From positions 62,001 to 126,000 of the forward strand of contig JAPWGK010000029.1 in assembly GCA_029641185.1 (NCBI GenBank): a stretch of 64,000 nucleotides of DNA, in the 5' to 3' direction. This document shows positions 1 through 64,000 of this stretch, piece by piece (the stretch's first letter is position 1; each line of letters opens with the position of its first letter). Under the pieces are notes generated by a model that was not told the origin of the DNA, made no database searches, and saw nothing but the letters and a program-made list of their open reading frames with translations. The DNA comes from Pseudofabraea citricarpa. Its lineage: Eukaryota; Ascomycota; Leotiomycetes; Helotiales; Dermateaceae. The translations under genes and the position numbers were made by a program.

Positions 1-807
1 AATGTTGTGTTGAAGTAGTACTCGCTATCGAAAAGTTTGCGTATTTCATTCTGCGAAATATAAGCCATATCACCCGAGACTTTTCAACTTTGCAATTTAG
101 CATACCACACAGTGTAAGGTATGGAGCACATCCGGGCTTTTAGTGAAAAGTTAAAATTATTTTTTCAAAATGCCCAGTGGGAAGTTTTTCACTGACCCAA
201 CAAGATAGCCGTCTCTTGGATCCTCAAAAGGACGTCCGGGAAGCTGTTTTGCCTCTTCTTTGGTCATCTGAAATGTTTCATGATCTATCGGATTATTAGC
301 AACTGGTGGGAAAAGAGAAAATATTCTATGTTTTCACCTCCGATGAGCTCTGACCATGCAAGATCAACTTCTGGGGTCGGTTTTCCAACATATCTTGTTT
401 TCTCGTCTCCTGCGTCCATATACATCCGACCTGTGTCTGTATATGCAATTGTTCCTTCGAATGGAACTTTTATGAGCTCAATTACTGGAGTTGAGGGCCC
501 TTATGAAAGGTTAGCGGTTCAATAATATACACATATATTCTATTGAAGACAATCTACCGAATTCTGTTGCAAACCCAGTGCTATATGACCCATATCGTTG
601 CAGAATGGCAAGCCTCAAGGAGAGTCCGATAACGAGCAGTGATAGACATCCAGTGGAGAGTATCCACGGTAGAGGGGTGGCATAAAAACGTCTCGTTGTT
701 GTATCATGGTATGTATCTTCGATTTGTGGAGGGAATTTCTCAGTCTCGATTCCAGACGCTTCTAAATTCTGGTATCTGTGGTTATTCGCTCGAAATATTG
801 AGGTCAT
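1..807 (-). CDS. UstYa-family (DUF3328) oxidase-like protein, 3' end outside window
   Basis: Member of the UstYa/DUF3328 family, whose characterised members oxidatively cyclise fungal RiPP peptides. Seen: exons 807-558, 499-338, 284-197, 136-106 and 50-1 join in phase with GT-AG introns. A short cytosolic N-terminus is followed by one membrane segment (about residues 55-75), the TGFATEFG element, the family motif GKPTPEVDLAW, then GPDVLHTLHCV, giving HxxHC at residues 172-176. An intron falls directly after the HCV codon. The gene runs off the window before the second HC motif, so the C-terminus is not visible. Start chosen at the ATG opening MTSIFR; no upstream in-frame ATG gives a better model. 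It is divergent from the UstYa gene at 1309 across about 500 bases. The HxxHC residue numbers match that neighbour exactly, suggesting a duplicated pair. Function on this cluster's peptide is inferred. Confidence 0.86.
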
Positions 808-1308
808 GATTCCTTTACATTCAATTCTCACGTGAATTGATCTGGTAGAATAACCACGCAGGTAAAGATATATCGAGATGAGTAATTTTAAAATACCTAG
901 ATTCAAATTTTGACAATGAAAAGCATATCACAATGCTCATCATCCAGCGTTCATCTTGTCCTGGGATGATTTGATGGAAGTGCCACGTTAAGCGAGCCAT
1001 GTTTGCTCCTACGCTGCAATTGGTGTGGGGGCCAAGTCTGTATTTTCGCGTCGTCTTACTCTATATCAATTGCCGCTATAGACATTCTCGTCTCGACATT
1101 CCATTCTGTACACTTGACTCAATGAGCGTCGGGAGAGAGATTACAGTTGACTCCACTGTATACCTAGTCTCTAGATAGTGGTGGGCGGCTTTGTTATTCA
1201 TCCCGACCTAACCACTGAGCTATACAACACCAAAAACAATTTATGATTAAAAATTGAAATTCGAATCAAAACAAGTTGGCTTTCTCAAATTTCTCTCACC
1301 AAGACATA
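808..1308. promoter_or_regulatory. Divergent intergenic region between two UstYa-family genes
   Basis: About 500 AT-rich bases between the starts of two divergently transcribed UstYa-type genes, so it must hold both promoters. I see no convincing operator or repeat in it and no coding potential. Confidence 0.5.
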
Positions 1309-2424
1309 ATGGAACCCTCGCGATTATCCGACGATTCTATTCTAGAATACGAGACTTCAAAAAGCTATGAAGGGGAAGAGGGCCTATTGAGTAATGAGCC
1401 CAAACAACGAATTTCAGCAAACAAGTTAAAACAAATCCGAGTTTGGGTCTGCGTGCTTTTGCTTTTTATTCTCCTTGCATCGGTATCTACTTCACTTTCA
1501 AATTCAGACCCGACACTTTTAAGGGCATACGAGACAGGTTTTCCGACCGACTTAGGTATCTTATGTCGAGGTCACAAAATCCAAAAGAATTATAAACTAA
1601 TTGTGTCCTTTCAGAATCGGTACGGTCAGAGGTGGAAACGGTGAAGACTGTTTTTACAGGCGGAGTTGAACTCGATAGCGATGGTACTTATTATCGCGAT
1701 ACCGATAGCAGCGAATCTGAATATGTGGGAGCGCCAAGTCCTGAGATAGATACAGCATGGCAAAAACTATTATACGGTACGATAATTAAAGACTCTACCA
1801 AAAAAAGAATTGATTAGAAAGCTAATAAACAGAAGGGCTGAACTTTGATCTGAGTAGCACAGACGTAACTCATCTCAATGGGACGACATATAAGTGGAAG
1901 GATGATCAGTATTACTTTTCTGGGTTTGTATTGTATTTCAAACTATATGGGGTGTTGACTAATTTGTATGATTTCCAGTCTCGATGTTTTCCATTCATTA
2001 CATTGTCTGGTTGGTTATTATTCCTCTTAGATATGACTTCGGGGAGGTTAACATATATTACTTCATAGAACAGGCTACGACAAGCATTGCGTCCAGATTA
2101 TTACAACTACGTTTTCGAAGATCCAAATGACCCAACTCATGAGATGCACATTGGTGAGTGACGCCCAAATCCAGAATTATTCCTGGAAAACCAAATTAAC
2201 AAATAGAAGATCACTGCATTGACCATTTACGACAGGCACTTCAATGCCATTCTGACTTGACCCCTATGCTATGGAAGAAGAGAGGAAATAGACTTATACT
2301 GAAGAACGGAGGGGTTCACACCTGCAGAAATTTTGATAAGATCCACACCTGGGCTTCTGATCGACAGATTGATTACGAGAAGAAGCAAGAACTAGCAGAC
2401 GGGGAGCTCCATCTTGTAGACTGA
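1309..2424 (+). CDS. UstYa-family (DUF3328) oxidase-like protein
   Basis: Complete UstYa-type gene of 277 residues, six exons: 1309-1555, 1615-1776, 1833-1923, 1979-2009, 2069-2153, 2207-2424; all junctions keep phase. Seen: N-terminal acidic cytosolic tail; one membrane helix near residues 42-62; the family element YVGAPSPEIDTAW; first motif HSLHC (172-176); second motif EDHCIDHLRQ (206-215); and a C-terminal THTCRNFDKIHTW-type motif. Both histidine/cysteine motifs are intact, as expected for an active family member that oxidises aromatic side chains of a RiPP core. The start is the ATG of MEPSRL at 1309; an in-frame TTG upstream is not a plausible start. It is divergent from the partial UstYa gene to the left. 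A role in maturing the repeat peptide encoded at 25955-26414 is inferred from context. Confidence 0.9.
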
Positions 2425-2886
2425 AGTCTGTCTCATTTGATCTAGATAATTATAACAATTTTATCCCTACTAAGATTGCCATGGTTTACAAAATTTGGAT
2501 TTTATTTAGCCCCATTAACTCGAATGTCAGATTGATTAGAATGGAAATATTGACTATATAATTATATGCAAAAAAAAAAAAAACACTCGATTATGTGAAG
2601 GACAGAACTGTTATTAGTGATTGATGCTTCGTAATTAGGGCCGTATCATTTTAACAAGCAGCGTGGACGCCGCACCAGCAACGGCAATAGACCTCAGAGG
2701 ATATAGATATGTTGAATAATTGTTACCTATAATTATAAGCCATACTTTTGAACGTATAACATGGCATAAAATTTCTCATTTACTCGCACTAGGCTTTGGC
2801 TGTTTTGAAAGTCAAATCAGGTAAGAAGAAACAATTCCACATACCGCTAATTACTATCCCTTGCTAGCAACAAAACCTCAAATATC
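2425..2886. other. Convergent intergenic region with a poly-A tract
   Basis: AT-rich spacer between converging genes. It contains a run of 14 A at 2570-2583, probably a simple-sequence tract downstream of the UstYa gene. No coding potential seen. Confidence 0.5.
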
Positions 2887-3600
2887 TCATTCATTTTTCC
2901 ACGGAAGTGGGATACAAGTCTGAAACATGAGAGGACTATCCGTGATGCCATCCATATAATGCTCCATCGTCGAATTCTCCGAGTGCCTTAGAACATTCGC
3001 AATACGTTTGGCACAATGATTCGTATGATGTAAATCAAACGTCTTGCTATCAATAAACTTCTTCCGCATTTCGACAGCAATATGTAGTTTTCTCCAAGCG
3101 TAAACACAATGCTCATCGTGGAAATACTCTGCATACGCCATTTCCTGATCGCCGGACTCCAATCTCCCAAGGACTTCTGATCCAGCAGGTTGCGTGAGAT
3201 CTCCATCAAGAAACCATTGTCGATCCCGGAAAGGGTTATACTCTTGACTTGGTTCAGGGAAGTAACATGCGTCTGGAATCCATGACCGTTGCATTGGTTC
3301 ATAGTGACAATTCCGAGCTCGAGCTTCATCTGCTGTATGGCCGCAATCTACCCACTGTTCTTTCTGCTCCGCTTCGTGCTTTCTCCCCAGAATTGATACA
3401 CCGGCAAGAGAGAAAATCATTATCGAAAGTATAAAGAAGGTGAACATATAGGTAACGCGACCATTTCGCCACGCTGATCTGTGGTAATTTTGTAGGTCTG
3501 TGTAGTTCCCCTCTTCGCCGAGTAGTTCATCTCGTAGAGTATCATCGTCGTCACTTGTTTTTGTGCGTTGATGCACATCGTTGGACGTTTTGAAAGACAT
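2887..3600 (-). CDS. Small membrane protein with DCG..CHYEPM and two HxxHC motifs
   Basis: Intronless 237-residue protein. Seen: hydrophilic N-terminus with an acidic patch; one membrane helix about residues 50-70; then a fungal family signature: WVDCG, an EARARNCHYEPMQRSWIP element, a CYF element, and PFRDRQWF. Two histidine/cysteine motifs follow: HDEHCVYAWRK and HTNHCAKRI. I recognise this DCG..CxYEPM..W.P..CY arrangement as a widespread fungal family of unknown function often found near secondary-metabolite genes. The paired HxxHC motifs behind a single N-terminal helix resemble the UstYa layout, so a distant relationship and an oxidative role are possible but unproven. It is a paralogue of the gene at 6558-7307; both share LESGD and HDEHC. 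Older annotations sometimes mislabel such proteins as transporters; no multi-helix core is present. Confidence 0.82.
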   Translation of the reverse strand: MSFKTSNDVHQRTKTSDDDDTLRDELLGEEGNYTDLQNYHRSAWRNGRVTYMFTFFILSIMIFSLAGVSILGRKHEAEQKEQWVDCGHTADEARARNCHYEPMQRSWIPDACYFPEPSQEYNPFRDRQWFLDGDLTQPAGSEVLGRLESGDQEMAYAEYFHDEHCVYAWRKLHIAVEMRKKFIDSKTFDLHHTNHCAKRIANVLRHSENSTMEHYMDGITDSPLMFQTCIPLPWKNE

Positions 3601-4286
3601 GGAATTTCAAGAACAATCTGGGAACCTTTAGCTGGGAGGTAGTCTCAGTTAACGCTTTTTTGGCTCTTAACTTGAACTCACCTTTCTTCGGCGGAGAAAT
3701 AAGGAAATTTGGCATCAATATACTTTGGAACTCTTTGGCAGTCCTTGGTAATTACTACTTGTTGCCCTGAAAAGTTGAATATTCTCTTTGTGAGTGTGAG
3801 AGGCGCTGTTTTCGCTTCGTCACGACTTGCCTTCTAAGAAAGTGGAAATTACGCGAGCCGAGCTGGATGAGGGGTGGCTGTGGGTTTTCCTGTTAGCCAC
3901 ACAGTAGCACCTGTGCAAGGGAATATCTTTCTGCATATCGCGCGGCGTTAAAATGAGTGGTTGGTGCTCCAATTTCTAAAATTAAACTTCTAGACTTTCG
4001 ACAGAGCATAATGTGACGCGAAGTTCTTTTCTGGCCAGCGAATGATTGGTTAATCCTAGTTAGGTTTGACAAGGGTTTCTTTTCACAAGGAAATATTCAA
4101 TAAATTTTACATTCAGAAAATATGTATTGATAGAAGACAAGTATTATCTGACTGTGGCAACATTAAAGAAATTTGAGAGGAACACAAATGATAGTTCATG
4201 AATGATACCTTGCAATTTACAAAAATTGTAAGAGGAAACCAGAAAGTAAAAGAGCAAATTCAGAAGCGTCTTATGTATAATCGGAT
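3601..4286. other. Intergenic region, no gene seen
   Basis: About 690 AT-rich bases upstream of the DCG-family gene and downstream of the MFS gene. It should contain the promoter of the 2887-3600 gene. Only short chance ORFs. Confidence 0.4.
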
Positions 4287-5954
4287 TCAAAGTAAGAAGT
4301 TTCTTGATTCCACTGATTCCGATAAGTTCAAAAACCCAATATGCTCATCTTTGAGGGAATCACTGTGTTTCGCTATTATCTGTCCATTCTTTCCGCTCAA
4401 GTAGAGCCTTAAAATCGCCGCCAACATAGCAATAAGGATCATTGACCCGGTGCAAATACACATCGCTTTAGTATAAAATGGGTCATCACTCTCTGGATAG
4501 AGTCGAACTGCAATCGGCAGTGCAAGTTGTCCAATACTTTGCACCATGATGAAGCTAATAATCTGCTTAAAGTACGAGCTCTGGTTGTTAAGTGTCCAGG
4601 TGATTATTAGTGATAGTATTGAGAAATGGCCCATTGAAGCAGGATAAATCGCAAAGTATAAATACCAAGATCCCCAGCTTTGAAACCCACCGAGAGCGAC
4701 CAATGCGTAGCCAATTGTTGATATGAGTGCATGAATACAGATGTAGTAGCCTCGCTTTTGACCCGAATCTGAACGGTGCATAGTGTAAATAACCATGAAG
4801 CACGATAGTAGATATGGTGGTGTAGATAGTATATGAGATGTTAAGACAGAATAACCCAACTCATGTACAATGGTCGGTAAAAAACACGGCATGGCAGAGA
4901 AAGACATTGTTTTTCTGGTCATGATAAAAGTTGGCATCGAAGTGAAGGTGAGATTGGCCAAGAAGAACATTGCTGCAGCAATATAATTCTTTAAGTCAAA
5001 TATCGTCACCACAAAATCGCGCAACTTAGATCTAGAACTCTGGTAAATTTCTTCTCGTGCCGTAAAATGATCCTTGATTCGGCTTTGTGCGATTTCCTTC
5101 TTTCGCATGGTCAAAAAGGCAGCGGCGTTCGACCCGTCCGAGATGATATTCCAAGCCAGCACTGCCAAAATGATACTCGGAAATCCCTCAAGAAGGAACA
5201 ACAAACGCCACGAGGCAATGGGAAGCAACTCTCCGATCTTGACGACAGCCAACGCCAGTAAACTTGCAAAGGATGTCATAAGCGGCACCGTAGCTGAAAA
5301 GATACCGATCATCAGCCCAAGTTCTTCGCGTCTAAATAGAAATGCCAAGTAAATTGGTATGCTGTTTACTGCAGCTGCGGCAGTGCCCATAGAAGCTCTG
5401 AGCCACAGAATCTGGTCTGCCGACGAAGCGATGGACTGGAGAGATGCGGAAACCCCCCAGGTTACAGCTATCGCGGTAACGAATATATGGGCTGGGATGA
5501 TCTTCCAGAATATCCCAATCCACTGACAGCCAATATATCCCATATAGAATATCACCAGAACCATTTCCAACCCGTCTGAGTTTATGTCCAGGTCAACATC
5601 AACCCCAGCTATCTTCGCGTAACCGATATCTAGAATTATTAGCGGATAAATAAGTTTTAGGGGGTGATATTTCTACATACTGGTTGTATCTGCAAGTGTT
5701 AAAAAATTCAATAATGATACAATAAGAAGTATTTTCAGATTGATTCTCCTCAACGTGTTTTTTTCTTCAGTGTTAAATGATTTAGAGCTTTGCGCGTATA
5801 GTTCTTTGATCCCATCGCCATCTTCTGGAAATAATCCTTGGTGGCCAGAACAACTTTCGAGTTCATCTAGCTCGAGATCAATCTCATACTCTGGACTCAT
5901 TTGGTCATTCTTCGGAGATACGAGTAAGTGTTGAGGTTTCTCAGGCTTCGGCAT
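4287..5954 (-). CDS. MFS transporter, anion:cation symporter (allantoate permease-like) type
   Basis: Two exons, 5954-5681 and 5629-4287, give 538 residues. Seen: about 90 hydrophilic residues, then TLRRINLKILLIVSLLNF leading into helix 1; LADTTNIGYAKIAG across the intron matches the D..NIG.A motif of the allantoate/pantothenate (ACS) subfamily; GYIGCQWIGIF, LRASMGTAAAAVNS and LLEGFPSIILAVLAW follow, and about 12 hydrophobic segments in all. Substrate cannot be read from sequence; peptide, vitamin or product transport are all possible. An oddity is a short near-duplication in the cytosolic loop region (SMPTF then AMPCF) with no splice donor that would remove it. It sits between the two DCG/HxxHC paralogues. 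Start is the ATG of MPKPEK; the upstream TTG is rejected. Confidence 0.86.
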
Positions 5955-6557
5955 CTTGAGATACACCAAGCGAAATGAATTTGAAAATTCGAACTAAGTA
6001 GAACTGAAGCTGAAAGGAAATCAATTGCAAGTTGGCACTGGGTGTTAAAAGATGAGTGATTTTGGTTTAGTAAGATGCTAAAGTTACTGAGATAAACTAC
6101 GGCGTCGCTAACTAGCTAAACGAGGTTTAGCTCCTCTGCTTTGCAAATGAAAAATATCCTATAACTTCAAGCAGGGCATATTTTCGAAATTACCATCATC
6201 CAGAGGAAAAATTGCTTGGTAAAAAATAACTCATTTCGGTAGTTAGATGCAAAGCTTTGTTGCATTACGCAGAGAGTAAGACAAATGCAAATTCATCTCG
6301 CATCGAGATGCCATGGTCGGCACGCCTTTCCCGGCGATATATCGTGACTTGCAAGTACAACAACCAGTAATATCAATTCACTTAACACAGAATTGTACAT
6401 AGTACGCTACCATATATCTCTTATTGGACTTTTGAGGAGCCTGGCGACAATTTAATGATCGAAGCATTCTGGAAAAACTGTAAGAACGTTTTTGTTCCGA
6501 GTTGCTAAAGACGTGTATTGAAAGTAAGCTCTCGGTTTCATTCAGCTAGCAAAACAT
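5955..6557. promoter_or_regulatory. Divergent intergenic region
   Basis: About 600 AT-rich bases between the start of the MFS gene (minus) and the start of the second DCG-family gene (plus); likely holds both promoters. No specific site recognised. Confidence 0.4.
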
Positions 6558-7307
6558 ATGATTGATATTTACAGATTGGAAAGGATGTTTTGGGGCAGCT
6601 TCAAAAATTTTGCCAGTTCTCGAAAAGCGAGCGTTGCCGAGGGGTCCAAGTACGGGAAACTGCCCGAGCAAGAAGGCATCTCGGAACCCGAATGCGATTC
6701 TCAGTTCCAGCTAAATGGCCCGATCTCGGAAAAGCCTTATTGGTATTCTAAACTTTTCTGGTTTATGGCAATCGGCGCCGGTATGCTAGCTATAGCCGAC
6801 TTAGTGGTGCGGACGAGAACCGGTAGTAGCAATGGCTACGCGAAACTCAACTGGACCGACTGTGGAACAAGTCCCGACGAAGCACGACAACGGGGCTGCC
6901 ACTACGAGCCGATGCAGCGAGCTTGGATTCCCAAAGAGTGCTACTTTCACGAGCCTAGTGACGAATACAACGTATTCCGCGATCGAGAATGGTTTATCGA
7001 CACGAACCTGACATATCCGTCGAATGTGGAGCGACTCGAATCAGGCGACGAGCTACGCGCGTACACAAATTATTGGCACGATGAACACTGTACTTATGTT
7101 TTGCGGAAACTCGCGATTGCTGTTGAGAACAAGAGACAGTTGGTGAATAGCCGACTGGCTAATATTGGTCACTCGAATCACTGTGCGAAGAGGATAGCTA
7201 AGAGGATCGTTTATTCGTATAACGCTACTTTGCTAGCGTCGGATGATATGATTACGGAGAGTATTTTGGCATTTGAGAGTTGTGCACAACTTGACTGGAG
7301 GCAATAG
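6558..7307 (+). CDS. Small membrane protein with DCG..CHYEPM and two HxxHC motifs, paralogue of 2887-3600
   Basis: Single-exon ORF of 249 residues. Seen: hydrophilic N-terminus, one membrane helix about residues 75-92 (KLFWFMAIGAGMLAIADLVV), then TDCGTSPDEAR, CHYEPMQRAWIP, ECYF, VFRDREWFID, LESGD, and the motifs HDEHCTYVLRK and HSNHCAKRI. The order and spacing match the gene at 2887-3600, so the two are paralogues. Function unknown; the single helix plus paired HxxHC motifs resembles UstYa oxidases. The start is uncertain: the first ATG at 6558 lies in a context resembling a splice acceptor (ATATTTACAG), and a second in-frame ATG (MFWGSF) at 6585 is at least as likely. An upstream exon cannot be excluded. 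Confidence 0.8.
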   Translation: MIDIYRLERMFWGSFKNFASSRKASVAEGSKYGKLPEQEGISEPECDSQFQLNGPISEKPYWYSKLFWFMAIGAGMLAIADLVVRTRTGSSNGYAKLNWTDCGTSPDEARQRGCHYEPMQRAWIPKECYFHEPSDEYNVFRDREWFIDTNLTYPSNVERLESGDELRAYTNYWHDEHCTYVLRKLAIAVENKRQLVNSRLANIGHSNHCAKRIAKRIVYSYNATLLASDDMITESILAFESCAQLDWRQ

Positions 7308-8370
7308 GACCGTCTCTCTTCCTCCTAAGATACGGAAACAATTTTTTTAGGGAGGAAATACTAGAGTTTCCTTGTTTGGTTGTTTGTGATATTAGTGAGG
7401 TCTTACTTCAAAGCTATTTATTTACTGAATTTGAGTTCATAGTACCATGTTTAGCTTTATATGCTAATATTATGGTTGAGAACGGAGCATCTTCAAACAG
7501 ACTCATGTTCCGGATGTGCTTGTCTCCTTTTGGTTGAGCGTAGTAAGATATTAAGATGTGTTAGTAAGTTCGAATAGGAGAGTTGATTTTGTAGAGTTTC
7601 TGAGTTCAGTTCAATATTATTTCAATTTTAAAGCACTGCTTTAGTTCTCTTAACAAAACGCAAGTCATCTCAAACGAAAGTAGCTATAATATTGTGTAAC
7701 ACTGTAAATTAATGAATTTTATTTGCTAGATTAAATCAACAAAAAATAATGTCGGTAACACAAGTATATTAAGAATATCCTTCTGACTGATCTGATAGGA
7801 TGCTACTAGATTACTCAAATACCTAGGTAGGTAGGTATATATGCTATACAAAATATTACCCCTCAGATAATATAGAGGAATTCCTTATCTACGTTACGGG
7901 CTTTTAGGACCAAGTCTAGCTTGTTCAAATGATATAACTCCGTGTATTTATCATGTATCAAACTTGATTTATTAGAGCCGCCTTTATGATTGTTTTTTTA
8001 TTTTAGAAACAGCCCTGTCAGCCTCTTCAGTATGAAGAATCGTCTGAATAATATTCTTAACGTCTTTTTTCTTTTTATTGTAATAAATGTGCAAGGTTGG
8101 CTTTATAATAAGTAAAAGAATTGTGATTGGTCTACTGTGCTAATAAGGAGCGTTTTATGAATGACGATTTCTATCATGAATACGCTGGCAGAACTGACAT
8201 GATCGGAACTATTTAGCTTTGTAATCATGAATAAGGCTTTCTTTTTACATGCATTTGCTAGAGGGGAGAGCATATCTTCCTATTATGAAAATCAAGCACA
8301 AGATAAAGAGTCTAATTTGAGCTTGGATCACGAGAGTACAGATAAAGCTACGGCAAGGTACATATCGAAA
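7308..8370. other. AT-rich convergent intergenic region
   Basis: About 1.06 kb, strongly AT-rich, between two converging genes. Contains a copy of the CCTAGGTAGGTAGGTA element at about 7821-7837. No ORF with coding character. Confidence 0.5.
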
Positions 8371-10296
8371 TTAGATCATCCACCGAACTCTACGTTGTGT
8401 AAGCCCATGTATATTAACAGTCAGAATACCAAACATAACGAATATACTCAACAGTCCACAGAAAATTAGTATCGCCATCACCAATTCGCCTAAATGAGGA
8501 TCAAGTTTTGCTTTCAAGGATTCTTGGAGATCATCCAAGTCTGGCAACAAGCTGTACAACACGAGGAAACTAGAATTTCGCTCAGGACATCTCCAACCAT
8601 TGCATTCTTGTACGAGATCATTGCCAGGTATCCATGGCGAAACTAAGGATGAGTTGCGTAAACTTGTGCCATTCCTCGCGATGGCCTCGGCAAATGCCCA
8701 CCCGTAGTACGCTGGTATAGAGAAGTTGGTCTCGAATCCAGATTTGTTTGTTGAACCAGCAAGAACAAATAACGATGGAGAGTTAGGATCGCTGCCAACA
8801 TAGAAGTTCCAGGTCTTGACTTCCGTGGCTCCATTCCAGCTCACATAGAGTGCGATCGAAGACTGGCTGGTGCGGGCATAAGTCCAGAGTGCTGGAGGAT
8901 CTGCCGGATTTCCAATCCAGTCTGACTTGAAAGCTCGATATATACTGCCGCCAGCTATAACCGATGAATGGAACACCAGTGTTCCGTCCGCTTGATACTC
9001 GGTAATATGAGGCTTAGCACCCCATCCCAAAAGGACATTTGTGTTCGGTAGAGTTTGAAATGAACCTTTGCTATCTGTACTCATGTTTTCCTTATCCCCG
9101 TACTCCTTCAACATACTACTTTCTCGTGTTGTATGGTCAAGAACAATGACAATACCTGAAGAATGCTCTACCTTGGCGCTCTCGCCGTCGTCACCATTAT
9201 TGAACAACGTAATTATAGTGTGAGTTTGATTTTGCTGTTTAATCATGAGACACAAGCTTCAAAATTGATTATGGACCAAGGAACACTTACTGACACCCAC
9301 CGGGCATGATGTGCACCCCATATTACGAAATTAGATATTGTGAAGTTAGACTCGGGACCGTTACTCAGTGTCCACATGATCCCGCCATCGACCCCTGACA
9401 CTTTATACAAAGCGCTCGTATGTCTAGCACAGATAAGATAGTCTCCATTTGAGTTCTTGTCTATACTGTTGATGTGAAAGTAATCATAGACAGGTGCTTG
9501 GCCATTCTCAATTTCGACCAGCCGTTCCGCATTGAGAGGTTTGACATGATCAAGTGAATGCCACTCGAAGATCGTCGTTCCGTCTTGTAGATCGATCTCG
9601 ATAAACCCGCTTTCATCAACCTCTCGAAGACCTTGCGGGTTGAGCAATCCTGAGAAGTCGTATGTCTTTATATTGTAGAGTGTCGCTAGTGCACTTCTAC
9701 CAAAGTCCACTGTACGGAATTCATGAATGTCAGAACCACCCTGCGATTGAACGACTTTTACAACTTGATACCGGTCGTTCAAAATCAGCCCATAGCCGTG
9801 CCCACGGCCGAACATCTGAACTCCCTGAAAAAGGCAAAGGTGATCCCCAATGGAACCATCATAATCGCACACGTGAAACCCATACGCATTAGAAGTAAGA
9901 CCATCGGCAGCCCCTGCCCATACCAAAACCTTAGAATTTAGTTAGCCGTGGTTGAATTCTCGATGTGGGAATTTAGGAATTTTTCATACGCCGCGATGGT
10001 CATAGATGTTAGGTCCCGCTTGCCAGAATGGAGATTGTGGATTGGTGAAAATATACTGCGAGCTGGAACTTTCATCGTACACGTGGACATCAAGAACTGC
10101 TGCACGTATGTCTCTTCTCTTGAGGATATGTCAGCTAATCTCTAGATATCGTCGATTGCATATCATTCCCTACCGAGTGAAACATTGTAGTTATAGACGA
10201 AAGAGGATCTGGAAGAAGATTTGAACTTTCCTCGTAAGCTCTAACGCTTGTGGCCAACAAGGCGAGAGCGAGAAACCGGGTTTTCATCATTGACAT
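8371..10296 (-). CDS. Fungal arylsulfotransferase (ASST)-family membrane-anchored protein
   Basis: Four exons (10296-10174, 10118-9990, 9929-9291, 9234-8371) give 584 residues, all junctions in phase. Seen: N-terminal signal sequence (KTRFLALALLATSVRA); FHSRRDIRAAVLDV and QYIFTNP across the first intron; GVLVWAG; the family core YFHINSIDKNSNGDYLICARHTS; then ITLFNNG and FQTLPNTNVLLGWGAKPHITEY; a membrane helix about 35 residues from the end (ELVMAILIFCGLLSIFVMFGIL). These are marks of the fungal branch of the ASST (aryl-sulfate sulfotransferase) beta-propeller family. In bacteria ASST moves sulfate between phenols; whether fungal members do so is not established. A tyrosine-bearing peptide would be a logical acceptor. 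It is followed head-to-tail by a second, unrelated sulfotransferase-type gene (10637-11655). Start among three nearby ATGs is uncertain. Confidence 0.84.
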
Positions 10297-10636
10297 GACT
10301 TCTTGATGTAGGAAATCCAAAGTGATGTGTAGGATGGAGGAAAAATGAGCGCAGAAATCGCTGAGCTTTAATAGAACTACTTGAATCGGTAAAGTGGGGT
10401 AGGTTGATAACGAATTTTACGAACAATATGATATGAAAAACGTCTTCAAGACTCAGAAATAGAAGGCTTTATTATAAGGCAATGTAGGCAATACACCGAG
10501 AAAATTGCATATTAGTACGTTTTCCTTGCGGCTACAGATTTAATAAAATTACATAGTTTTTATCTTAAGAGTACACCCAGGGCACAAAGGTATTAAGCAA
10601 TATTTTTTAAAGAGGCAAATGCAGAGTAATCAAATG
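10297..10636. other. Short intergenic region between the two sulfotransferase-type genes
   Basis: About 340 AT-rich bases upstream of the ASST-type gene, holding its promoter and the terminator of the next gene. Nothing else recognised. Confidence 0.4.
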
Positions 10637-11655
10637 TTACACTAAATACATGATGCACGAGATTACCAGAACTATGACACAGCCCAAAATGAACCATCTG
10701 AATAGTCCATTGGCAATTTGTCTCCGATTGCGTGACTGACAACGTGCGACAAAACTATGGGTGTCATTTACACTAGGGAACGGCTCATATGGCTCAGGTT
10801 CCTCAAGAAAGCTGCACAAGGGACCCCAGCCCTGGCTCACTCTATACTCTAGAAGTCTATCTCGAGGTACCAACTTGCGGATTTTACCATAGTGTTCACC
10901 ATAGATCTCCTTGCCCTTGTTCGGAAAGTCGCCCTCAAAGAATGTATCAAAGAACTTCCTCAACATAGGATAATACATGTTTGCCGCCCAGTCTAAATAT
11001 GATGCTATTCTGAACTCAACATCATGAGCACGCCAGTATACGGTTTTCGTCACCGAAGCATGCCAGGAGTCGATATCTCTCCCTGGAAGGATAACTTTGG
11101 CTTCTGGATATGCAGCAAGAAGTTCCTCGCTAAAGGCAATAGCAGGCCAGTCGGAAACAGCCTTAAATGTTAGTGCAAGTACAAGAACACTCATAGCTTC
11201 AAGAGACACTCACCTGGCAGTGGCCTAGAAGTTGGTCCCATTCACGAAGTCCAAAATTGCCGATTCCATCGTACTTTGCCGCAAATGCCTGCTGCCACAA
11301 AAGACAGTCTAGAGGATTTTCAACGCTGGCGCTCATCATATGATAGGTATCCTGATAACCTGTGTCTTACTTAGAATGTGAAAATCCTCATTTTCTCTAC
11401 AAATAGACCTCACCTAGGCGTTTGAGAGCTTGCCGAATAGCTTATTACGCAATTAGCACCAGCTAGATCACTGACTAGTTCACTTTTTAGAAACTATCTA
11501 GGTAGGTACTTACACGCCGTTCCAGTTCTACCCATACCTAGAACCAAGACTCGCATTGGTACTGTTCTGATCTGCCCCTTTCGATTGATGATGGTCTCAT
11601 TTGGGGTGAAAATATCAGTAATCGGTTTATTTGGAGCAAAGGGATTCAGTGCCAT
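10637..11655 (-). CDS. P-loop sulfotransferase-like protein (Sulfotransfer_4 type) with C-terminal membrane anchor
   Basis: Four exons (11655-11514, 11440-11414, 11359-11214, 11161-10637) give 279 residues. Seen: MRVLVLGMGRTGTASIRQAL at about residues 34-53, the P-loop-like PAPS-binding element of this family, split by an intron; LGYQDTYHM; AVSDWPAIAF; AAYPEAKVILPGRDIDSWHAS, the conserved RD..W element; and a C-terminal helix (FILGCVIVLVISCIMYLV). This is the fungal/bacterial Sulfotransfer_4 family, often annotated vaguely as P-loop or NAD-dependent epimerase proteins. It probably uses PAPS, but the substrate is unknown. It lies next to and in the same direction as the ASST-type gene. Exon 2 is only 27 bases. 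A role in sulfating the cluster product is inference. Confidence 0.84.
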
Positions 11656-12756
11656 AATGATAATGGCCTTGTGCCAAACAGCTTCTGATTCAATATCATC
11701 GACTGCCTTGAACAGACCTGGCAGCTATCTATCTTGCCTTAAAGTTCTATCTATTACAAACCTCTACGAATACTCTCATCTGTTCTAAGAAGCTAGAGGC
11801 TGCGACTCGTCGGTAACTAGCGGGCATACGATGATGAAAGAAAACCTGCAGATGTTGCCATACTGTTATCTGACTTTTCAATTTTATTCAGGGCATCAAG
11901 GGGGGAATATCATATCATCTTTTGCCAGGCGAGGGGAAAGCATCTATGTCGGTACCTTCTACTTCAGGACAAGCATCGGAGAAGTTTTAGCGGCATTAGG
12001 TGATTATCTATGCAGGCAAATCTCAAAAGCAGCAAGAAGTAGAATGCAAGTTAGCTCTACCTGCATATGTCAGAATGCAATGTAGATCATATTCCGGCTG
12101 GGTTTGCGGCAGCATCCACTTCATGCATCGTTGTCGGTAAACAAGGATACATGACGCGTCTCTTTTGAGCGTTATGCTTAATGCATATACTCGCTGTAGT
12201 CTGTCTTACATACATGAAGCAACATTTGTAGAATATGGAAAAGTAGTTATTAGATCAATGATGCTGGTTATTGCGTGATTACTTAAATGGTATTTTTATT
12301 GCCAAGAAATATATACGATAGTGAATAGAATAAATTTAAGTGGGTCTCAACTGAAGGTATGCGCTGGTGCTTACTCATTGTTCAAATAATTACAGGCCAA
12401 TCTTCTGCCACAGCCGACGCGAACCCTGCCTGATTTGAAATTTGGTATAAGATTGAACCAACAGACTTGTCACCAGGATTTGGGGTGATGAGAATTGCCG
12501 ACCAGCAGTATAAGCTACTTATTTCTACGGAACCTACATAGCTATCTAGTCCGTTGTATGTGCAATTCTGCATTCTTGGGAAAATTGGATGAACCGAGTC
12601 ATTGAGTGATCACTATGCCACGCATGTTAGAATCAGAATCTTGTCATGGTGGGTTCATATAGTGAAGAAAATAGTGTAGAAAATGAGAATTAATTGATTG
12701 TATCTGCTTAAATTGGAGTAGACACCAACTGAGGATGTGAGCTCATACTAGTCTCG
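11656..12756. other. Intergenic region with one doubtful short ORF
   Basis: About 1.1 kb. A minus-strand open stretch at 12382-12573 (63 codons, MQNCTYNG...) has fairly protein-like composition but no recognised relatives, signal or neighbour exons; it may be a gene remnant. The rest is AT-rich and apparently non-coding. Confidence 0.35.
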
Positions 12757-14035
12757 CTACTTCTGGAAGAGAGAAGCCATCGGACTGGCCAGAAACCAAT
12801 TTTTATCCTTCTCTACGCCTTTCAGAATGAAGTCTCGTCCAAGCTTCATCGCAGCCGCAATATTTTCTGGTGTGCTAGGCAAGGGACCCCTCGGTGGTCG
12901 TCTGGTGTACCAGCAAATCAAGTGCACGCCTGTATAGATAGCTGTACTGAAAGCGAGTTCCTCATCCAGACCACCGTAGCCGTTGACAAACGCTTCAATA
13001 GCTGATATGCCGCTTTTGAAGTTCCTAAAATGCTTCTTCTCGTAGAGGTCACAAATCATCTGGCCAAGGTCAAACGCACGGTGGCCAAGTTGGGAAAGTT
13101 CCCAATCTACGATAAACAACTTTGCTCCTCCTGGTAGTTCTGTTTCTAAAGACGTAGCATTTGGTACCAGGACACTATTTAAGAAGTAAATATTACAATC
13201 TATTGTCCCTGGCATATATATGAACAGTAGGACTTACTTTCCAGTCCAGAAATCTCCGTGGACAAGTCCCCAATATTTGCCTTTAACCTCGGCTGCTGGT
13301 GTTTCGAACTCCTTCGTCGCTATCGCCTTGACCTGCTCTAAGGTTTGCCGGGTACCTTCTAAAAGCTCTGGGAAGTCCTCAAGCACCTTCAAAAAACTGT
13401 TGTAAGTTATACGATACTTTACCTGTCGCATTGGCTCATTTTGCCCGATGATATTTCTTAGCTTGTCTTGCGCTGTTTCGTCGGCCCACGTATGGAAGGA
13501 TCGTAGCCAAAGCCCAAGTTCGTGGGCAATGGATACCGCTATTGAGTGAGTTACTCTTTCGTTATTGGTAGGAGAGACCAAGATGGACTTCAAATCGATC
13601 GATTCAGGAAAGTCTTCCAGAACCTGAGTATTGGTCTCCTGCCTAAATTGATAAAGGCGTGGTGCTTTCACTGTAGTAGTATTTGTGCTGCCAGGGAAAT
13701 CATTCAAAGCATGAAGGATAAACTCCTCGTAAAACTAAATGTTATATTAGTAAGCGAGGTGGAGATTTAATAAATTTCATATTTACGGAACGTGAAATAG
13801 GCATCTGAAATTCCGTGTTGATTGCTGCAAAGTCGGTAGAACGCTTTACAATGATGGTTGTGGCCGTTGTCCCATCAGAAGAAGCAATAGGCTCTTTAAG
13901 GACGCCGCGGAAGGTGAAGTTGGTCGTACCGCCATTTAACTCGTTTAGCGACGAGCAGGCAAATTTTGAGTTGGCCAGCTCTTGCAATATGTCGGAAGCA
14001 ATGGCATTTCTCTCAGCTTGCTCAAGTGGTGCCAT
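12757..14035 (-). CDS. APH-type phosphotransferase (aminoglycoside/choline kinase-like fold)
   Basis: Three exons (14035-13787, 13734-13238, 13174-12757) give 387 residues. Seen: an N-lobe with NGGTTNFTFRG (nucleotide loop) and TIIVKRS (the lysine of the VxxK motif); RSFYEEFILHAL; SIAHELGLWLRSFHTW; the catalytic loop GLVHGDFWTGN formed across intron 2; and LFIVDWELSQLGHRAFDLGQ, the metal-binding motif, here DWE. This is the APH/methylthioribose-kinase-like family, which phosphorylates small molecules. All catalytic motifs are intact. Substrate is unknown; in this setting it could phosphorylate a cluster intermediate or be a self-protection enzyme, or be unrelated. It is followed in the same direction by the S10 carboxypeptidase, with 518 bases between. 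Confidence 0.88.
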
Positions 14036-14553
14036 TCTCGATATGGTCAGATTGAGAAGTCGATTCTAACAGAACACGAGCTTGGAACCGGTGCTTAGAT
14101 GGCTGATATATTGTGGTGGGAAAGCATTTTTAGAAGCCAACACGCGGGGACCTTGTAAGCAGTTGCATGAGGTGACTCACAGCCTCGCTACACTGCCCAA
14201 TTAAATATTTGGATGGCGTATTCCTAATACTTCGACATGTAGCGTGTACTCGTTTCCTCCAATATTTTGTAAATTTTAAAGCGTGTGAAAAACGTCCAGA
14301 AAAGGTAAATAACTGTAAATAATTATTTTCATCTATATTTGGATGCACAGAATTCTCTGTAACTTCTTAATCTTTCTAATAATGCAGTCAAATACTTAGA
14401 TAGTTATAAGAACATAATTCGTACAAATGCGAGAAAGTATTTCTCAATCATGTCTTATTTACCCGCGGATTGTAATGCGTAATTGTACAGTCTTATGCTT
14501 ACGGTAGACAAGCAAACTTAATCAGCAGTGAAGTTCAAACTCAAGGTAATAAT
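14036..14553. other. Intergenic region, no gene seen
   Basis: About 520 AT-rich bases between the phosphotransferase start and the carboxypeptidase end; presumably promoter and terminator. No coding potential. Confidence 0.4.
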
Positions 14554-16970
14554 TTATTCATTATACTGAATATCGAGCGCACTGTATCTATGTCTTAATA
14601 AGGTAGCCAAGCGCAATGTGTGATTGCGGACCATAACTATAACTATGACGATTACCAGCACGCAATAGACTGTATATTCGCTTGAGATCTCGATCAGGTT
14701 CCCTGATTTCCCACGAAAGCCTGCAACGTTAACCTTTACTGGATTTATTTGGCATGGCTCGATCGGATTAGGACTGCATATACCATGGCCGTAATCCATG
14801 AGCCAGTAGTCTTTTACTGTTCCTAGGCCATTGAGGTACGCGTTTAGCTGTCGCTCTGAGCAGAATGAAAGAGCAAGCGTGTAGCACATGCCTTCTTCTT
14901 CGTGTGCATCCTCTGGAAGCTGATTTTGGATGTGCATTGTTGAATTCGGACCGGTAGTAGCGTAAGTCGGAATGCCACTCACGTCAATCTTACCGGACGC
15001 AATATCTTTGCCTTTGATTGCCCTATTAAAAATAGTGAACCCGACAGAAGGCCATTCCGTGCTGATAGTATGACTGGAATTGAGCACCCGGACAAAGGCA
15101 AGGTTGCCATATTGTCGAACGTAGGCTTCTGGGGTTTTATCAGACCTCTCCTGTCCTTTAGGGAACTGAACTGGTTGGTAGCCAGCATTCTGGAATGAAT
15201 GCACATGTTTATGTTGAAGCGACAGAGATAAAGCCTCTCCACCAAGCCCTGGAAGCAGAGCACATTAGGGACGTGTGACAACCAGCAAGAGGTGAGAGGA
15301 ACTTACAGTTACATGCATAGTCGCGATCACCATACATGAGGGTAATTCTCACGCCATCATCTAACGCTCGTATGAGAGAAGCCTGATAGTCGCCTCTGAT
15401 ATTATCACCGGTCCCGGTAAATGCGGTAGCAATATTCATCGCATTGTCCGTAAAGTTGACGAAGACACCAAGATCTGCCTGCACATCGGCCTGCTTCAAG
15501 TAAGCCAGATGTGTTTGCAGAGTAGGTTCTGTAAGAAAACGGGAGGTATGTCCAATGTCAAAGGCGTCTCTGCCTTTGGAGGATATAAGATTAACCATAT
15601 GCTTCCCGCAGAAGGTGTTTGCTTTATGGCAGAGAGCATTGATAGAGCTATTGCTTCCAATGTTTGACAACCTAGCAGAGGCCCTGCGGCAAGATTGAAT
15701 GCGCTCCTTGCAGCCATCTATCGAGTCCCAGAACATACGAGCTGAGACATAGGTACTTTGGTTAATCAGTGGCAAGCCGTACGTATTGTTGAAGGCCATT
15801 TCTGGATACGCAGGTAGCTGAGCAAGAGCATCAATGCATCCGTTTGTGAAGCCCATCGATACAAAGTGGATGCTTGGAGCTCCATCCAGAGCGCACTTGC
15901 CTGCCTCCAGGGCTTTATTCTGAGACATTGTGAAATCATATAGTGCAGTTGCATAGTGTCCGCCATATGACGCCGCCCACAAACCGATATTATGATCGTC
16001 AAACTGAGATTCAGGAAAGTCCTCAAGCCAGATGGACAGTGACAGCCAGAGTGCTCTTACTGCGGCTTCTGTACCATTAAATATAGTATCTTTGTCGGCT
16101 AATCCTGTACCGAATCTACCCAATTTAACCAAGCGGCTGTCACTGATATCAATCTCGGGTTCGTTTTTCTGTAAAGACACCTGACCACGAAAATTGACTG
16201 TGGCCATAGTTGGTACATCGTAGCTGAACCCTTCGTTGAAATCAGCACCTTTACTACCTTCCGAAGCATGAGCCATACCTGTATTTACGGGCTGGTCTAT
16301 GAATAGGATATTTGAATCTAGATTCCAAGACCATGGATTTGATCGTGTGGTCCTACCATCAACATTAATCCTACATGGGCCAATCCCCCGTAGAAGTGAC
16401 ATAACTGTTGGCTATATTGTCAAATTAACTATTTCAATAAAAGAACAATACTTAGAAAGGTGCATACTGCTTGATGACTATCACATCAAATTGTTAGCTT
16501 ATTCTACATCATAAGAAATAACATGACTAACACCCGGTCCACCTTCCACTATTTCAACGTCAGCTATCTAGCCATTTGCTATAGCAGTAGACACATACAA
16601 TATACAGTCAACGGCGCATTTTCCGGGTTCGTCTGACTCTCAAAACACCAAAAGAAGGTATTGATTGGAAGGTGTTGGTCTAAGCCAACATAGCGCAAAG
16701 AATCAACTGGAAGATGTACATAGCCTGAAAAGCTTCTTGCGTTCTTCCCTGATCTGCAAATCTGTACTCCCTTATATTGAACCTGTCCTCCTGGAAGAAC
16801 AGTCGAATTCAACTTGATGGTATCTTGCGGTCTATCTTAGCCTCATTAGCAATTGTGTAAGTCACGTGTGTCATAGTAAATGTCCTTACGTACCTAGGTG
16901 GAGACTGGGCAACCGTTCTGGCCAAGAGTATGGTGGCAGTGACCACGGCAATGATGCGAAGTATCGGCAT
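14554..16970 (-). CDS. Secreted S10 serine carboxypeptidase-like protein with altered substrate-binding residues
   Basis: Five exons (16970-16894, 16831-16599, 16548-16532, 16411-15307, 15248-14554) give 708 residues. Seen: signal peptide [26 protein letters not shown] and [19 protein letters not shown]; a 17-base microexon encoding [22 protein letters not shown] and [11 protein letters not shown]; the nucleophile motif [10 protein letters not shown] (Ser about 257); [11 protein letters not shown] (Asp about 471); SSHTISTEW (His about 537); a membrane helix near the C-terminus ([14 protein letters not shown]). The Ser-Asp-His triad is complete. Two positions that bind the substrate C-terminal carboxylate in carboxypeptidase Y differ: Asn of NGGPG is Glu, and Glu before the Ser is Ala. 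Kex1-like trimming after kexin cleavage of the precursor is one possible job; a changed specificity or ligase-type reaction is another. Both are inference. Confidence 0.88.
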
Positions 16971-17845
16971 GATGCACTATCTCGAATTGATTCCTCAGTG
17001 TACTTGGCCGATAGGTGCCGTGTTGCAGTTTAAATCGCTGTCAGCATAAAATGAAGGATGGCCATAGAGTCGAATCTTGATTATCATATTTTCAGAATGC
17101 AAATAGCAATTTTGGCAAGACGTAGAGAGAGAAATTACCAATTAGCACGGATTTAGCTGTCTCCATATTGATTTAGCAAGTTCTATATTGGTTAGTAATC
17201 ATAGAGATTATTTGGAAACCTAATAGGTATCATGGCCCAGCTAAATGTTCGTTTGGGCCCATTAAATATGCCTACCTGGGAAACTTTTCCGCTACTCCAT
17301 GAAAACCTCGTCTAGTTGCCTTGAAGAAGCACACTGGATTTTGTCGTGCATGCTGCGGAACGTGAGTCCCTTACCTGCCGGCGGTCGCATTCGCTCACCA
17401 TGCAGAATATGAACAGGGGTATCGTAAGTGTTGCAGCGTCGATACCAGAGCAAATATGCAGCCGTTAAAGACCATAAGCACTAACCATCTACCGGTGAAT
17501 ATCAAACGAGTATCAGATGCAAGTGTCCATCTACGTATCAACCGTTTGTGCAATGTAATCCGGTCACCAAATGCACACATGAACCAATAGCCATTGTAAT
17601 CGTAATCCTGTTTATCAGGACAATTCAGTAACCAAGAAATCCATGTTTAATGCTACCCTGTTGCTTACGCACCTGGTTCTTTCTGACGACCAGCGCTCCC
17701 TTGATTGATTGGTGAATTTAGAGACAGAAACTGCTCTGGCTAACGTGCACTCTATTCGCATTCACTTAGAGAAACTTCAACATTGGTGTGAAAAGCGAGG
17801 AACTTCAATTGTTTCATCATATAATTTACACTAAGCGCTGCTATT
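16971..17845. promoter_or_regulatory. Divergent intergenic region between carboxypeptidase and UstYa-type genes
   Basis: About 875 bases with the promoters of two divergent cluster genes. A minus-strand open stretch at 17395-17580 has a plausible splice acceptor before it (CTGATAAACAG at about 17620) but no recognisable protein. I do not call it a gene. Confidence 0.4.
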
Positions 17846-18736
17846 ATGTTTTTCGCAGTTCAAAAGTATCAGCGGGTACCTCGAGAAGAGGGCGACAAGT
17901 TTCCCTCTACGAAACATAGATCTAAAATGCTCTTCCAGGCGTCCTTTTTCCGCTTCGCTCTAGCTTTCATCTTGGGTTCTTGCTTTGGTCTGGCAGTCAT
18001 GTCGTTACTTTTGACAAAAGGCTTATCACAAAAACCAACTGCTCCTTCTGTGATTCCCGCTCAGGTCTTCAGTCCCAAGATTCCAACGATTTGGGTGCCT
18101 GACGACCAGTATATTGGCTGGTCAAATCATACTAACATTATGTGGCATCGTCTTATTCAACGTAAGTCTTTCGAAACTGACTTCAATTAAGACATAAATC
18201 TCTAATAAGTTCATGATGTAGCCACAGATACTGTGTGGATTTCAAATCCATCAGATCACGGGCTAGGAGATGGGTTTGAAGCAGTATTCGATCATCACTC
18301 GAAAGAGAAACTCACACCTCAATTTTATCATATTTCAAACCTTCACCAATTGCACTGTCTAGTAAGATTAAACAACTCACTTATGATGTAACTTAGGGCA
18401 ATTAGAGTTGACAAATATGCTCAGAACATCATTCGGGGACGCTATTTTGAACTGCGATACGATACTCCATCACTGTCCAAAGTCTCGAAGTTGGCGGCGG
18501 ATGATACTGCATATCACATAGATCATTGCATCGAATATCTACGTATGACAATTATGTGTGGGCAATCCTGGGACGTCGAGTCTAACAGTCCCGCGGGGAC
18601 ACCTCATGAGTTGAAGATAAATCCATTTGGCCATCCAATATGGTGGGGTGGTGTTCGGAACTGCGTGAACTGGGAGGCATTGGTAACATGGCAGAAAAAG
18701 CAGTTGGATGCTTACAAAGAAACTTGGAGTAGTTGA
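17846..18736 (+). CDS. UstYa-family (DUF3328) oxidase-like protein
   Basis: Three exons (17846-18161, 18222-18361, 18425-18736) give 255 residues. Seen: N-terminus MFFAVQKYQRV; one membrane helix about residues 30-55 (FFRFALAFILGSCFGLAVMSLL); the proline-rich stretch before IWVPDDQYIGWSNHTNIMWHRL; first motif HQLHC (147-151), with an intron directly after the following Leu codon; NIIRGRYF; second motif HIDHCIEYLR (183-192); and the C-terminal element CVNWEALVTW. It is closest in layout to the gene at 29888-30779: both have a D..YIG.SN.TN..W element and CxN[WF]EAL near the end, so these two form a subgroup. Both motifs are intact. Predicted to take part in oxidative maturation of the RiPP precursor; the exact reaction is unknown. 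Confidence 0.9.
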
Positions 18737-19040
18737 TATGTGTCATTAATTTCAGATTTTGACAAAATATTATCTCAAAGCTATTTAAGCTACTTCTAAA
18801 TAAGATATCTTTGATGCATCCCACTATGCAATTTCAATAGCTCCAAAAGTGTTTACATGCTATTAAAGGTGGATAATATGGAAGGTTCATTTTAAGTGAT
18901 ATGAAAGTTAATTTTAACTTTATAGTAAATTGAACATCAAATACGGTACTGCTTTATCACTTTCTGCTGGCAAATCATAGAAGAAGACACTTGTAAGGAG
19001 ACTCAATTTATCTCTCATATGTACAGGTAATCTTGCTCTT
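18737..19040. other. Convergent intergenic region
   Basis: About 300 AT-rich bases between the ends of two converging UstYa-type genes; holds both 3' ends. Nothing else seen. Confidence 0.4.
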
Positions 19041-19903
19041 CTATCCAGCGAGTTCACTTGCCCACTGATGAACCTGCCAGTAATCTTTGCAAACATGCAA
19101 CTGCCCATCCGCAAATGTTTCGGCGTCAAGGGCCCACATGAGAGTGGTATCTAGATTGCACATTAGAGTTTGCCTTATCATGTCGAGGCAATGAAGGACA
19201 TGACCCCAGGGATCTGACTGCTCTTTTCCCTCGTGGTAGTGCCAAAGAGCCGTGCGAACGACAGTCTATCAGTGAGGAGCTTAGCATACTGTATGGAGGG
19301 ACTATGCAATTCAAGACATACCACACAATGCATAGCATGGAAACCAGCTATGATGTATACCCCATTGTTTTCATTTAATGGATCAATAGCTGTTGCATGA
19401 AGGCCATTGGCTTGCGCTTCAGAGATGTTTAGAGACACAACACCGTTTCCATCTATTGAGCTGTCAGAGGCGACTACGCACATGCAGCTGGATTGTATGG
19501 AACTTGCCTGGAAATAGATCTTTCCAAAGATAATCTGCTCTTTGCTTTCTTTCACCATCCCCGTTGAACTCAGTTTCCTGATAGATAGGTTGTAATATGG
19601 TGCGAGTAGGTGGGTCTGTAATGTCAACAATGCTCGCATGATTCCGTCCAGTTTCAACGTACAATTCTCCCCCACTTGCGATTGAAATGGTGATGGTCTT
19701 TGTACAAGCAGTCGAATTTGGTTATATTGCCAAGCCCACACACAGTTTGTGGCAATAGTAACACAAGCAAGTATATACAGCATCCATTTCAGCCCCTGTT
19801 CTGGAGTTGACTTCTTGGGCAGCATTTCAGCTTCAGGTGCTGAACTATAAGAATCTGGATCCTCCAAAGCAATAGGTTGATAAATTATCTCACTTCCATT
19901 CAT
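19041..19903 (-). CDS. UstYa-family (DUF3328) oxidase-like protein with a GC-AG intron
   Basis: Four exons (19903-19663, 19615-19508, 19452-19322, 19265-19041) give 234 residues. Seen: cytosolic tail MNGSEIIYQPIAL; one membrane helix about residues 39-60; ADYLWKDLFP; GVVSLNISEAQANG; first motif HAMHC (155-159) with an intron directly after the next Val codon; TVVRTALWHYH; second motif HVLHCLDMIRQTLMC (182-196); a tail with ALDAETFADGQLHVCKDYWQVHQW. Intron 2 appears to use a GC donor (GCAAGT) instead of GT; this is the only choice found that joins the DUF3328 frames, with a CTGAC branch site and TAG acceptor. It is the shortest complete UstYa gene here and lacks a clear copy of the PSPEVD.AW element. 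Function in core-peptide oxidation is inferred. Confidence 0.85.
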
Positions 19904-21210
19904 GACGATAGGTCTGACAATTTTTGTAGTAGAGAATAATAAGACAAACAGTAGTGATGGTTTTCCTTATGAGTAGAAAATGGGGATCACCTAGACCCTG
20001 TAAATCCAACAGCTCTGATGATTGTAACTATGACATATTGCATCATACGATAGTAGTATTGCGTGAAATGATCAAAACTTGGAATACTGCCGCCCCTAGG
20101 TGGAATTGGTTGTAACCTCGATGTATGCAAATGCAACAAAGAGACTGTATGCAACAATAAGCAATCTTGTCCTATCAATCATAGTTACACTAGTAACAAC
20201 AGCTCTAGGCCTGACAGTGATATCTAATCCGAGATAACCAGGATCTTGCAGCATTCTGCCATGTGTACATGACTTGGGGTAGGCCATATCTTTTCAATAA
20301 TGATCGTCGTAAACAGTTGGAGACTAGGAGGAAAAAGCCAAGTAGGTGCAACAGAATGGACGGCATGCTTGTGTCTGCAGCATAACGTATAAACAGAATC
20401 AGAGTCGGCGTGCATAATGACTGCAGCTTTACGCCTTGTGACCAATTCTCCCAGGATGTGATTCTGTATGATTGTGCCCAGATTGATAGGCATCCGAATA
20501 TTATGATCATGGACTATAGACTTTTTCATAGGTCAAAATTTGAATAAGTAATGTTCAACCACTAATGCATGTAAGACGAATTGTACTGAGTGTAAATCTA
20601 GGTATGTGAATTGTTTCTTTAGCGATCGGAGCGGACTTTAACGCATAACCAGCTTTAGCGTATGAGTTTATATGTGAATATCTAGATAAGAAGAAATATA
20701 AGTATTACCAAGCTTGTAAATATATCGTAAAATGTTATAGGTATATATGAGCTCGCTTATCAATGGGGCGTTCTCAGACCCACTCTGGCGGGAATAAAAC
20801 AGAAGAGGGAACGAGGGTCACATATCCTGGTGTATTTACTCACGGCGACGCATAAAATTGACATGGTCTAAGGTCGATAGGTGCGATATGTACTTGGTCG
20901 AAAGGAGAAATAAACGTGCCCTTGTCCACTGGGTTTCACAACGACAAGGATGCAGATATTGATCTTGAGACCAAGTAGTTTCCTTCCACAAGCCGGAAAA
21001 AATGGCATTGGTCCTCCGAGCAAAGCATCGGAAATCATTTTCGCGCGATGGTGTCGACTTAAATAATAGGAGTCTACAGGCGTATTAGACTTGTCGACTT
21101 ATCCTATTAACAACTCTACGGTCTATATTTCTACTTCACTTTTCTAAACGGACTGACTTTCTCCATCTTGAAAATCATCTTAGGCAGACTACACCATCCA
21201 CTCTCTTACT
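19904..21210. other. Divergent intergenic region with unresolved minus-strand open frames
   Basis: About 1.3 kb. Overlapping minus-strand open frames of about 100 codons lie at 20205-20529; one has a hydrophobic stretch followed by LRRSLLKRYGLPQV and looks protein-like, but stops soon after and could not be joined to further exons. It may be the remnant of a membrane protein. The 20530-21210 part contains a promoter-like, GC-richer stretch before the next UstYa gene. Confidence 0.35.
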
Positions 21211-22406
21211 ATGGATTCCAACTCTCCTATTGACCCACCGGAGTACTCCGGCAAGTCCAGCTTTAGCAGCAATGACAAATTCGAAGAAGAATCTCTGCTT
21301 CAGAATATTGGTGATACTAAAGGCTATGGAACACGGTCCAAGCCACGCTGGCTGCCGTCTACAAAACATTGGCTCGCCGTCAACATTATTCTTACCGGCC
21401 TAAACTTGGTTGTTCTGATCACTTTAGCAATCACATTACGTGCAGGACGTTCCACAGACAAATCAACGGTGTCTCTTCTTCCACCATGTTAGTCTACCAG
21501 ATAGTTAGTTATGTCACGATGAGAGTCTATTGCTAATTTATCTGAGAAATAGCACCAGCAACCGTTGTAGTTGAAAAGGAACTACGTCCCTTTACCTTGG
21601 TATCACCCTACTCAGAGCCACCAAATCCGGTCACTGACCGATTGTGGCATGACCTCGTCGATAGTAAGTTATAGAAAATGTGTAGAAACTTTTTGATATT
21701 AACGGATTGTGCGATAGCTGGAGCTTTGTTTCCGATTACTCCAGAGACATTTGCCCAGGTCAACGACAATCCTGCGACGGGCGTGAAGCTTACACACGAC
21801 CCAGAAGGACGCTACGTCGCAAGTCTTGCCTCGACTCACCATATTCATTGTGTTGTAAGTGCGATGTAATTTAGATAGTAAGAGTTTTGAACTAACAATA
21901 TCAAGGATACTCTCCGCAAGGGTCTTTGGTTCAACTGGGAATACTATAGAGACATTGGTGATGACCTCTTCATTGTTAATGATCCACCAGAGGAACATCT
22001 TAGTACGTTGCACCACTTCCATCAAACTTATCTATAAGGCTCTGACGGAACTCCAGTGCATTGTGTTGAGATGCTGCGCAATGCAGTGATGTGTGCTGGT
22101 GATGTATCTCTTATTACTTTTAACTGGAATAAGGGCCATGAAATCCCGAAGTCTAACTTCAAAGGCATGCATGCGTGCCAGAAATGGGACAAGATTAGAG
22201 ACTGGAGAGTTGCGCACAACGTAACTGCTCAGCTCAAAACTTTGGAGAGACCGGTGGGGTTGCTGGAAGAAGAACCAGAGGATTCAGAAGGTTTCTCCCC
22301 CGGCGGTTACGAGGGTGGTACTAAGACCCTCCCTGATGGAACGGTTGAGTACCATTTGGGCCCACATGGCGAATATGGACACTACCCCAAACGACAACAT
22401 GAGTAG
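21211..22406 (+). CDS. UstYa-family (DUF3328) oxidase-like protein with extended C-terminus
   Basis: Five exons (21211-21487, 21553-21663, 21718-21854, 21906-22002, 22057-22406) give 323 residues. Seen: cytosolic tail; one membrane helix about residues 52-75 (LAVNIILTGLNLVVLITLAITL); VTDRLWHDLV; GRYVASLASTHHIHCV, giving HHIHC at 170-174, with an intron directly after the Val codon; DTLRKGLWFNWEYYRD; second motif HLMHCVEMLRNAVMC (206-220), restored by choosing the CTCCAG acceptor at 22056; ACQKWDKIRDW. After this about 70 extra residues follow, rich in Gly, Pro and Glu. It is most similar in layout to 23372-24573: both have 32 residues between the HCV intron and the second motif. It lacks a clean PSPEVDxAW element. 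It converges on that paralogue. Confidence 0.89.
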
Positions 22407-23371
22407 GTAGATATGGTGAAGCATGGAGACAACACGGCTCTTAGTAGGGCAGGCGATTATTGAACACTCATTTTCAATTTTACATTTTGGGTCTGGATTG
22501 CAATTTTACCTACTATAAAGTAGGGGTGTATGATTTTATTCATTTTTTATATTTAATTCTGCTATACAATCAAATTGATGATGCATTTATAATGTTTGCG
22601 ATAATTACTCCAAACTTGACTCGGTCACAATATATAATGCTTCATCTTTTCTCTTGCAAGCTATGCACATAAGTTCTTCATTTCACATCACTTATCTGGT
22701 CAAGACTATCGAAATGGGGCTGAAGTTCAAGAACAGCACTGCAGTATACTCATACGGAAACCACGTCATATAGCTTCGAAGCCCCGCATGAATCTTTGAT
22801 GATACAACGGAGCTACTTCCTGAACCAAGCAGTCAAATATGGTGGCATCACAAACTACCCTGTGCCAACTAGGTGAAAAACGCAAGCATGGTCTTAAATC
22901 CACACAGGTCTGACAAGCTGGCATATGCAGTCATGCGGCGAGGTTGTGATACGTGCATAGTAAACGTCGCTTAGAGAGTCCACCACAGCATTCTAACTAG
23001 GGCCAGAACAGGTGTTCGATGGCTTATGCAGCCAAGTTCAACATTAACCTTTTCGATCGCCAATACCCCATTTATTGTAAAATTACCCATGCTGGATATG
23101 AAACGTTAGACTAATAAACATTATTTTGGGTTCAACGGGTGGAGATAGAATTTAGGGCCTTTTAACGACTTGGCATTCTGCCTATCAACAGCAATACTTC
23201 ACGTGGAAATATTGCTCGTGTTTGTGCAATAGTGATGCACCGCGTAATTTCATTTAGAGCAATCCCATTTAACTATCTACCTAGGTATGTTTTCTCGAAT
23301 TGGCATCCAAATTCTGAACGTTGATGTTTAGATTTCCTTCCAGTAGCGAGTATGTGAACTATAGCATTATC
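22407..23371. other. AT-rich convergent intergenic region
   Basis: About 965 bases between two converging UstYa-type genes. AT-rich with a CTACCTAGGTATG element near 23276-23288. No coding potential seen. Confidence 0.45.
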
Positions 23372-24573
23372 TCAAGGCGGCGACGAAAGCGCCTTGGCAC
23401 CAGGAGGCTTCAACGGCATCATGGGGGCACCTTCCGGCAACTGATGATCAACAGTCCATTGCCAGATTCCCTCAAAGTTGCGGCAAGTCTGCTTGGTGTT
23501 GAAATCTGGCCAAGGCCGCGCTCGTTGCTCAATCCAGTGCGCCGTCACCAGCCCAACATCAGCATGGCACATCACAAACTGTCTGAGCATTTCAACGCAA
23601 TGGTCTGGAATTAGGATTAGTCTTTTTTACAACTAGAGTCAAATATAACAATGGGAATTATGGGATTGCTACCTAAGTGAACTTTAAATGTCTCTTCTTT
23701 GTCCTTGAAGTCGGGGTCGTGCTTGAGATAGTACTCATACTTGAAATGTGATGCCTTACGAAGTAAATTCTGATTTCAAATTAGTTTACTACAGACACAT
23801 AGAGGTCTCGTGCCATGGACTTACCACGCAATGTAACTATATCGTAAGAAATCATGGTTAACGAGACTCTTAGGACGTAGTATAGTTGATTTTACCTGAT
23901 GTGAGAATTCAACCTGAAGAAAATAGCCTCCTCCATACTCTGCTCCATTTGTGGCGGCCGTTTCGGGATCATTTCCAATCTTGCGGTATTGCTCTTCTGT
24001 CACCGAAAGATCTAGTGGTCGGACTAACTGATGTTAGCAAAGCATCCATATAGTATTATTTCCTAATTACACATAGATATCTTGTCCCAGGCTTGGTCTA
24101 CCTGTGGACTTGGATCACCTCTATACGGCGATGGCCATCGGATAGATCCGTTACGTCTCGTTTCAATGATAGCATTAGGAACTTGATCTAGTAATGGAGC
24201 TTGTAGAGAAGTATATTAACATTATTGATTTCGTACACTTTGGAATGAACTTACAGTATGAAGATGTTTCCAAAAAACATCCCTTCTTCAATCTACTTTC
24301 ATCCAGCCAGACCAACATAGTCATAGCAACAACTAGAATAATAGATAATGCCCATCCACTATACATGATATAGCCCCCATGGGAATTTTTCGCACGCCGG
24401 GCAGGAAGTCGACTATCAGGGTATCCAAGCAGTTCGGATTTGGATGTTCTTTGGTCTTCGTCATCATCAAAATTATGATGCACAGGTTCATACCGCTTGA
24501 TAGGGCGGAAAAGGTGCGATCCAATAGACAAAAGTCCCACCGAGGAGAAGAAGCGTTTGGTTCGAGGATACAT
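23372..24573 (-). CDS. UstYa-family (DUF3328) oxidase-like protein with a 12-base microexon
   Basis: Six exons (24573-24255, 24187-24071, 24023-23896, 23836-23825, 23769-23673, 23604-23372) give 301 residues. Seen: basic N-terminus; one membrane helix about residues 68-88; YRGDPSPQVDQAWDKI, the family element; EYGGGYFLQVEFSHQ; then exon 4, only 12 bases, encoding LHCV, which completes HQLHC at 187-191; NLLRKASHFKYEYY; second motif HLDHCVEMLRQFVMC (223-237); and TCRNFEGIWQW. Without the microexon the signature would be lost, which supports it strongly. The boundary of intron 2 is less certain. It is the paralogue most like 21211-22406 and is the UstYa gene closest to the precursor-peptide gene, transcribed in the same direction. 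Predicted to oxidise the peptide's aromatic side chains. Confidence 0.88.
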
Positions 24574-25954
24574 GGTTCCCGTAAGGTCTACCAGAAGAAG
24601 TATATAGTTTTGAACCGAGAGAAAAAAGAAACAAGAGGATTTGAGCCACTAAGAGGCAGAGTAAAAGTGAAGAACACAGAGGAGGAGGAGGAACTTCAAC
24701 CTCAGATTCGTAAACGATAATCAAGCCAGAGAAATTGGAACCACTTTGAGATTAAGATAACTTGAAATTAGAGCTATTCATGCTGCCTAGAACGGCAATT
24801 TTGTTCATGTTACATCTTTTGGAATAAATGAGCGCACCAACCAGAAGGTCCCGGAGATAACACTCTTCATGCGGGGCACATGGAATATCCAATAGAGCTT
24901 TGATCATGACGAAGTTCTCACTCACAGGCAAAGAAGTGATCGTTATCAGTGCCATACCAAGGTTGCAACATGGATGATTCGGAATTTGTTTCCTCGCTTG
25001 GTGTTGTCCTTGATTTGTGAATGGCGTGTGTTCCGGGGTAAAATTCGCCAATTGACGTTTGTAGGGGGGTAACTCGGCTTAAGGACGCATATTTAGGTAC
25101 GCACGTAGTGTGACTGTAATAAATGGTCTCCAAGTTTCGCTCAAGATGCGGGGAACTAAGAAAATAAGCTTAGCAAGCTTTGCCATCCCGTGGCGGATGG
25201 GTCCTTAGGGCTGCAACGTAACCCTCCTGGTTAATAAGCATTTTTCTTGGCTACCTATACAGTTTCTTTGTGGGGTCTTTCATGCATAATCGGATTCCCA
25301 ATAGTAGATCTGCGTTACACGGCACAACTTAAAGCCGAGTTGATACTTCCTCGCTTGTAAGCACAACGCCATGGGGGCAGCAATTGTTAATTTGTGCTTA
25401 TTCCTATAAACGCTAAATTAGATCCATGATTTTTTAATCGTGAAATTATGAGAGAGTCCGGCATAACAGGCCAATTGGAGGTGCAGCATTCAAGTACATC
25501 TTATCCCGTACGGGGTTGTTTCCATATCTATCGATTACATGAGTCCGTTCTAAAAAAAACCTTGGCGTCATATTTACAAGCGAGGGGATATGTCTCGCTC
25601 TCTCTTTATCGATGCTGACTTGCAAAAGTCTTCAAGAGTTTATACGACCCAGGAATGCATGTACGCAACAAATTTGTTCATGTTACGGGTGTAAACATTC
25701 TCCACTAAACTTGATGATAAAAATATCATTAATTGACAATGTTAAGGACCGTTCCTCCGATAACCCACGCTAAATGTGGCAAACAGAAAGCGCTTAACGA
25801 GTGGGCTAGGTAATGACCAACGAAGAGAAGAAAGAAATTCCCAAATTATTCTGATCTCCTCCATCTCCAGAGAACTCCGCCAACTGCGGATCTACAACCT
25901 GCTCACTCTGACTTTCCGTCTCATCGCTGTAGTCATATGGATTTCAAATCTCGT
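24574..25954. other. Intergenic region downstream of the precursor gene
   Basis: About 1.4 kb between the start of a UstYa gene and the stop codon of the precursor gene. Its right end (25920-25954) holds most of a decayed precursor repeat; beyond that an open minus-strand frame runs to about 25813. The rest has only short chance ORFs, including one at 24752-25051 with no recognised features. Confidence 0.45.
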
Positions 25955-25967
25955 TTACAAAGACACC
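25920..25967 (-). repeat. Decayed fourth copy of the precursor repeat
   Basis: Read in the frame two bases off the precursor frame, these 16 codons line up with the repeat unit. Position by position they match Gly, Phe, Glu-Ile, Asn, Tyr, Tyr and Asp-Glu of the intact units, but the Trp codon TGG is TGA, Ser before Tyr is Pro, and Gly between the Tyr residues is Asp. A frame change upstream puts the normal stop codon (25957-25955) inside it. No KKKR follows. This is a degenerate repeat, or an exon tail reached by splicing I cannot resolve. Confidence 0.6.
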
Positions 25968-26414
25968 ACAGAGGTCTTGGCATGCTCGCTAGTCACAGCC
26001 TCTCGCTTCTTCTTCTCGTCATAGCCGTAACTGTTCCAGATACTCTCAAGAGAGGTGAAGAGGCCAGCATCAACCTCTTCTGTCTCTGCGACGGCTACGG
26101 CCTCTCGCTTCTTTTTTTCATCGTAGCCGTAGCTATTCCAGATGCTCTCAAGGGAAGTAAAGAGGCCAGCGTCAACCTCTTCTGTCTCTGGGATGGCTAC
26201 AGCATCTCGTTTCTTCTTCTCGTCATACCCATAACTATTCCAGATGCTTTCGAGAGAGGTGAAAAGACCGGCGTCTACTTCTTCTGTCTCCTGGTTGGGC
26301 ACTAATACTTTGTCAGTCATATGAATCCACCACATATTCAACAAGGACCATACCTGGGGCGGCAAAGACACCTCCTAAGATGGCAGCGTACCAGATTGTC
26401 TTGGTGAAATGCAT
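25955..26414 (-). CDS. Secreted repeat precursor peptide of a dikaritin-type RiPP
   Basis: Two exons (26414-26354, 26301-25955) encode 135 residues. Seen: signal peptide MHFTKTIWYAAILGGVFAAP; a 52-base intron with CTGAC branch site; then three units that each read ETEEVDAGLFTSLES, then IWNSYGYDE, then KKKR, linked by a short DAVAIP/EAVAVA spacer. Each unit thus ends in a kexin (Kex2) site directly after an aromatic-rich segment. This is the layout of dikaritin precursors such as those of ustiloxin and asperipin, where the core peptide lies just before or near the basic site. The likely core lies within WNSYGYDE, offering one Trp and two Tyr for oxidative cross-linking; exact ends are not determined. 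The only precursor-like gene in the window, it sits amid seven UstYa-family genes. Divergent from the MFS gene at 27547. Confidence 0.93.
26003..26290 (-). repeat. Three tandem 34-codon repeat units in the precursor
   Basis: Units at 26290-26189, 26188-26087 and 26086-26003 (the last lacks the spacer). The 28 residues from ETEEVD to KKKR are identical in all three, yet the DNA differs at many third positions (for example SYGYD uses AGT TAT GGG TAT GAC, AGC TAC GGC TAC GAT and AGT TAC GGC TAT GAC). So the protein sequence is conserved while the DNA drifts. Confidence 0.93.
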
Positions 26415-27546
26415 TTTGCTGAATGAAGTTTTCAAGCGGGACTAAAGTGTGCTATTGAGACAAGAAGCGAGAGATGACACAAATATGAAATTTGAAGTTC
26501 GTTCCTGTTGACCTGAATTTAAACTATTTAGGTTCTTGTTACTAGCTTATAATCCAATGATCGAGACTTGCTATCTCCCACGGGCTTTTCCTTTCCTGGG
26601 CTTTTCTCGCGGGCTTTCACCGACGTATGGGGTAAGATTCATATGCAGCACTTGATCACAACATACAAGTCCTGGATGGTCTCATTGAGATCATTTAGGG
26701 GTATCATGTAACGTTTGATACATGCCATGTAGACGCACCGCTCTCTATCTGCAGTCATTCTCCACTTTCATGTCTCGAGCAGGATATATGTATGCCATTT
26801 GCTAGGGTGACTGCATTTTTATCGCTACGCCATCGATACGCCTTGCCTTCGGGGTAGAATCTTAACTAGGACTTGTCTGCATATTATTTCTGTAATACGG
26901 AGGAACAGGGTTGGTCATGGATGTGTTCATGACGAAATCATCCATCCCCTGAACCAGAGGATAAGAAGTTTCCTGGAATCAAGCCATGCACAGCGTCTGG
27001 GCACTCATGACATAGGTACAGCTGACTTCTTTTTTTGATCTACGCCAGTAGAAACCCGTTCCCTAGATATTCTAAATCTCTGCATTCTAATGATATCCTA
27101 CATCGCCGCCTTTAGATGAGTTTCCGTTGGACTTCTTGCATCTGCAAGTTGACATAAAAGTGAACATGCACGCCTGTGCAGTCTAAGTATTTCCATTTTA
27201 GGTATGAATCACTTTCATTTATCCGTCAGTCTTTATATTCCGTAGAAAATTTGGTCATTTGTCTATTATTCCTGGCTATTGCGTGATCCAAATACCATTT
27301 TCCGTAACGGAAAATCTATGCAAGAATAAGGCGTAGAAATCAAGTGACTTTGTTCCTGAAAACGACTCGGTAACATGATCATAATACGTTTATCAGTAAC
27401 CATGTAGTATACGATAACAGTTGTCGGTTACATTAGTACTTTCTCAGTAGTAGATTGGTCTTCCAGGAATCTTGTCACCAATTTTGAAAACTTGAAGTCA
27501 CTCGGAAGGAACGAGTATTCGAGGCACTCTTGTACCTCCGTCTAAG
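26415..27546. promoter_or_regulatory. Divergent intergenic region upstream of the precursor peptide
   Basis: About 1.13 kb shared by the precursor gene (minus) and an MFS gene (plus). The precursor's leader side is pyrimidine-rich, as is common for strongly expressed fungal genes. No specific binding site recognised. Confidence 0.45.
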
Positions 27547-29481
27547 ATGGCCACAGATACAACGGAAACTCCATCGTCATGGAGAACATTGCCACGCAAA
27601 GATCAGCTCGCTATTTTGACTTTATGTCGTATTGTTGACTTTTTCCAGATGACTTCTTTCCAGACAATTTGCTATTACCAATTGAAGTCTTTTAACAAAG
27701 TTGCATTGGAACAAAACTTGTCGTGGCAGACTGGCGTAGCCTTAGCAAGCTTTACTGCCAGTCAGTCGTGTACCGCGATCCTTTGGGGTTATATCGCAGA
27801 TACAAAGTGGTGCGGTAGAAAAAATGCATTGCTTATCGGCCTTGTGGGGACCAGCTTGTCTTGTGTTGGCGTAGCCTTTTCCCAGTCTTTTGCTTGGGTA
27901 GTTGTGTTCCGTGTCCTAGGAGGCACTTTGAATGGTACGGTTGGCGTGGTGTAAGTACGGCCGCTCAAAGAACTTTTGTCCCAAAGTTGACATTGAGCAG
28001 GCGAACAATGATATCTGAAGTTATAGGTCACAAAAAGTAAGCATTTTTTGATTATTGGAGTTCCCGAGCATTCAGATCGTGTGATAGTACAGCTAAACTC
28101 TTATTTAGACATCAAGCGCGTGCATTTATGCTTTTGCCGGCAAGTTTCAGCATTGCAGCCATCATTGGACCAGGTTGGTGACCTGTGGAGTGTGATAGCC
28201 CATCTTACTGATCTTCGTCGTAGTCTCCGCTGGATGGTTGTCTGATCCCACGGTCACTTATACTAAAGTTTTCACCGGAGTCGAGTGGTTGAGAAAGTAT
28301 GCCTTCAGTCTACCATTACTGTTGAGTGCATTGCTTCTAGCACTAATATCACTCATTGTGCTCTTCAAGCTTGACGAGGTAAGTCTCTTGATCTAACCAG
28401 ATCAAATTGTGTGACTCTAAACAGATTTAGACATTGGAAGGATATAATTCAGACGCGTTTGTCAAGCGCACAGTACGACAGATTTTACGAATCTACCCCT
28501 ATTCTTGTGAAACACCTCCAAATGGTGATTATTCTCTCCTGGTTGAAGAAGGCAACTCTACACCCTCTATACCAAAACCAGCCCCAATTTGCTATAATGA
28601 TGTATCAAATGAGCCAAGCTTGAAGTCAAGACTGTCTTTTCGCAGAATATGGACTTCTAATGTCGTCTTAACCATGGTATCATTGGCATTCTTCGAGTTC
28701 CACCTGGGGTGAGCTTCCCCCAACCCCTACATTTAATTAGTCGCTTTTCATAACAATTGATGTCTAGGGCATTTGGTAGTATCTGGCCTCTCCTACTTTC
28801 AAGCCCCAGAACAGATAATTCAAGCAATGGCGGCTTTCGTGGTCTGAGCGGAGGCCTTGGCATGTCGCCTCAGAGCCTTGGGTATACGACAGCTTTCGCT
28901 GGAGGTGCAGGTCTTGTTCTTCAAATTCTTCTTTATCCCTCCATTCATCGAAAGATTGGCACTTTGAAGTGCTTTCAAATATTCTTACTCCTTTTTCCTG
29001 TTGTATACGCCTTGTCGCCTTTTTTAGTCACCATATCAGGACCTTCGCCTGCATCGAGAGAAGCTGCCATTTGGGTCTGCATTATTATTCTGCTTTTTGC
29101 TCACAGCTCAAGTCGAATCTTCTGTATACCCGCTTCAATCACACTTTTGAATAATTGTTCACCGCATCCTTCTGTTCTCGGGATTGTGCACGGAATCGGC
29201 CAGTCCACATCCGCAGCGTTTCGGACGATTGGGCCTGCTTGTGCTGGATATTGTAAGTATATTATTTTAATAATACCTTTACCATTACAAGCATGCTAAT
29301 GGCTCTTGTCGTCTCAGTGTATGGAATAGGTTACGCAAATGGATCAATTGGCATTAGTTGGTGGGCAGTCGCAGCATCTGCACTAGCAGGCTGGCTTGCT
29401 TCACTGGTGATTCGCGAGGGGTCTGGTCATGAGATTATCTTGCCCGGCGAAGAAGATGACAACGAGAAAACAATTCCATGA
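27547..29481 (+). CDS. MFS transporter (DHA1/ZIF-like)
   Basis: Seven exons (27547-27950, 28001-28036, 28109-28173, 28224-28378, 28431-28708, 28768-29252, 29318-29481) give 528 residues. Seen: LPRKDQLAILTLCRIVDFFQMTSFQTICYYQL opening helix 1; GYIADTKWCGRKNALLIG, the DxxGR-type loop 2-3 motif; FRVLGGTLNG in helix 4; IGPVSAGWLSDP in helix 5; a central loop of about 90 residues; LGYTTAFAGGAGLVLQI and a second set of helices; an acidic tail. It resembles the fungal DHA1 transporters often called zinc-induced-facilitator-like or ZRT-type MFS, several of which export secondary metabolites. It is the direct divergent neighbour of the precursor gene, making it the best candidate exporter of the peptide product; this is inference. 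Confidence 0.9.
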
Positions 29482-29887
29482 AGAAATAACTATTTGTACT
29501 GTAGAGTTGCAATCTCCTGTTGGACATATTCTACTGGTAGAAAAGATTCATTTAGATAACCATTATCCACATAACAACATGGATAAATATAACTTATTCG
29601 ATCCTTAGTCTGATTCCACAACTTATTATACTATTTGAGTGTTAGATCGCTTGCCCCTCTATCTTCACAATACTAAGTTTATTGAGTGGAAGTTTACAGG
29701 TTCTTTAAACAACTTTATTGCAAAGCGTTGAATTTGAATTAATCCTCAACGAGTTGGGTCTTAGGTGCCAAGGAACCTATTTAAATGAAAGAATTGTTGT
29801 CCCCCCTTTCATAATCAGCTCTTTACGCTTTCTGGTGGGTTCTAAGTACAATTTCCAGCACTACTCTACATCCTTAACCTCAGAAAT
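29482..29887. other. Convergent intergenic region
   Basis: About 400 AT-rich bases between the ends of the MFS gene and the next UstYa-type gene. No features seen. Confidence 0.4.
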
Positions 29888-30779
29888 TTAGACCTGCCAG
29901 GTTGAATTGTAAACTCTCTCTTGTTCAATTTGAAAGACACGTAGTGCTTCAAAATTTATGCAATCATGCTCAATTCCCCACCCAGTAACAGTAGAGGCTT
30001 CGCCATGCCCCCCTTCGACGATAAGGGGCGAGTGTCCCTCAATTGAAAAGCCTGAGCCACAAGAGATAGCCTGCCTAAGGTATTCGAAGCAGTGATCAAC
30101 ATGTGCATCCCAGGCCGCTTCTGAGTACTCGGTTATGACTGGATTGTCTCCTTTCACTTGCCAATAGTGGAAGCGCACAAGATTCTGTAAGGGCTTCAGC
30201 ATATTATAAAGAGTGTTGCTTCCAGCTTTATCGAGATACGAAATCTAAAAATCTAAACGAAATGCTTACCAGACAGTGCAACTCATGCAGTAACGAGACA
30301 ACATAGAATTTCCTTGGGACGGGAGATGCCATGTTCTCATGATGAAAAGGAGGGCCAGTTCCTTCTATCAGCCCGTACATATCTGGATCTTCTAGATACA
30401 GAGCATCGTGACCTTGTTGAATAAGTGAAATGGTCAAGGTTACAATTTTGGTTGAAAACATACCTGCAACAAGACGGTCCCAGTTATGGTTCGTCTGGTT
30501 GGACGGACCAATGTAAGTTTCATCGGGCTCGAATACTCTTTTCACTCGATCAAAGACCTCTGGCGGAAAGGGATGGGTAGAGGCGAGGCCAGGATAATTG
30601 ACAAATCTAGGGCGACGATAAAAGTCTATTGCTAAGAACCAGCCACTGGCAAGTAGCAGTAAAAAGATATTGTAGAGAACCCTTCGAAGACCACTGCGTC
30701 GCTTAGGAACATAAACATCGTCCAAATCTCTATCGACGCTGTCTGAGAGACGGCTTTGCAGTGATGTGTATGGTGACAT
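29888..30779 (-). CDS. UstYa-family (DUF3328) oxidase-like protein
   Basis: Three exons (30779-30464, 30412-30270, 30184-29888) give 251 residues. Seen: N-terminus MSPYTSLQSRL; one membrane helix about residues 34-52 (VLYNIFLLLLASGWFLAI); PDETYIGPSNQTNHNWDRLVAG; FYVVSLLHELHCL, giving HELHC at 148-152 with an intron directly after the Leu codon; LVRFHYWQ; second motif HVDHCFEYLRQAISC (181-195); and CINFEALRVF near the end. It pairs with 17846-18736 as a subgroup (same YIG.SN.TN..W and CxN[WF]EAL elements). Both catalytic-type motifs are intact. Predicted to take part in oxidising the RiPP core. Confidence 0.91.
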
Positions 30780-31567
30780 GACAAAACGCTCAAAGTGCGG
30801 CTGTTTGCAAGCAAGTTCAGAAGTTCAGAATCCGATAGATGAGAATCAGAGCTGGGGATCCCCAAGATACCGAAGATTCTCAATGATAGTGGTTTGTTAT
30901 CATTGGCCTCGTTGAAGACCGTCAGAAATAAGCAAAACAAGGCGTCAAAAATCAGTGAAATGAGGGGTAAGTGAAGTTTGGGGTTATCTGACATGCATAT
31001 GCTGCAAATTTCATACCTAGCTATCGATCTTTTGTACCATTGTAGTATTATACATGAATGTGTTTCAGTCCGATAGGCCTGGGTTATGCAATGACACATC
31101 TTCCTCAATACGGCTATCGTTCCTTGCCTGCAGCTGACAGCATCACCATTGCCGAGATAAGGTATTACTCCCCCAGTCTAAATAGCATACCTAAGGATAA
31201 ATCCTGCACGTCTGAACGGACCGAGCCTGTACATCCCTGAAACCAAATATTTCGCCATTCTCGAGTGAAATGAGGTGATATTCCTAGTTTAGATTCCTAA
31301 CATGGCTCGGTGTACATACCAAGGGGCCATCCTTGTATTCCTTTGCAGACCGATCCTAGCGACCGCAACAAGTGTCGGAGGAACCAGCTGGCACAATAAA
31401 ATATGTGGTGAAATGCTTAGTATCGTGCAACACGGGATCTAGATCTTGAGTCTCAGCATCCGTAGTAGGTGGGCCATATGTTTTTTTTTTAAAAAAAAAA
31501 AAGGGGGGCGAAATAACATAGGGTAGTTGGCCTGACCTGCTCGCCCTCTATCTTTAAGTCTTTGAGA
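30780..31567. other. Divergent intergenic region with a T/A palindromic tract
   Basis: About 790 bases between divergent starts. At 31481-31502 ten T are followed by twelve A and then G-rich sequence, a short perfect inverted tract just upstream of the MFS gene. Promoters for both flanking genes must lie here. No coding potential seen. Confidence 0.45.
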
Positions 31568-33787
31568 ATGGCTAAATATACTACTTCGTCGAATATAGAT
31601 GAGCCGTCAGATTTGCAGTCATCTAATGAACCTCTTTTGAATTCCCTACCGTCCATCGACACTTTGACGGACGAATGGAAATACACAAGTACTAGCACTA
31701 AGGATGATGGAAATCCCTTTTCAAATCTTGAGGTCGCACAGCACTATCGTATTATATACGAAGAAGCCAAATATGAATGTCGCTGTTTCTTCGATCCTGA
31801 GCTAACCTGGGCTGTGGACGAGGAAAAACAACTTGTCCGCCATATTGACCGGCGCGTTTGTTTATGGGCCGTAGGTGGCTCGCAATTATTCTCTCTAAAA
31901 AATACTGACTTTTAAATGAGTGCATCATGTTCTTTGCACTTCAAATGGATCATGGCAATATCGTCCAAGCTGTTTCTGACAACATGTTGCAAGAGCTAAG
32001 CATGGATACCAATAGTGCGTATATTATAACTCTAAATCACTATTAGGAGGGGTATCTAATTAGCTGTAGACTACAATACTGGCAATACCATATTTACTGT
32101 GACTTTTGTCTGTGCTGAACTTCCTTCCCAGCTTGTGTCGAAGAAGATCGGCCCTGATCGTTGGATACCCACTCTAATTACTCTTTGGTCAATTGTTGGC
32201 ATGTCCCAGGCTATACTCAGCGGTAAGAAAGGCTTTTATGCTACAAGGGCTTTACTGGGCTTGCTACAGGTTAGTTGCACCATCTTCCGAGATATCCATG
32301 TATACTAAAATCAAAGTAGGGCGGCTTTGTCCCTGACATAGTTCTCTGGCTTTCTTACTTCTACACCAGCAGAGAACTTCCAATTCGGCTAAGGTAGAAC
32401 GCATCTTTGGAGTTCGAAGATCTCTTCATAACTAAAATTATATCTAGCTTATTTTGGTCCACTATATCTGCGACAGGAATCATCACTTCCTTTCTCGGAT
32501 TTGGCATGCTTCATATGCGAGGCGTGGCTGGATGGCCAGGATGGAGGTAAATTATCTCTGCAACAACGCTGATTGAATTGTTTTACTAACCTTTATGAAG
32601 ATGGGTTTTTCTTCTTCAAGGGTTCTTGACCTTTTTGATTGGACTAGGTTCCTACTTCATGATGCCTCCATCAATCGTACAGACGAAGGCGTGGTATCGA
32701 CCCAATGGCTGGTTTACTGATCGGCAGACCCGCATAGCAGTCAACCGCGTACTTCGAGACGATCCTTCAAAAGGTTTGTTTCTTTGATTACCGATATCGA
32801 AATTTTATTGAGTGAGAGCCATGGCTAATTTGAACTAGGTAATATGCACAACCGTCAGGCTATCACTCCACGACGCCTGTGGGAGACTCTGAAGGACTAT
32901 GATCTGTGGCCACTATATTTAATGGGGTTTCTTGCGGATATCCCTCCTAGCCCTCCAGCAAACTATCTTACTCTCATATTGAGAAATCTCGGGTTCAGTA
33001 CGGTACGTACCTACCAATCGTAGAAATTTCTGGCGGGAATAAAGTAAACGAAGACATTATACAGTTCTGATCATTGTTTAGTTTAACACGAGCCTCTTGG
33101 TCATTCCTTCAGCAGTCCTTCATGTTATGACACTACTTGCTATCACCTGGCTGAGTGAGCGCTTCAGTGAGCGCACATTCTTTGCCTCGGCTCAAAATAT
33201 CTGGACTCTGCCCTGTCTGCTCGCTCTTAGATTCTGGCCGGAGACCATGCAGAATGCTTGGGGAACATATACGCTGGTGACGATCCTACTCAGTTACCCC
33301 TACTCTCGCGCTATCATTGTGGGCTGGCTATCAAAGAATTCCAATAATGTTGGTACGCGTAGTGTGTCGGTCACAATATATAATAGTAAGCAAATCTACT
33401 TTTCAGATATAGATGAAGCTATTTCTCCAGCTGACTTGTGTACAGTCTTGGTTCAAGCCGGTGGGATATATGCAAACAATATCTACGTACAATCCGACAG
33501 TCCGGTCTACCGCAATGGTAACACGACACTAATCATCATCAACTCCATATGTCTCGCCCTGTTCCCCGTCACCAAGGTCTACTATATCTTACGAAATAAA
33601 CACCGGGATCAATTGTGGGCGAGTATGAGTCCTGAGGTCAGTAATAAATTTTGTTGCAGAAAGCTTCTTAATAACCCCGCAGAGCTTCTGAGAGGACATT
33701 AGCTAACAGTTGTAGGAACGTTACGAGTACTCCCGCTTTTCAAAAGCAACAGGTAGCAAGCGGGTAGATTTCAGGTTCTCACATTGA
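31568..33787 (+). CDS. MFS transporter, anion:cation symporter (allantoate/pantothenate permease-like) type
   Basis: Ten exons (31568-31870, 31921-32014, 32070-32269, 32320-32393, 32448-32546, 32601-32773, 32839-33002, 33082-33385, 33446-33636, 33716-33787) give 557 residues, all in phase. Seen: a hydrophilic N-terminus; DRRVCLWACIMFFALQMDHGNI (helix 1, D..N motif); FVCAELPSQLVSKKIGPDRWIP; RALLGLLQGGFVPDIVLWLSYFYTSRELPIRLS; then a loop with a YRP..WFTDR element; SKNSNNVGTRSVS and QAGGIYANNIY, classic for this subfamily. The intron at 33386-33445 is required to restore the YN..VQAGGI element. Substrate unknown. It is the third MFS gene near the RiPP precursor; it may import a nutrient or export a product. 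Confidence 0.88.
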
Positions 33788-34110
33788 TAACGTCTTACAG
33801 TTGCTTCCATTTTGTAAGAAGTTAGATGGAAAACAAGGTGGAGAGATGAGTAATTGAAATGTACTGTCCTACTTGCACCAGGAGTTGAGACTGCTAAGAT
33901 AATAAGAATCTAGAAGTTTAATCTATTTACTGGTATTATACACTTCATTTGTAATTGATTATTTGGGAAATTACCACTTTAATGACTGTATCCATTAAGA
34001 TAAAGCCCACTCTTTGCATAATACTACCTTGTATCCTAAGTACATTGCCCATCCTGCTCCACCACACTATAGATTTACACACCGAACATCCATCTGCATC
34101 CACCATTGTT
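33788..34110. other. Convergent intergenic region
   Basis: About 320 AT-rich bases between the MFS stop and the ABC transporter stop. Nothing recognised. Confidence 0.4.
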
Positions 34111-37100
34111 TTACGTAGTTCTTCCCTTATTCTCTACTTTCCACAAGTCCCCGAATCTTGAACCCTCTATCTGAACCAACTCGTTGGGTCTTCCCGTCTC
34201 CACAATCCTCCCCGCATCCATGACGACGACAGTATCAAAGTCTATGACCATGTCTAGGCGGTGGCTGACCATTACTACTGTATATCCCTTGAACTCCGCG
34301 CCAATTATTTTTTGCATCACCTTCTCTGTTTCCCTATCCACATTGGAGCTAAATTCATCCAAGAGCAAGACACCCCCATCACCGCTAACAGTTTTCTCCC
34401 CCAAAGCTGCCTCCCTGGCCTGCGATTGAGCTCTACGTCTTAAAATCGCGCGCGCAAGGCTGAAAAGCTGCTTCTGGCCCTGAGACAAGCTATCAGCAGT
34501 CATGGCGCCATTGAGACCACCGCTTTCGTCGACGATTGCCTGGAGGCCAACGAGTTTGAGCACGGTATTGCACTCAACCTCGGTCGACAGGCCCTGGGCG
34601 TCGAGATTGGATTGAAATGATGTGCCGTCCGGCAAGAAGACAGGGTCTTGAGGTACTGCGACGATACGTTGGCGGAGCGTGGAGCGGTCGATGAGATTCA
34701 AGGGCGTATTATCAATGGTGACATTCTCACGGCAAGACGAGAGAGGATCAAGAAGGCGAAGGATGAGCAGAATTACAGAGGATTTTCCACTATTTTAATG
34801 TAATATAAGTCAGCCGTGAAGATTTACCCAATGGATAGTAAATAAAATCAGGCCACTAACCTGCCAGTGCGACCACAAATAGAAACTTTTTCGCCAGCCG
34901 CTATAGATAAATTCAAGTCTGTAAGGGCGAGATGTGGAGAATCTTGCCTCTGGTTGCTCATGGTGCAAGAAGAGGGCATAGGACTCGCATCTTCCGTTTC
35001 CCTTTTTGGATTATTAGCATATGTGTATCTTGATATTCCATACCCGAATCTTACTCGTATGATGCCGATACACCTCTAATCTCGATGTCACCTCTCATTG
35101 GCCACTCTGGTGGAGGAACCACGTTCTCCCCTGGGAGATTCTCAAGCTTCACAGATTCACAGAAAGTCTTCAAACGACTCACAGCCCCCATAGAGGTCTC
35201 AGCAACAGTGTAGACTCGAATAAGAAATGCCAGTGAGTTCCCGAAAGTCATGAGTGTCACTAAACTGGCGCCGGCAAACCCGCTGCTCGAACGTAATTGT
35301 GTCGCCAGTGCGACTACGGTGGTTGCTAATGCTGCTACGACGAGTTGCAGTATGAACTGGAGCCAGCGTTGTATCATAGCTAGCAGATAAGCCGGCCTTT
35401 GTGAGTCGTCCAGGAGCTGGTTGTTAAGCGCAACAACCTCCTTATCCCACCCGAAGGCACGGATCGTGGTGACTCCCTTGATTGTGTCGATGAATTGTGA
35501 ACTATACTTTGTAAGTAATTAATGGTGGAATGCGGTACGATAAAAACGTACTAAAGTGGACTCTTAGCTTCAAGATCCAACAATCGTATTTGCCGTGATG
35601 TGCGAAGGTAGAACTTTTGCACCCAGTATAAAACGATAGCTAAAACGGGGAAGGTGATGATAAGATACACAGAGGACGTCGCTACGACGGCAGCCATACC
35701 AATACTAATGAAAAGCCTGTTGACAACATTAATCAGAGCTAGAGGAAGTTCTCCATCAATAAGATTCATGTCTTGTGAGAAGAGATTTGTTATAATCCCG
35801 GTATCAGTACTAGTGAAGAACTTCAGTGGAGCGTTCACAACTGTGCTAAGTGCTTCTTTGTGTAGTTTGGCACCTGATACTTGGATCATAGACTTGAAGC
35901 AGACCAAACAAATGCACAGAAGGCAGGCGAGTGTCGAAATCTGGAATAGAGCGTAGAGGCCGATGTAAAAGGAGCTGGAATGAGTTGGATTCATCGAACT
36001 AACATCTTCCGACCAAAATTTCAGCCAGATTGTAGTAAAGTTGGAAAAGAATCCCCATCCAATCCCAAATGCGATAAATAACACGAGCGAAATGGTATCG
36101 AGGCGTGAAAAATAATGGCGATAAACTGAAATATCTCCTGTCATCCGCTTTTTCTCGTCGCCGAAGTTGGGCGGAAGTGGTCCAGTTCCACTGATATTGG
36201 GTGATTTTGGATGAGTGGGTATTATCGAGTTCGTAGTTGGTGTATCATCTTGGACATGCGTATCTTCGTTCTCTTGAACTCCCAGGCTGTGCACGTATCC
36301 TTTGTTGGCCATTAGGTCAGCAAATGTTCCCTGCTCCTCGAGACTTCCGTCTGATCTAAGGGCTATTATATGATTTGCTGATGGTAAACGTTGAATAGCA
36401 TGGGTACACAGAATCGTCGTCACTCCTCGTCGACGTAGAAGACCTTGGGCGGAAAAGATATTGCGAAAGATAGACTCGGCAGTGTCAGCGTCTAAACCGC
36501 TCAAGACATCATCAAATACTAAAAAGTCTGAGTCAAGGTACAAGGCTCTAGCCAGGGCTACTCGTTGCTTTTGGCCGCCACTAAGTGTTATGCCATTACT
36601 ACCCACCTTTGTGTCGTCGCTTAGCATCAGAGATGCTAAATCTGGTTTTAACATCGTCGCTTCGAGGACTTCATCATACCGAGCTTGCTTGAATGGAGCG
36701 AACCCCACAATATTCTCTCGAATGGTTGAATTTGACAAGTATGGTGTTTGATCACAATAACCAATTATTAAATTATTCGAACTTATATGAACTTGTCCAC
36801 GTGCGAAGGGAGCTTCGCCGATGAGTGCTTTGCACAAAGTTGACTTGCCGGAAGCAACAGGCCCAACGACCATTGTGAGGCTCGATGCAGGGATTTCAAG
36901 GTCAATATGGGAGATAATAAATTTGTCTTCCTGCCAGCCAAAACTGCCATCCGAGATCTTCATCAGTGGTTCGGGCGCCGGGTCTTTTTCGGTGAGCACT
37001 TGTGTGATGTCTTTTTTTTGCCGTTCTGATGCTAACCTTCGAAAATCAAATCGTGACTCCTTCTCCAAGAATTTCTGAACCCGTTCCAGGCATGTAAATG

Positions 37101-38827
37101 TGGAAAGGAATGCAGGCATCATCTGAAGCAGCACACTCAAAGGCGTTGCTAGCAGCATTATATATGCAATAGCGGTGAAGATGGTCCTAATATCGAGCGT
37201 GTGAGATGCGAAGATGAACGTCACGACAGGAGAGATGCAAAGCGGAACATTGGCAATGACGGCAGCGATGGTGATGATGACCCGAAACCTTGAGGCTGTT
37301 TTCAGCTCATTGACACGCATGCTCTGGATAGACTCCTCCACAATCGTTGCTAGTCCAGAGATCTTGAGGTGCTTCATTTGTCTAATGACATTGGCTGTCA
37401 CCCCAACTCTTTTCTGAATCTTTTCCATCCACGCCTTTTGCCTAGAGCCAGTAAACTTCGATAGGACACTTGAAGACATTACACAACAAAGTACCACGAT
37501 CAGTGGTGCTACAGCTGCTGGGCCAATCTCGCGGTAGAGAAGCCATGAGGCTAAGCCCACCTGTATTGTATTCGCCCAAAATTCGTGGAGATTGAGGCCG
37601 CCCATGATAATACGTTCGATATCAGCACTCATTAAAGTGAGAGCGTCCATATCATCAGTGGCTGATAGCTTCGCTCCAACAATCTTCCTGTACACTGCAC
37701 CAGCTAGCACCCCTCGGATCATATACATGGCACGTTCTTGGAGATACCAATACAAGGCCCCGGAGAATGCTATCCCACTGTAGACTAAAAAGGTGGCACC
37801 AATTAAACCATATCCAATATTTTCGGCAAATTCTCCTTTTGTCTTTTGCAAATAATCCAGCAATAAATTGATCAAGAATGGTTGGCAAAACTGGAGTGCG
37901 GTCATGGCGATTCGCGGTCCAATTGGGAGTAGAAGTGGAATCGCCAGGGATTTTGCGAGAGTCTGAGCAAGACCATGTCGTCTCCGGTTTGATGGTGAGA
38001 TTTTATCGAAGGAATGGGATAATTTAGCCTGCAATTTTTCTGTAGCCATGCTCTGATCCAACGAAAATAGGTCGTCTAATGTCAGAGTCTTCCGATATCC
38101 CGTAAGGAATAGTCGATTCAGCCAGATGAATGCACCCAGATCGAATAAGCCACTAGTCTCTTCAGGACTATGCTCCTTTGCGTCCCAGCGAACCCATTTC
38201 ACCTTCTGTTGCGCTTCGAGCAACGCTGCGAGAAACTTCACAGCGACGGCAGTTGTGAATAATTTCGTAAAGACTTTTTCGTGACCAGTGGTAGAAGCTA
38301 GCCATAGAGTGCGAGTCTGAGCAGCATCCAGGAGGATAGAGAGGGATAAGAATGCAGTGAGGAGGATTGATGGTCGAGGTGATCGTGAGTGCTCCAAATG
38401 TGAAACAATAATCATACAAAGAGCGGTTGCGAAAGTCAAGGCCGAGGAGGAGACGAAGAAACTCTCGAACCTCCCCCCTATGATGCTGCTCAGAATGAGT
38501 AGGGATAGTTGAAGTGCTGAATATACACATATGAAGACCTAAAGGGAAAGCTTAGATTAGCAAATGTTCATTCGTACGCTTGCTTGGCGGCACGACACGA
38601 CGGGGCGGAAAACGCACTACTTTGGCAGGCCGCAGAAAATATCCGCCGACAATGGCTCGCCTATGGGCGAGATAGACAATCCGTGGAAGACAAAGCGCGA
38701 TGAAGATAGAGGCTGGGAGAATAGAGAAGAAGACTTGCTCAAATTTAATGGTAAAATCAAAGTTGTCCCGGCACCCCTGGACAGCGGGACCCAGAGACTG
38801 GTCGTTGGAGCATCTCGAGAAATCCAT
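34111..38827 (-). CDS. ABCC-type (MRP-like) full-length ABC transporter
   Basis: At least five exons, about 1,470 residues. Seen: N-terminal NDQSLGPAVQGCRDNFDFT, typical of fungal ABCC proteins; an extra N-terminal membrane region (TMD0), then TMD1; NBD1 with Walker A GPVASGKST, signature LSGGQKQR and Walker B FLVFDDVLSGLD; a linker; TMD2; NBD2 with Walker A GRTGSGKSS, which is completed across the last intron, signature LSQGQKQ and Walker B LLLDEFSSNVD. Introns follow RPAK, SPLY, SASYE and GRTG. NBD1 has Asp after the Walker B Asp, as usual for ABCC transporters with one degenerate site. Such proteins export organic anions and conjugates, so a sulfated or acidic peptide would fit. It marks the right side of the likely cluster. 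Confidence 0.92.
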
Positions 38828-40319
38828 TTTGATACTTTGACATCACCGATGAATGACCAGTAAGTGAAAGGGCCAATTCAAATTATATATAATGTTACGG
38901 CGACCGGCCGTTTTGGAGGGTAACGTAGGGTCATGGCAAGCAGGCAGATCAAAAGAAAAATAAACGTAAGGGTACTCATGTAACCTGTGCTGTTTTCGTC
39001 CATTGCATGCATATCGCATATTCGGGTGTGGCCAATAAAAGCCGTAGAGAGCGAAATCGTTAGCATCCTTGTAAATGATGCAACTGACACTTACTTCAGG
39101 AGGTGACTGTCACCTTCCAGCCTGAGGCCAAGACGCGTGTTACTTACCTACCTAGGTACCCATCTCATTAAATCTGACATAACTAGCCACAGCCACAGCC
39201 ACATGGACATGGCATCATGTGCAATTGCTTTTAAAACTCCAATTGATATACGTGGATGTAAATGCATTGCATATTGGAATAAATGAATTACTAACTCATG
39301 TTGCCTCTTTCGCTAAATAAATACAATAGATAGCCATTACTGCAAAGAACCAAAAGTAAGGGGAAAATATTAGTAGGTACGCTAATCGAAAAGTACCATT
39401 CTGTAAACTTTTGGCAAAAATTTAGCTTTTTGGCTACTGTATTCACTATGATGGAAAAGTAGGTCAACGTTATTTGCCTAGGTATACATACTAGTTTGTG
39501 TACTTATATCTAGGAAAGCGACTTTAAGCAAGATACCAAAGTATGTAAGGTTGAAGTTCCCAGACGCTCTCGCATATCTTGGCTGTCCTCCTTGCTACTA
39601 TTACAACATCTTGTCGAAATTTGATTAAGCGGGTTATGGCTCGACTTCATATATATGTTATAGACTCAGCTTAGTGATAAATTCTAAACACTGCTCTGGC
39701 TTATCATTTGCCACCTAATAGTTACAAACAAATGGCCGTTGCCATGATAGCCTATGTCTTTCTGCAATCTTTATTAAGCTTCAATATCCAATTCACAATA
39801 TCCTTCGAGGGCAGTATTTTCTGAGTAACTCAGGCTAAGATTAGACAAATTATCATCCTATTATGAGCTTTCATAATGACTGAGTCTGCAATTCGAATTC
39901 TAATCTCGATTTTTATGTAAAGCTCAAGCAGCTTCTATCTATGGCTTTAGGAGTTCATTGGTTTAACAGCGCTATCTTTGTACAAGTGACTCGGTGTGAA
40001 TCTAGAAGAGCCATTTCCGAGGGGTTCTCTCCGATATAAATCCGCTCATTCTTCGTTAGATAGTTGTGCTTTAATACATTACTAAGTGGTTAGAGCGTAC
40101 CCTTACTCTCTCTCTTTTGTTGCAACAAGGCAAACTCTGGCGGGATATCCGCTCGAGGCGCTGACTAACAACTTTCAAACTTCATCTATTACCAATATCA
40201 CATGATCTTCACATAGCTCGTCGCTTGTTGTCCCTCTCGGCCGAGATATCCGCTTGGGGATTTCTTATACGAAGTACTGTGCTCATATTCTGTACGTCAA
40301 AAAGAGCAACAAACTCAAA
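38828..40319. other. Divergent intergenic region at the probable cluster boundary
   Basis: About 1.5 kb between the ABC transporter and the thioesterase-like gene. Contains TTACCTACCTAGGTACC at about 39144-39160 and CCTAGGTATAC near 39478. No ORF with coding character. I place the right-hand border of the RiPP cluster around here. Confidence 0.45.
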
Positions 40320-41134
40320 ATGTCCGCAATTACCATCCCAGCAGTGCAAAAGCACACGGCTACCATAATCATGATCCACGGCCTTGGAGACAGCGGTTCT
40401 GGTTGGATCTGGTTAGCTGACCATTGGCGCAAGGAGAAGCAATTCGAGGATGTTAAATTCATTTTCCCCAATGCTCCAACAATTTCCGTTACAGTTACTG
40501 GTGGCCAACGTATGCCGGCATGGTTTGACATTGTCAGGCCCCGTGGCACAGTGAGTCACCTGCTTTCTTTGGAAGTCCTTCTGCCATATATTTACATACC
40601 TACCCATCAAAAGATCCAGAATTGATAGCTGACCTTTAATTTTTATTCCAGACACCTTTTACAGAACGGCGTGCTGATCAAGACGAAACAGGGACCCTGG
40701 AGTCCAAAGTTTATCTCCATGGTTTGATCAAGAGGGAAGTGGAAGCTGGTATTCCGGCCTCGCGTATCATCATAGGAGGCTTCTCTCAAGGTGGCGCTAT
40801 GTCTATCTTCTCCGGCATCACAGCTACCCAGAAACTCGGGGGGATCTTTGGCCTTTCTTGTTTTCTTCCGCTACATCTCATTCTCGATAAATCACTACCC
40901 AAGGACATTCCGAACCAAGATACACCCATCTTTATGGGCCATGGGGACCGTGATGCCATGGTGAAGTTGGACTGGGGACAAACATCTGTCGATGTTCTTC
41001 GAAAGCGAGGTTGGAACGTGCAGTTTAAGCTCTACCATGGCATGCAGCATGCCACTATCCCACAGGAGATTGAGGATATAAAGATGTTTATTCAATCCCG
41101 GCTAGAATCGTCACCTCATGATACAGTTCCGTGA
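40320..41134 (+). CDS. Acyl-protein thioesterase / carboxylesterase-like hydrolase
   Basis: Two exons (40320-40550, 40652-41134) give 237 residues. Seen: alpha/beta-hydrolase start ATIIMIHGLGDSGSGW (oxyanion loop); FIFPNAP; TGGQRMPAWFDI, the MP.WFD element; IIIGGFSQGGAM, the nucleophile elbow; PIFMGHGDRDAMV with the acid; YHGMQHATIPQEI with the catalytic His. This is the APT1/lysophospholipase II family, which removes palmitoyl or other acyl groups from proteins. All three catalytic residues are present, and length matches the family. Its acting on the neighbouring cluster is not suggested by anything specific. Confidence 0.92.
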
Positions 41135-41864
41135 CTAGTGGTGGTTGCCAGTTTTCTGGTTTTAGGGGTTTCTGTGATGATTTGTTTTGGTGCAAAGGGC
41201 ATGAGAAGAAAGAAACAAAAAAGACGCGTGTAAACAGCGGATAGAGCAATCAATATAGATTTAGTTCTGAAAGATTCGCAATCTCAGCTTTCCAGCCTTC
41301 TGTTCTCTAGCTGTGCTTTAGAAATCAGCTTTCATAATTATTATAGCACTTGATAAGAGACTTGTAAAGACATTACAAAAGTAGAATAATTCACATCCTC
41401 TTACACATCTCAATATGTTGGCATAACTTTGGGAGAGTATCAAGTTAGTAAGATGAGCGAGTCGTACCTACTTTTCAGCGACAGGCAAAAGTATATAAAA
41501 AACCACCTGCAAGAGTCAGACTCAGGAAACCACGCCTCGCAATAACTTTTCCGCGTCAGACAGAAGCATCAGAGCCAGCAGAAATCCTTTTGGCGCTTGG
41601 TTTCGCCGCCGGGCCCCGTTTTTTTCTACCTTCTCTTTCAATGTTGTTTTCAATGTTACTCTTGTTGCCAGTGTTACTGCTATTGTTATTTTCGAAGGAT
41701 CGGGAGGTAACAAGACATAAGACGGGAACGATCAGCTGACCTGCCAACGTAGTTAGGTTATTGAAAACAATCATCATATATTCCTTTATAATATTTTAAC
41801 TTTATACGGCTCTCCATCCCCTTCACATCCCTCTCCGATCCATTCCATTGTCTCGACATGAAAT
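41135..41864. other. Convergent intergenic region
   Basis: About 730 bases between converging genes, with no recognised feature. Confidence 0.4.
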
Positions 41865-42176
41865 TCAGCTCTCTCCCACTACCTTGCCCAGAATAACAAG
41901 CGGGCTAACATTGGCAAAGTTCTCGATATCGCCAAATAAAACATCAACCTCGTCTTTGACCTCCATGGCTTTCTTGAAAGCGTCGCTATTCTCCCAGGTC
42001 ATGAGGCACTGGGCACAGTATCCACTATCCCGCTCAACTTCAACAACCCGATAGCTCTTGAGTCCTCGCGGTGTCCAGGCTTTTGAGACAGTCGGCATGT
42101 GCTTCTCGAGGTAGTATGTCATGTCAAATTTGACGTCGACCGGAGCCGGGTAGAGGAGAGTGAGTTGGGCAGACAT
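41865..42176 (-). CDS. EthD-domain (dimeric alpha-beta barrel) small protein
   Basis: Single exon, 103 residues. Seen: LTLLYPAPVDVKFDMTYYLEKHMPTVSKAW, the EthD pattern in which a Tyr-containing strand is followed by HMP; a second strand with YCAQCLMTWENSDAFKKAM; and FANVSPLVILGKVV. EthD-domain proteins form dimeric alpha-beta barrels and take part in varied oxidations or cyclisations; many short fungal members are uncharacterised. The full domain is present and the length is typical. It is divergent from the epimerase gene at 42791. Confidence 0.88.
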   Translation of the reverse strand: MSAQLTLLYPAPVDVKFDMTYYLEKHMPTVSKAWTPRGLKSYRVVEVERDSGYCAQCLMTWENSDAFKKAMEVKDEVDVLFGDIENFANVSPLVILGKVVGES

Positions 42177-42790
42177 GGCGGAAGTTACTCTAGAGATATA
42201 ATGAGAATTTTGAAAGGTGAGAAATTGATTAGAGTGAGCTGAAGAGTATGCAAGAAAATAAATTTATGCAGGCGTTGTTCTTGCTGCTATGATTTCCAGT
42301 TTTTCGAATGATTATTTGATCTGCAACTAAACCAGTCTTTTCTAGAAAACTTATACTCCGTGTAGCTCTGCTATTACCCACATATTTACCTCATGCTGCT
42401 CCTCATGAATGCGTTTGTTTCCGCTCTTCCGCCAGCTTATAAATCCTAAAGCGGGAAGCCGAAAGTTCAGTGAGACATAAATGACAAGTCCGAAAAGTGA
42501 TCTCATTATGGGCTCATACTTGGTCTCTAGAGGATCTAAGACGACATAAATTAGTGCATTGGACTTAATTGGCTCACTTAAATTGAGATCATGTCATTAT
42601 GACTTGTTTAGTACTTTCTTTCTTTTTCTTTTTCCAGGCATAAATCGTTCTGTCCATCCGAGTTTAACGCCACTTATATTATCCATCATTATATATAAGA
42701 TTGAGATTTCCGCTGCCTTTTTCTGTACACTACGATATCCTATTTACTAAATCATCGCTCAAATTTGCACAAAGAAATCCTCGACACGAG
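42177..42790. promoter_or_regulatory. Divergent intergenic region
   Basis: About 610 bases between the EthD-type gene and the epimerase gene, with a pyrimidine-rich stretch (CTTTCTTTCTTTTTCTTTTTC, about 42615-42635). Holds both promoters. Confidence 0.4.
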
Positions 42791-43834
42791 ATGGCATTCG
42801 CAAAGAAAGTATTTCACATCGGACCGGGCTTCATTGGCACTGAGATTCTGGATCTGTTGTTAAAAGAGAAATACGATGTCACGGCACTCGTACGTAGCAG
42901 CTCATCTGCGGCCAAGCTGGAGAAAATTGGTGCTCGAGCTGTACAAGGGACCTTAGAAGATGAAGACCTGATCGAGGCTCATACCCTAGCAAGTGACGTG
43001 GTAATCCACACCGCAACTGCTGACGATATTCCTTCGGTCGAGACCATCCTCAGAGGGGTCAACCAGCGAGCTGTCAGTGGCAAAAAGACTATCTACATTC
43101 ATACTAGCGGTGCCAGTCTTCTGAGCGATTACAGCGAGGGCTCAGTGAAGAACGATTTTGTCTTTGATGACGAGAATCCTGGGGCCATTGATGCGCTTAA
43201 AGATAGTGCTCCTCATCGATTGAGTGACCTGCTCATCGTCCGAGCCAATAAGAAACTCGGCACTGCAGCCAAGTTGGCTATCATGATCCCTCCAGTTATC
43301 TATGGCGTCGGTTCTCGTGAGAATAGGTTGTCCATACAACTTCCCACTCTGGTGCGTTTCGCACTAAAACATGGTTATTCCGGGCATGTTGGTGCTGGGT
43401 TGCCTGTATGGGGCGAGGTTCATGTGAAGGATTTGGCACGAGGGTATATGGTACTGTTGCATTCGCTGGAGGCGGATCCAGAGTCAGCGCTGGAGAACCC
43501 ATACTTCTTTTGCGAGAACGGCAAGGAGCATTCCTGGAAAGAATTTTCGCAGGCGATTGGTCAAGCCCTGTACAAAGCAGGCAAGATCCAGGATCCTACA
43601 CCCAGGACTATCCCCAAAGAGCTTTATCCGGATCTGTTCGGGGACTACACACCTGTTGTCGTCGGTGCCAATTCGAGGAATAAGGCTAACCGGCTCCGAA
43701 ATCTAGGTTGGGAGGCAAGGGAGAAGGAGAGCACGGCGTCCTTGAACGATTACGAGCTTCCCATCATCTTGAATGAGAATGGGAGTTTCAACGGATATTT
43801 TGCCCCTGTCGCATCTGGGGCGACAGGAAAATAA
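42791..43834 (+). CDS. NAD(P)-binding epimerase/dehydratase-like protein (extended SDR)
   Basis: Single exon, 347 residues from the ATG of MAFAKK. Seen: Rossmann motif FHIGPGFIGTEIL with the glycine pattern; VTALVRS after beta-2; DVVIHTATADD; IYIHTSGASLL; IMIPPVIYGVG, the PxxxYG element of extended short-chain dehydrogenases; AGLPVWGEVHVKDLARGY; and NPYFFCENGKEHSWKEF. The usual YxxxK pair is not obvious, so this may be an atypical member. It resembles fungal NAD-dependent epimerase/dehydratase proteins of unknown substrate. A longer in-frame start at 42701 lacks support. Confidence 0.88.
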   Translation: MAFAKKVFHIGPGFIGTEILDLLLKEKYDVTALVRSSSSAAKLEKIGARAVQGTLEDEDLIEAHTLASDVVIHTATADDIPSVETILRGVNQRAVSGKKTIYIHTSGASLLSDYSEGSVKNDFVFDDENPGAIDALKDSAPHRLSDLLIVRANKKLGTAAKLAIMIPPVIYGVGSRENRLSIQLPTLVRFALKHGYSGHVGAGLPVWGEVHVKDLARGYMVLLHSLEADPESALENPYFFCENGKEHSWKEFSQAIGQALYKAGKIQDPTPRTIPKELYPDLFGDYTPVVVGANSRNKANRLRNLGWEAREKESTASLNDYELPIILNENGSFNGYFAPVASGATGK

Positions 43835-45931
43835 CTTCTTGTATTTCATTAAGAAACAGGCGCTTGTAGAATTAAGTAGCCTCATCCTCAGATTTTCTTT
43901 AAAACGAAGGAAAAATCCTAGACTCTCTACTCCAATTTCAACCAGGTACCCAAAGATATTTTGTTCCCTTAATTTTTGTGACCATTCCTTTTGTAAATTG
44001 TGCCGCGAATGATACTCCTTACCCACAATTTCCTTTCAGATCACAATATGAATTAAAGATATATGTCCAAAGATTAACTTGTACATGATCTATAACAAAT
44101 TAACAAATATAGCCGTAGCTTAATTAAATGTACTTCAGTGGCCGTACTTTCTCTAGGTCATTAATCAACGATTAAGAGACCGACGTTTAGTGGCAACAAA
44201 GTATCTGCAGCCGCTTAAAAGTGCCGGTATCTCTCCCCGACATCATGAGCTGTCAATCCTCTGGCTTACTCATGGGGCAAATGCTTCCGCTATGCAAGCA
44301 ATAATTGACCCTCAATGTCGGATGTTAGTGCAGCTTGGTACGCCTTGGTGTACTTCCGCCATTCTTTTATCATACTATTATTCTAATTTTAAGAAGATAT
44401 GGTGCCTATCTCCGTTCCACTCGCGTAACGAAAATAGCAATCTCTAATCGTCGACGATTGGTATTTTAATACCTTTAGTAAGACATATTATCGAATATGT
44501 GGGCCAGTATCTTCAAAGCGTCGGGTCGAGCCTGTTCCTACACCCCATGCACCATGATCTAGATCTAATGACTTTGTCTTTATTCCAAGATCACTGTGAT
44601 AAAGCCTTTCCAAGGGTACAAAAGCTCTCCTAGGGGTGTTTTGATAACGCCTAAGATTTAGCAGCGCCTCTCTCATAGCTCTCAATGGCGCTTCTGATGT
44701 TGGTATTTACAGTGGTCATACGGACCAGAATCTCACAGATTCTTGGAGGGAAATTACCATAATCAGCGTCTTCTCAATTTCCAATGGCGTCTCTCTACTT
44801 GCAGCTTTAACGTTGCTCTATCGTGTCATGCTCAAAGCTTATTTTAAAGTCCCAAAGCACTTTCCTGATTTACTCGGAATTATAAGGAAAGTATTAAGAC
44901 AGGCAGCACCAGCACTCCTCCCAGCCCGAATCCAAAGCGCAAGAAGCCAAGGAGAAGACGAAGAAGAAGTTTCAGGCACGTCGTGCCCTGTACACGGAAC
45001 GCAGAATTGTTGATGCGCTTTGTTCTTATATAAAAAAGGAGATCTTTGATATTCTGTTGTCAGTCATGCTTCTATTATCAGCCATCCTCCTGTTGAAAAG
45101 CAAATCCAGACATCAGCACACATTCAAATATCCATCAGAAATAGAATGAGAAGAGGAGTATAAGGTGAGTAAAGAGAAAGATGGAGTGCCTTACTATCCT
45201 ATTGTAAGTATACTTCAGGCATTTCTGGGGGGGAGGTTTCTTTTGGCTGCCTCGGATATCTAGCACTTCGACCACGCCGTTCAGAACGGATCATAATTAT
45301 GCTACGACTCTATAATCTTTGGCTTTCTTATTGGACAGTTGATACACCGAGTGACGGAGAAGATTCAAAAGTTCGATCCTGACCAATTAGCGACTTTCAG
45401 TTAATCGCTCTAGACGAGAATCTTCGACGTATATCGTATATCGTTCTTTTTGCTGCGAAACCAATAATCCCTGGAGTGCTGGAGATAAGTCGAAAAGTAG
45501 TTTAGAGTTTGTCAAGTATTATGCTGCCCATCTCTGTTCAATTGTATAATATAAAAAAACCGACTAGGAAAGAGACTGAACGAACACGAATTAGGGGGGA
45601 TCCTGACCTTCTAGCATACGGATCTTTCTTTGCAGCCAGAGAAAATATAAATAAAAAGTAATTCAGATTTTGATTTTTGTAAAACAGGTAGCTATTGATC
45701 TGTGTGAAATAACAATTATAACTATGCTCGCAGTAGAAAGTGTCCTTGAATAGCTATGATTATGGGAACCCAGTCGCAAAATAGTTGACTTGTTATGATG
45801 CAATTTATTTTATGTACAACTCGGAAAGCATTTATACAACACCAATGTACAAGCAATTACTCAAATGATATCCATCACCTCTCTGTCTCGCCAAACTTTC
45901 TTTGGAGTATACATGTCTACCTTAATGGTAA
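43835..45931. other. AT-rich region without recognisable genes
   Basis: About 2.1 kb. Short ORFs at 44190-44447 and 44813-45013 lack domain signals or credible exon partners. No tRNA-like structure was found by eye. Confidence 0.45.
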
Positions 45932-47151
45932 TCATGGGTATAACTCCATTGGTCCAGGACCTTGAGCAGTACCGATTGTGGTCTCAAACTGAAGCTTCCA
46001 CCAGTCGACCGTCGTTCTGTCCTGCATGAATTGTCTGAAGCCCGAAGTCTGAGTCACATTGCTCGTCATAGCCTGGCCCAAATCAAAGGACTTGAGTGGA
46101 GAGAATCCGGCACCGGGTTGTTGCCATTCGGTGCTGGTAATCCAGGAAAGGAACAACTTAGACGTCTCGGGACGCTTCGTTGAGGAAAATGCAGCAGTCG
46201 TTTGCGCCCATGACATGAACTGCTCTGGGGCTTCAGGCTCCCTGGAGACCAAGTATGATGCATTGCCGCCAGAATAGCCAGTAGTAGTGAAGCTCAGGAC
46301 GCGATTAGCTGATGATTCGGTAGCATTATTATGCTGGTCGACAATGATGTATGAAGGAGTGGCTGATCCGCGAACCCACTGCACGTCCTGCTGAGCAAAA
46401 GCCTCAAGCCATTGGAAACCGTATCTCTGAACAATCAGTGCGAAAAGATAGAGGATAGCGTCATCATCGTTGGGTTGAGTGACGACAAGCTTGCCCTTCC
46501 ACTTTGGATCGAGGAGATCGTTATAATTGCGCGGAACATCCGCCTCGGCCACCTTGGTATTATCGTAGAAGAAAGGTCCAAAAGAATCTGAAAGCAAATA
46601 TATATTAGTAAACTCAGTTCAACCCACTGGAGAAGGGAGGTAATCTTACAGATTCCCATGGGAAGGAATGCGCCATCCAAATCTTTCTCTCCACTGTACA
46701 AATCGTCGAAAGTTGCCGGCTTATAGTAAAGTAGACGATCCTGCTCCTTCCATCGCTTGAAATCATGTAGAGTCTGAAGAGTGGCGATGTCGACCGTCTC
46801 GTTCTTGTTATACCATGCACGATCTATTCTGCTGTCGTGATACTTGGACAGGTCGACAGTCAGGTCAAGCGTGATGTTTGGGAAACGCTCTTTCCAAGCA
46901 TTCCGGACACCGTCTCCTTGAGCACCAGCTAAACAGAAAGGGCATCTTAGCATGATAGAACACAAAATCGAAACCCGTTGTGAAAGTTACGTACCATCTC
47001 CACCCCATACGACAACTAGATTTCCATCTTCAGCAAGGGCTGCTTCGTAGATTTCATCTAGGGATCGAGTCTCGACAGGTACGTTCGCTGAATAAGCTAC
47101 CGCGGTCGTTGCAAGCCCAAGGGCAGAAACCAATGAAGTAGTAAAGAGCAT
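45932..47151 (-). CDS. Secreted solute-binding-type protein (bacterial extracellular family 1-like)
   Basis: Three exons give about 365 residues; the introns carry GTACGT and GTAAGA donors and fall after GGD and PMGI. Seen: signal peptide MLFTTSLVSALGLATTAVA; VVVWGGDAGAQGDGVRNAWKERFP, the opening of periplasmic solute-binding proteins; IATLQTLHDFKRWKEQDRLL; PRNYNDLLDPKWKGKLVV, the hallmark of iron/thiamine/spermidine-type binding proteins; a C-terminal lobe. Fungi have no periplasmic ABC importer, so these secreted homologues, known from many ascomycetes, have an unclear role, perhaps ligand scavenging. Start chosen for the clear signal peptide at 47151. Confidence 0.88.
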
Positions 47152-50100
47152 TCTGCCTACGCACGTGGGATTGACGGGGAACGAAGCGTTGAGAGATGCT
47201 CAATGAGAGGTGAGGAGATGCTCAGTGAAGAGTGAAGAAAGTCGAACAACACCTACCAGATCGCCAGATTATATAGAAGTATCCTAGCCAGGAATTCAAG
47301 CTCTTTCCCCATAAATCCTACCTATGTCGCAACAGGCCGAGCTTACCCAATGATGGCCCATGATATCCTATTCGTCCTGAGTGACGTCTTTTTAAAATTA
47401 AGGTTGGCAGTCTCTTGTCATGCCTTTGCGATGTTACTCCTAATCCTTTGTTTTCTCGGGCGAGAGCTTATTAAGACGTGATAGAAATCCTACAGTGCCG
47501 TTCTGTTTCTTTTCCCCTTTCTCTATTAGTTTCCCCAAAGTGCTTTAGTAGCGGCAGATACGGGCTTTAGCGGCGAGTAAACTTCGGCATTTGTACCCAG
47601 GGCTGGGATCTTGACAACGAGAGCCCACAACCCCCTTGAGCGTAGGGGTAGAATAAGCACCTTATGATAAGGTATTTGGCGATCTTCTTTTAAGCTTAAT
47701 ATAAGGTCCTGAAGGCCTTCTCGAAATCACGTTTATTCAATAGCATATTGTCGGGTTTGCTAATGAAAATAACAGATTGCCTACATATGTAGGCTTGAAG
47801 AAATACAGAATAAAAACCACCTACACATTTCTGAGAATCAAATAAAATCAATCCAGGCATAGCCCTCTTCCGCAAATGGAGTTTGGTTTAGGTTAGGGGT
47901 TTTGTCCCGACATTTAGCAGTGAGTTCATCTGATAATAGATTGGCGAGCGGGTACCTTGACCGGATGCCAGGGATCGCCATCCTTAGAATTCGGAAGCGG
48001 CACTCAGTCAGTCCTTTGTGGAAGAAAATCCTCATGATTAATAACCCCCATCGTGCAGATATCACACAATGCGGTGGGATTCCGCGCCATATGCTGATTG
48101 AAATCCTCTCTGGTCTGGAGCACGGGATTGGTCCGTCCTAGCCCGGAGGATAAAGCTGTTGTCCTGATAATTTGTAAATTATTTTATAGAATGCGATCGT
48201 TGAATGATTCAATGAACTTCTCTACAGATTATATGTACAAACAACAATGATAACCCTAGATTCTTTGGATAAATCAACTCTAGGAAGCCACAAGTTCTTC
48301 GGTGTCCCGACCCCGACCTATCTCCTGGTAGAGGAGCTTTTGGTTCACAATTAGATTTAAAATTTCAGGGGGTTGGTCTAATCTATGAAGTAAAGGACTA
48401 AAATCTGGTGTTGAGGTTACAGACCTACCAGGGTACCTGTGTTGCTGGTATAGCAAAAAGCTGTTTCAACATAAATTGAATTAAAGTATATGATACTAGT
48501 TCTTCCAATGACGCTACGCTTTCAGAGTCGAACTACAAGTATTTTCTTTCCATCTGATAGTATCGTCTGATAAAATAGTAGCAAAGGGGCTTCGATTGCT
48601 CCTACTCTCCTTCGGGGGAATCGGAAACAGGAGCCCGACTAAATATCGCTTAGCGTGGAAGGGTTCCTCGCGCCTTTTCGCAAAGGAATTGTGATGATAA
48701 CAATGGCCTTATAATATTATCTTAAGTGTTATTAAGGAGATAACCCCAAGGATATCTTACTATCGTCCTTCTTAAAGAGATACGCAGTTTCTAGTTGGAT
48801 TTGGAGCTTGCTATACTTTACAGTTGATTCCCGTTCGCCGCCAATACGAACTTCTCATTGCCGTACAACCGAGGGTTTGAGAAGATCATAATTAGTCTTT
48901 TGACACGTGTGTTGGGCGCCTGGTTGATAAATTCTACCTATTTCAAAGCGGATAAATTGTGATATGAAAATGACAGACGCATCAGTTCCAATAAGTTGAC
49001 TACTGTAGGGCAGGCAGATATCTAGCCATTGGTTCCATAAATCTGGTATAAGAACTCACATTAAAGCGGAACGCTGTTAAATATATAGACAAAATTCAAT
49101 TGTAAAGTATTTCAAGTCGTTTCCAATTGTTTCTGATGCTTAAAATTAGGAACTGGTTGGTGCGTCATGGGGTTTTAGTTACTGTCAATGATGAAAAATG
49201 CGACAAGCTGTTAGTGATATTGCACATTCCCAGTCTCGCTATATGTGTCAGCTTGGTTCAGTTATCTATGGAAAACGCTCGGAGAAAATAGGTAAACTAG
49301 ATGACGCCAACCAACTGCGTGTCCGCTCTTATCCTTATATCTAAGTATACTAGAAATCAGTAGCAGCTTCCTTTGTAGTGCGCAACCAACCACGGGTAGT
49401 AATTCAATCTTTTGTAGTACTTCTAGCTCTCAGGCAGTCGGCTTGGTCTACCCGAGGACCAAGGTCTACCTACCAATTACTTGTGTTATATTATCTTTTT
49501 ATTGAGAGAGGCACTTTTGCTGACATTAGATTTGAAAGGTAACGTATCTTCCAAAGAATCACTCTGGGTTTAAGACTCCTCCGTCCCTTGGTGATTGATG
49601 AATGTTGTTACTCGCTAGCCTTCTGTACCAAGTTTGTGGTTATCTTCTATTTCTAGACAACATCTCGATTATACGAAGTCTATTAGAGTTATCGAATAAG
49701 AAAAGACAATATAAGCTATACATATGCACATGAGTATCAAGGGATTGATTGCAAAAGAATTATAAAAAGATTGTTTGGGGAGTGGTGGGTCTTGAGATGC
49801 CACTTCCAAGAACAAAAATAAGTATAGCAAGAGAGTATAAAATACCGGAGATGGATATCTTCTTTCATTGAATCGAACACTGGAAATTTTATTTTCAACA
49901 TAGGCAAGAGAAAGAACACTCAAACTTTCATTCCTACAAAGTCTATATATCGCGTATTGCAGGCAATTCAATTATGGTGCTATACTCTGTTATGCAATCC
50001 TGTAAATCCAAAGACAATTGTACTTGACGTTACGACTAACCTACAAATTGGTATTATATGTTATAACCAGAATATGATGTTCTTATATGCCGCTCCTTTA

Positions 50101-53100
50101 TGCTTTGTTTGCGGCGTCCAAACAATATATACCGACATGGGAACTCTTGCTAGCAAATGAAGAATGTGAAGCTTATGGCACCATGAGTTTCACAACGTAG
50201 ATACCAGTTCCTTGCTCGCGTCACAAGAAGAAATCTAAGAAGCCAGGCGCGTTTGATAGTAGGTATCTGTGCTTGGAAGAAGTTACAATCCAAATATATC
50301 TGCACGATCTCAAAACATTCCTCGCGTAAGAAAAAGAAACACTCTTCATGTATACACAAGTTTCAAGTCCCGAGAAGGCTCGCACATAAATCTTGCACAG
50401 AAGCGTTCTAAACAATCTGACCCAAATTGCTTCTTCATTTAGCTTATCTTTCTTCCCTCGAGTTCCTAAATCGAGGGAGTACCCAAAGCCCGAGACCCTG
50501 ATATTTCTACCACCCTTAGCGTGCAGTTCTTTCATTCTGGGAGATCAACACTATCCACAGTTTCCTATTCTACTCTTGCATTTTCGATGATCTCTGTCAA
50601 CATCTAAAAAGTGCCTGTAGCTGGTTAACAGCCCGGTTAAGAAATGCAAGATTTGTGAAAATAGAAGTAAATGGTCTGTCACTCTGCTAATAAAATCCAA
50701 AAGAAGAAGAAACGAGCTACAGACAAGAGCATGCCTTGGCTCTATCACTCCCACAGAACTCTAGTCAAGGAGGCTGGTCACTTCCTTGCCATGGAGTGAC
50801 TAGGAATCGTGCTGTAAAAGCATGGTTGGCTACCTTACTTAACGATTCCCTTCACCCCCTCTGTTTTCCACCAAGGCGTAAAGATTCTGTGTTATGATAA
50901 TAGTATCAGAATTATCAAAACGATCTCCGACCCTCGATAATGATTCATACTAAAGTCTCTCATATATTAGTTGCACTTGCTGACTTGAGGTATTAGAGCA
51001 TATTTCTCGGTGAGTGGAATGAATAGGGCTTAACAAGGAGAGAGGTCCAGACGTGAATAACACGGATTCAACGAATAGGGATACATGTCCAAAAAGTAGG
51101 CTGAGATAACAATGAGAGAAGAGAAATATAGGTAAAATTCAAATTTATCTAAGCGCTCACTTGAGATCTTGCTCTACACAACAAGCAAGTAAACTAGCAG
51201 CAGGTCTAATAACGCAGAGGTTGTTTTCAGATTCAAGCTAAGAATTATACCCTTCAATTCTCACCTGTCGTCTTGAAGTCTTGCGCAACTTGTTTACAAC
51301 GAAAACCCTTTTCAAGTTGACTTAGCGCCGCCCCGGTACGTATATTCTAATCCTGGGGTCAAGACTGCGTTATTTCTGGAAGACTTCAGCAGTTATATTT
51401 GCTGCGCAAAATATGCGGGGGAAATATAATCAAAAATAACAGCGGGGAAACATTGATCAAAGTCAAGACCCCCCTCATAGAAGGCAAGGCGCTAGACCGT
51501 TAAGTCTGGTTCCAAATCTAGATATAGAACTGTGTTTAATAGGGACGACACTCGACATCCAAATATATCACCTTGGCTTTTTGGTAGCAACCAAAAAGAA
51601 AATTCCATGTGGGTGTGTGCTGCATTTGTTCAGCTCCCTTAGAATCGCGGTCTTTTTATTTCCAGAATGGCAGTGCATTCGCAACTCAAAGCAGAGTCTT
51701 AGCCGCCTTCGCTTGCTGTAAATAGTGTTCTATTCTAGCAACGACCAAGAGACAGACTTCCTCGCTTGACGCGAGCGGAAATAAGCATACTTTATGGATA
51801 CTTGTTACCTCGAGGAAAGAATCGGAGGGGGAGCGCCTGATATAAATAAAGTATGCCCATGGACCTGTGGATCCCTTCGATATTAACCGGTGTATTGACA
51901 AGGACCAAGACGATAATGAGCAGATGCGGTGCAGGGCAATCACATATGGACCACAAACGGACCAAATATGTATGAGCAGGATTAGAAATAGGCCCGACTT
52001 GAAAGGCGGGGAACGAAAACTATACCCTGCTACTTGCAGCGTGGGGAAGTTGCGGAAGAGGTCGCGGACAGAGAGCAATGTGGGTTGAGGTTGTAGGATC
52101 GTCGCTTGAATCAGCGGTGTAGCTAAACTCAAACGCTTTGTCCCTCTCCTCGACTTGGTTTCAAGAGTGCATGCGTGGTACTCACTCGGCGAAATAATTG
52201 TATGCTATTGTCATCAAAAATACGTGATTTCGTTAGCAATATCGAGGTATCTGGCGAAAAGAGCCTTATCAGAAGAAACCCTAACATCAAGCTATGATAT
52301 GGAAATACGCCTCAGTAGCAGGCGATGAAGAGTCGGAGAGCTCTCCTCGAGATCTTACCCCATATTCTTAGCCCCTGTCGCGGAACCCAGATTTCTCCAG
52401 ATAAGATGCGTTCCCGTTGCTTGATAGACGAGCTAAGAGATTGTTGTGGGCGAGGGAACCTCGAATGGAGTGGAACACATCGCACGATGCATGTTCATAC
52501 GGCGGGCGATACGATAATCCCTTCAGGCTTGAGCACTCTGGCCCCTCTGCTCGCGAGAATGAAGCTGGAAAAAAGGGTCTTTGTTGCATATCGCACCGGT
52601 GGATAACGGAAGGCATTCACGTAGGAAAGAAAACCACCCGCCTACTCATTATCTTCCTCCGCATGATTGATTCTCGTGGAAATGGATCCCTTCATCTTGG
52701 CTATCCAGCCGGCATTTCTTGCAATCTCTTGATTCCCAGCTCTAGCTGATCCTTGGCCGGCAGTGGCGCATGCAGGCCAAGTCGGTGCTTGGTGCTTGTG
52801 CCTGACTCGCCAGATCTCGCGTTGATCGTCACCAGGTATCGGAACTGGCTTGATTTTGCATTCCCTTTCGTGCCTCTTTCTGTTGTACCTGTCCATTTCA
52901 GTGAGCTCACAGAAAAACTGAGTTCATGTCTGGCACGAACCGGATGATCTGGCTGCCAATTTTGTTCACCTGATGTTTCAAGAGCGGAACCGATTGGTTG
53001 CTGCTCGCTTGCAATTGGCAAATAGAGAGCCGGCCGGTAGCGGCCATGAAGACATGCAACAAAATCTTACGATGAATCATAAACAAAACAAGTGACATCT

Positions 53101-53183
53101 CGTGATGAGGATGACGAAGATGGTGACATGTCTAAGATTGTTCTATTACGGGTTGCCTGTTGCCACAATGAGTCTAATCAGTC
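47152..53183. other. Six-kilobase gene-poor region
   Basis: No credible gene. Open stretches at 49669-49971, 50221-50535, 51686-52132 and 52642-53021 have no recognised domains, no consistent splicing partners and overlap other open frames. The left two thirds are AT-rich; GC rises from about 52.2 kb. No transposase, reverse transcriptase or long terminal repeat was recognised, but a degraded element cannot be excluded. Confidence 0.5.
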
Positions 53184-54870
53184 TCACGTGATGGGCTGAT
53201 CTGACATCGGACGATCAAAATGGAGAATGACAACTTGGGCATTATTGTTTTCACCAATGAGCCATCGCTCATCGCCGAGCATGCTTCCTTTACCCAGCAT
53301 CTCCTGCCAAAGAAAGTCCTGCAGTGAGATTTCATAGCCCGGCCCTTTGACGTTGATTCTTGGTTTGATGTTGATCGAGATGGTTTCCAGCATAAAGCAG
53401 TGACGAGCTGTGAACCTCACGCCGGCTTCAAGATCAGCTGCTTCGGCGACGGTAAGATAAGGAAATTCCTGGGTAACGTCAGTGACGAAACTAGAAAAAG
53501 AAGTACCTGCAGGAGCTCACTACTTACCTCGTGTCTCCAACAGGGTGCGAATCTCGGGTGCCTTGAATCAGAGGCCCTCTCACAAAATGAAAGGTTGACG
53601 TCTCCATCTGCTCCACATTCATCTTGCCATCTAGGCCCAGGTGTAAAAGGGATGCCGACACTCTTTACGGCATGGAGTCTTGGTAGTGTAAGCGACGAGT
53701 GTTCGCCAACCATCCAGCGATGATCCTCTTCAATAAAGTACACGTTTGCTTCGTCAAGCCTCAATTCTCGCAAGGTGGGATGAGATCTTTGTCTAATTCC
53801 ATAGAAATCTAGGTCTGCAAAAGAAAGGCGTCTAATGACCACGGCACCCTCGGTTGATTCTTCGGGTTTTCCCTTACCCGTTGAATCTTGCGAGGGTAGA
53901 TATGGCGAAGGCGATGAAATATCCCAGATCGCTAAAGACTCGATCGGTTCATCCTCGCCCCACGCACTTCGATTAGGCTGCCAGAGGTAGAGCGTATAAT
54001 GAGTAGCACTATGGGCGCTGAAGAAGCGATCTCGAGAATTCAAAGGCATCCCCAGGAAATGAATCTTCCATTCGTTTCTGCATTTTGTGATTAGCCTAGA
54101 ACATCATCGGAAAAACTGGGGTCTGAGTAATACTAACCTGAATTTAGTATGCCAGGTCCCGCTCTGGTCTTGAACAAGATCATAAGCTGTCGCGAAATGT
54201 CTAAAAACTGTCTCGTTCTCATTTAGCTGGTGGTATGAATCTGGCTCACACCATTCAACCAAGAAAACCTTCTGCTTTAACCTGATTCTTCTAACCACTT
54301 TACCGATAGACTGAAAGCCGATGGTCCATTTGCTCCCACTGGTCAGATCGTAACACATGTATTGCTGCATGGCTGCCGAGGGAAAGATCAGAATACCATC
54401 GTCATAGGTCCAAAATGATTCTGGGTAATGGAATGGCGCCGACTTTTCCTCGAATTGAAGATGTCTATTCACTTTTAGCCTTGTTCATCTTCACGCAAAT
54501 TGAAAATCGTAGCTGGCATATACCGTTTCCAAGGGGCAACTGGATAGTATCGAGCCCATTCTGGAACCACAAGGCTCTTAGACAAGGTCAACTTCTCGAT
54601 GCTCTGTGGCCTCCCATTCCTCAGATGGTAATACCGTCCAGCAATTTTCGCAAAGAGCTGGGAGAAATTGATTTCATCTGTGGCTGAGAGTTGTTTCACT
54701 TCTCTTGCCCGAGGATAATGGAGCAGAAGTACACGACGTGCGAGATCGGGCTCTGTAAAGGTTGAATGCCATTTCTTTGAAACCCTTTGCGCCAGTACCA
54801 GATCCTGAGGGGAAAGGTGATTGATGATTAATAGAAAGAGATCATTCGGTAAGTCGGTAATGTCCTGCAT
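53184..54870 (-). CDS. F-box protein of the fungal HFATA family with an apparent frameshift
   Basis: Seen: F-box ITDLPNDLFLLIINHLSPQDLVLAQRVSKKW near the start; then WARYYPVAPWKRY; ESFWTYDDGIL; GKVVRRIRL and VEWCEPDSYHQLNENETVFRHFATAYDLV; FRNEWKIHFLGMPLN across an intron (donor 54137, exon resumes 54077); SATHYTLYLWQPNRSAWGEDEPIESLAIWDIS; and a last exon (53468-53184) joined at 53528. This order marks a large fungal F-box family thought to supply substrates to SCF ubiquitin ligases. Near 54480, after EDEQG, the frame meets a stop and the homologous protein continues in another frame a few bases on, with no usable intron. This may be a real mutation or a sequencing error. Start chosen at the ATG closest to the F-box; one at 54948 is also in frame. 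Confidence 0.82.
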
Positions 54871-55155
54871 TTTCCCGCACATCCAAGCACATAAGCACAC
54901 ACCGGCCGGCGAGCACACAAGGACTGTGGTACAGATAATAGAGTACAATTAAGCAGAAGTCATGTTCCCCAATTGCCATGTCTCGTGTCGGAAGGCATTT
55001 GAGAGCGATGCTGACCAATTGGAGATCGCGTGATGGTCATGAGCGGTGAGCTTTCTGCTGTCACGTGTACAGTCCTCGAGTATTATCTCCTCGTCCCCCA
55101 TCCATCGACCAGCCTCACTCATTCTCTCATTCACTCATTCACCCGTATCGACCGG

Positions 55156-55651
55156 ATGAGCGACCAGCAGACGTCACGGAAGGATCGAGATCTAATTGTG
55201 GACCAGTCAGCATCTCGTGGTCGCAGCTCATGTGATTCCAGTGACTCTTTTCAGCATCCCAAGATTGACGGGAGCGCTACCAGGGCCAATGAACACGTCG
55301 AACAACCATGTTCCTCCACTTACGCGACATTGAAACATTGGGACGACGATATTTCAGCGCTTCACAGCCTCTCATCTGCAGAATCCTCGCAGCAATAGAG
55401 ACGACACAGCCTCATCTTTCCAGGCCGTCGAAAACGGCCGCCATGTAGCCAGTCGATCAGCCGGCTTCTACAACCGCCGCGGTACTTCCAGCTGGAGCTA
55501 TTCTCAGGCCTGGAAACTATTCGAAGAAGCATGGCCGACGCGTGAATACCCAGCTCCTCAACGACGCAGACTAGAGGGTCTCGACGCTGCTAGCCATGTC
55601 TGCAACGCCCGAGTCCGATGGCAAAACGGACTCAAGGACAAAGAAAAATAA
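55156..55651 (+). CDS. Small hydrophilic hypothetical protein, frame interrupted
   Basis: Open frame 55156-55398 encodes 80 residues (MSDQQTSRKDRDL...), rich in Ser, Asp and Gln. Directly after its stop another frame, open through to a TAA at 55649-55651, reads smoothly as protein (RDDTASSFQAVENGRHVAS, then SWSYSQAWKLFEEAWPTRE). The two look like halves of one protein of about 165 residues. No good GT donor was found to join them, so either an intron with a poor donor or a frameshift separates them near 55375-55400. No domain recognised; function unknown. Neighbouring genes give no hint. Confidence 0.5.
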
Positions 55652-55910
55652 GTCCATATGTATACACGCCGTTTCTGGACGAGTCCCATGTTTGTTTCGC
55701 TCATATTCCTTTGTCTACATTTTGTTCGTTTCTCCAGTCATTGTCTGTGGATTCATATCAATGACTTCCTGATTCTTCTCCTTCGTCTTGTGCATTTCAT
55801 CTTATAACTCTCATAATAAGTATCTGAGCCCTCTTATGTTATCCTATTCTTCCACATCCGATATCCAGACGAAATAATTTCGCTCCAGTTTATCACTTCT
55901 AGCACCTGTC

Positions 55911-57089
55911 ATGAAACACTCAACCCTACTCGAGCGGCTCTTCTGCACCGCAATTTGCTTTGCCACAGCGAGTACGGCGCGGTCTTACCACGAGAATATT
56001 TTCCAACGGCAATCCACCTGTCCCGATCCGAGCTTCAAGAAATGTCCACAGGCAGGATTACCTTCAAACTTTTGCTGCGATCCAGATACGACCTGCATGG
56101 CTTTGGCCGGCAATACTACCGTTCTATGTTGTCCCTCCGGCCAGACTTGCAATACCATCGCACCTATCCCGTGCGATATCAAGGCGCAAAATGTAACGCT
56201 GCATCCGAACAACGCCTTGAAGACAACAGCACTCTCGGGGGTTTTGGGGAAATGCGGGAATAATAACTTATGCTGTCCATTTGGCTATTCCTGTAGTGAT
56301 GGCAACTGCAAGTTAAACCCAGATCAACGATCCTCACCCATCCCAGCAAGCTCTAGCAGAGTCTCTTCAGTAACATCGACGATGCGGAGTACCGCTACTC
56401 CAAGCTCTGTAGCCTCTTCGACCTCCCCAACAATCACGCCAAGGCCATCGGATTCTCCACAGACGAACGGCACCTGCAGTCTTCCACTCGAGAAGAAGTG
56501 CAACAACTTCCCAGCCAGGGCTGTTGTAGCAGGCTTCTTCCCAGGCGTAGCCGTGGGCATCCTGCTCTCCCTCGCCGGCCTATGTCTCCTCGGCGCCCAG
56601 CGCAGAAGAGTAGCAAGAAAGAGCATCCAGTCGTTCGGCAACATCTCAGACCCTCAGCCAAACCACGACATGCGAAGCGACTTCCTCCGCAAGATGCCTC
56701 AGACGCCATCGACCGTCGCCAGCTCAACGCCCGCACGACACCAATCCCTCTACCGCGTGCGCTCGCTATTCCGAAAGCCCGGGAGCGCTCATGGAGGCGC
56801 GTCGCCCATCGTGCCACCCATCCCACTAAACGTGCAGAAACCCGTCAAGAGCCACAACAACATGCAGAGACCTTTCACGCCGCCGCTGCAGAGGGAGCCG
56901 AGTTATGAGGACATCAACATCTTTGCCGATGGCGATACGGCGAGTGCGCTGCGCGAGAGGGAGAGGGCTACCAGAGCTAGGGAGAGTCATCAGACGACCT
57001 TCACGGATATGATGGAGAGGAGCGGACTTGCGGGCCTGCAGAAGGGTCAACGTGGGTACAGTCGAATCGCAGAAACGCAAAGACGCTAA
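55911..57089 (+). CDS. Cysteine-rich cell-surface protein with one membrane helix
   Basis: Single exon, 392 residues. Seen: signal peptide (LLERLFCTAICFATASTA); a cysteine-rich outer domain with CPDPSFKKCPQAGLPSNFCC, CLALAGNTTVLCC-type spacing and NNLCCPFGYSCSDGNC, many CC pairs; a Ser/Thr-rich stalk about residues 140-190, likely O-glycosylated; a helix about residues 205-228 (AVVAGFFPGVAVGILLSLAGLCLL); then a basic cytosolic tail with many Pro, Ser and Arg and an ERERATRAR segment. The layout resembles fungal wall-sensor or receptor-like proteins, but no named family was recognised. The GC-rich base composition matches the right part of the window. Confidence 0.9.
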   Translation: MKHSTLLERLFCTAICFATASTARSYHENIFQRQSTCPDPSFKKCPQAGLPSNFCCDPDTTCMALAGNTTVLCCPSGQTCNTIAPIPCDIKAQNVTLHPNNALKTTALSGVLGKCGNNNLCCPFGYSCSDGNCKLNPDQRSSPIPASSSRVSSVTSTMRSTATPSSVASSTSPTITPRPSDSPQTNGTCSLPLEKKCNNFPARAVVAGFFPGVAVGILLSLAGLCLLGAQRRRVARKSIQSFGNISDPQPNHDMRSDFLRKMPQTPSTVASSTPARHQSLYRVRSLFRKPGSAHGGASPIVPPIPLNVQKPVKSHNNMQRPFTPPLQREPSYEDINIFADGDTASALRERERATRARESHQTTFTDMMERSGLAGLQKGQRGYSRIAETQRR

Positions 57090-57673
57090 TCCCATCTTGC
57101 TAGCTTATGTGTATAAAGGTACTTCGATGGATCTCCCAAGCCCGCCGCGGAACGGCAGTCCCAGGAGGAAGAACGAGGTTTGAACTACTTAAGAGTTGGG
57201 AAATGGGAGGGTTAGGATGCCAGAAATTCGGAGTACATTCATCACATATATAGCATTGTTCATTAGCGAGCGTAAGGGTGAGGGTAAGGGTCAGGGCGAA
57301 TCATCACGGACGGTTGGGTTAGTCCATTGCAAGGCGTTTTCGTGTTGGGAAATATCCAGGAAGTTTAGTTCTTTTAGGGGGTTCTGTTGTTGACTTTTTT
57401 GGGGGGGGTTTTCGGTGTCTGCTCATACCCCCACATCATAGAATTTAGGATCCGCATCACAAGTCACACTGCGAATGATAAGACAGGTTTCAATGTGATC
57501 TCTTTTTTTTTTCTTTTTCTTTTCTCGAATCATCGCCTGCAGCAATTTTGGGTGGGAAAACTCCCGAGGCAGCTCTGCTTTTGTCCCGTGTCCCAAACAA
57601 GTCACTTTTCCTCTGAATCGACGAAGATCCCTCTTTCACTCCCTCTCTCCCTTTCTATTTTCTCTGGCTCTCC
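57090..57673. other. Intergenic region
   Basis: About 580 bases with a poly-pyrimidine run near 57503-57525 and a G-rich AGGGT-like run near 57274-57297. No gene seen. Confidence 0.4.
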
Positions 57674-58319
57674 CTACGAAGGAGGCATGTGCTCGTGGGG
57701 GTGTGCGAGAGACTCAGTCATGAAGGGCAGCTTGCTCACGGTCCAGATCTCAGTATCCTACAGTTTCTCTTATTAGCATCCTCTTCTTGTTTCTTGCTGC
57801 ATCAGGGAGAGAACTCACGGGCTTGAGGGTCTTCTTGATCTCGGTATCGAGCGTACCGGCCTTGATGGCGATGATGGGCGGGGCAGCATCGGGATCGTGA
57901 GCGATCGGCGACCCGCACTCGGAGCAGAAGATGCGGTGGACGGCCTGGCCCGAGGAGCCCTTGCCGGCCCACGACTTGGTCGGGCCCTTGATGGTGAGCT
58001 TGTCCTTGAGCACGACGGCGACCAGTGCTGTTTTGTTGGACTACGTTAGTATACGTCTGCCGTGACTTGTTGGGTGGATGGGTGAGGAGTGCTGTGCGTA
58101 CAGTAGGTTGATCCCGTTTGGCGCTGGCAGTCATCGCAGTGGTCGTAGCCGGTCAGAAGAGCTGCATTGGGAGATTAGCATGATGGACGGATGGATAGAT
58201 GATGGATTCGGAGAGTTGAGGGGGAGGTAGCTAGCTGGGTGAGATGAGATGCACGTACGGGCGTCCATGTCAATGGAGTAAGTGACTGCCTTGCAGAGAC
58301 AATGACCTGTGAGAACCAT
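57674..58319 (-). CDS. GFA-family (glutathione-dependent formaldehyde-activating-like) zinc protein
   Basis: Four exons starting 58319; total about 130 residues. Seen: TGHCLCKAVTYS (first zinc CxC pair); YDHCDDCQRQTGSTY, formed by exon 2, with the central cysteines; KGPTKSW; HRIFCSECGSPI, the last CxxC pair; ITVKAGTL-type element (IIAIKAGTLD); and EIWTVSKLPFM at the end. These are the GFA (DUF636) zinc-binding positions; members can react with glutathione adducts or other carbonyls, and most fungal ones are uncharacterised. The last intron, ending CTGTAG, is required to reach the EIW element. All zinc ligands are present. Confidence 0.88.
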
Positions 58320-60046
58320 GATGGCAGATGGGTCGGTGGAAGCTCTAGAGCGGAAGGTAGAATTGAGAGATGGATGATTTGGAAGAGGTGATGGATGAGA
58401 TGAGGAGAGAAAAGGGTCAGGTATGAGGTCTGACAGGAGAGGAGGATCTGCTAGGAGGGGGTTTTATATGGGTTTTCCTTTCTTCTTACCGTATCTTACC
58501 CCTCCACACGTCAGAAGTCAGATAGAGAGCTACAGTAGTGTGCACTACTCTCTATGACGCAGGTTAAGCTTCGCATAAGTGCTCTCTCCCCCCCGACCCC
58601 TCTCGGCCCTCTGGCCCCTCTCTTCTCCCCCTCTCGTGTCTCCTGGGACAGCTGCAGCATCCCTCGTCCACAGTACGGTACAGCGTGCCAGGCCAGGCCC
58701 AGCTGGGACATGGACCCGATTGTTCCAGCGAGCCAGGCCCAATGGCGGGCGCCGGCGCTGTTGATTATCTGCCTGTGGGCATCGGCTGTCATGCTACTAA
58801 GCATGAGCCCAGCACACGAACAATGGCTGATAGGGCGGATTTGGAGGGGGAGGCGAGTATTTGGAATTTTCGGGAGGAGAGTAGGTGTAGTGCGGGGCAT
58901 TATTTCGATGCTGTGAGAGTCTCTTGAGTCTTGACCCCTCGGAGGCTCGAGCCCCCCTGTGCATGTGCCTGTGGCCGTGGCCGTGCCTGTGCTGCAACGT
59001 GCAACTCGCCCGAGTCCCAGGCCACTCACTCACTGCCCGCAGCTTACAGTACAGTACAGTAGAGTACTGATTGCTGTACGGCAGTAAGTACACCGTATGG
59101 AAGACCGACCTATTTGATATCAAGTACCTACTGTACGAGCATGATTTGGAATCCTCCGACTGCTGCAGCTGTTGCTCCAGCCCATTCTTCAGCTTTTTGT
59201 TTGGTCGCCCTGCCTCAGCTGCATGAAAACGTTTTGAGAAGGGGTTTCTCTCCGGATGGCTTTCTCTGCTCTGGACTCTGGAGGCTAGGATTTCTCCATG
59301 ATCCATTGTTCGTTCGTTTTTCCGCATCCTGCGCATTGTTCATTTTTCTTGCCCCTCTGCTCACCACCACCACCACCACCACCACCACTTCATGCGGACC
59401 TCTGAGCTCCGAGATGCTGTGGGTGGTAGGTACTCCTTCTGTACGAGGATAAAAGGGGCCGGTTTCTGACAAATAATTCATGCCTGCGTGCTTGCATTCT
59501 TCTCAGGGTCAGCGGTGAGTTGCGGATATCGACCTCGTCAGAGTGTTTGCCTTTGCTTTTTGCGCTCTTTGGTAGCTAGACGATATTGGTCATCTGTATC
59601 CCGGTAAGTGAGATGTATGGAGAATGGGTCTGAAGTGCCATTCCCACCTCATCTGATTCGAGCGAGCATCCCAGGACTTTTGCTGTCCAGCTTCTCATGC
59701 AGGGTGCTGTTCATATTCGCTGTGACGGGTTTGGAGAATGTACAGGACCCCCGTGACGAAGCAGTGGCATGGAAAGTGGAATGGCTCCTTGCAGTTTATT
59801 TGAACGTCAAGAGAGGCATGGGGAGGGAAAGAAGGTCCTTTTATACCACAATCACGAAAGGAGGGTTGGTGGATGGAGAAACACCTTGTTGGATAGGTAC
59901 AAGAAACCATGACCAACTCCCGAGATCAGATGGAAGCTGACCCGAAAATGTCAGAATATTGCAATTAGATGCTCCTCAAATCTGTACACATGAACGAAAA
60001 TGAATTATTACAACATATTCCCATGCCATACCACTAGATTGGTCGC
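58320..60046. other. GC-rich intergenic region
   Basis: About 1.7 kb. Overlapping open frames on both strands arise from low-complexity C/T- and G-rich sequence and show no domain. A (CAC)n microsatellite lies at 59362-59388. No gene is supported. Confidence 0.5.
59362..59388. repeat. (CAC)9 microsatellite
   Basis: Nine uninterrupted CAC triplets between TGCT and TTCATG. Non-coding by the present annotation. Confidence 0.95.
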
Positions 60047-60773
60047 TTATTGCTTCTTCTTGGAAGCAGATCTTGTAACATGCCCCCCATTGTTTGCTTT
60101 CTCCTTCTTGGCTGCCACCTTCTCCTCGTGCTGGAGCTCGAACTTTGCAACTTCATCGGCCTCCTTTCTCTCGGCGTACCACTGCCCAGCTTGGAGAACC
60201 AACACTCCAACTAGCACCAGCGCCAAGATGGTATTACTTGCAGCAAGCACCCTCAGGCTGTCTTCTCTCCCAATACCCTCGACGCCTATTTCGTCACCTA
60301 CGACACCGTAAAGGTTCTTGGTGACAATGCGCAGGCCCTTGACGATATTGGTAATGTAGACCACTACGCCAACAACATATAACACCAATGAAGCACCGTC
60401 AAAGAGCAGATTGGCTTCAGAAGGCTTGAAGAGTTTGATGAAGAAACCGCAGAAGCCGACAGAAATGGCAATGTGCAAGATTCGTGGGATGATCGGCGGG
60501 GAAGCGTGGATGAACTTGAGATGGGTCTCCAATTGATCATAGTAGGCGGCGGGGGTCACGGCAGAGGTCCAGAGGAGAGGGTAGTCGTAAGGAAACGAGG
60601 AAAAGAGCATGCCTAGGAAGAAACATGTTGCTGGGTTTTGTCAGTGAGATGTGCATCTATCGCATTGCGGGTGACATACGGCCAATGATCATAAATGTCG
60701 CAAAAGATCCAGAGCCACCTTGCCCTCTCGGCTTCTCATACGTTTTGAAGATTGACACCTTTGCTGGATCCAT
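60047..60773 (-). CDS. SHR3: Shr3-type ER packaging chaperone for amino-acid permeases
   Basis: Two exons (60773-60680, 60612-60047) give 219 residues. Seen: SGSFATFMIIG helix, then FSSFPYDYPLLW across the intron; HLKFIHASPPIIPRILH; SVGFCGFFIKLFKPSEANLLFDGASLVLYVVGVVVYITNIVKGLR, the most conserved part of the family; LAASNTILALVLVGVLVLQAGQW; a lysine-rich cytosolic tail ending KKKQ. Four membrane segments match Shr3, an ER protein that lets amino-acid permeases fold and leave the ER in yeast and moulds. The short N-terminal exon MDPAKVSIFK is longer before the first helix than in yeast. Highly confident family call. Confidence 0.93.
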
Positions 60774-63700
60774 TGTGTTGGATTTTCCGTGGGGAGCCGC
60801 GCCGCGTCTTGCGATTCTGCTCTGCTGCCTTATCTGATGCTGAGTGAGAATAGATGCGCCCGAGTCGCTGCTGTATACAGACTTGTTCCAAAGCAAAGAC
60901 CTGATCGCGAACCGAAGCAGGGGATGCAGCGATGCTTTACTTCTGAGTCAAAGGGACGCCTGAACAAAGCTGGTCTTCCTGGGGAGTGGAAGTTCGAGGA
61001 CGTTGGAGAAAAGGAGATGAGGCTCATGGCAAAATCCTTTGGCACCTCGCACGCCGCACAGCTTGCTTACGCTATCCTTATCGGGGAAGTGCGCACGGTG
61101 CGCTAACCAATTCCGACACGGCTATTGGCGGGCATCCCGAAACACCTGACACCAAGCTACCTGTCACATTTCCAGAACATCTTCTCACCATCAGAGTTCG
61201 ACGCATGAGTTGCACGTTCTGTGTTCTGTACAGCTTTTCCATTTGGAGCCCAGAAGGCGCTGGCGAGAGCAGACCATCGCCAGAAAAGGTTCTGCACATT
61301 CCTCCGCCAGAGCTTGATTCAAGCCAGTTCCGTCATCAGCCTGGAAACAGTAACTCCAGCCACGCACAATGATGGGCTCATCGTATCTACTCTTTTGACT
61401 TCCTTATAGCGTTTCTCAATTTCACTCCCTCTCTTCATTGGATAGGGACTTTCTCCCGCTGCCAGGCGCTCTGGAACATTCAAACGGACGGAGACTTTCC
61501 ACTTACTAAGTGCTTCTGAGATCTTCCCAGCTCTCATGACATACGATACTTCTCAGTCGTGATCGAATGGCTCTTTCGATCCTCTATATGTTTCGAGTTA
61601 TTCGAAATTCCCAAACCATACCTTATTGTCATCAAGGCTGCCTATTGTGTAATACAGAGGAGCCACTCCTGCCTTCGCTCCTTGGCGGGTTATGTCTGGT
61701 GTTGAAATATGAACCCGGCCGCTAGTTGCTAGCACTTCTTCTGGTGCAACATCTCCATGAAGTACAGCGGTAGCTTCGTCAAGATGATCCACTGTTTTTT
61801 GAGACCCTAGTCTCCAGTCCCGCTGAAGCCTCTGGGCAACCAACACCTTAGATACAATCCAAGCACCAGAGATGGCACGGCATCTCTATCAGATACACAT
61901 CAGTCCAGAGTTGTTGTCGTTGGGAGAGAAGAATGGCATCGACCACCACGGTATTCCTGTCATATCCTACGAGGGTTGGGCCTGAGCAAAATGGAAATTC
62001 TTTTCCCTACTTACCTTTTCCTAAGTGTCAACTAGAGGCTCTCGACTTCATTTCCAACAGGCAACATAAACAATACTGGACTCGGATAACACAGCAGAGG
62101 AAAATGATCAACTTTCCAAACTGATTCTTCTACTCCAAGGCTGACTAGGCCATCAATCTAGGCCCCAGTAGAACAAATTGCAAAGACGGCCGAGAAAATC
62201 CAACATTTGAGCAGTTGTCTCCCAGGTTTGCAAGGATAAGCCGTGCAGTTGAGCTTGCGCGTCTCACCAAGGGCATGTCGTGAGTGGGAGGTGTCAGTTG
62301 ATTGAATCGAAAAGCAACCCAATAAAGAAGCTCCTTTACGAGAATGCCTAGTGCTTCTCTGCGGCGGTGTTCAACAAGTTGATGCAAGCCTTCGCACACC
62401 TTTTGAGCTGCAGGTGGGAAACCTTTGTTTGAGTGTTTGTATTGCTATCCATGTGTTTTACCCAAATGCCTGTGAGGCACGGGAGGTTACAGCGAGCCTT
62501 GGGAGTGTGCTGCCATCAGTGTATGGTCGAATACACAGTCAACCGGTACAAAGAATCGGGTAGCTCTCCTTGAAGGACAAGTCAGGCCTTGTAGGAAACA
62601 GACCTCTTTCTTCTTCCTACGACCATCCACATTCAGAAGACGATCATCAGGAAAATCATATCTTTTCCAACACCACGCCTGAAGCTCATATTACAACACA
62701 GGGATCTCCTAATGCAGAAGGTTTACACATGGTGAACCTGGTGGAGGGTCGCCTTCCTCTACAATTGGATATCCGGTTAATCCACTTCCTGTATAGGCAT
62801 ACATCAAAGGGTTAGATGGCCAGCAAGTGTTCTTCGAGTGTTGGCCTGGATCTTCAAAGTGGCGTAACAGCTTGTTCATCAAATGATCCGTTGCAACATT
62901 TGCAGTCGCAGAATGGGTCGGATGTGTCCTTTACCAGCGTAAATCGAAGCCAGCCTCACCGCCTACGCCTGCGCCATGGCAGCTGAAGTCATGAGCGAGT
63001 AAAGGCAGCGATTTTCTTTCGGCTTGTTGGCCATACTTTTCTTCCGTGGTTCGTTTCCATTGTAGTGCATAATTCAATACGCCTCCCACAAGGTCGTCTT
63101 CACTTGCAGGCAACTGAACGCCGCTTGTCGTACTGGTATCTCGATGATTGGAAGAAAAAGTTAGCATGTGTCATTTTGATCGCTTTACTTGGACGTCTTT
63201 CCGTGGATTTTCTCCCGGGCGCAACGATTGTCAAGCGCGATCAGTCGCTGAGCGGCACAGACAGAATCTAAGCTCGTCCGCCCATATATCCAATGGGTTC
63301 TGACTCGAAGGGAAATAAGTCCTGTGGCACGTATTTTATTTGGCTTATATGGCACCTGAGCTTCACTTTATCATAGGGCAGAAGGGCGGTGGCTAAGCTT
63401 ATTCTAGGTTCCTGACCGAAACCAGCTCCAGGTCTCATGGGCTGGATATGCACAATCCTTGAACCTGCTTAGAAAATCCAACAGATAAATGAAGTGCTCC
63501 CAGTGAGGCTTGAGAAATCCAACAGAGTCGGTCTTGATCTACCCAAGGTAGAAAAATCGAGGAGGCGTCGATGTCCAAGGTCGACCGACACGCGGCAACG
63601 GCGACTAAAAAGCGCATGTCATTGGCAAAATTTCCGAAGCTCGAGGGGTTTTCAAAGCTGGCGTCTCTGCGCCTCTTTGAAGCCTAGGAGCCAGTGACTA

Positions 63701-64000
63701 CACATTGGACGAGTCCGGATCAAATCAAGATGGCGAAGCAGGGACGAACTCGATCCCAACTTAGCCGCGCAATCAGATCGGCCGCATAGTAGGCTTCCTC
63801 ATCTGAAGCATTCCGTCGCTAAAACTTTTCTGGCACTACATGATTGGCCGTCGCTACCTGTAGCAGCAAATGTCAAGACGATGGAGCGATGCGCGAGTCT
63901 CGATTGGTGCTCGAGCGAGTACGTTTGAGTAGCAACAATACCAAGATGATCAAGATCAGGCCTGGTCGAGACACATCAGTCCCAGGAGTCTCGTCTTCCA
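60774..64000. other. Right end of window, only fragments
   Basis: About 3.2 kb with many short open frames on both strands. A minus-strand stretch at 61598-61846 has kinase-like wording (AVLHGDVAPEEVL followed by VHISTPD) that might be a damaged phosphotransferase/kinase catalytic loop, and minus-strand stretches at 62931-63167 and 63268-63453 are protein-like but unconnected. I could not assemble an intact gene; a decayed gene is likely. Confidence 0.4.

Follow-up and report, generated by a model that had tools for sequence, protein, structure and literature searches.

By 2022 the number of reported dikaritins stood at only five (PMC10512285), and two definitions of the class are given in section 23 of PMC12048977. 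The original one comprises five genes including a tyrosinase and a methyltransferase, and the later one treats UstYa as class-defining, with a UstYa/DUF3328 protein carrying two HxxHC motifs encoded near a precursor. According to PMC12435403, the UstYa-family protein CctR is membrane-associated and dependent on copper and oxygen, with the paired HxxHC motifs forming its metal site, and AprY is a cyclase with the same two dependencies. Asperipin-2a is made from AprA, a precursor in which the aromatic hexapeptide FYYTGY recurs every 8 residues between kexin sites, by way of a single UstYa gene (AprY), and tyrosinase is absent from the four genes listed for it in PMC6514808. Ustiloxin B and phomopsin are described as products of multicore precursors (UstA and PhomA) with a signal peptide, kexin sites and Tyr-x-Ile cores in 13-14-residue repeats (16 and 8 copies, respectively); their clusters contain more than one UstYa gene and need a tyrosinase (UstQ, PhomQ). 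For ustiloxin, Kex2 cleavage is speculated to precede cyclization (PMC6514808). The epichloecyclin precursor GigA, to which our comparison is by description, has a signal peptide and four kexin-separated repeats and gives a Tyr-based oxidative ring (PMC6514808). A survey of 1461 strains counted 7878 Kex2-processed repeat proteins of 838 types, 1758 of them (22%) with UstYa nearby (PMC7329392), so this kind of precursor is well populated. In that survey, repeats near UstYa genes were enriched in Tyr (65.6% versus 38.2%) and not in Trp (20.5% versus 24.5%), and Tyr- and Asp-rich types with UstYa occur, such as G-6, which spans 19 genera including Monosporascus and Hypoxylon (PMC7329392).

The locus described here lies in a window of 64,000 nucleotides from Pseudofabraea citricarpa (contig C22:62001-126000), where a 135-residue protein carries the core WNSYGYDE three times. 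Its near-identical 34-residue units, each with a dibasic KKKR kexin site, fit the definition of Kex2-processed repeat proteins in PMC7329392. It resembles asperipin-2a in its kexin repeats, its association with UstYa, an aromatic hexapeptide with G-Y at positions 5-6 and the lack of a tyrosinase, but differs in its core sequence (WNSYGY instead of FYYTGY), its repeat length of 34 rather than 8 residues, its several UstYa genes and the DE that precedes the basic site. With ustiloxin B and phomopsin it shares multiple cores, kexin sites and more than one UstYa gene, and its putative signal peptide would be a further likeness, whereas the Tyr-x-Ile core is absent and three 34-residue units take the place of the many short repeats. 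None of the 28 genomic matches to tyrosinase (PF00264) falls on contig C22, so the tyrosinase of the original five-gene definition is missing there; the UstYa protein of the later definition is represented by the window's UstYa genes and by a UstYa relative near the Monosporascus homolog of the precursor. A sequence-only reading had called the precursor new-looking and its core unlike known dikaritin cores. The core indeed matches neither FYYTGY (PMC6514808) nor the YAIG, YVIG and YVIP cores named in PMC7329392. Novelty stands in part: the repeat is not mentioned in openly licensed PMC main texts (supplements excluded), where matches to the motif string are, by title, about collagen, but relatives are already public and the precursor kind is populous (PMC7329392). 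No GigA-named protein appears among the matches of our two precursor searches. We judge the gene, by its neighboring genes, to be a probable dikaritin-type precursor of an apparently undescribed sequence family, set beside the 838 survey types by description only.

Layout, coding evidence and relatives of the precursor gene

The gene reads from an ATG at 26414 to a stop at 25955, the ends given by the sequence-only reading, and lies on the minus strand, which that reading had left unstated. The protein has the layout MHFTKTIWYAAILGGVFAAP-VPNQ followed by three copies of ETEEVDAGLFTSLESIWNSYGYDE-KKKR-linker. Tandem Repeats Finder places an array of 2.9 copies with period 102 at 25995-26290 and scores it at 417; the two remaining arrays in the window score 51 and 54. 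The units had been proposed to be identical, each ending in a kexin site after a Trp/Tyr-rich segment, and this is what we find, the identity spanning 28 residues and thus reaching beyond the core; the six-residue linkers that follow KKKR are DAVAIP, EAVAVA and EAVTSE in units 1 to 3. The 52-nt intron was chosen on the basis of splice signals and relatives; an alternative acceptor 6 nt upstream, ending at 26308, would give 137 residues, and further GT-AG pairs exist. The N-terminal segment is hydrophobic by inspection, ends in AAP and forms a putative secretion signal, with AAP or AVP at the corresponding position in relatives P0001, P0002 and P0004. Exon 2 has nine weak Pfam matches, all under cut-off (best E 0.0002), and the same genome holds no paralog, its five matches being the gene's own two exons and three places at E 1.24, 2.16 and 5.75.

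Table 1 Features of the window (positions count from its first nucleotide).
Feature	Position	Strand	Remarks
Precursor exon 1	26354..26414	-	ATG and signal-peptide-like MHFTKTIWYAAILGGVFAAP; layout resembles P0001, P0002, P0004
Probable precursor intron	26302..26353	-	52 nt, GT...AG, CTGAC branch-like motif; splice signals and relatives
Precursor exon 2	25955..26301	-	Three repeat units and stop (25955-25957)
Unit 1, conserved block	26207..26290	-	28 aa; core WNSYGYDE 26219-26242; KKKR 26207-26218
Unit 2, conserved block	26105..26188	-	28 aa; core 26117-26140; KKKR 26105-26116
Unit 3, conserved block	26003..26086	-	28 aa; core 26015-26038; KKKR 26003-26014
U0, UstYa-family	1..906	-	Crosses left edge; Pfam match C22:61750-61920 outside window; HTLHC at 123; start approximate
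U1, UstYa-family	1309..2400	+	Both ends approximate, by inspection
UX1, single-exon	2887..3600	-	Paired HxxHC; possible distant UstYa relative
UX2, single-exon	6558..7307	+	Paired HxxHC; possible distant UstYa relative
S10 serine carboxypeptidase	14554..16402	-	PF00450, 104 bits; C-terminal piece 18.5 bits, under cut-off
U2, UstYa-family	17846..18733	+	Motifs HQLHC, HIDHC
U3, UstYa-family	19044..19903	-	Motifs HAMHC, HVLHC
U4, UstYa-family	21211..22406	+	Start by inspection
U5, UstYa-family	23372..24573	-	Nearest to precursor; ends set by ORF list and relatives
Major facilitator transporter	27547..29299	+	Between precursor and U6; first ORF PF07690, 36.8 bits, cut-off 33.4
U6, UstYa-family	29888..30779	-	Motifs HELHC, HVDHC

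Codon differences among the three unit pairs are 46 synonymous versus 10 non-synonymous, and in 5000 shuffles per pair the number of amino-acid changes was never that low. The 28-residue block accounts for 42 synonymous and no amino-acid-changing differences, whereas the linkers hold 4 and 10, respectively, which argues that the sense frame is translated and that selection on it is strong. For one unit pair the synonymous distance is 2.28, and for the other two it is uncomputable, which we take as saturation; we infer that the copies are old and have been held identical by selection, not duplicated recently. A plus-strand reading (25937-26305, 122 residues) was set aside, its few changes being ascribed to third positions that coincide with those of the sense frame. 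That the repeat might be a chance or decayed frame without translation is very improbable. One antisense frame is also open with few amino-acid changes (42 synonymous versus 12 non-synonymous), and the codon statistic alone leaves it possible because third codon positions are shared with the sense frame. However, the 42:0 ratio in the block speaks against a chance frame, and the sense frame is favored because four database relatives match it.

These relatives came from two protein searches; the sequence-only reading had proposed to look for the repeat in known precursors and in genomes. The protein search found P0001 from Monosporascus sp. CRB-8-3 (DL769_009260, 88 residues, two units) and P0002, deposited as Lasiodiplodia mahajangana (O1611_g5822, 87 residues, two units). 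A profile of three sequences added P0003 from JGI (65 residues, two units, start apparently missing) and P0004 from Metarhizium acridum (MAC_09652, 72 residues, one unit). The searches scored the 7986 and 7985 candidates with the most shared words, among proteins of similar length, and the family spread is a lower bound. All four carry public names of the hypothetical or uncharacterized kind and have no Pfam domain; we do not rely on the "RxLR effector" label that one source gives to P0004. Ten units, three of which are the window's own identical ones, agree throughout in 16 of 23 columns (.E.VDAGLFT.L...W.SYGYDE). VDAGLFT, the Trp and SYGYDE are kept in every relative, and the residue after the Trp (N, A or Q) is the single core position that varies among the relatives seen. 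Internal copies precede KKKR, KKKLKR or KKKAKR, and all four proteins terminate exactly at YDE with no basic tail, which suggests that YDE is the likely C terminus of the released peptide after basic trimming.

UstYa-family genes and other neighbors

Pfam confirms the seven UstYa genes counted by the sequence-only reading (U0-U6). In this 44-Mb genome of 43 contigs, 9 of 46 matches to UstYa (PF11807) lie within 35.3 kb (C22:56894-92184), representing the seven genes that touch the window and one further left; the 46 are exon-level places and a lower bound for UstYa in the genome. A six-frame scan of the window for HxxHC gave 21 places, 13 of them in U0-U4, U6, UX1 and UX2 and 8 elsewhere. Both motifs stand in one frame in U2, U3 and U6, and in the others they are split or partly outside the window; introns apparently interrupt both motifs in U5 and a single motif in each of U1 and U4.

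A protein search with exon pieces of U5 and U6 and the repeat units returned 107 matches at E <= 1e-5. Every one of the 107 matches the U5/U6 pieces and carries a UstYa domain, and no precursor relative of about 190-604 residues appeared at this threshold. Proteins from M. acridum and Trichoderma virens are 78-79% identical to U6 over the pieces used. One match, P0011 (DL769_009263), comes from the same Monosporascus strain as the precursor relative DL769_009260 and is most similar to U5 (59% over the pieces used). The two genes are three locus tags apart, and the contigs of both are 38,021 bases long. This pair is the strongest evidence, at the level of sequence, linking the precursor to a UstYa enzyme, and it adds to the earlier claim of a kexin-type repeat precursor beside UstYa genes, which our analysis bears out. 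The three named species with a precursor are all among the 107 UstYa matches (M. acridum with P0005 and P0024, Monosporascus with P0011, O1611 with P0016), and a shared contig is seen in one of the three, Monosporascus. The O1611 match P0016 (43% to U5) lies on another, short contig, apart from the precursor, and the M. acridum tags of the precursor and of the UstYa relatives come from different assemblies. That UstYa genes are common, and that two repeat precursors occur at one locus, counts against the pairing.

Relatives of U5 and U6 also lie close together in Xylaria flabelliformis (FHL15_011258 and FHL15_011256; P0013/P0015) and Penicillium lagena (N7510_005383 and N7510_005379; P0021/P0025). 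Their locus tags are 2 and 4 apart, respectively, so the U5-U6 pair is probably a conserved module. Small genes are often left unannotated, and this is perhaps why three protein searches matched no precursor from either species.

Besides U0-U6, two window proteins, UX1 and UX2, carry paired HxxHC motifs, and two more of this type lie left of the window at C22:59625-60287 (minus strand) and 60541-61473 (plus strand). All four have a membrane-anchor-like stretch and share the pattern CG...AR..C...W....CY. None matches Pfam over cut-off; UstYa appears for one of the four at E 0.077, a value equaled by the unrelated NPP1 (0.077). A profile comparison with UstYa aligned both motifs in register (41.5% probability, E 2.7e-4), and UX1-UX4 are possibly an undescribed branch of the UstYa copper oxidases. 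A fold model from UX2 alone was discarded (mean pLDDT 42.8). For the U6 relative P0007, a model built from a 20-row alignment (pLDDT 73.4) puts the two HxxHC motifs on two helices, a placement that agrees with the description of CctR in PMC12435403. The best of its 15 matches to solved structures has E 2.3, and PDB sequences gave no match to the profile at E 0.01.

Among the other neighbors, the transporter at 27547 and the S10 carboxypeptidase represent the transporter or peptidase expected of a dikaritin cluster. The second ORF of the transporter (28757-29299) has no family match. The carboxypeptidase could be a candidate trimmer of the KKKR tails. A Zn2Cys6 transcription factor is encoded at C22:54305-56528. 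None of the four S41 peptidase matches in the genome is on contig C22, and for two methyltransferase families, with 50 of 86 and 28 of 110 candidates scored, the sole match on the contig is at C22:188523, about 100 kb off. An arylsulfotransferase (PF14269, two ORFs) and a sulfotransferase (PF17784) occupy 8371-11209, among the UstYa genes; that these enzymes sulfate the Tyr of YDE, given its acidic surroundings, is conceivable as speculation. In 4-kb steps, G+C is 0.41-0.45 over positions 1-52000 and 0.48-0.53 over 52001-64000, which places the peptide locus in an A+T-richer stretch.

Two side loci deserve description. A second repeat precursor, QGIQGLHNYVTLKVKG..., is encoded on the minus strand at C22:58370-58798, 3.2 kb left of the window. 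It has a signal-like N terminus and three units (QGIQGLHNYVTLKVKGSDADE...) every 34 residues with KR sites, its synonymous to non-synonymous codon differences are 15:2, 16:10 and 12:9 among the three pairs, and it has no evident sequence in common with the WNSYGYDE precursor. When 94 kb were scanned for frames with repeats, three came up: these two genes and a 228-residue frame in which just two six-residue words recur and a single dibasic site occurs. Elsewhere in the genome, C42:1015556-1077118 contains many UstYa matches, accompanied by a tyrosinase at 1074557 and, at 1060570, a match to S41 peptidase, and looks like a canonical dikaritin cluster.

The putative product and alternative readings

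We consider it about 80% probable that the gene encodes the precursor of a UstYa-modified ribosomal peptide of the dikaritin type, and very probably a modified peptide that is so far undescribed derives from it. In the pathway that we propose, the precursor would enter the secretory route, and in each unit the conserved stretch (T)EEVDAGLFTxL would serve as a recognition sequence. One or more of the neighboring UstYa copper oxidases, with U5 as the first candidate and U6 as the next, would oxidize the aromatic C-terminal segment W[N/A/Q]SYGYDE, in all likelihood by linking the side chain of a Tyr to a second residue. Kexin would cut after KKKR and a carboxypeptidase would strip the basic tail to leave ...YDE; the N-terminal part of the peptide would be either removed or retained. 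Export of the product may fall to the transporter at 27547.

Judging from asperipin-2a, the bond is most likely an ether linked to Tyr; one linked to Trp is possible, as the Trp is constant in the units seen. The Trp-Tyr or bicyclic ether product suggested by the sequence-only reading is thus far a conjecture. That the UstYa chemistry involves no Trp at all, consisting of ethers to a Tyr beta-carbon as in asperipin-2a or of desaturation, hydroxylation or halogenation, is a plausible alternative to which we give somewhat less than even odds. One UstYa enzyme forms the Tyr side chain-beta-carbon ethers in FYYTGY (PMC6514808), the phomopsin UstYa enzymes also desaturate (PMC10512285), the asperipin-2a core and WNSYGY share an aromatic first residue as well as G-Y at positions 5-6, and it is Tyr but not Trp that is enriched in repeats near UstYa (PMC7329392). 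A Tyr-only reaction would not require the Trp, which is invariant in 10 of 10 units, yet 15 other columns are invariant too; since the upstream VDAGLFT is equally invariant in the relatives, conservation does not single out the Trp. We regard as unlikely the more elaborate outcome that the unit stays intact over its 22-24 residues while UstYa closes WxSYGYDE into a Trp-Tyr or Trp-Tyr-Tyr ring. If true, the product would be a "tailed" macrocycle, long where known dikaritins are short, with three, two or one core per precursor, and the one-core Metarhizium form would escape repeat-based mining. None of the papers matched in a search of openly licensed PMC main texts for a Tyr-Trp bond with UstY proteins contains "Tyr-Trp".

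The yeast alpha-factor is released by a kexin cut and the removal of X-Ala/X-Pro pairs by a dipeptidyl aminopeptidase. The same route, with kexin cutting after KKKR and the aminopeptidase then taking off such pairs, could yield the entire 22-24-residue peptide (about ETEEVDAGLFTSLESIWNSYGYDE), secreted and signal-like, either linear or lightly modified. The whole 24-mer is a serious rival as the product, because conservation covers the entire block, across species and between repeats, and not just its aromatic end; both linkers that precede a further unit also consist of X-Ala/X-Pro pairs (DA-VA-IP and EA-VA-VA). This pattern is not kept in the linkers of the relatives, however, and the UstYa relative near the Monosporascus precursor points away from an unmodified peptide, so that we hold such a release to be improbable. 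The local UstYa genes might instead serve the second precursor (QGIQGLHNYVTLKVKG...), which belongs to the same UstYa-rich region and has a UstYa gene on one side and two paired-HxxHC proteins on the other, leaving WNSYGYDE to other enzymes or unmodified. We think this quite improbable, as the second precursor is about 29 kb from the WNSYGYDE gene and U5, the UstYa gene nearest to the latter, has its relative three tags from the Monosporascus precursor.

The preferred reading, a UstYa-modified dikaritin-type peptide, pairs the precursor in a precise and testable way with the enzymes U5 and U6, members of an oxidase family with a range of reactions that is still being mapped, and its core offers a Trp next to two Tyr as a candidate UstYa substrate. 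The one-, two- and three-unit forms of the precursor suggest that part of the family escapes when genomes are mined for repeats alone.
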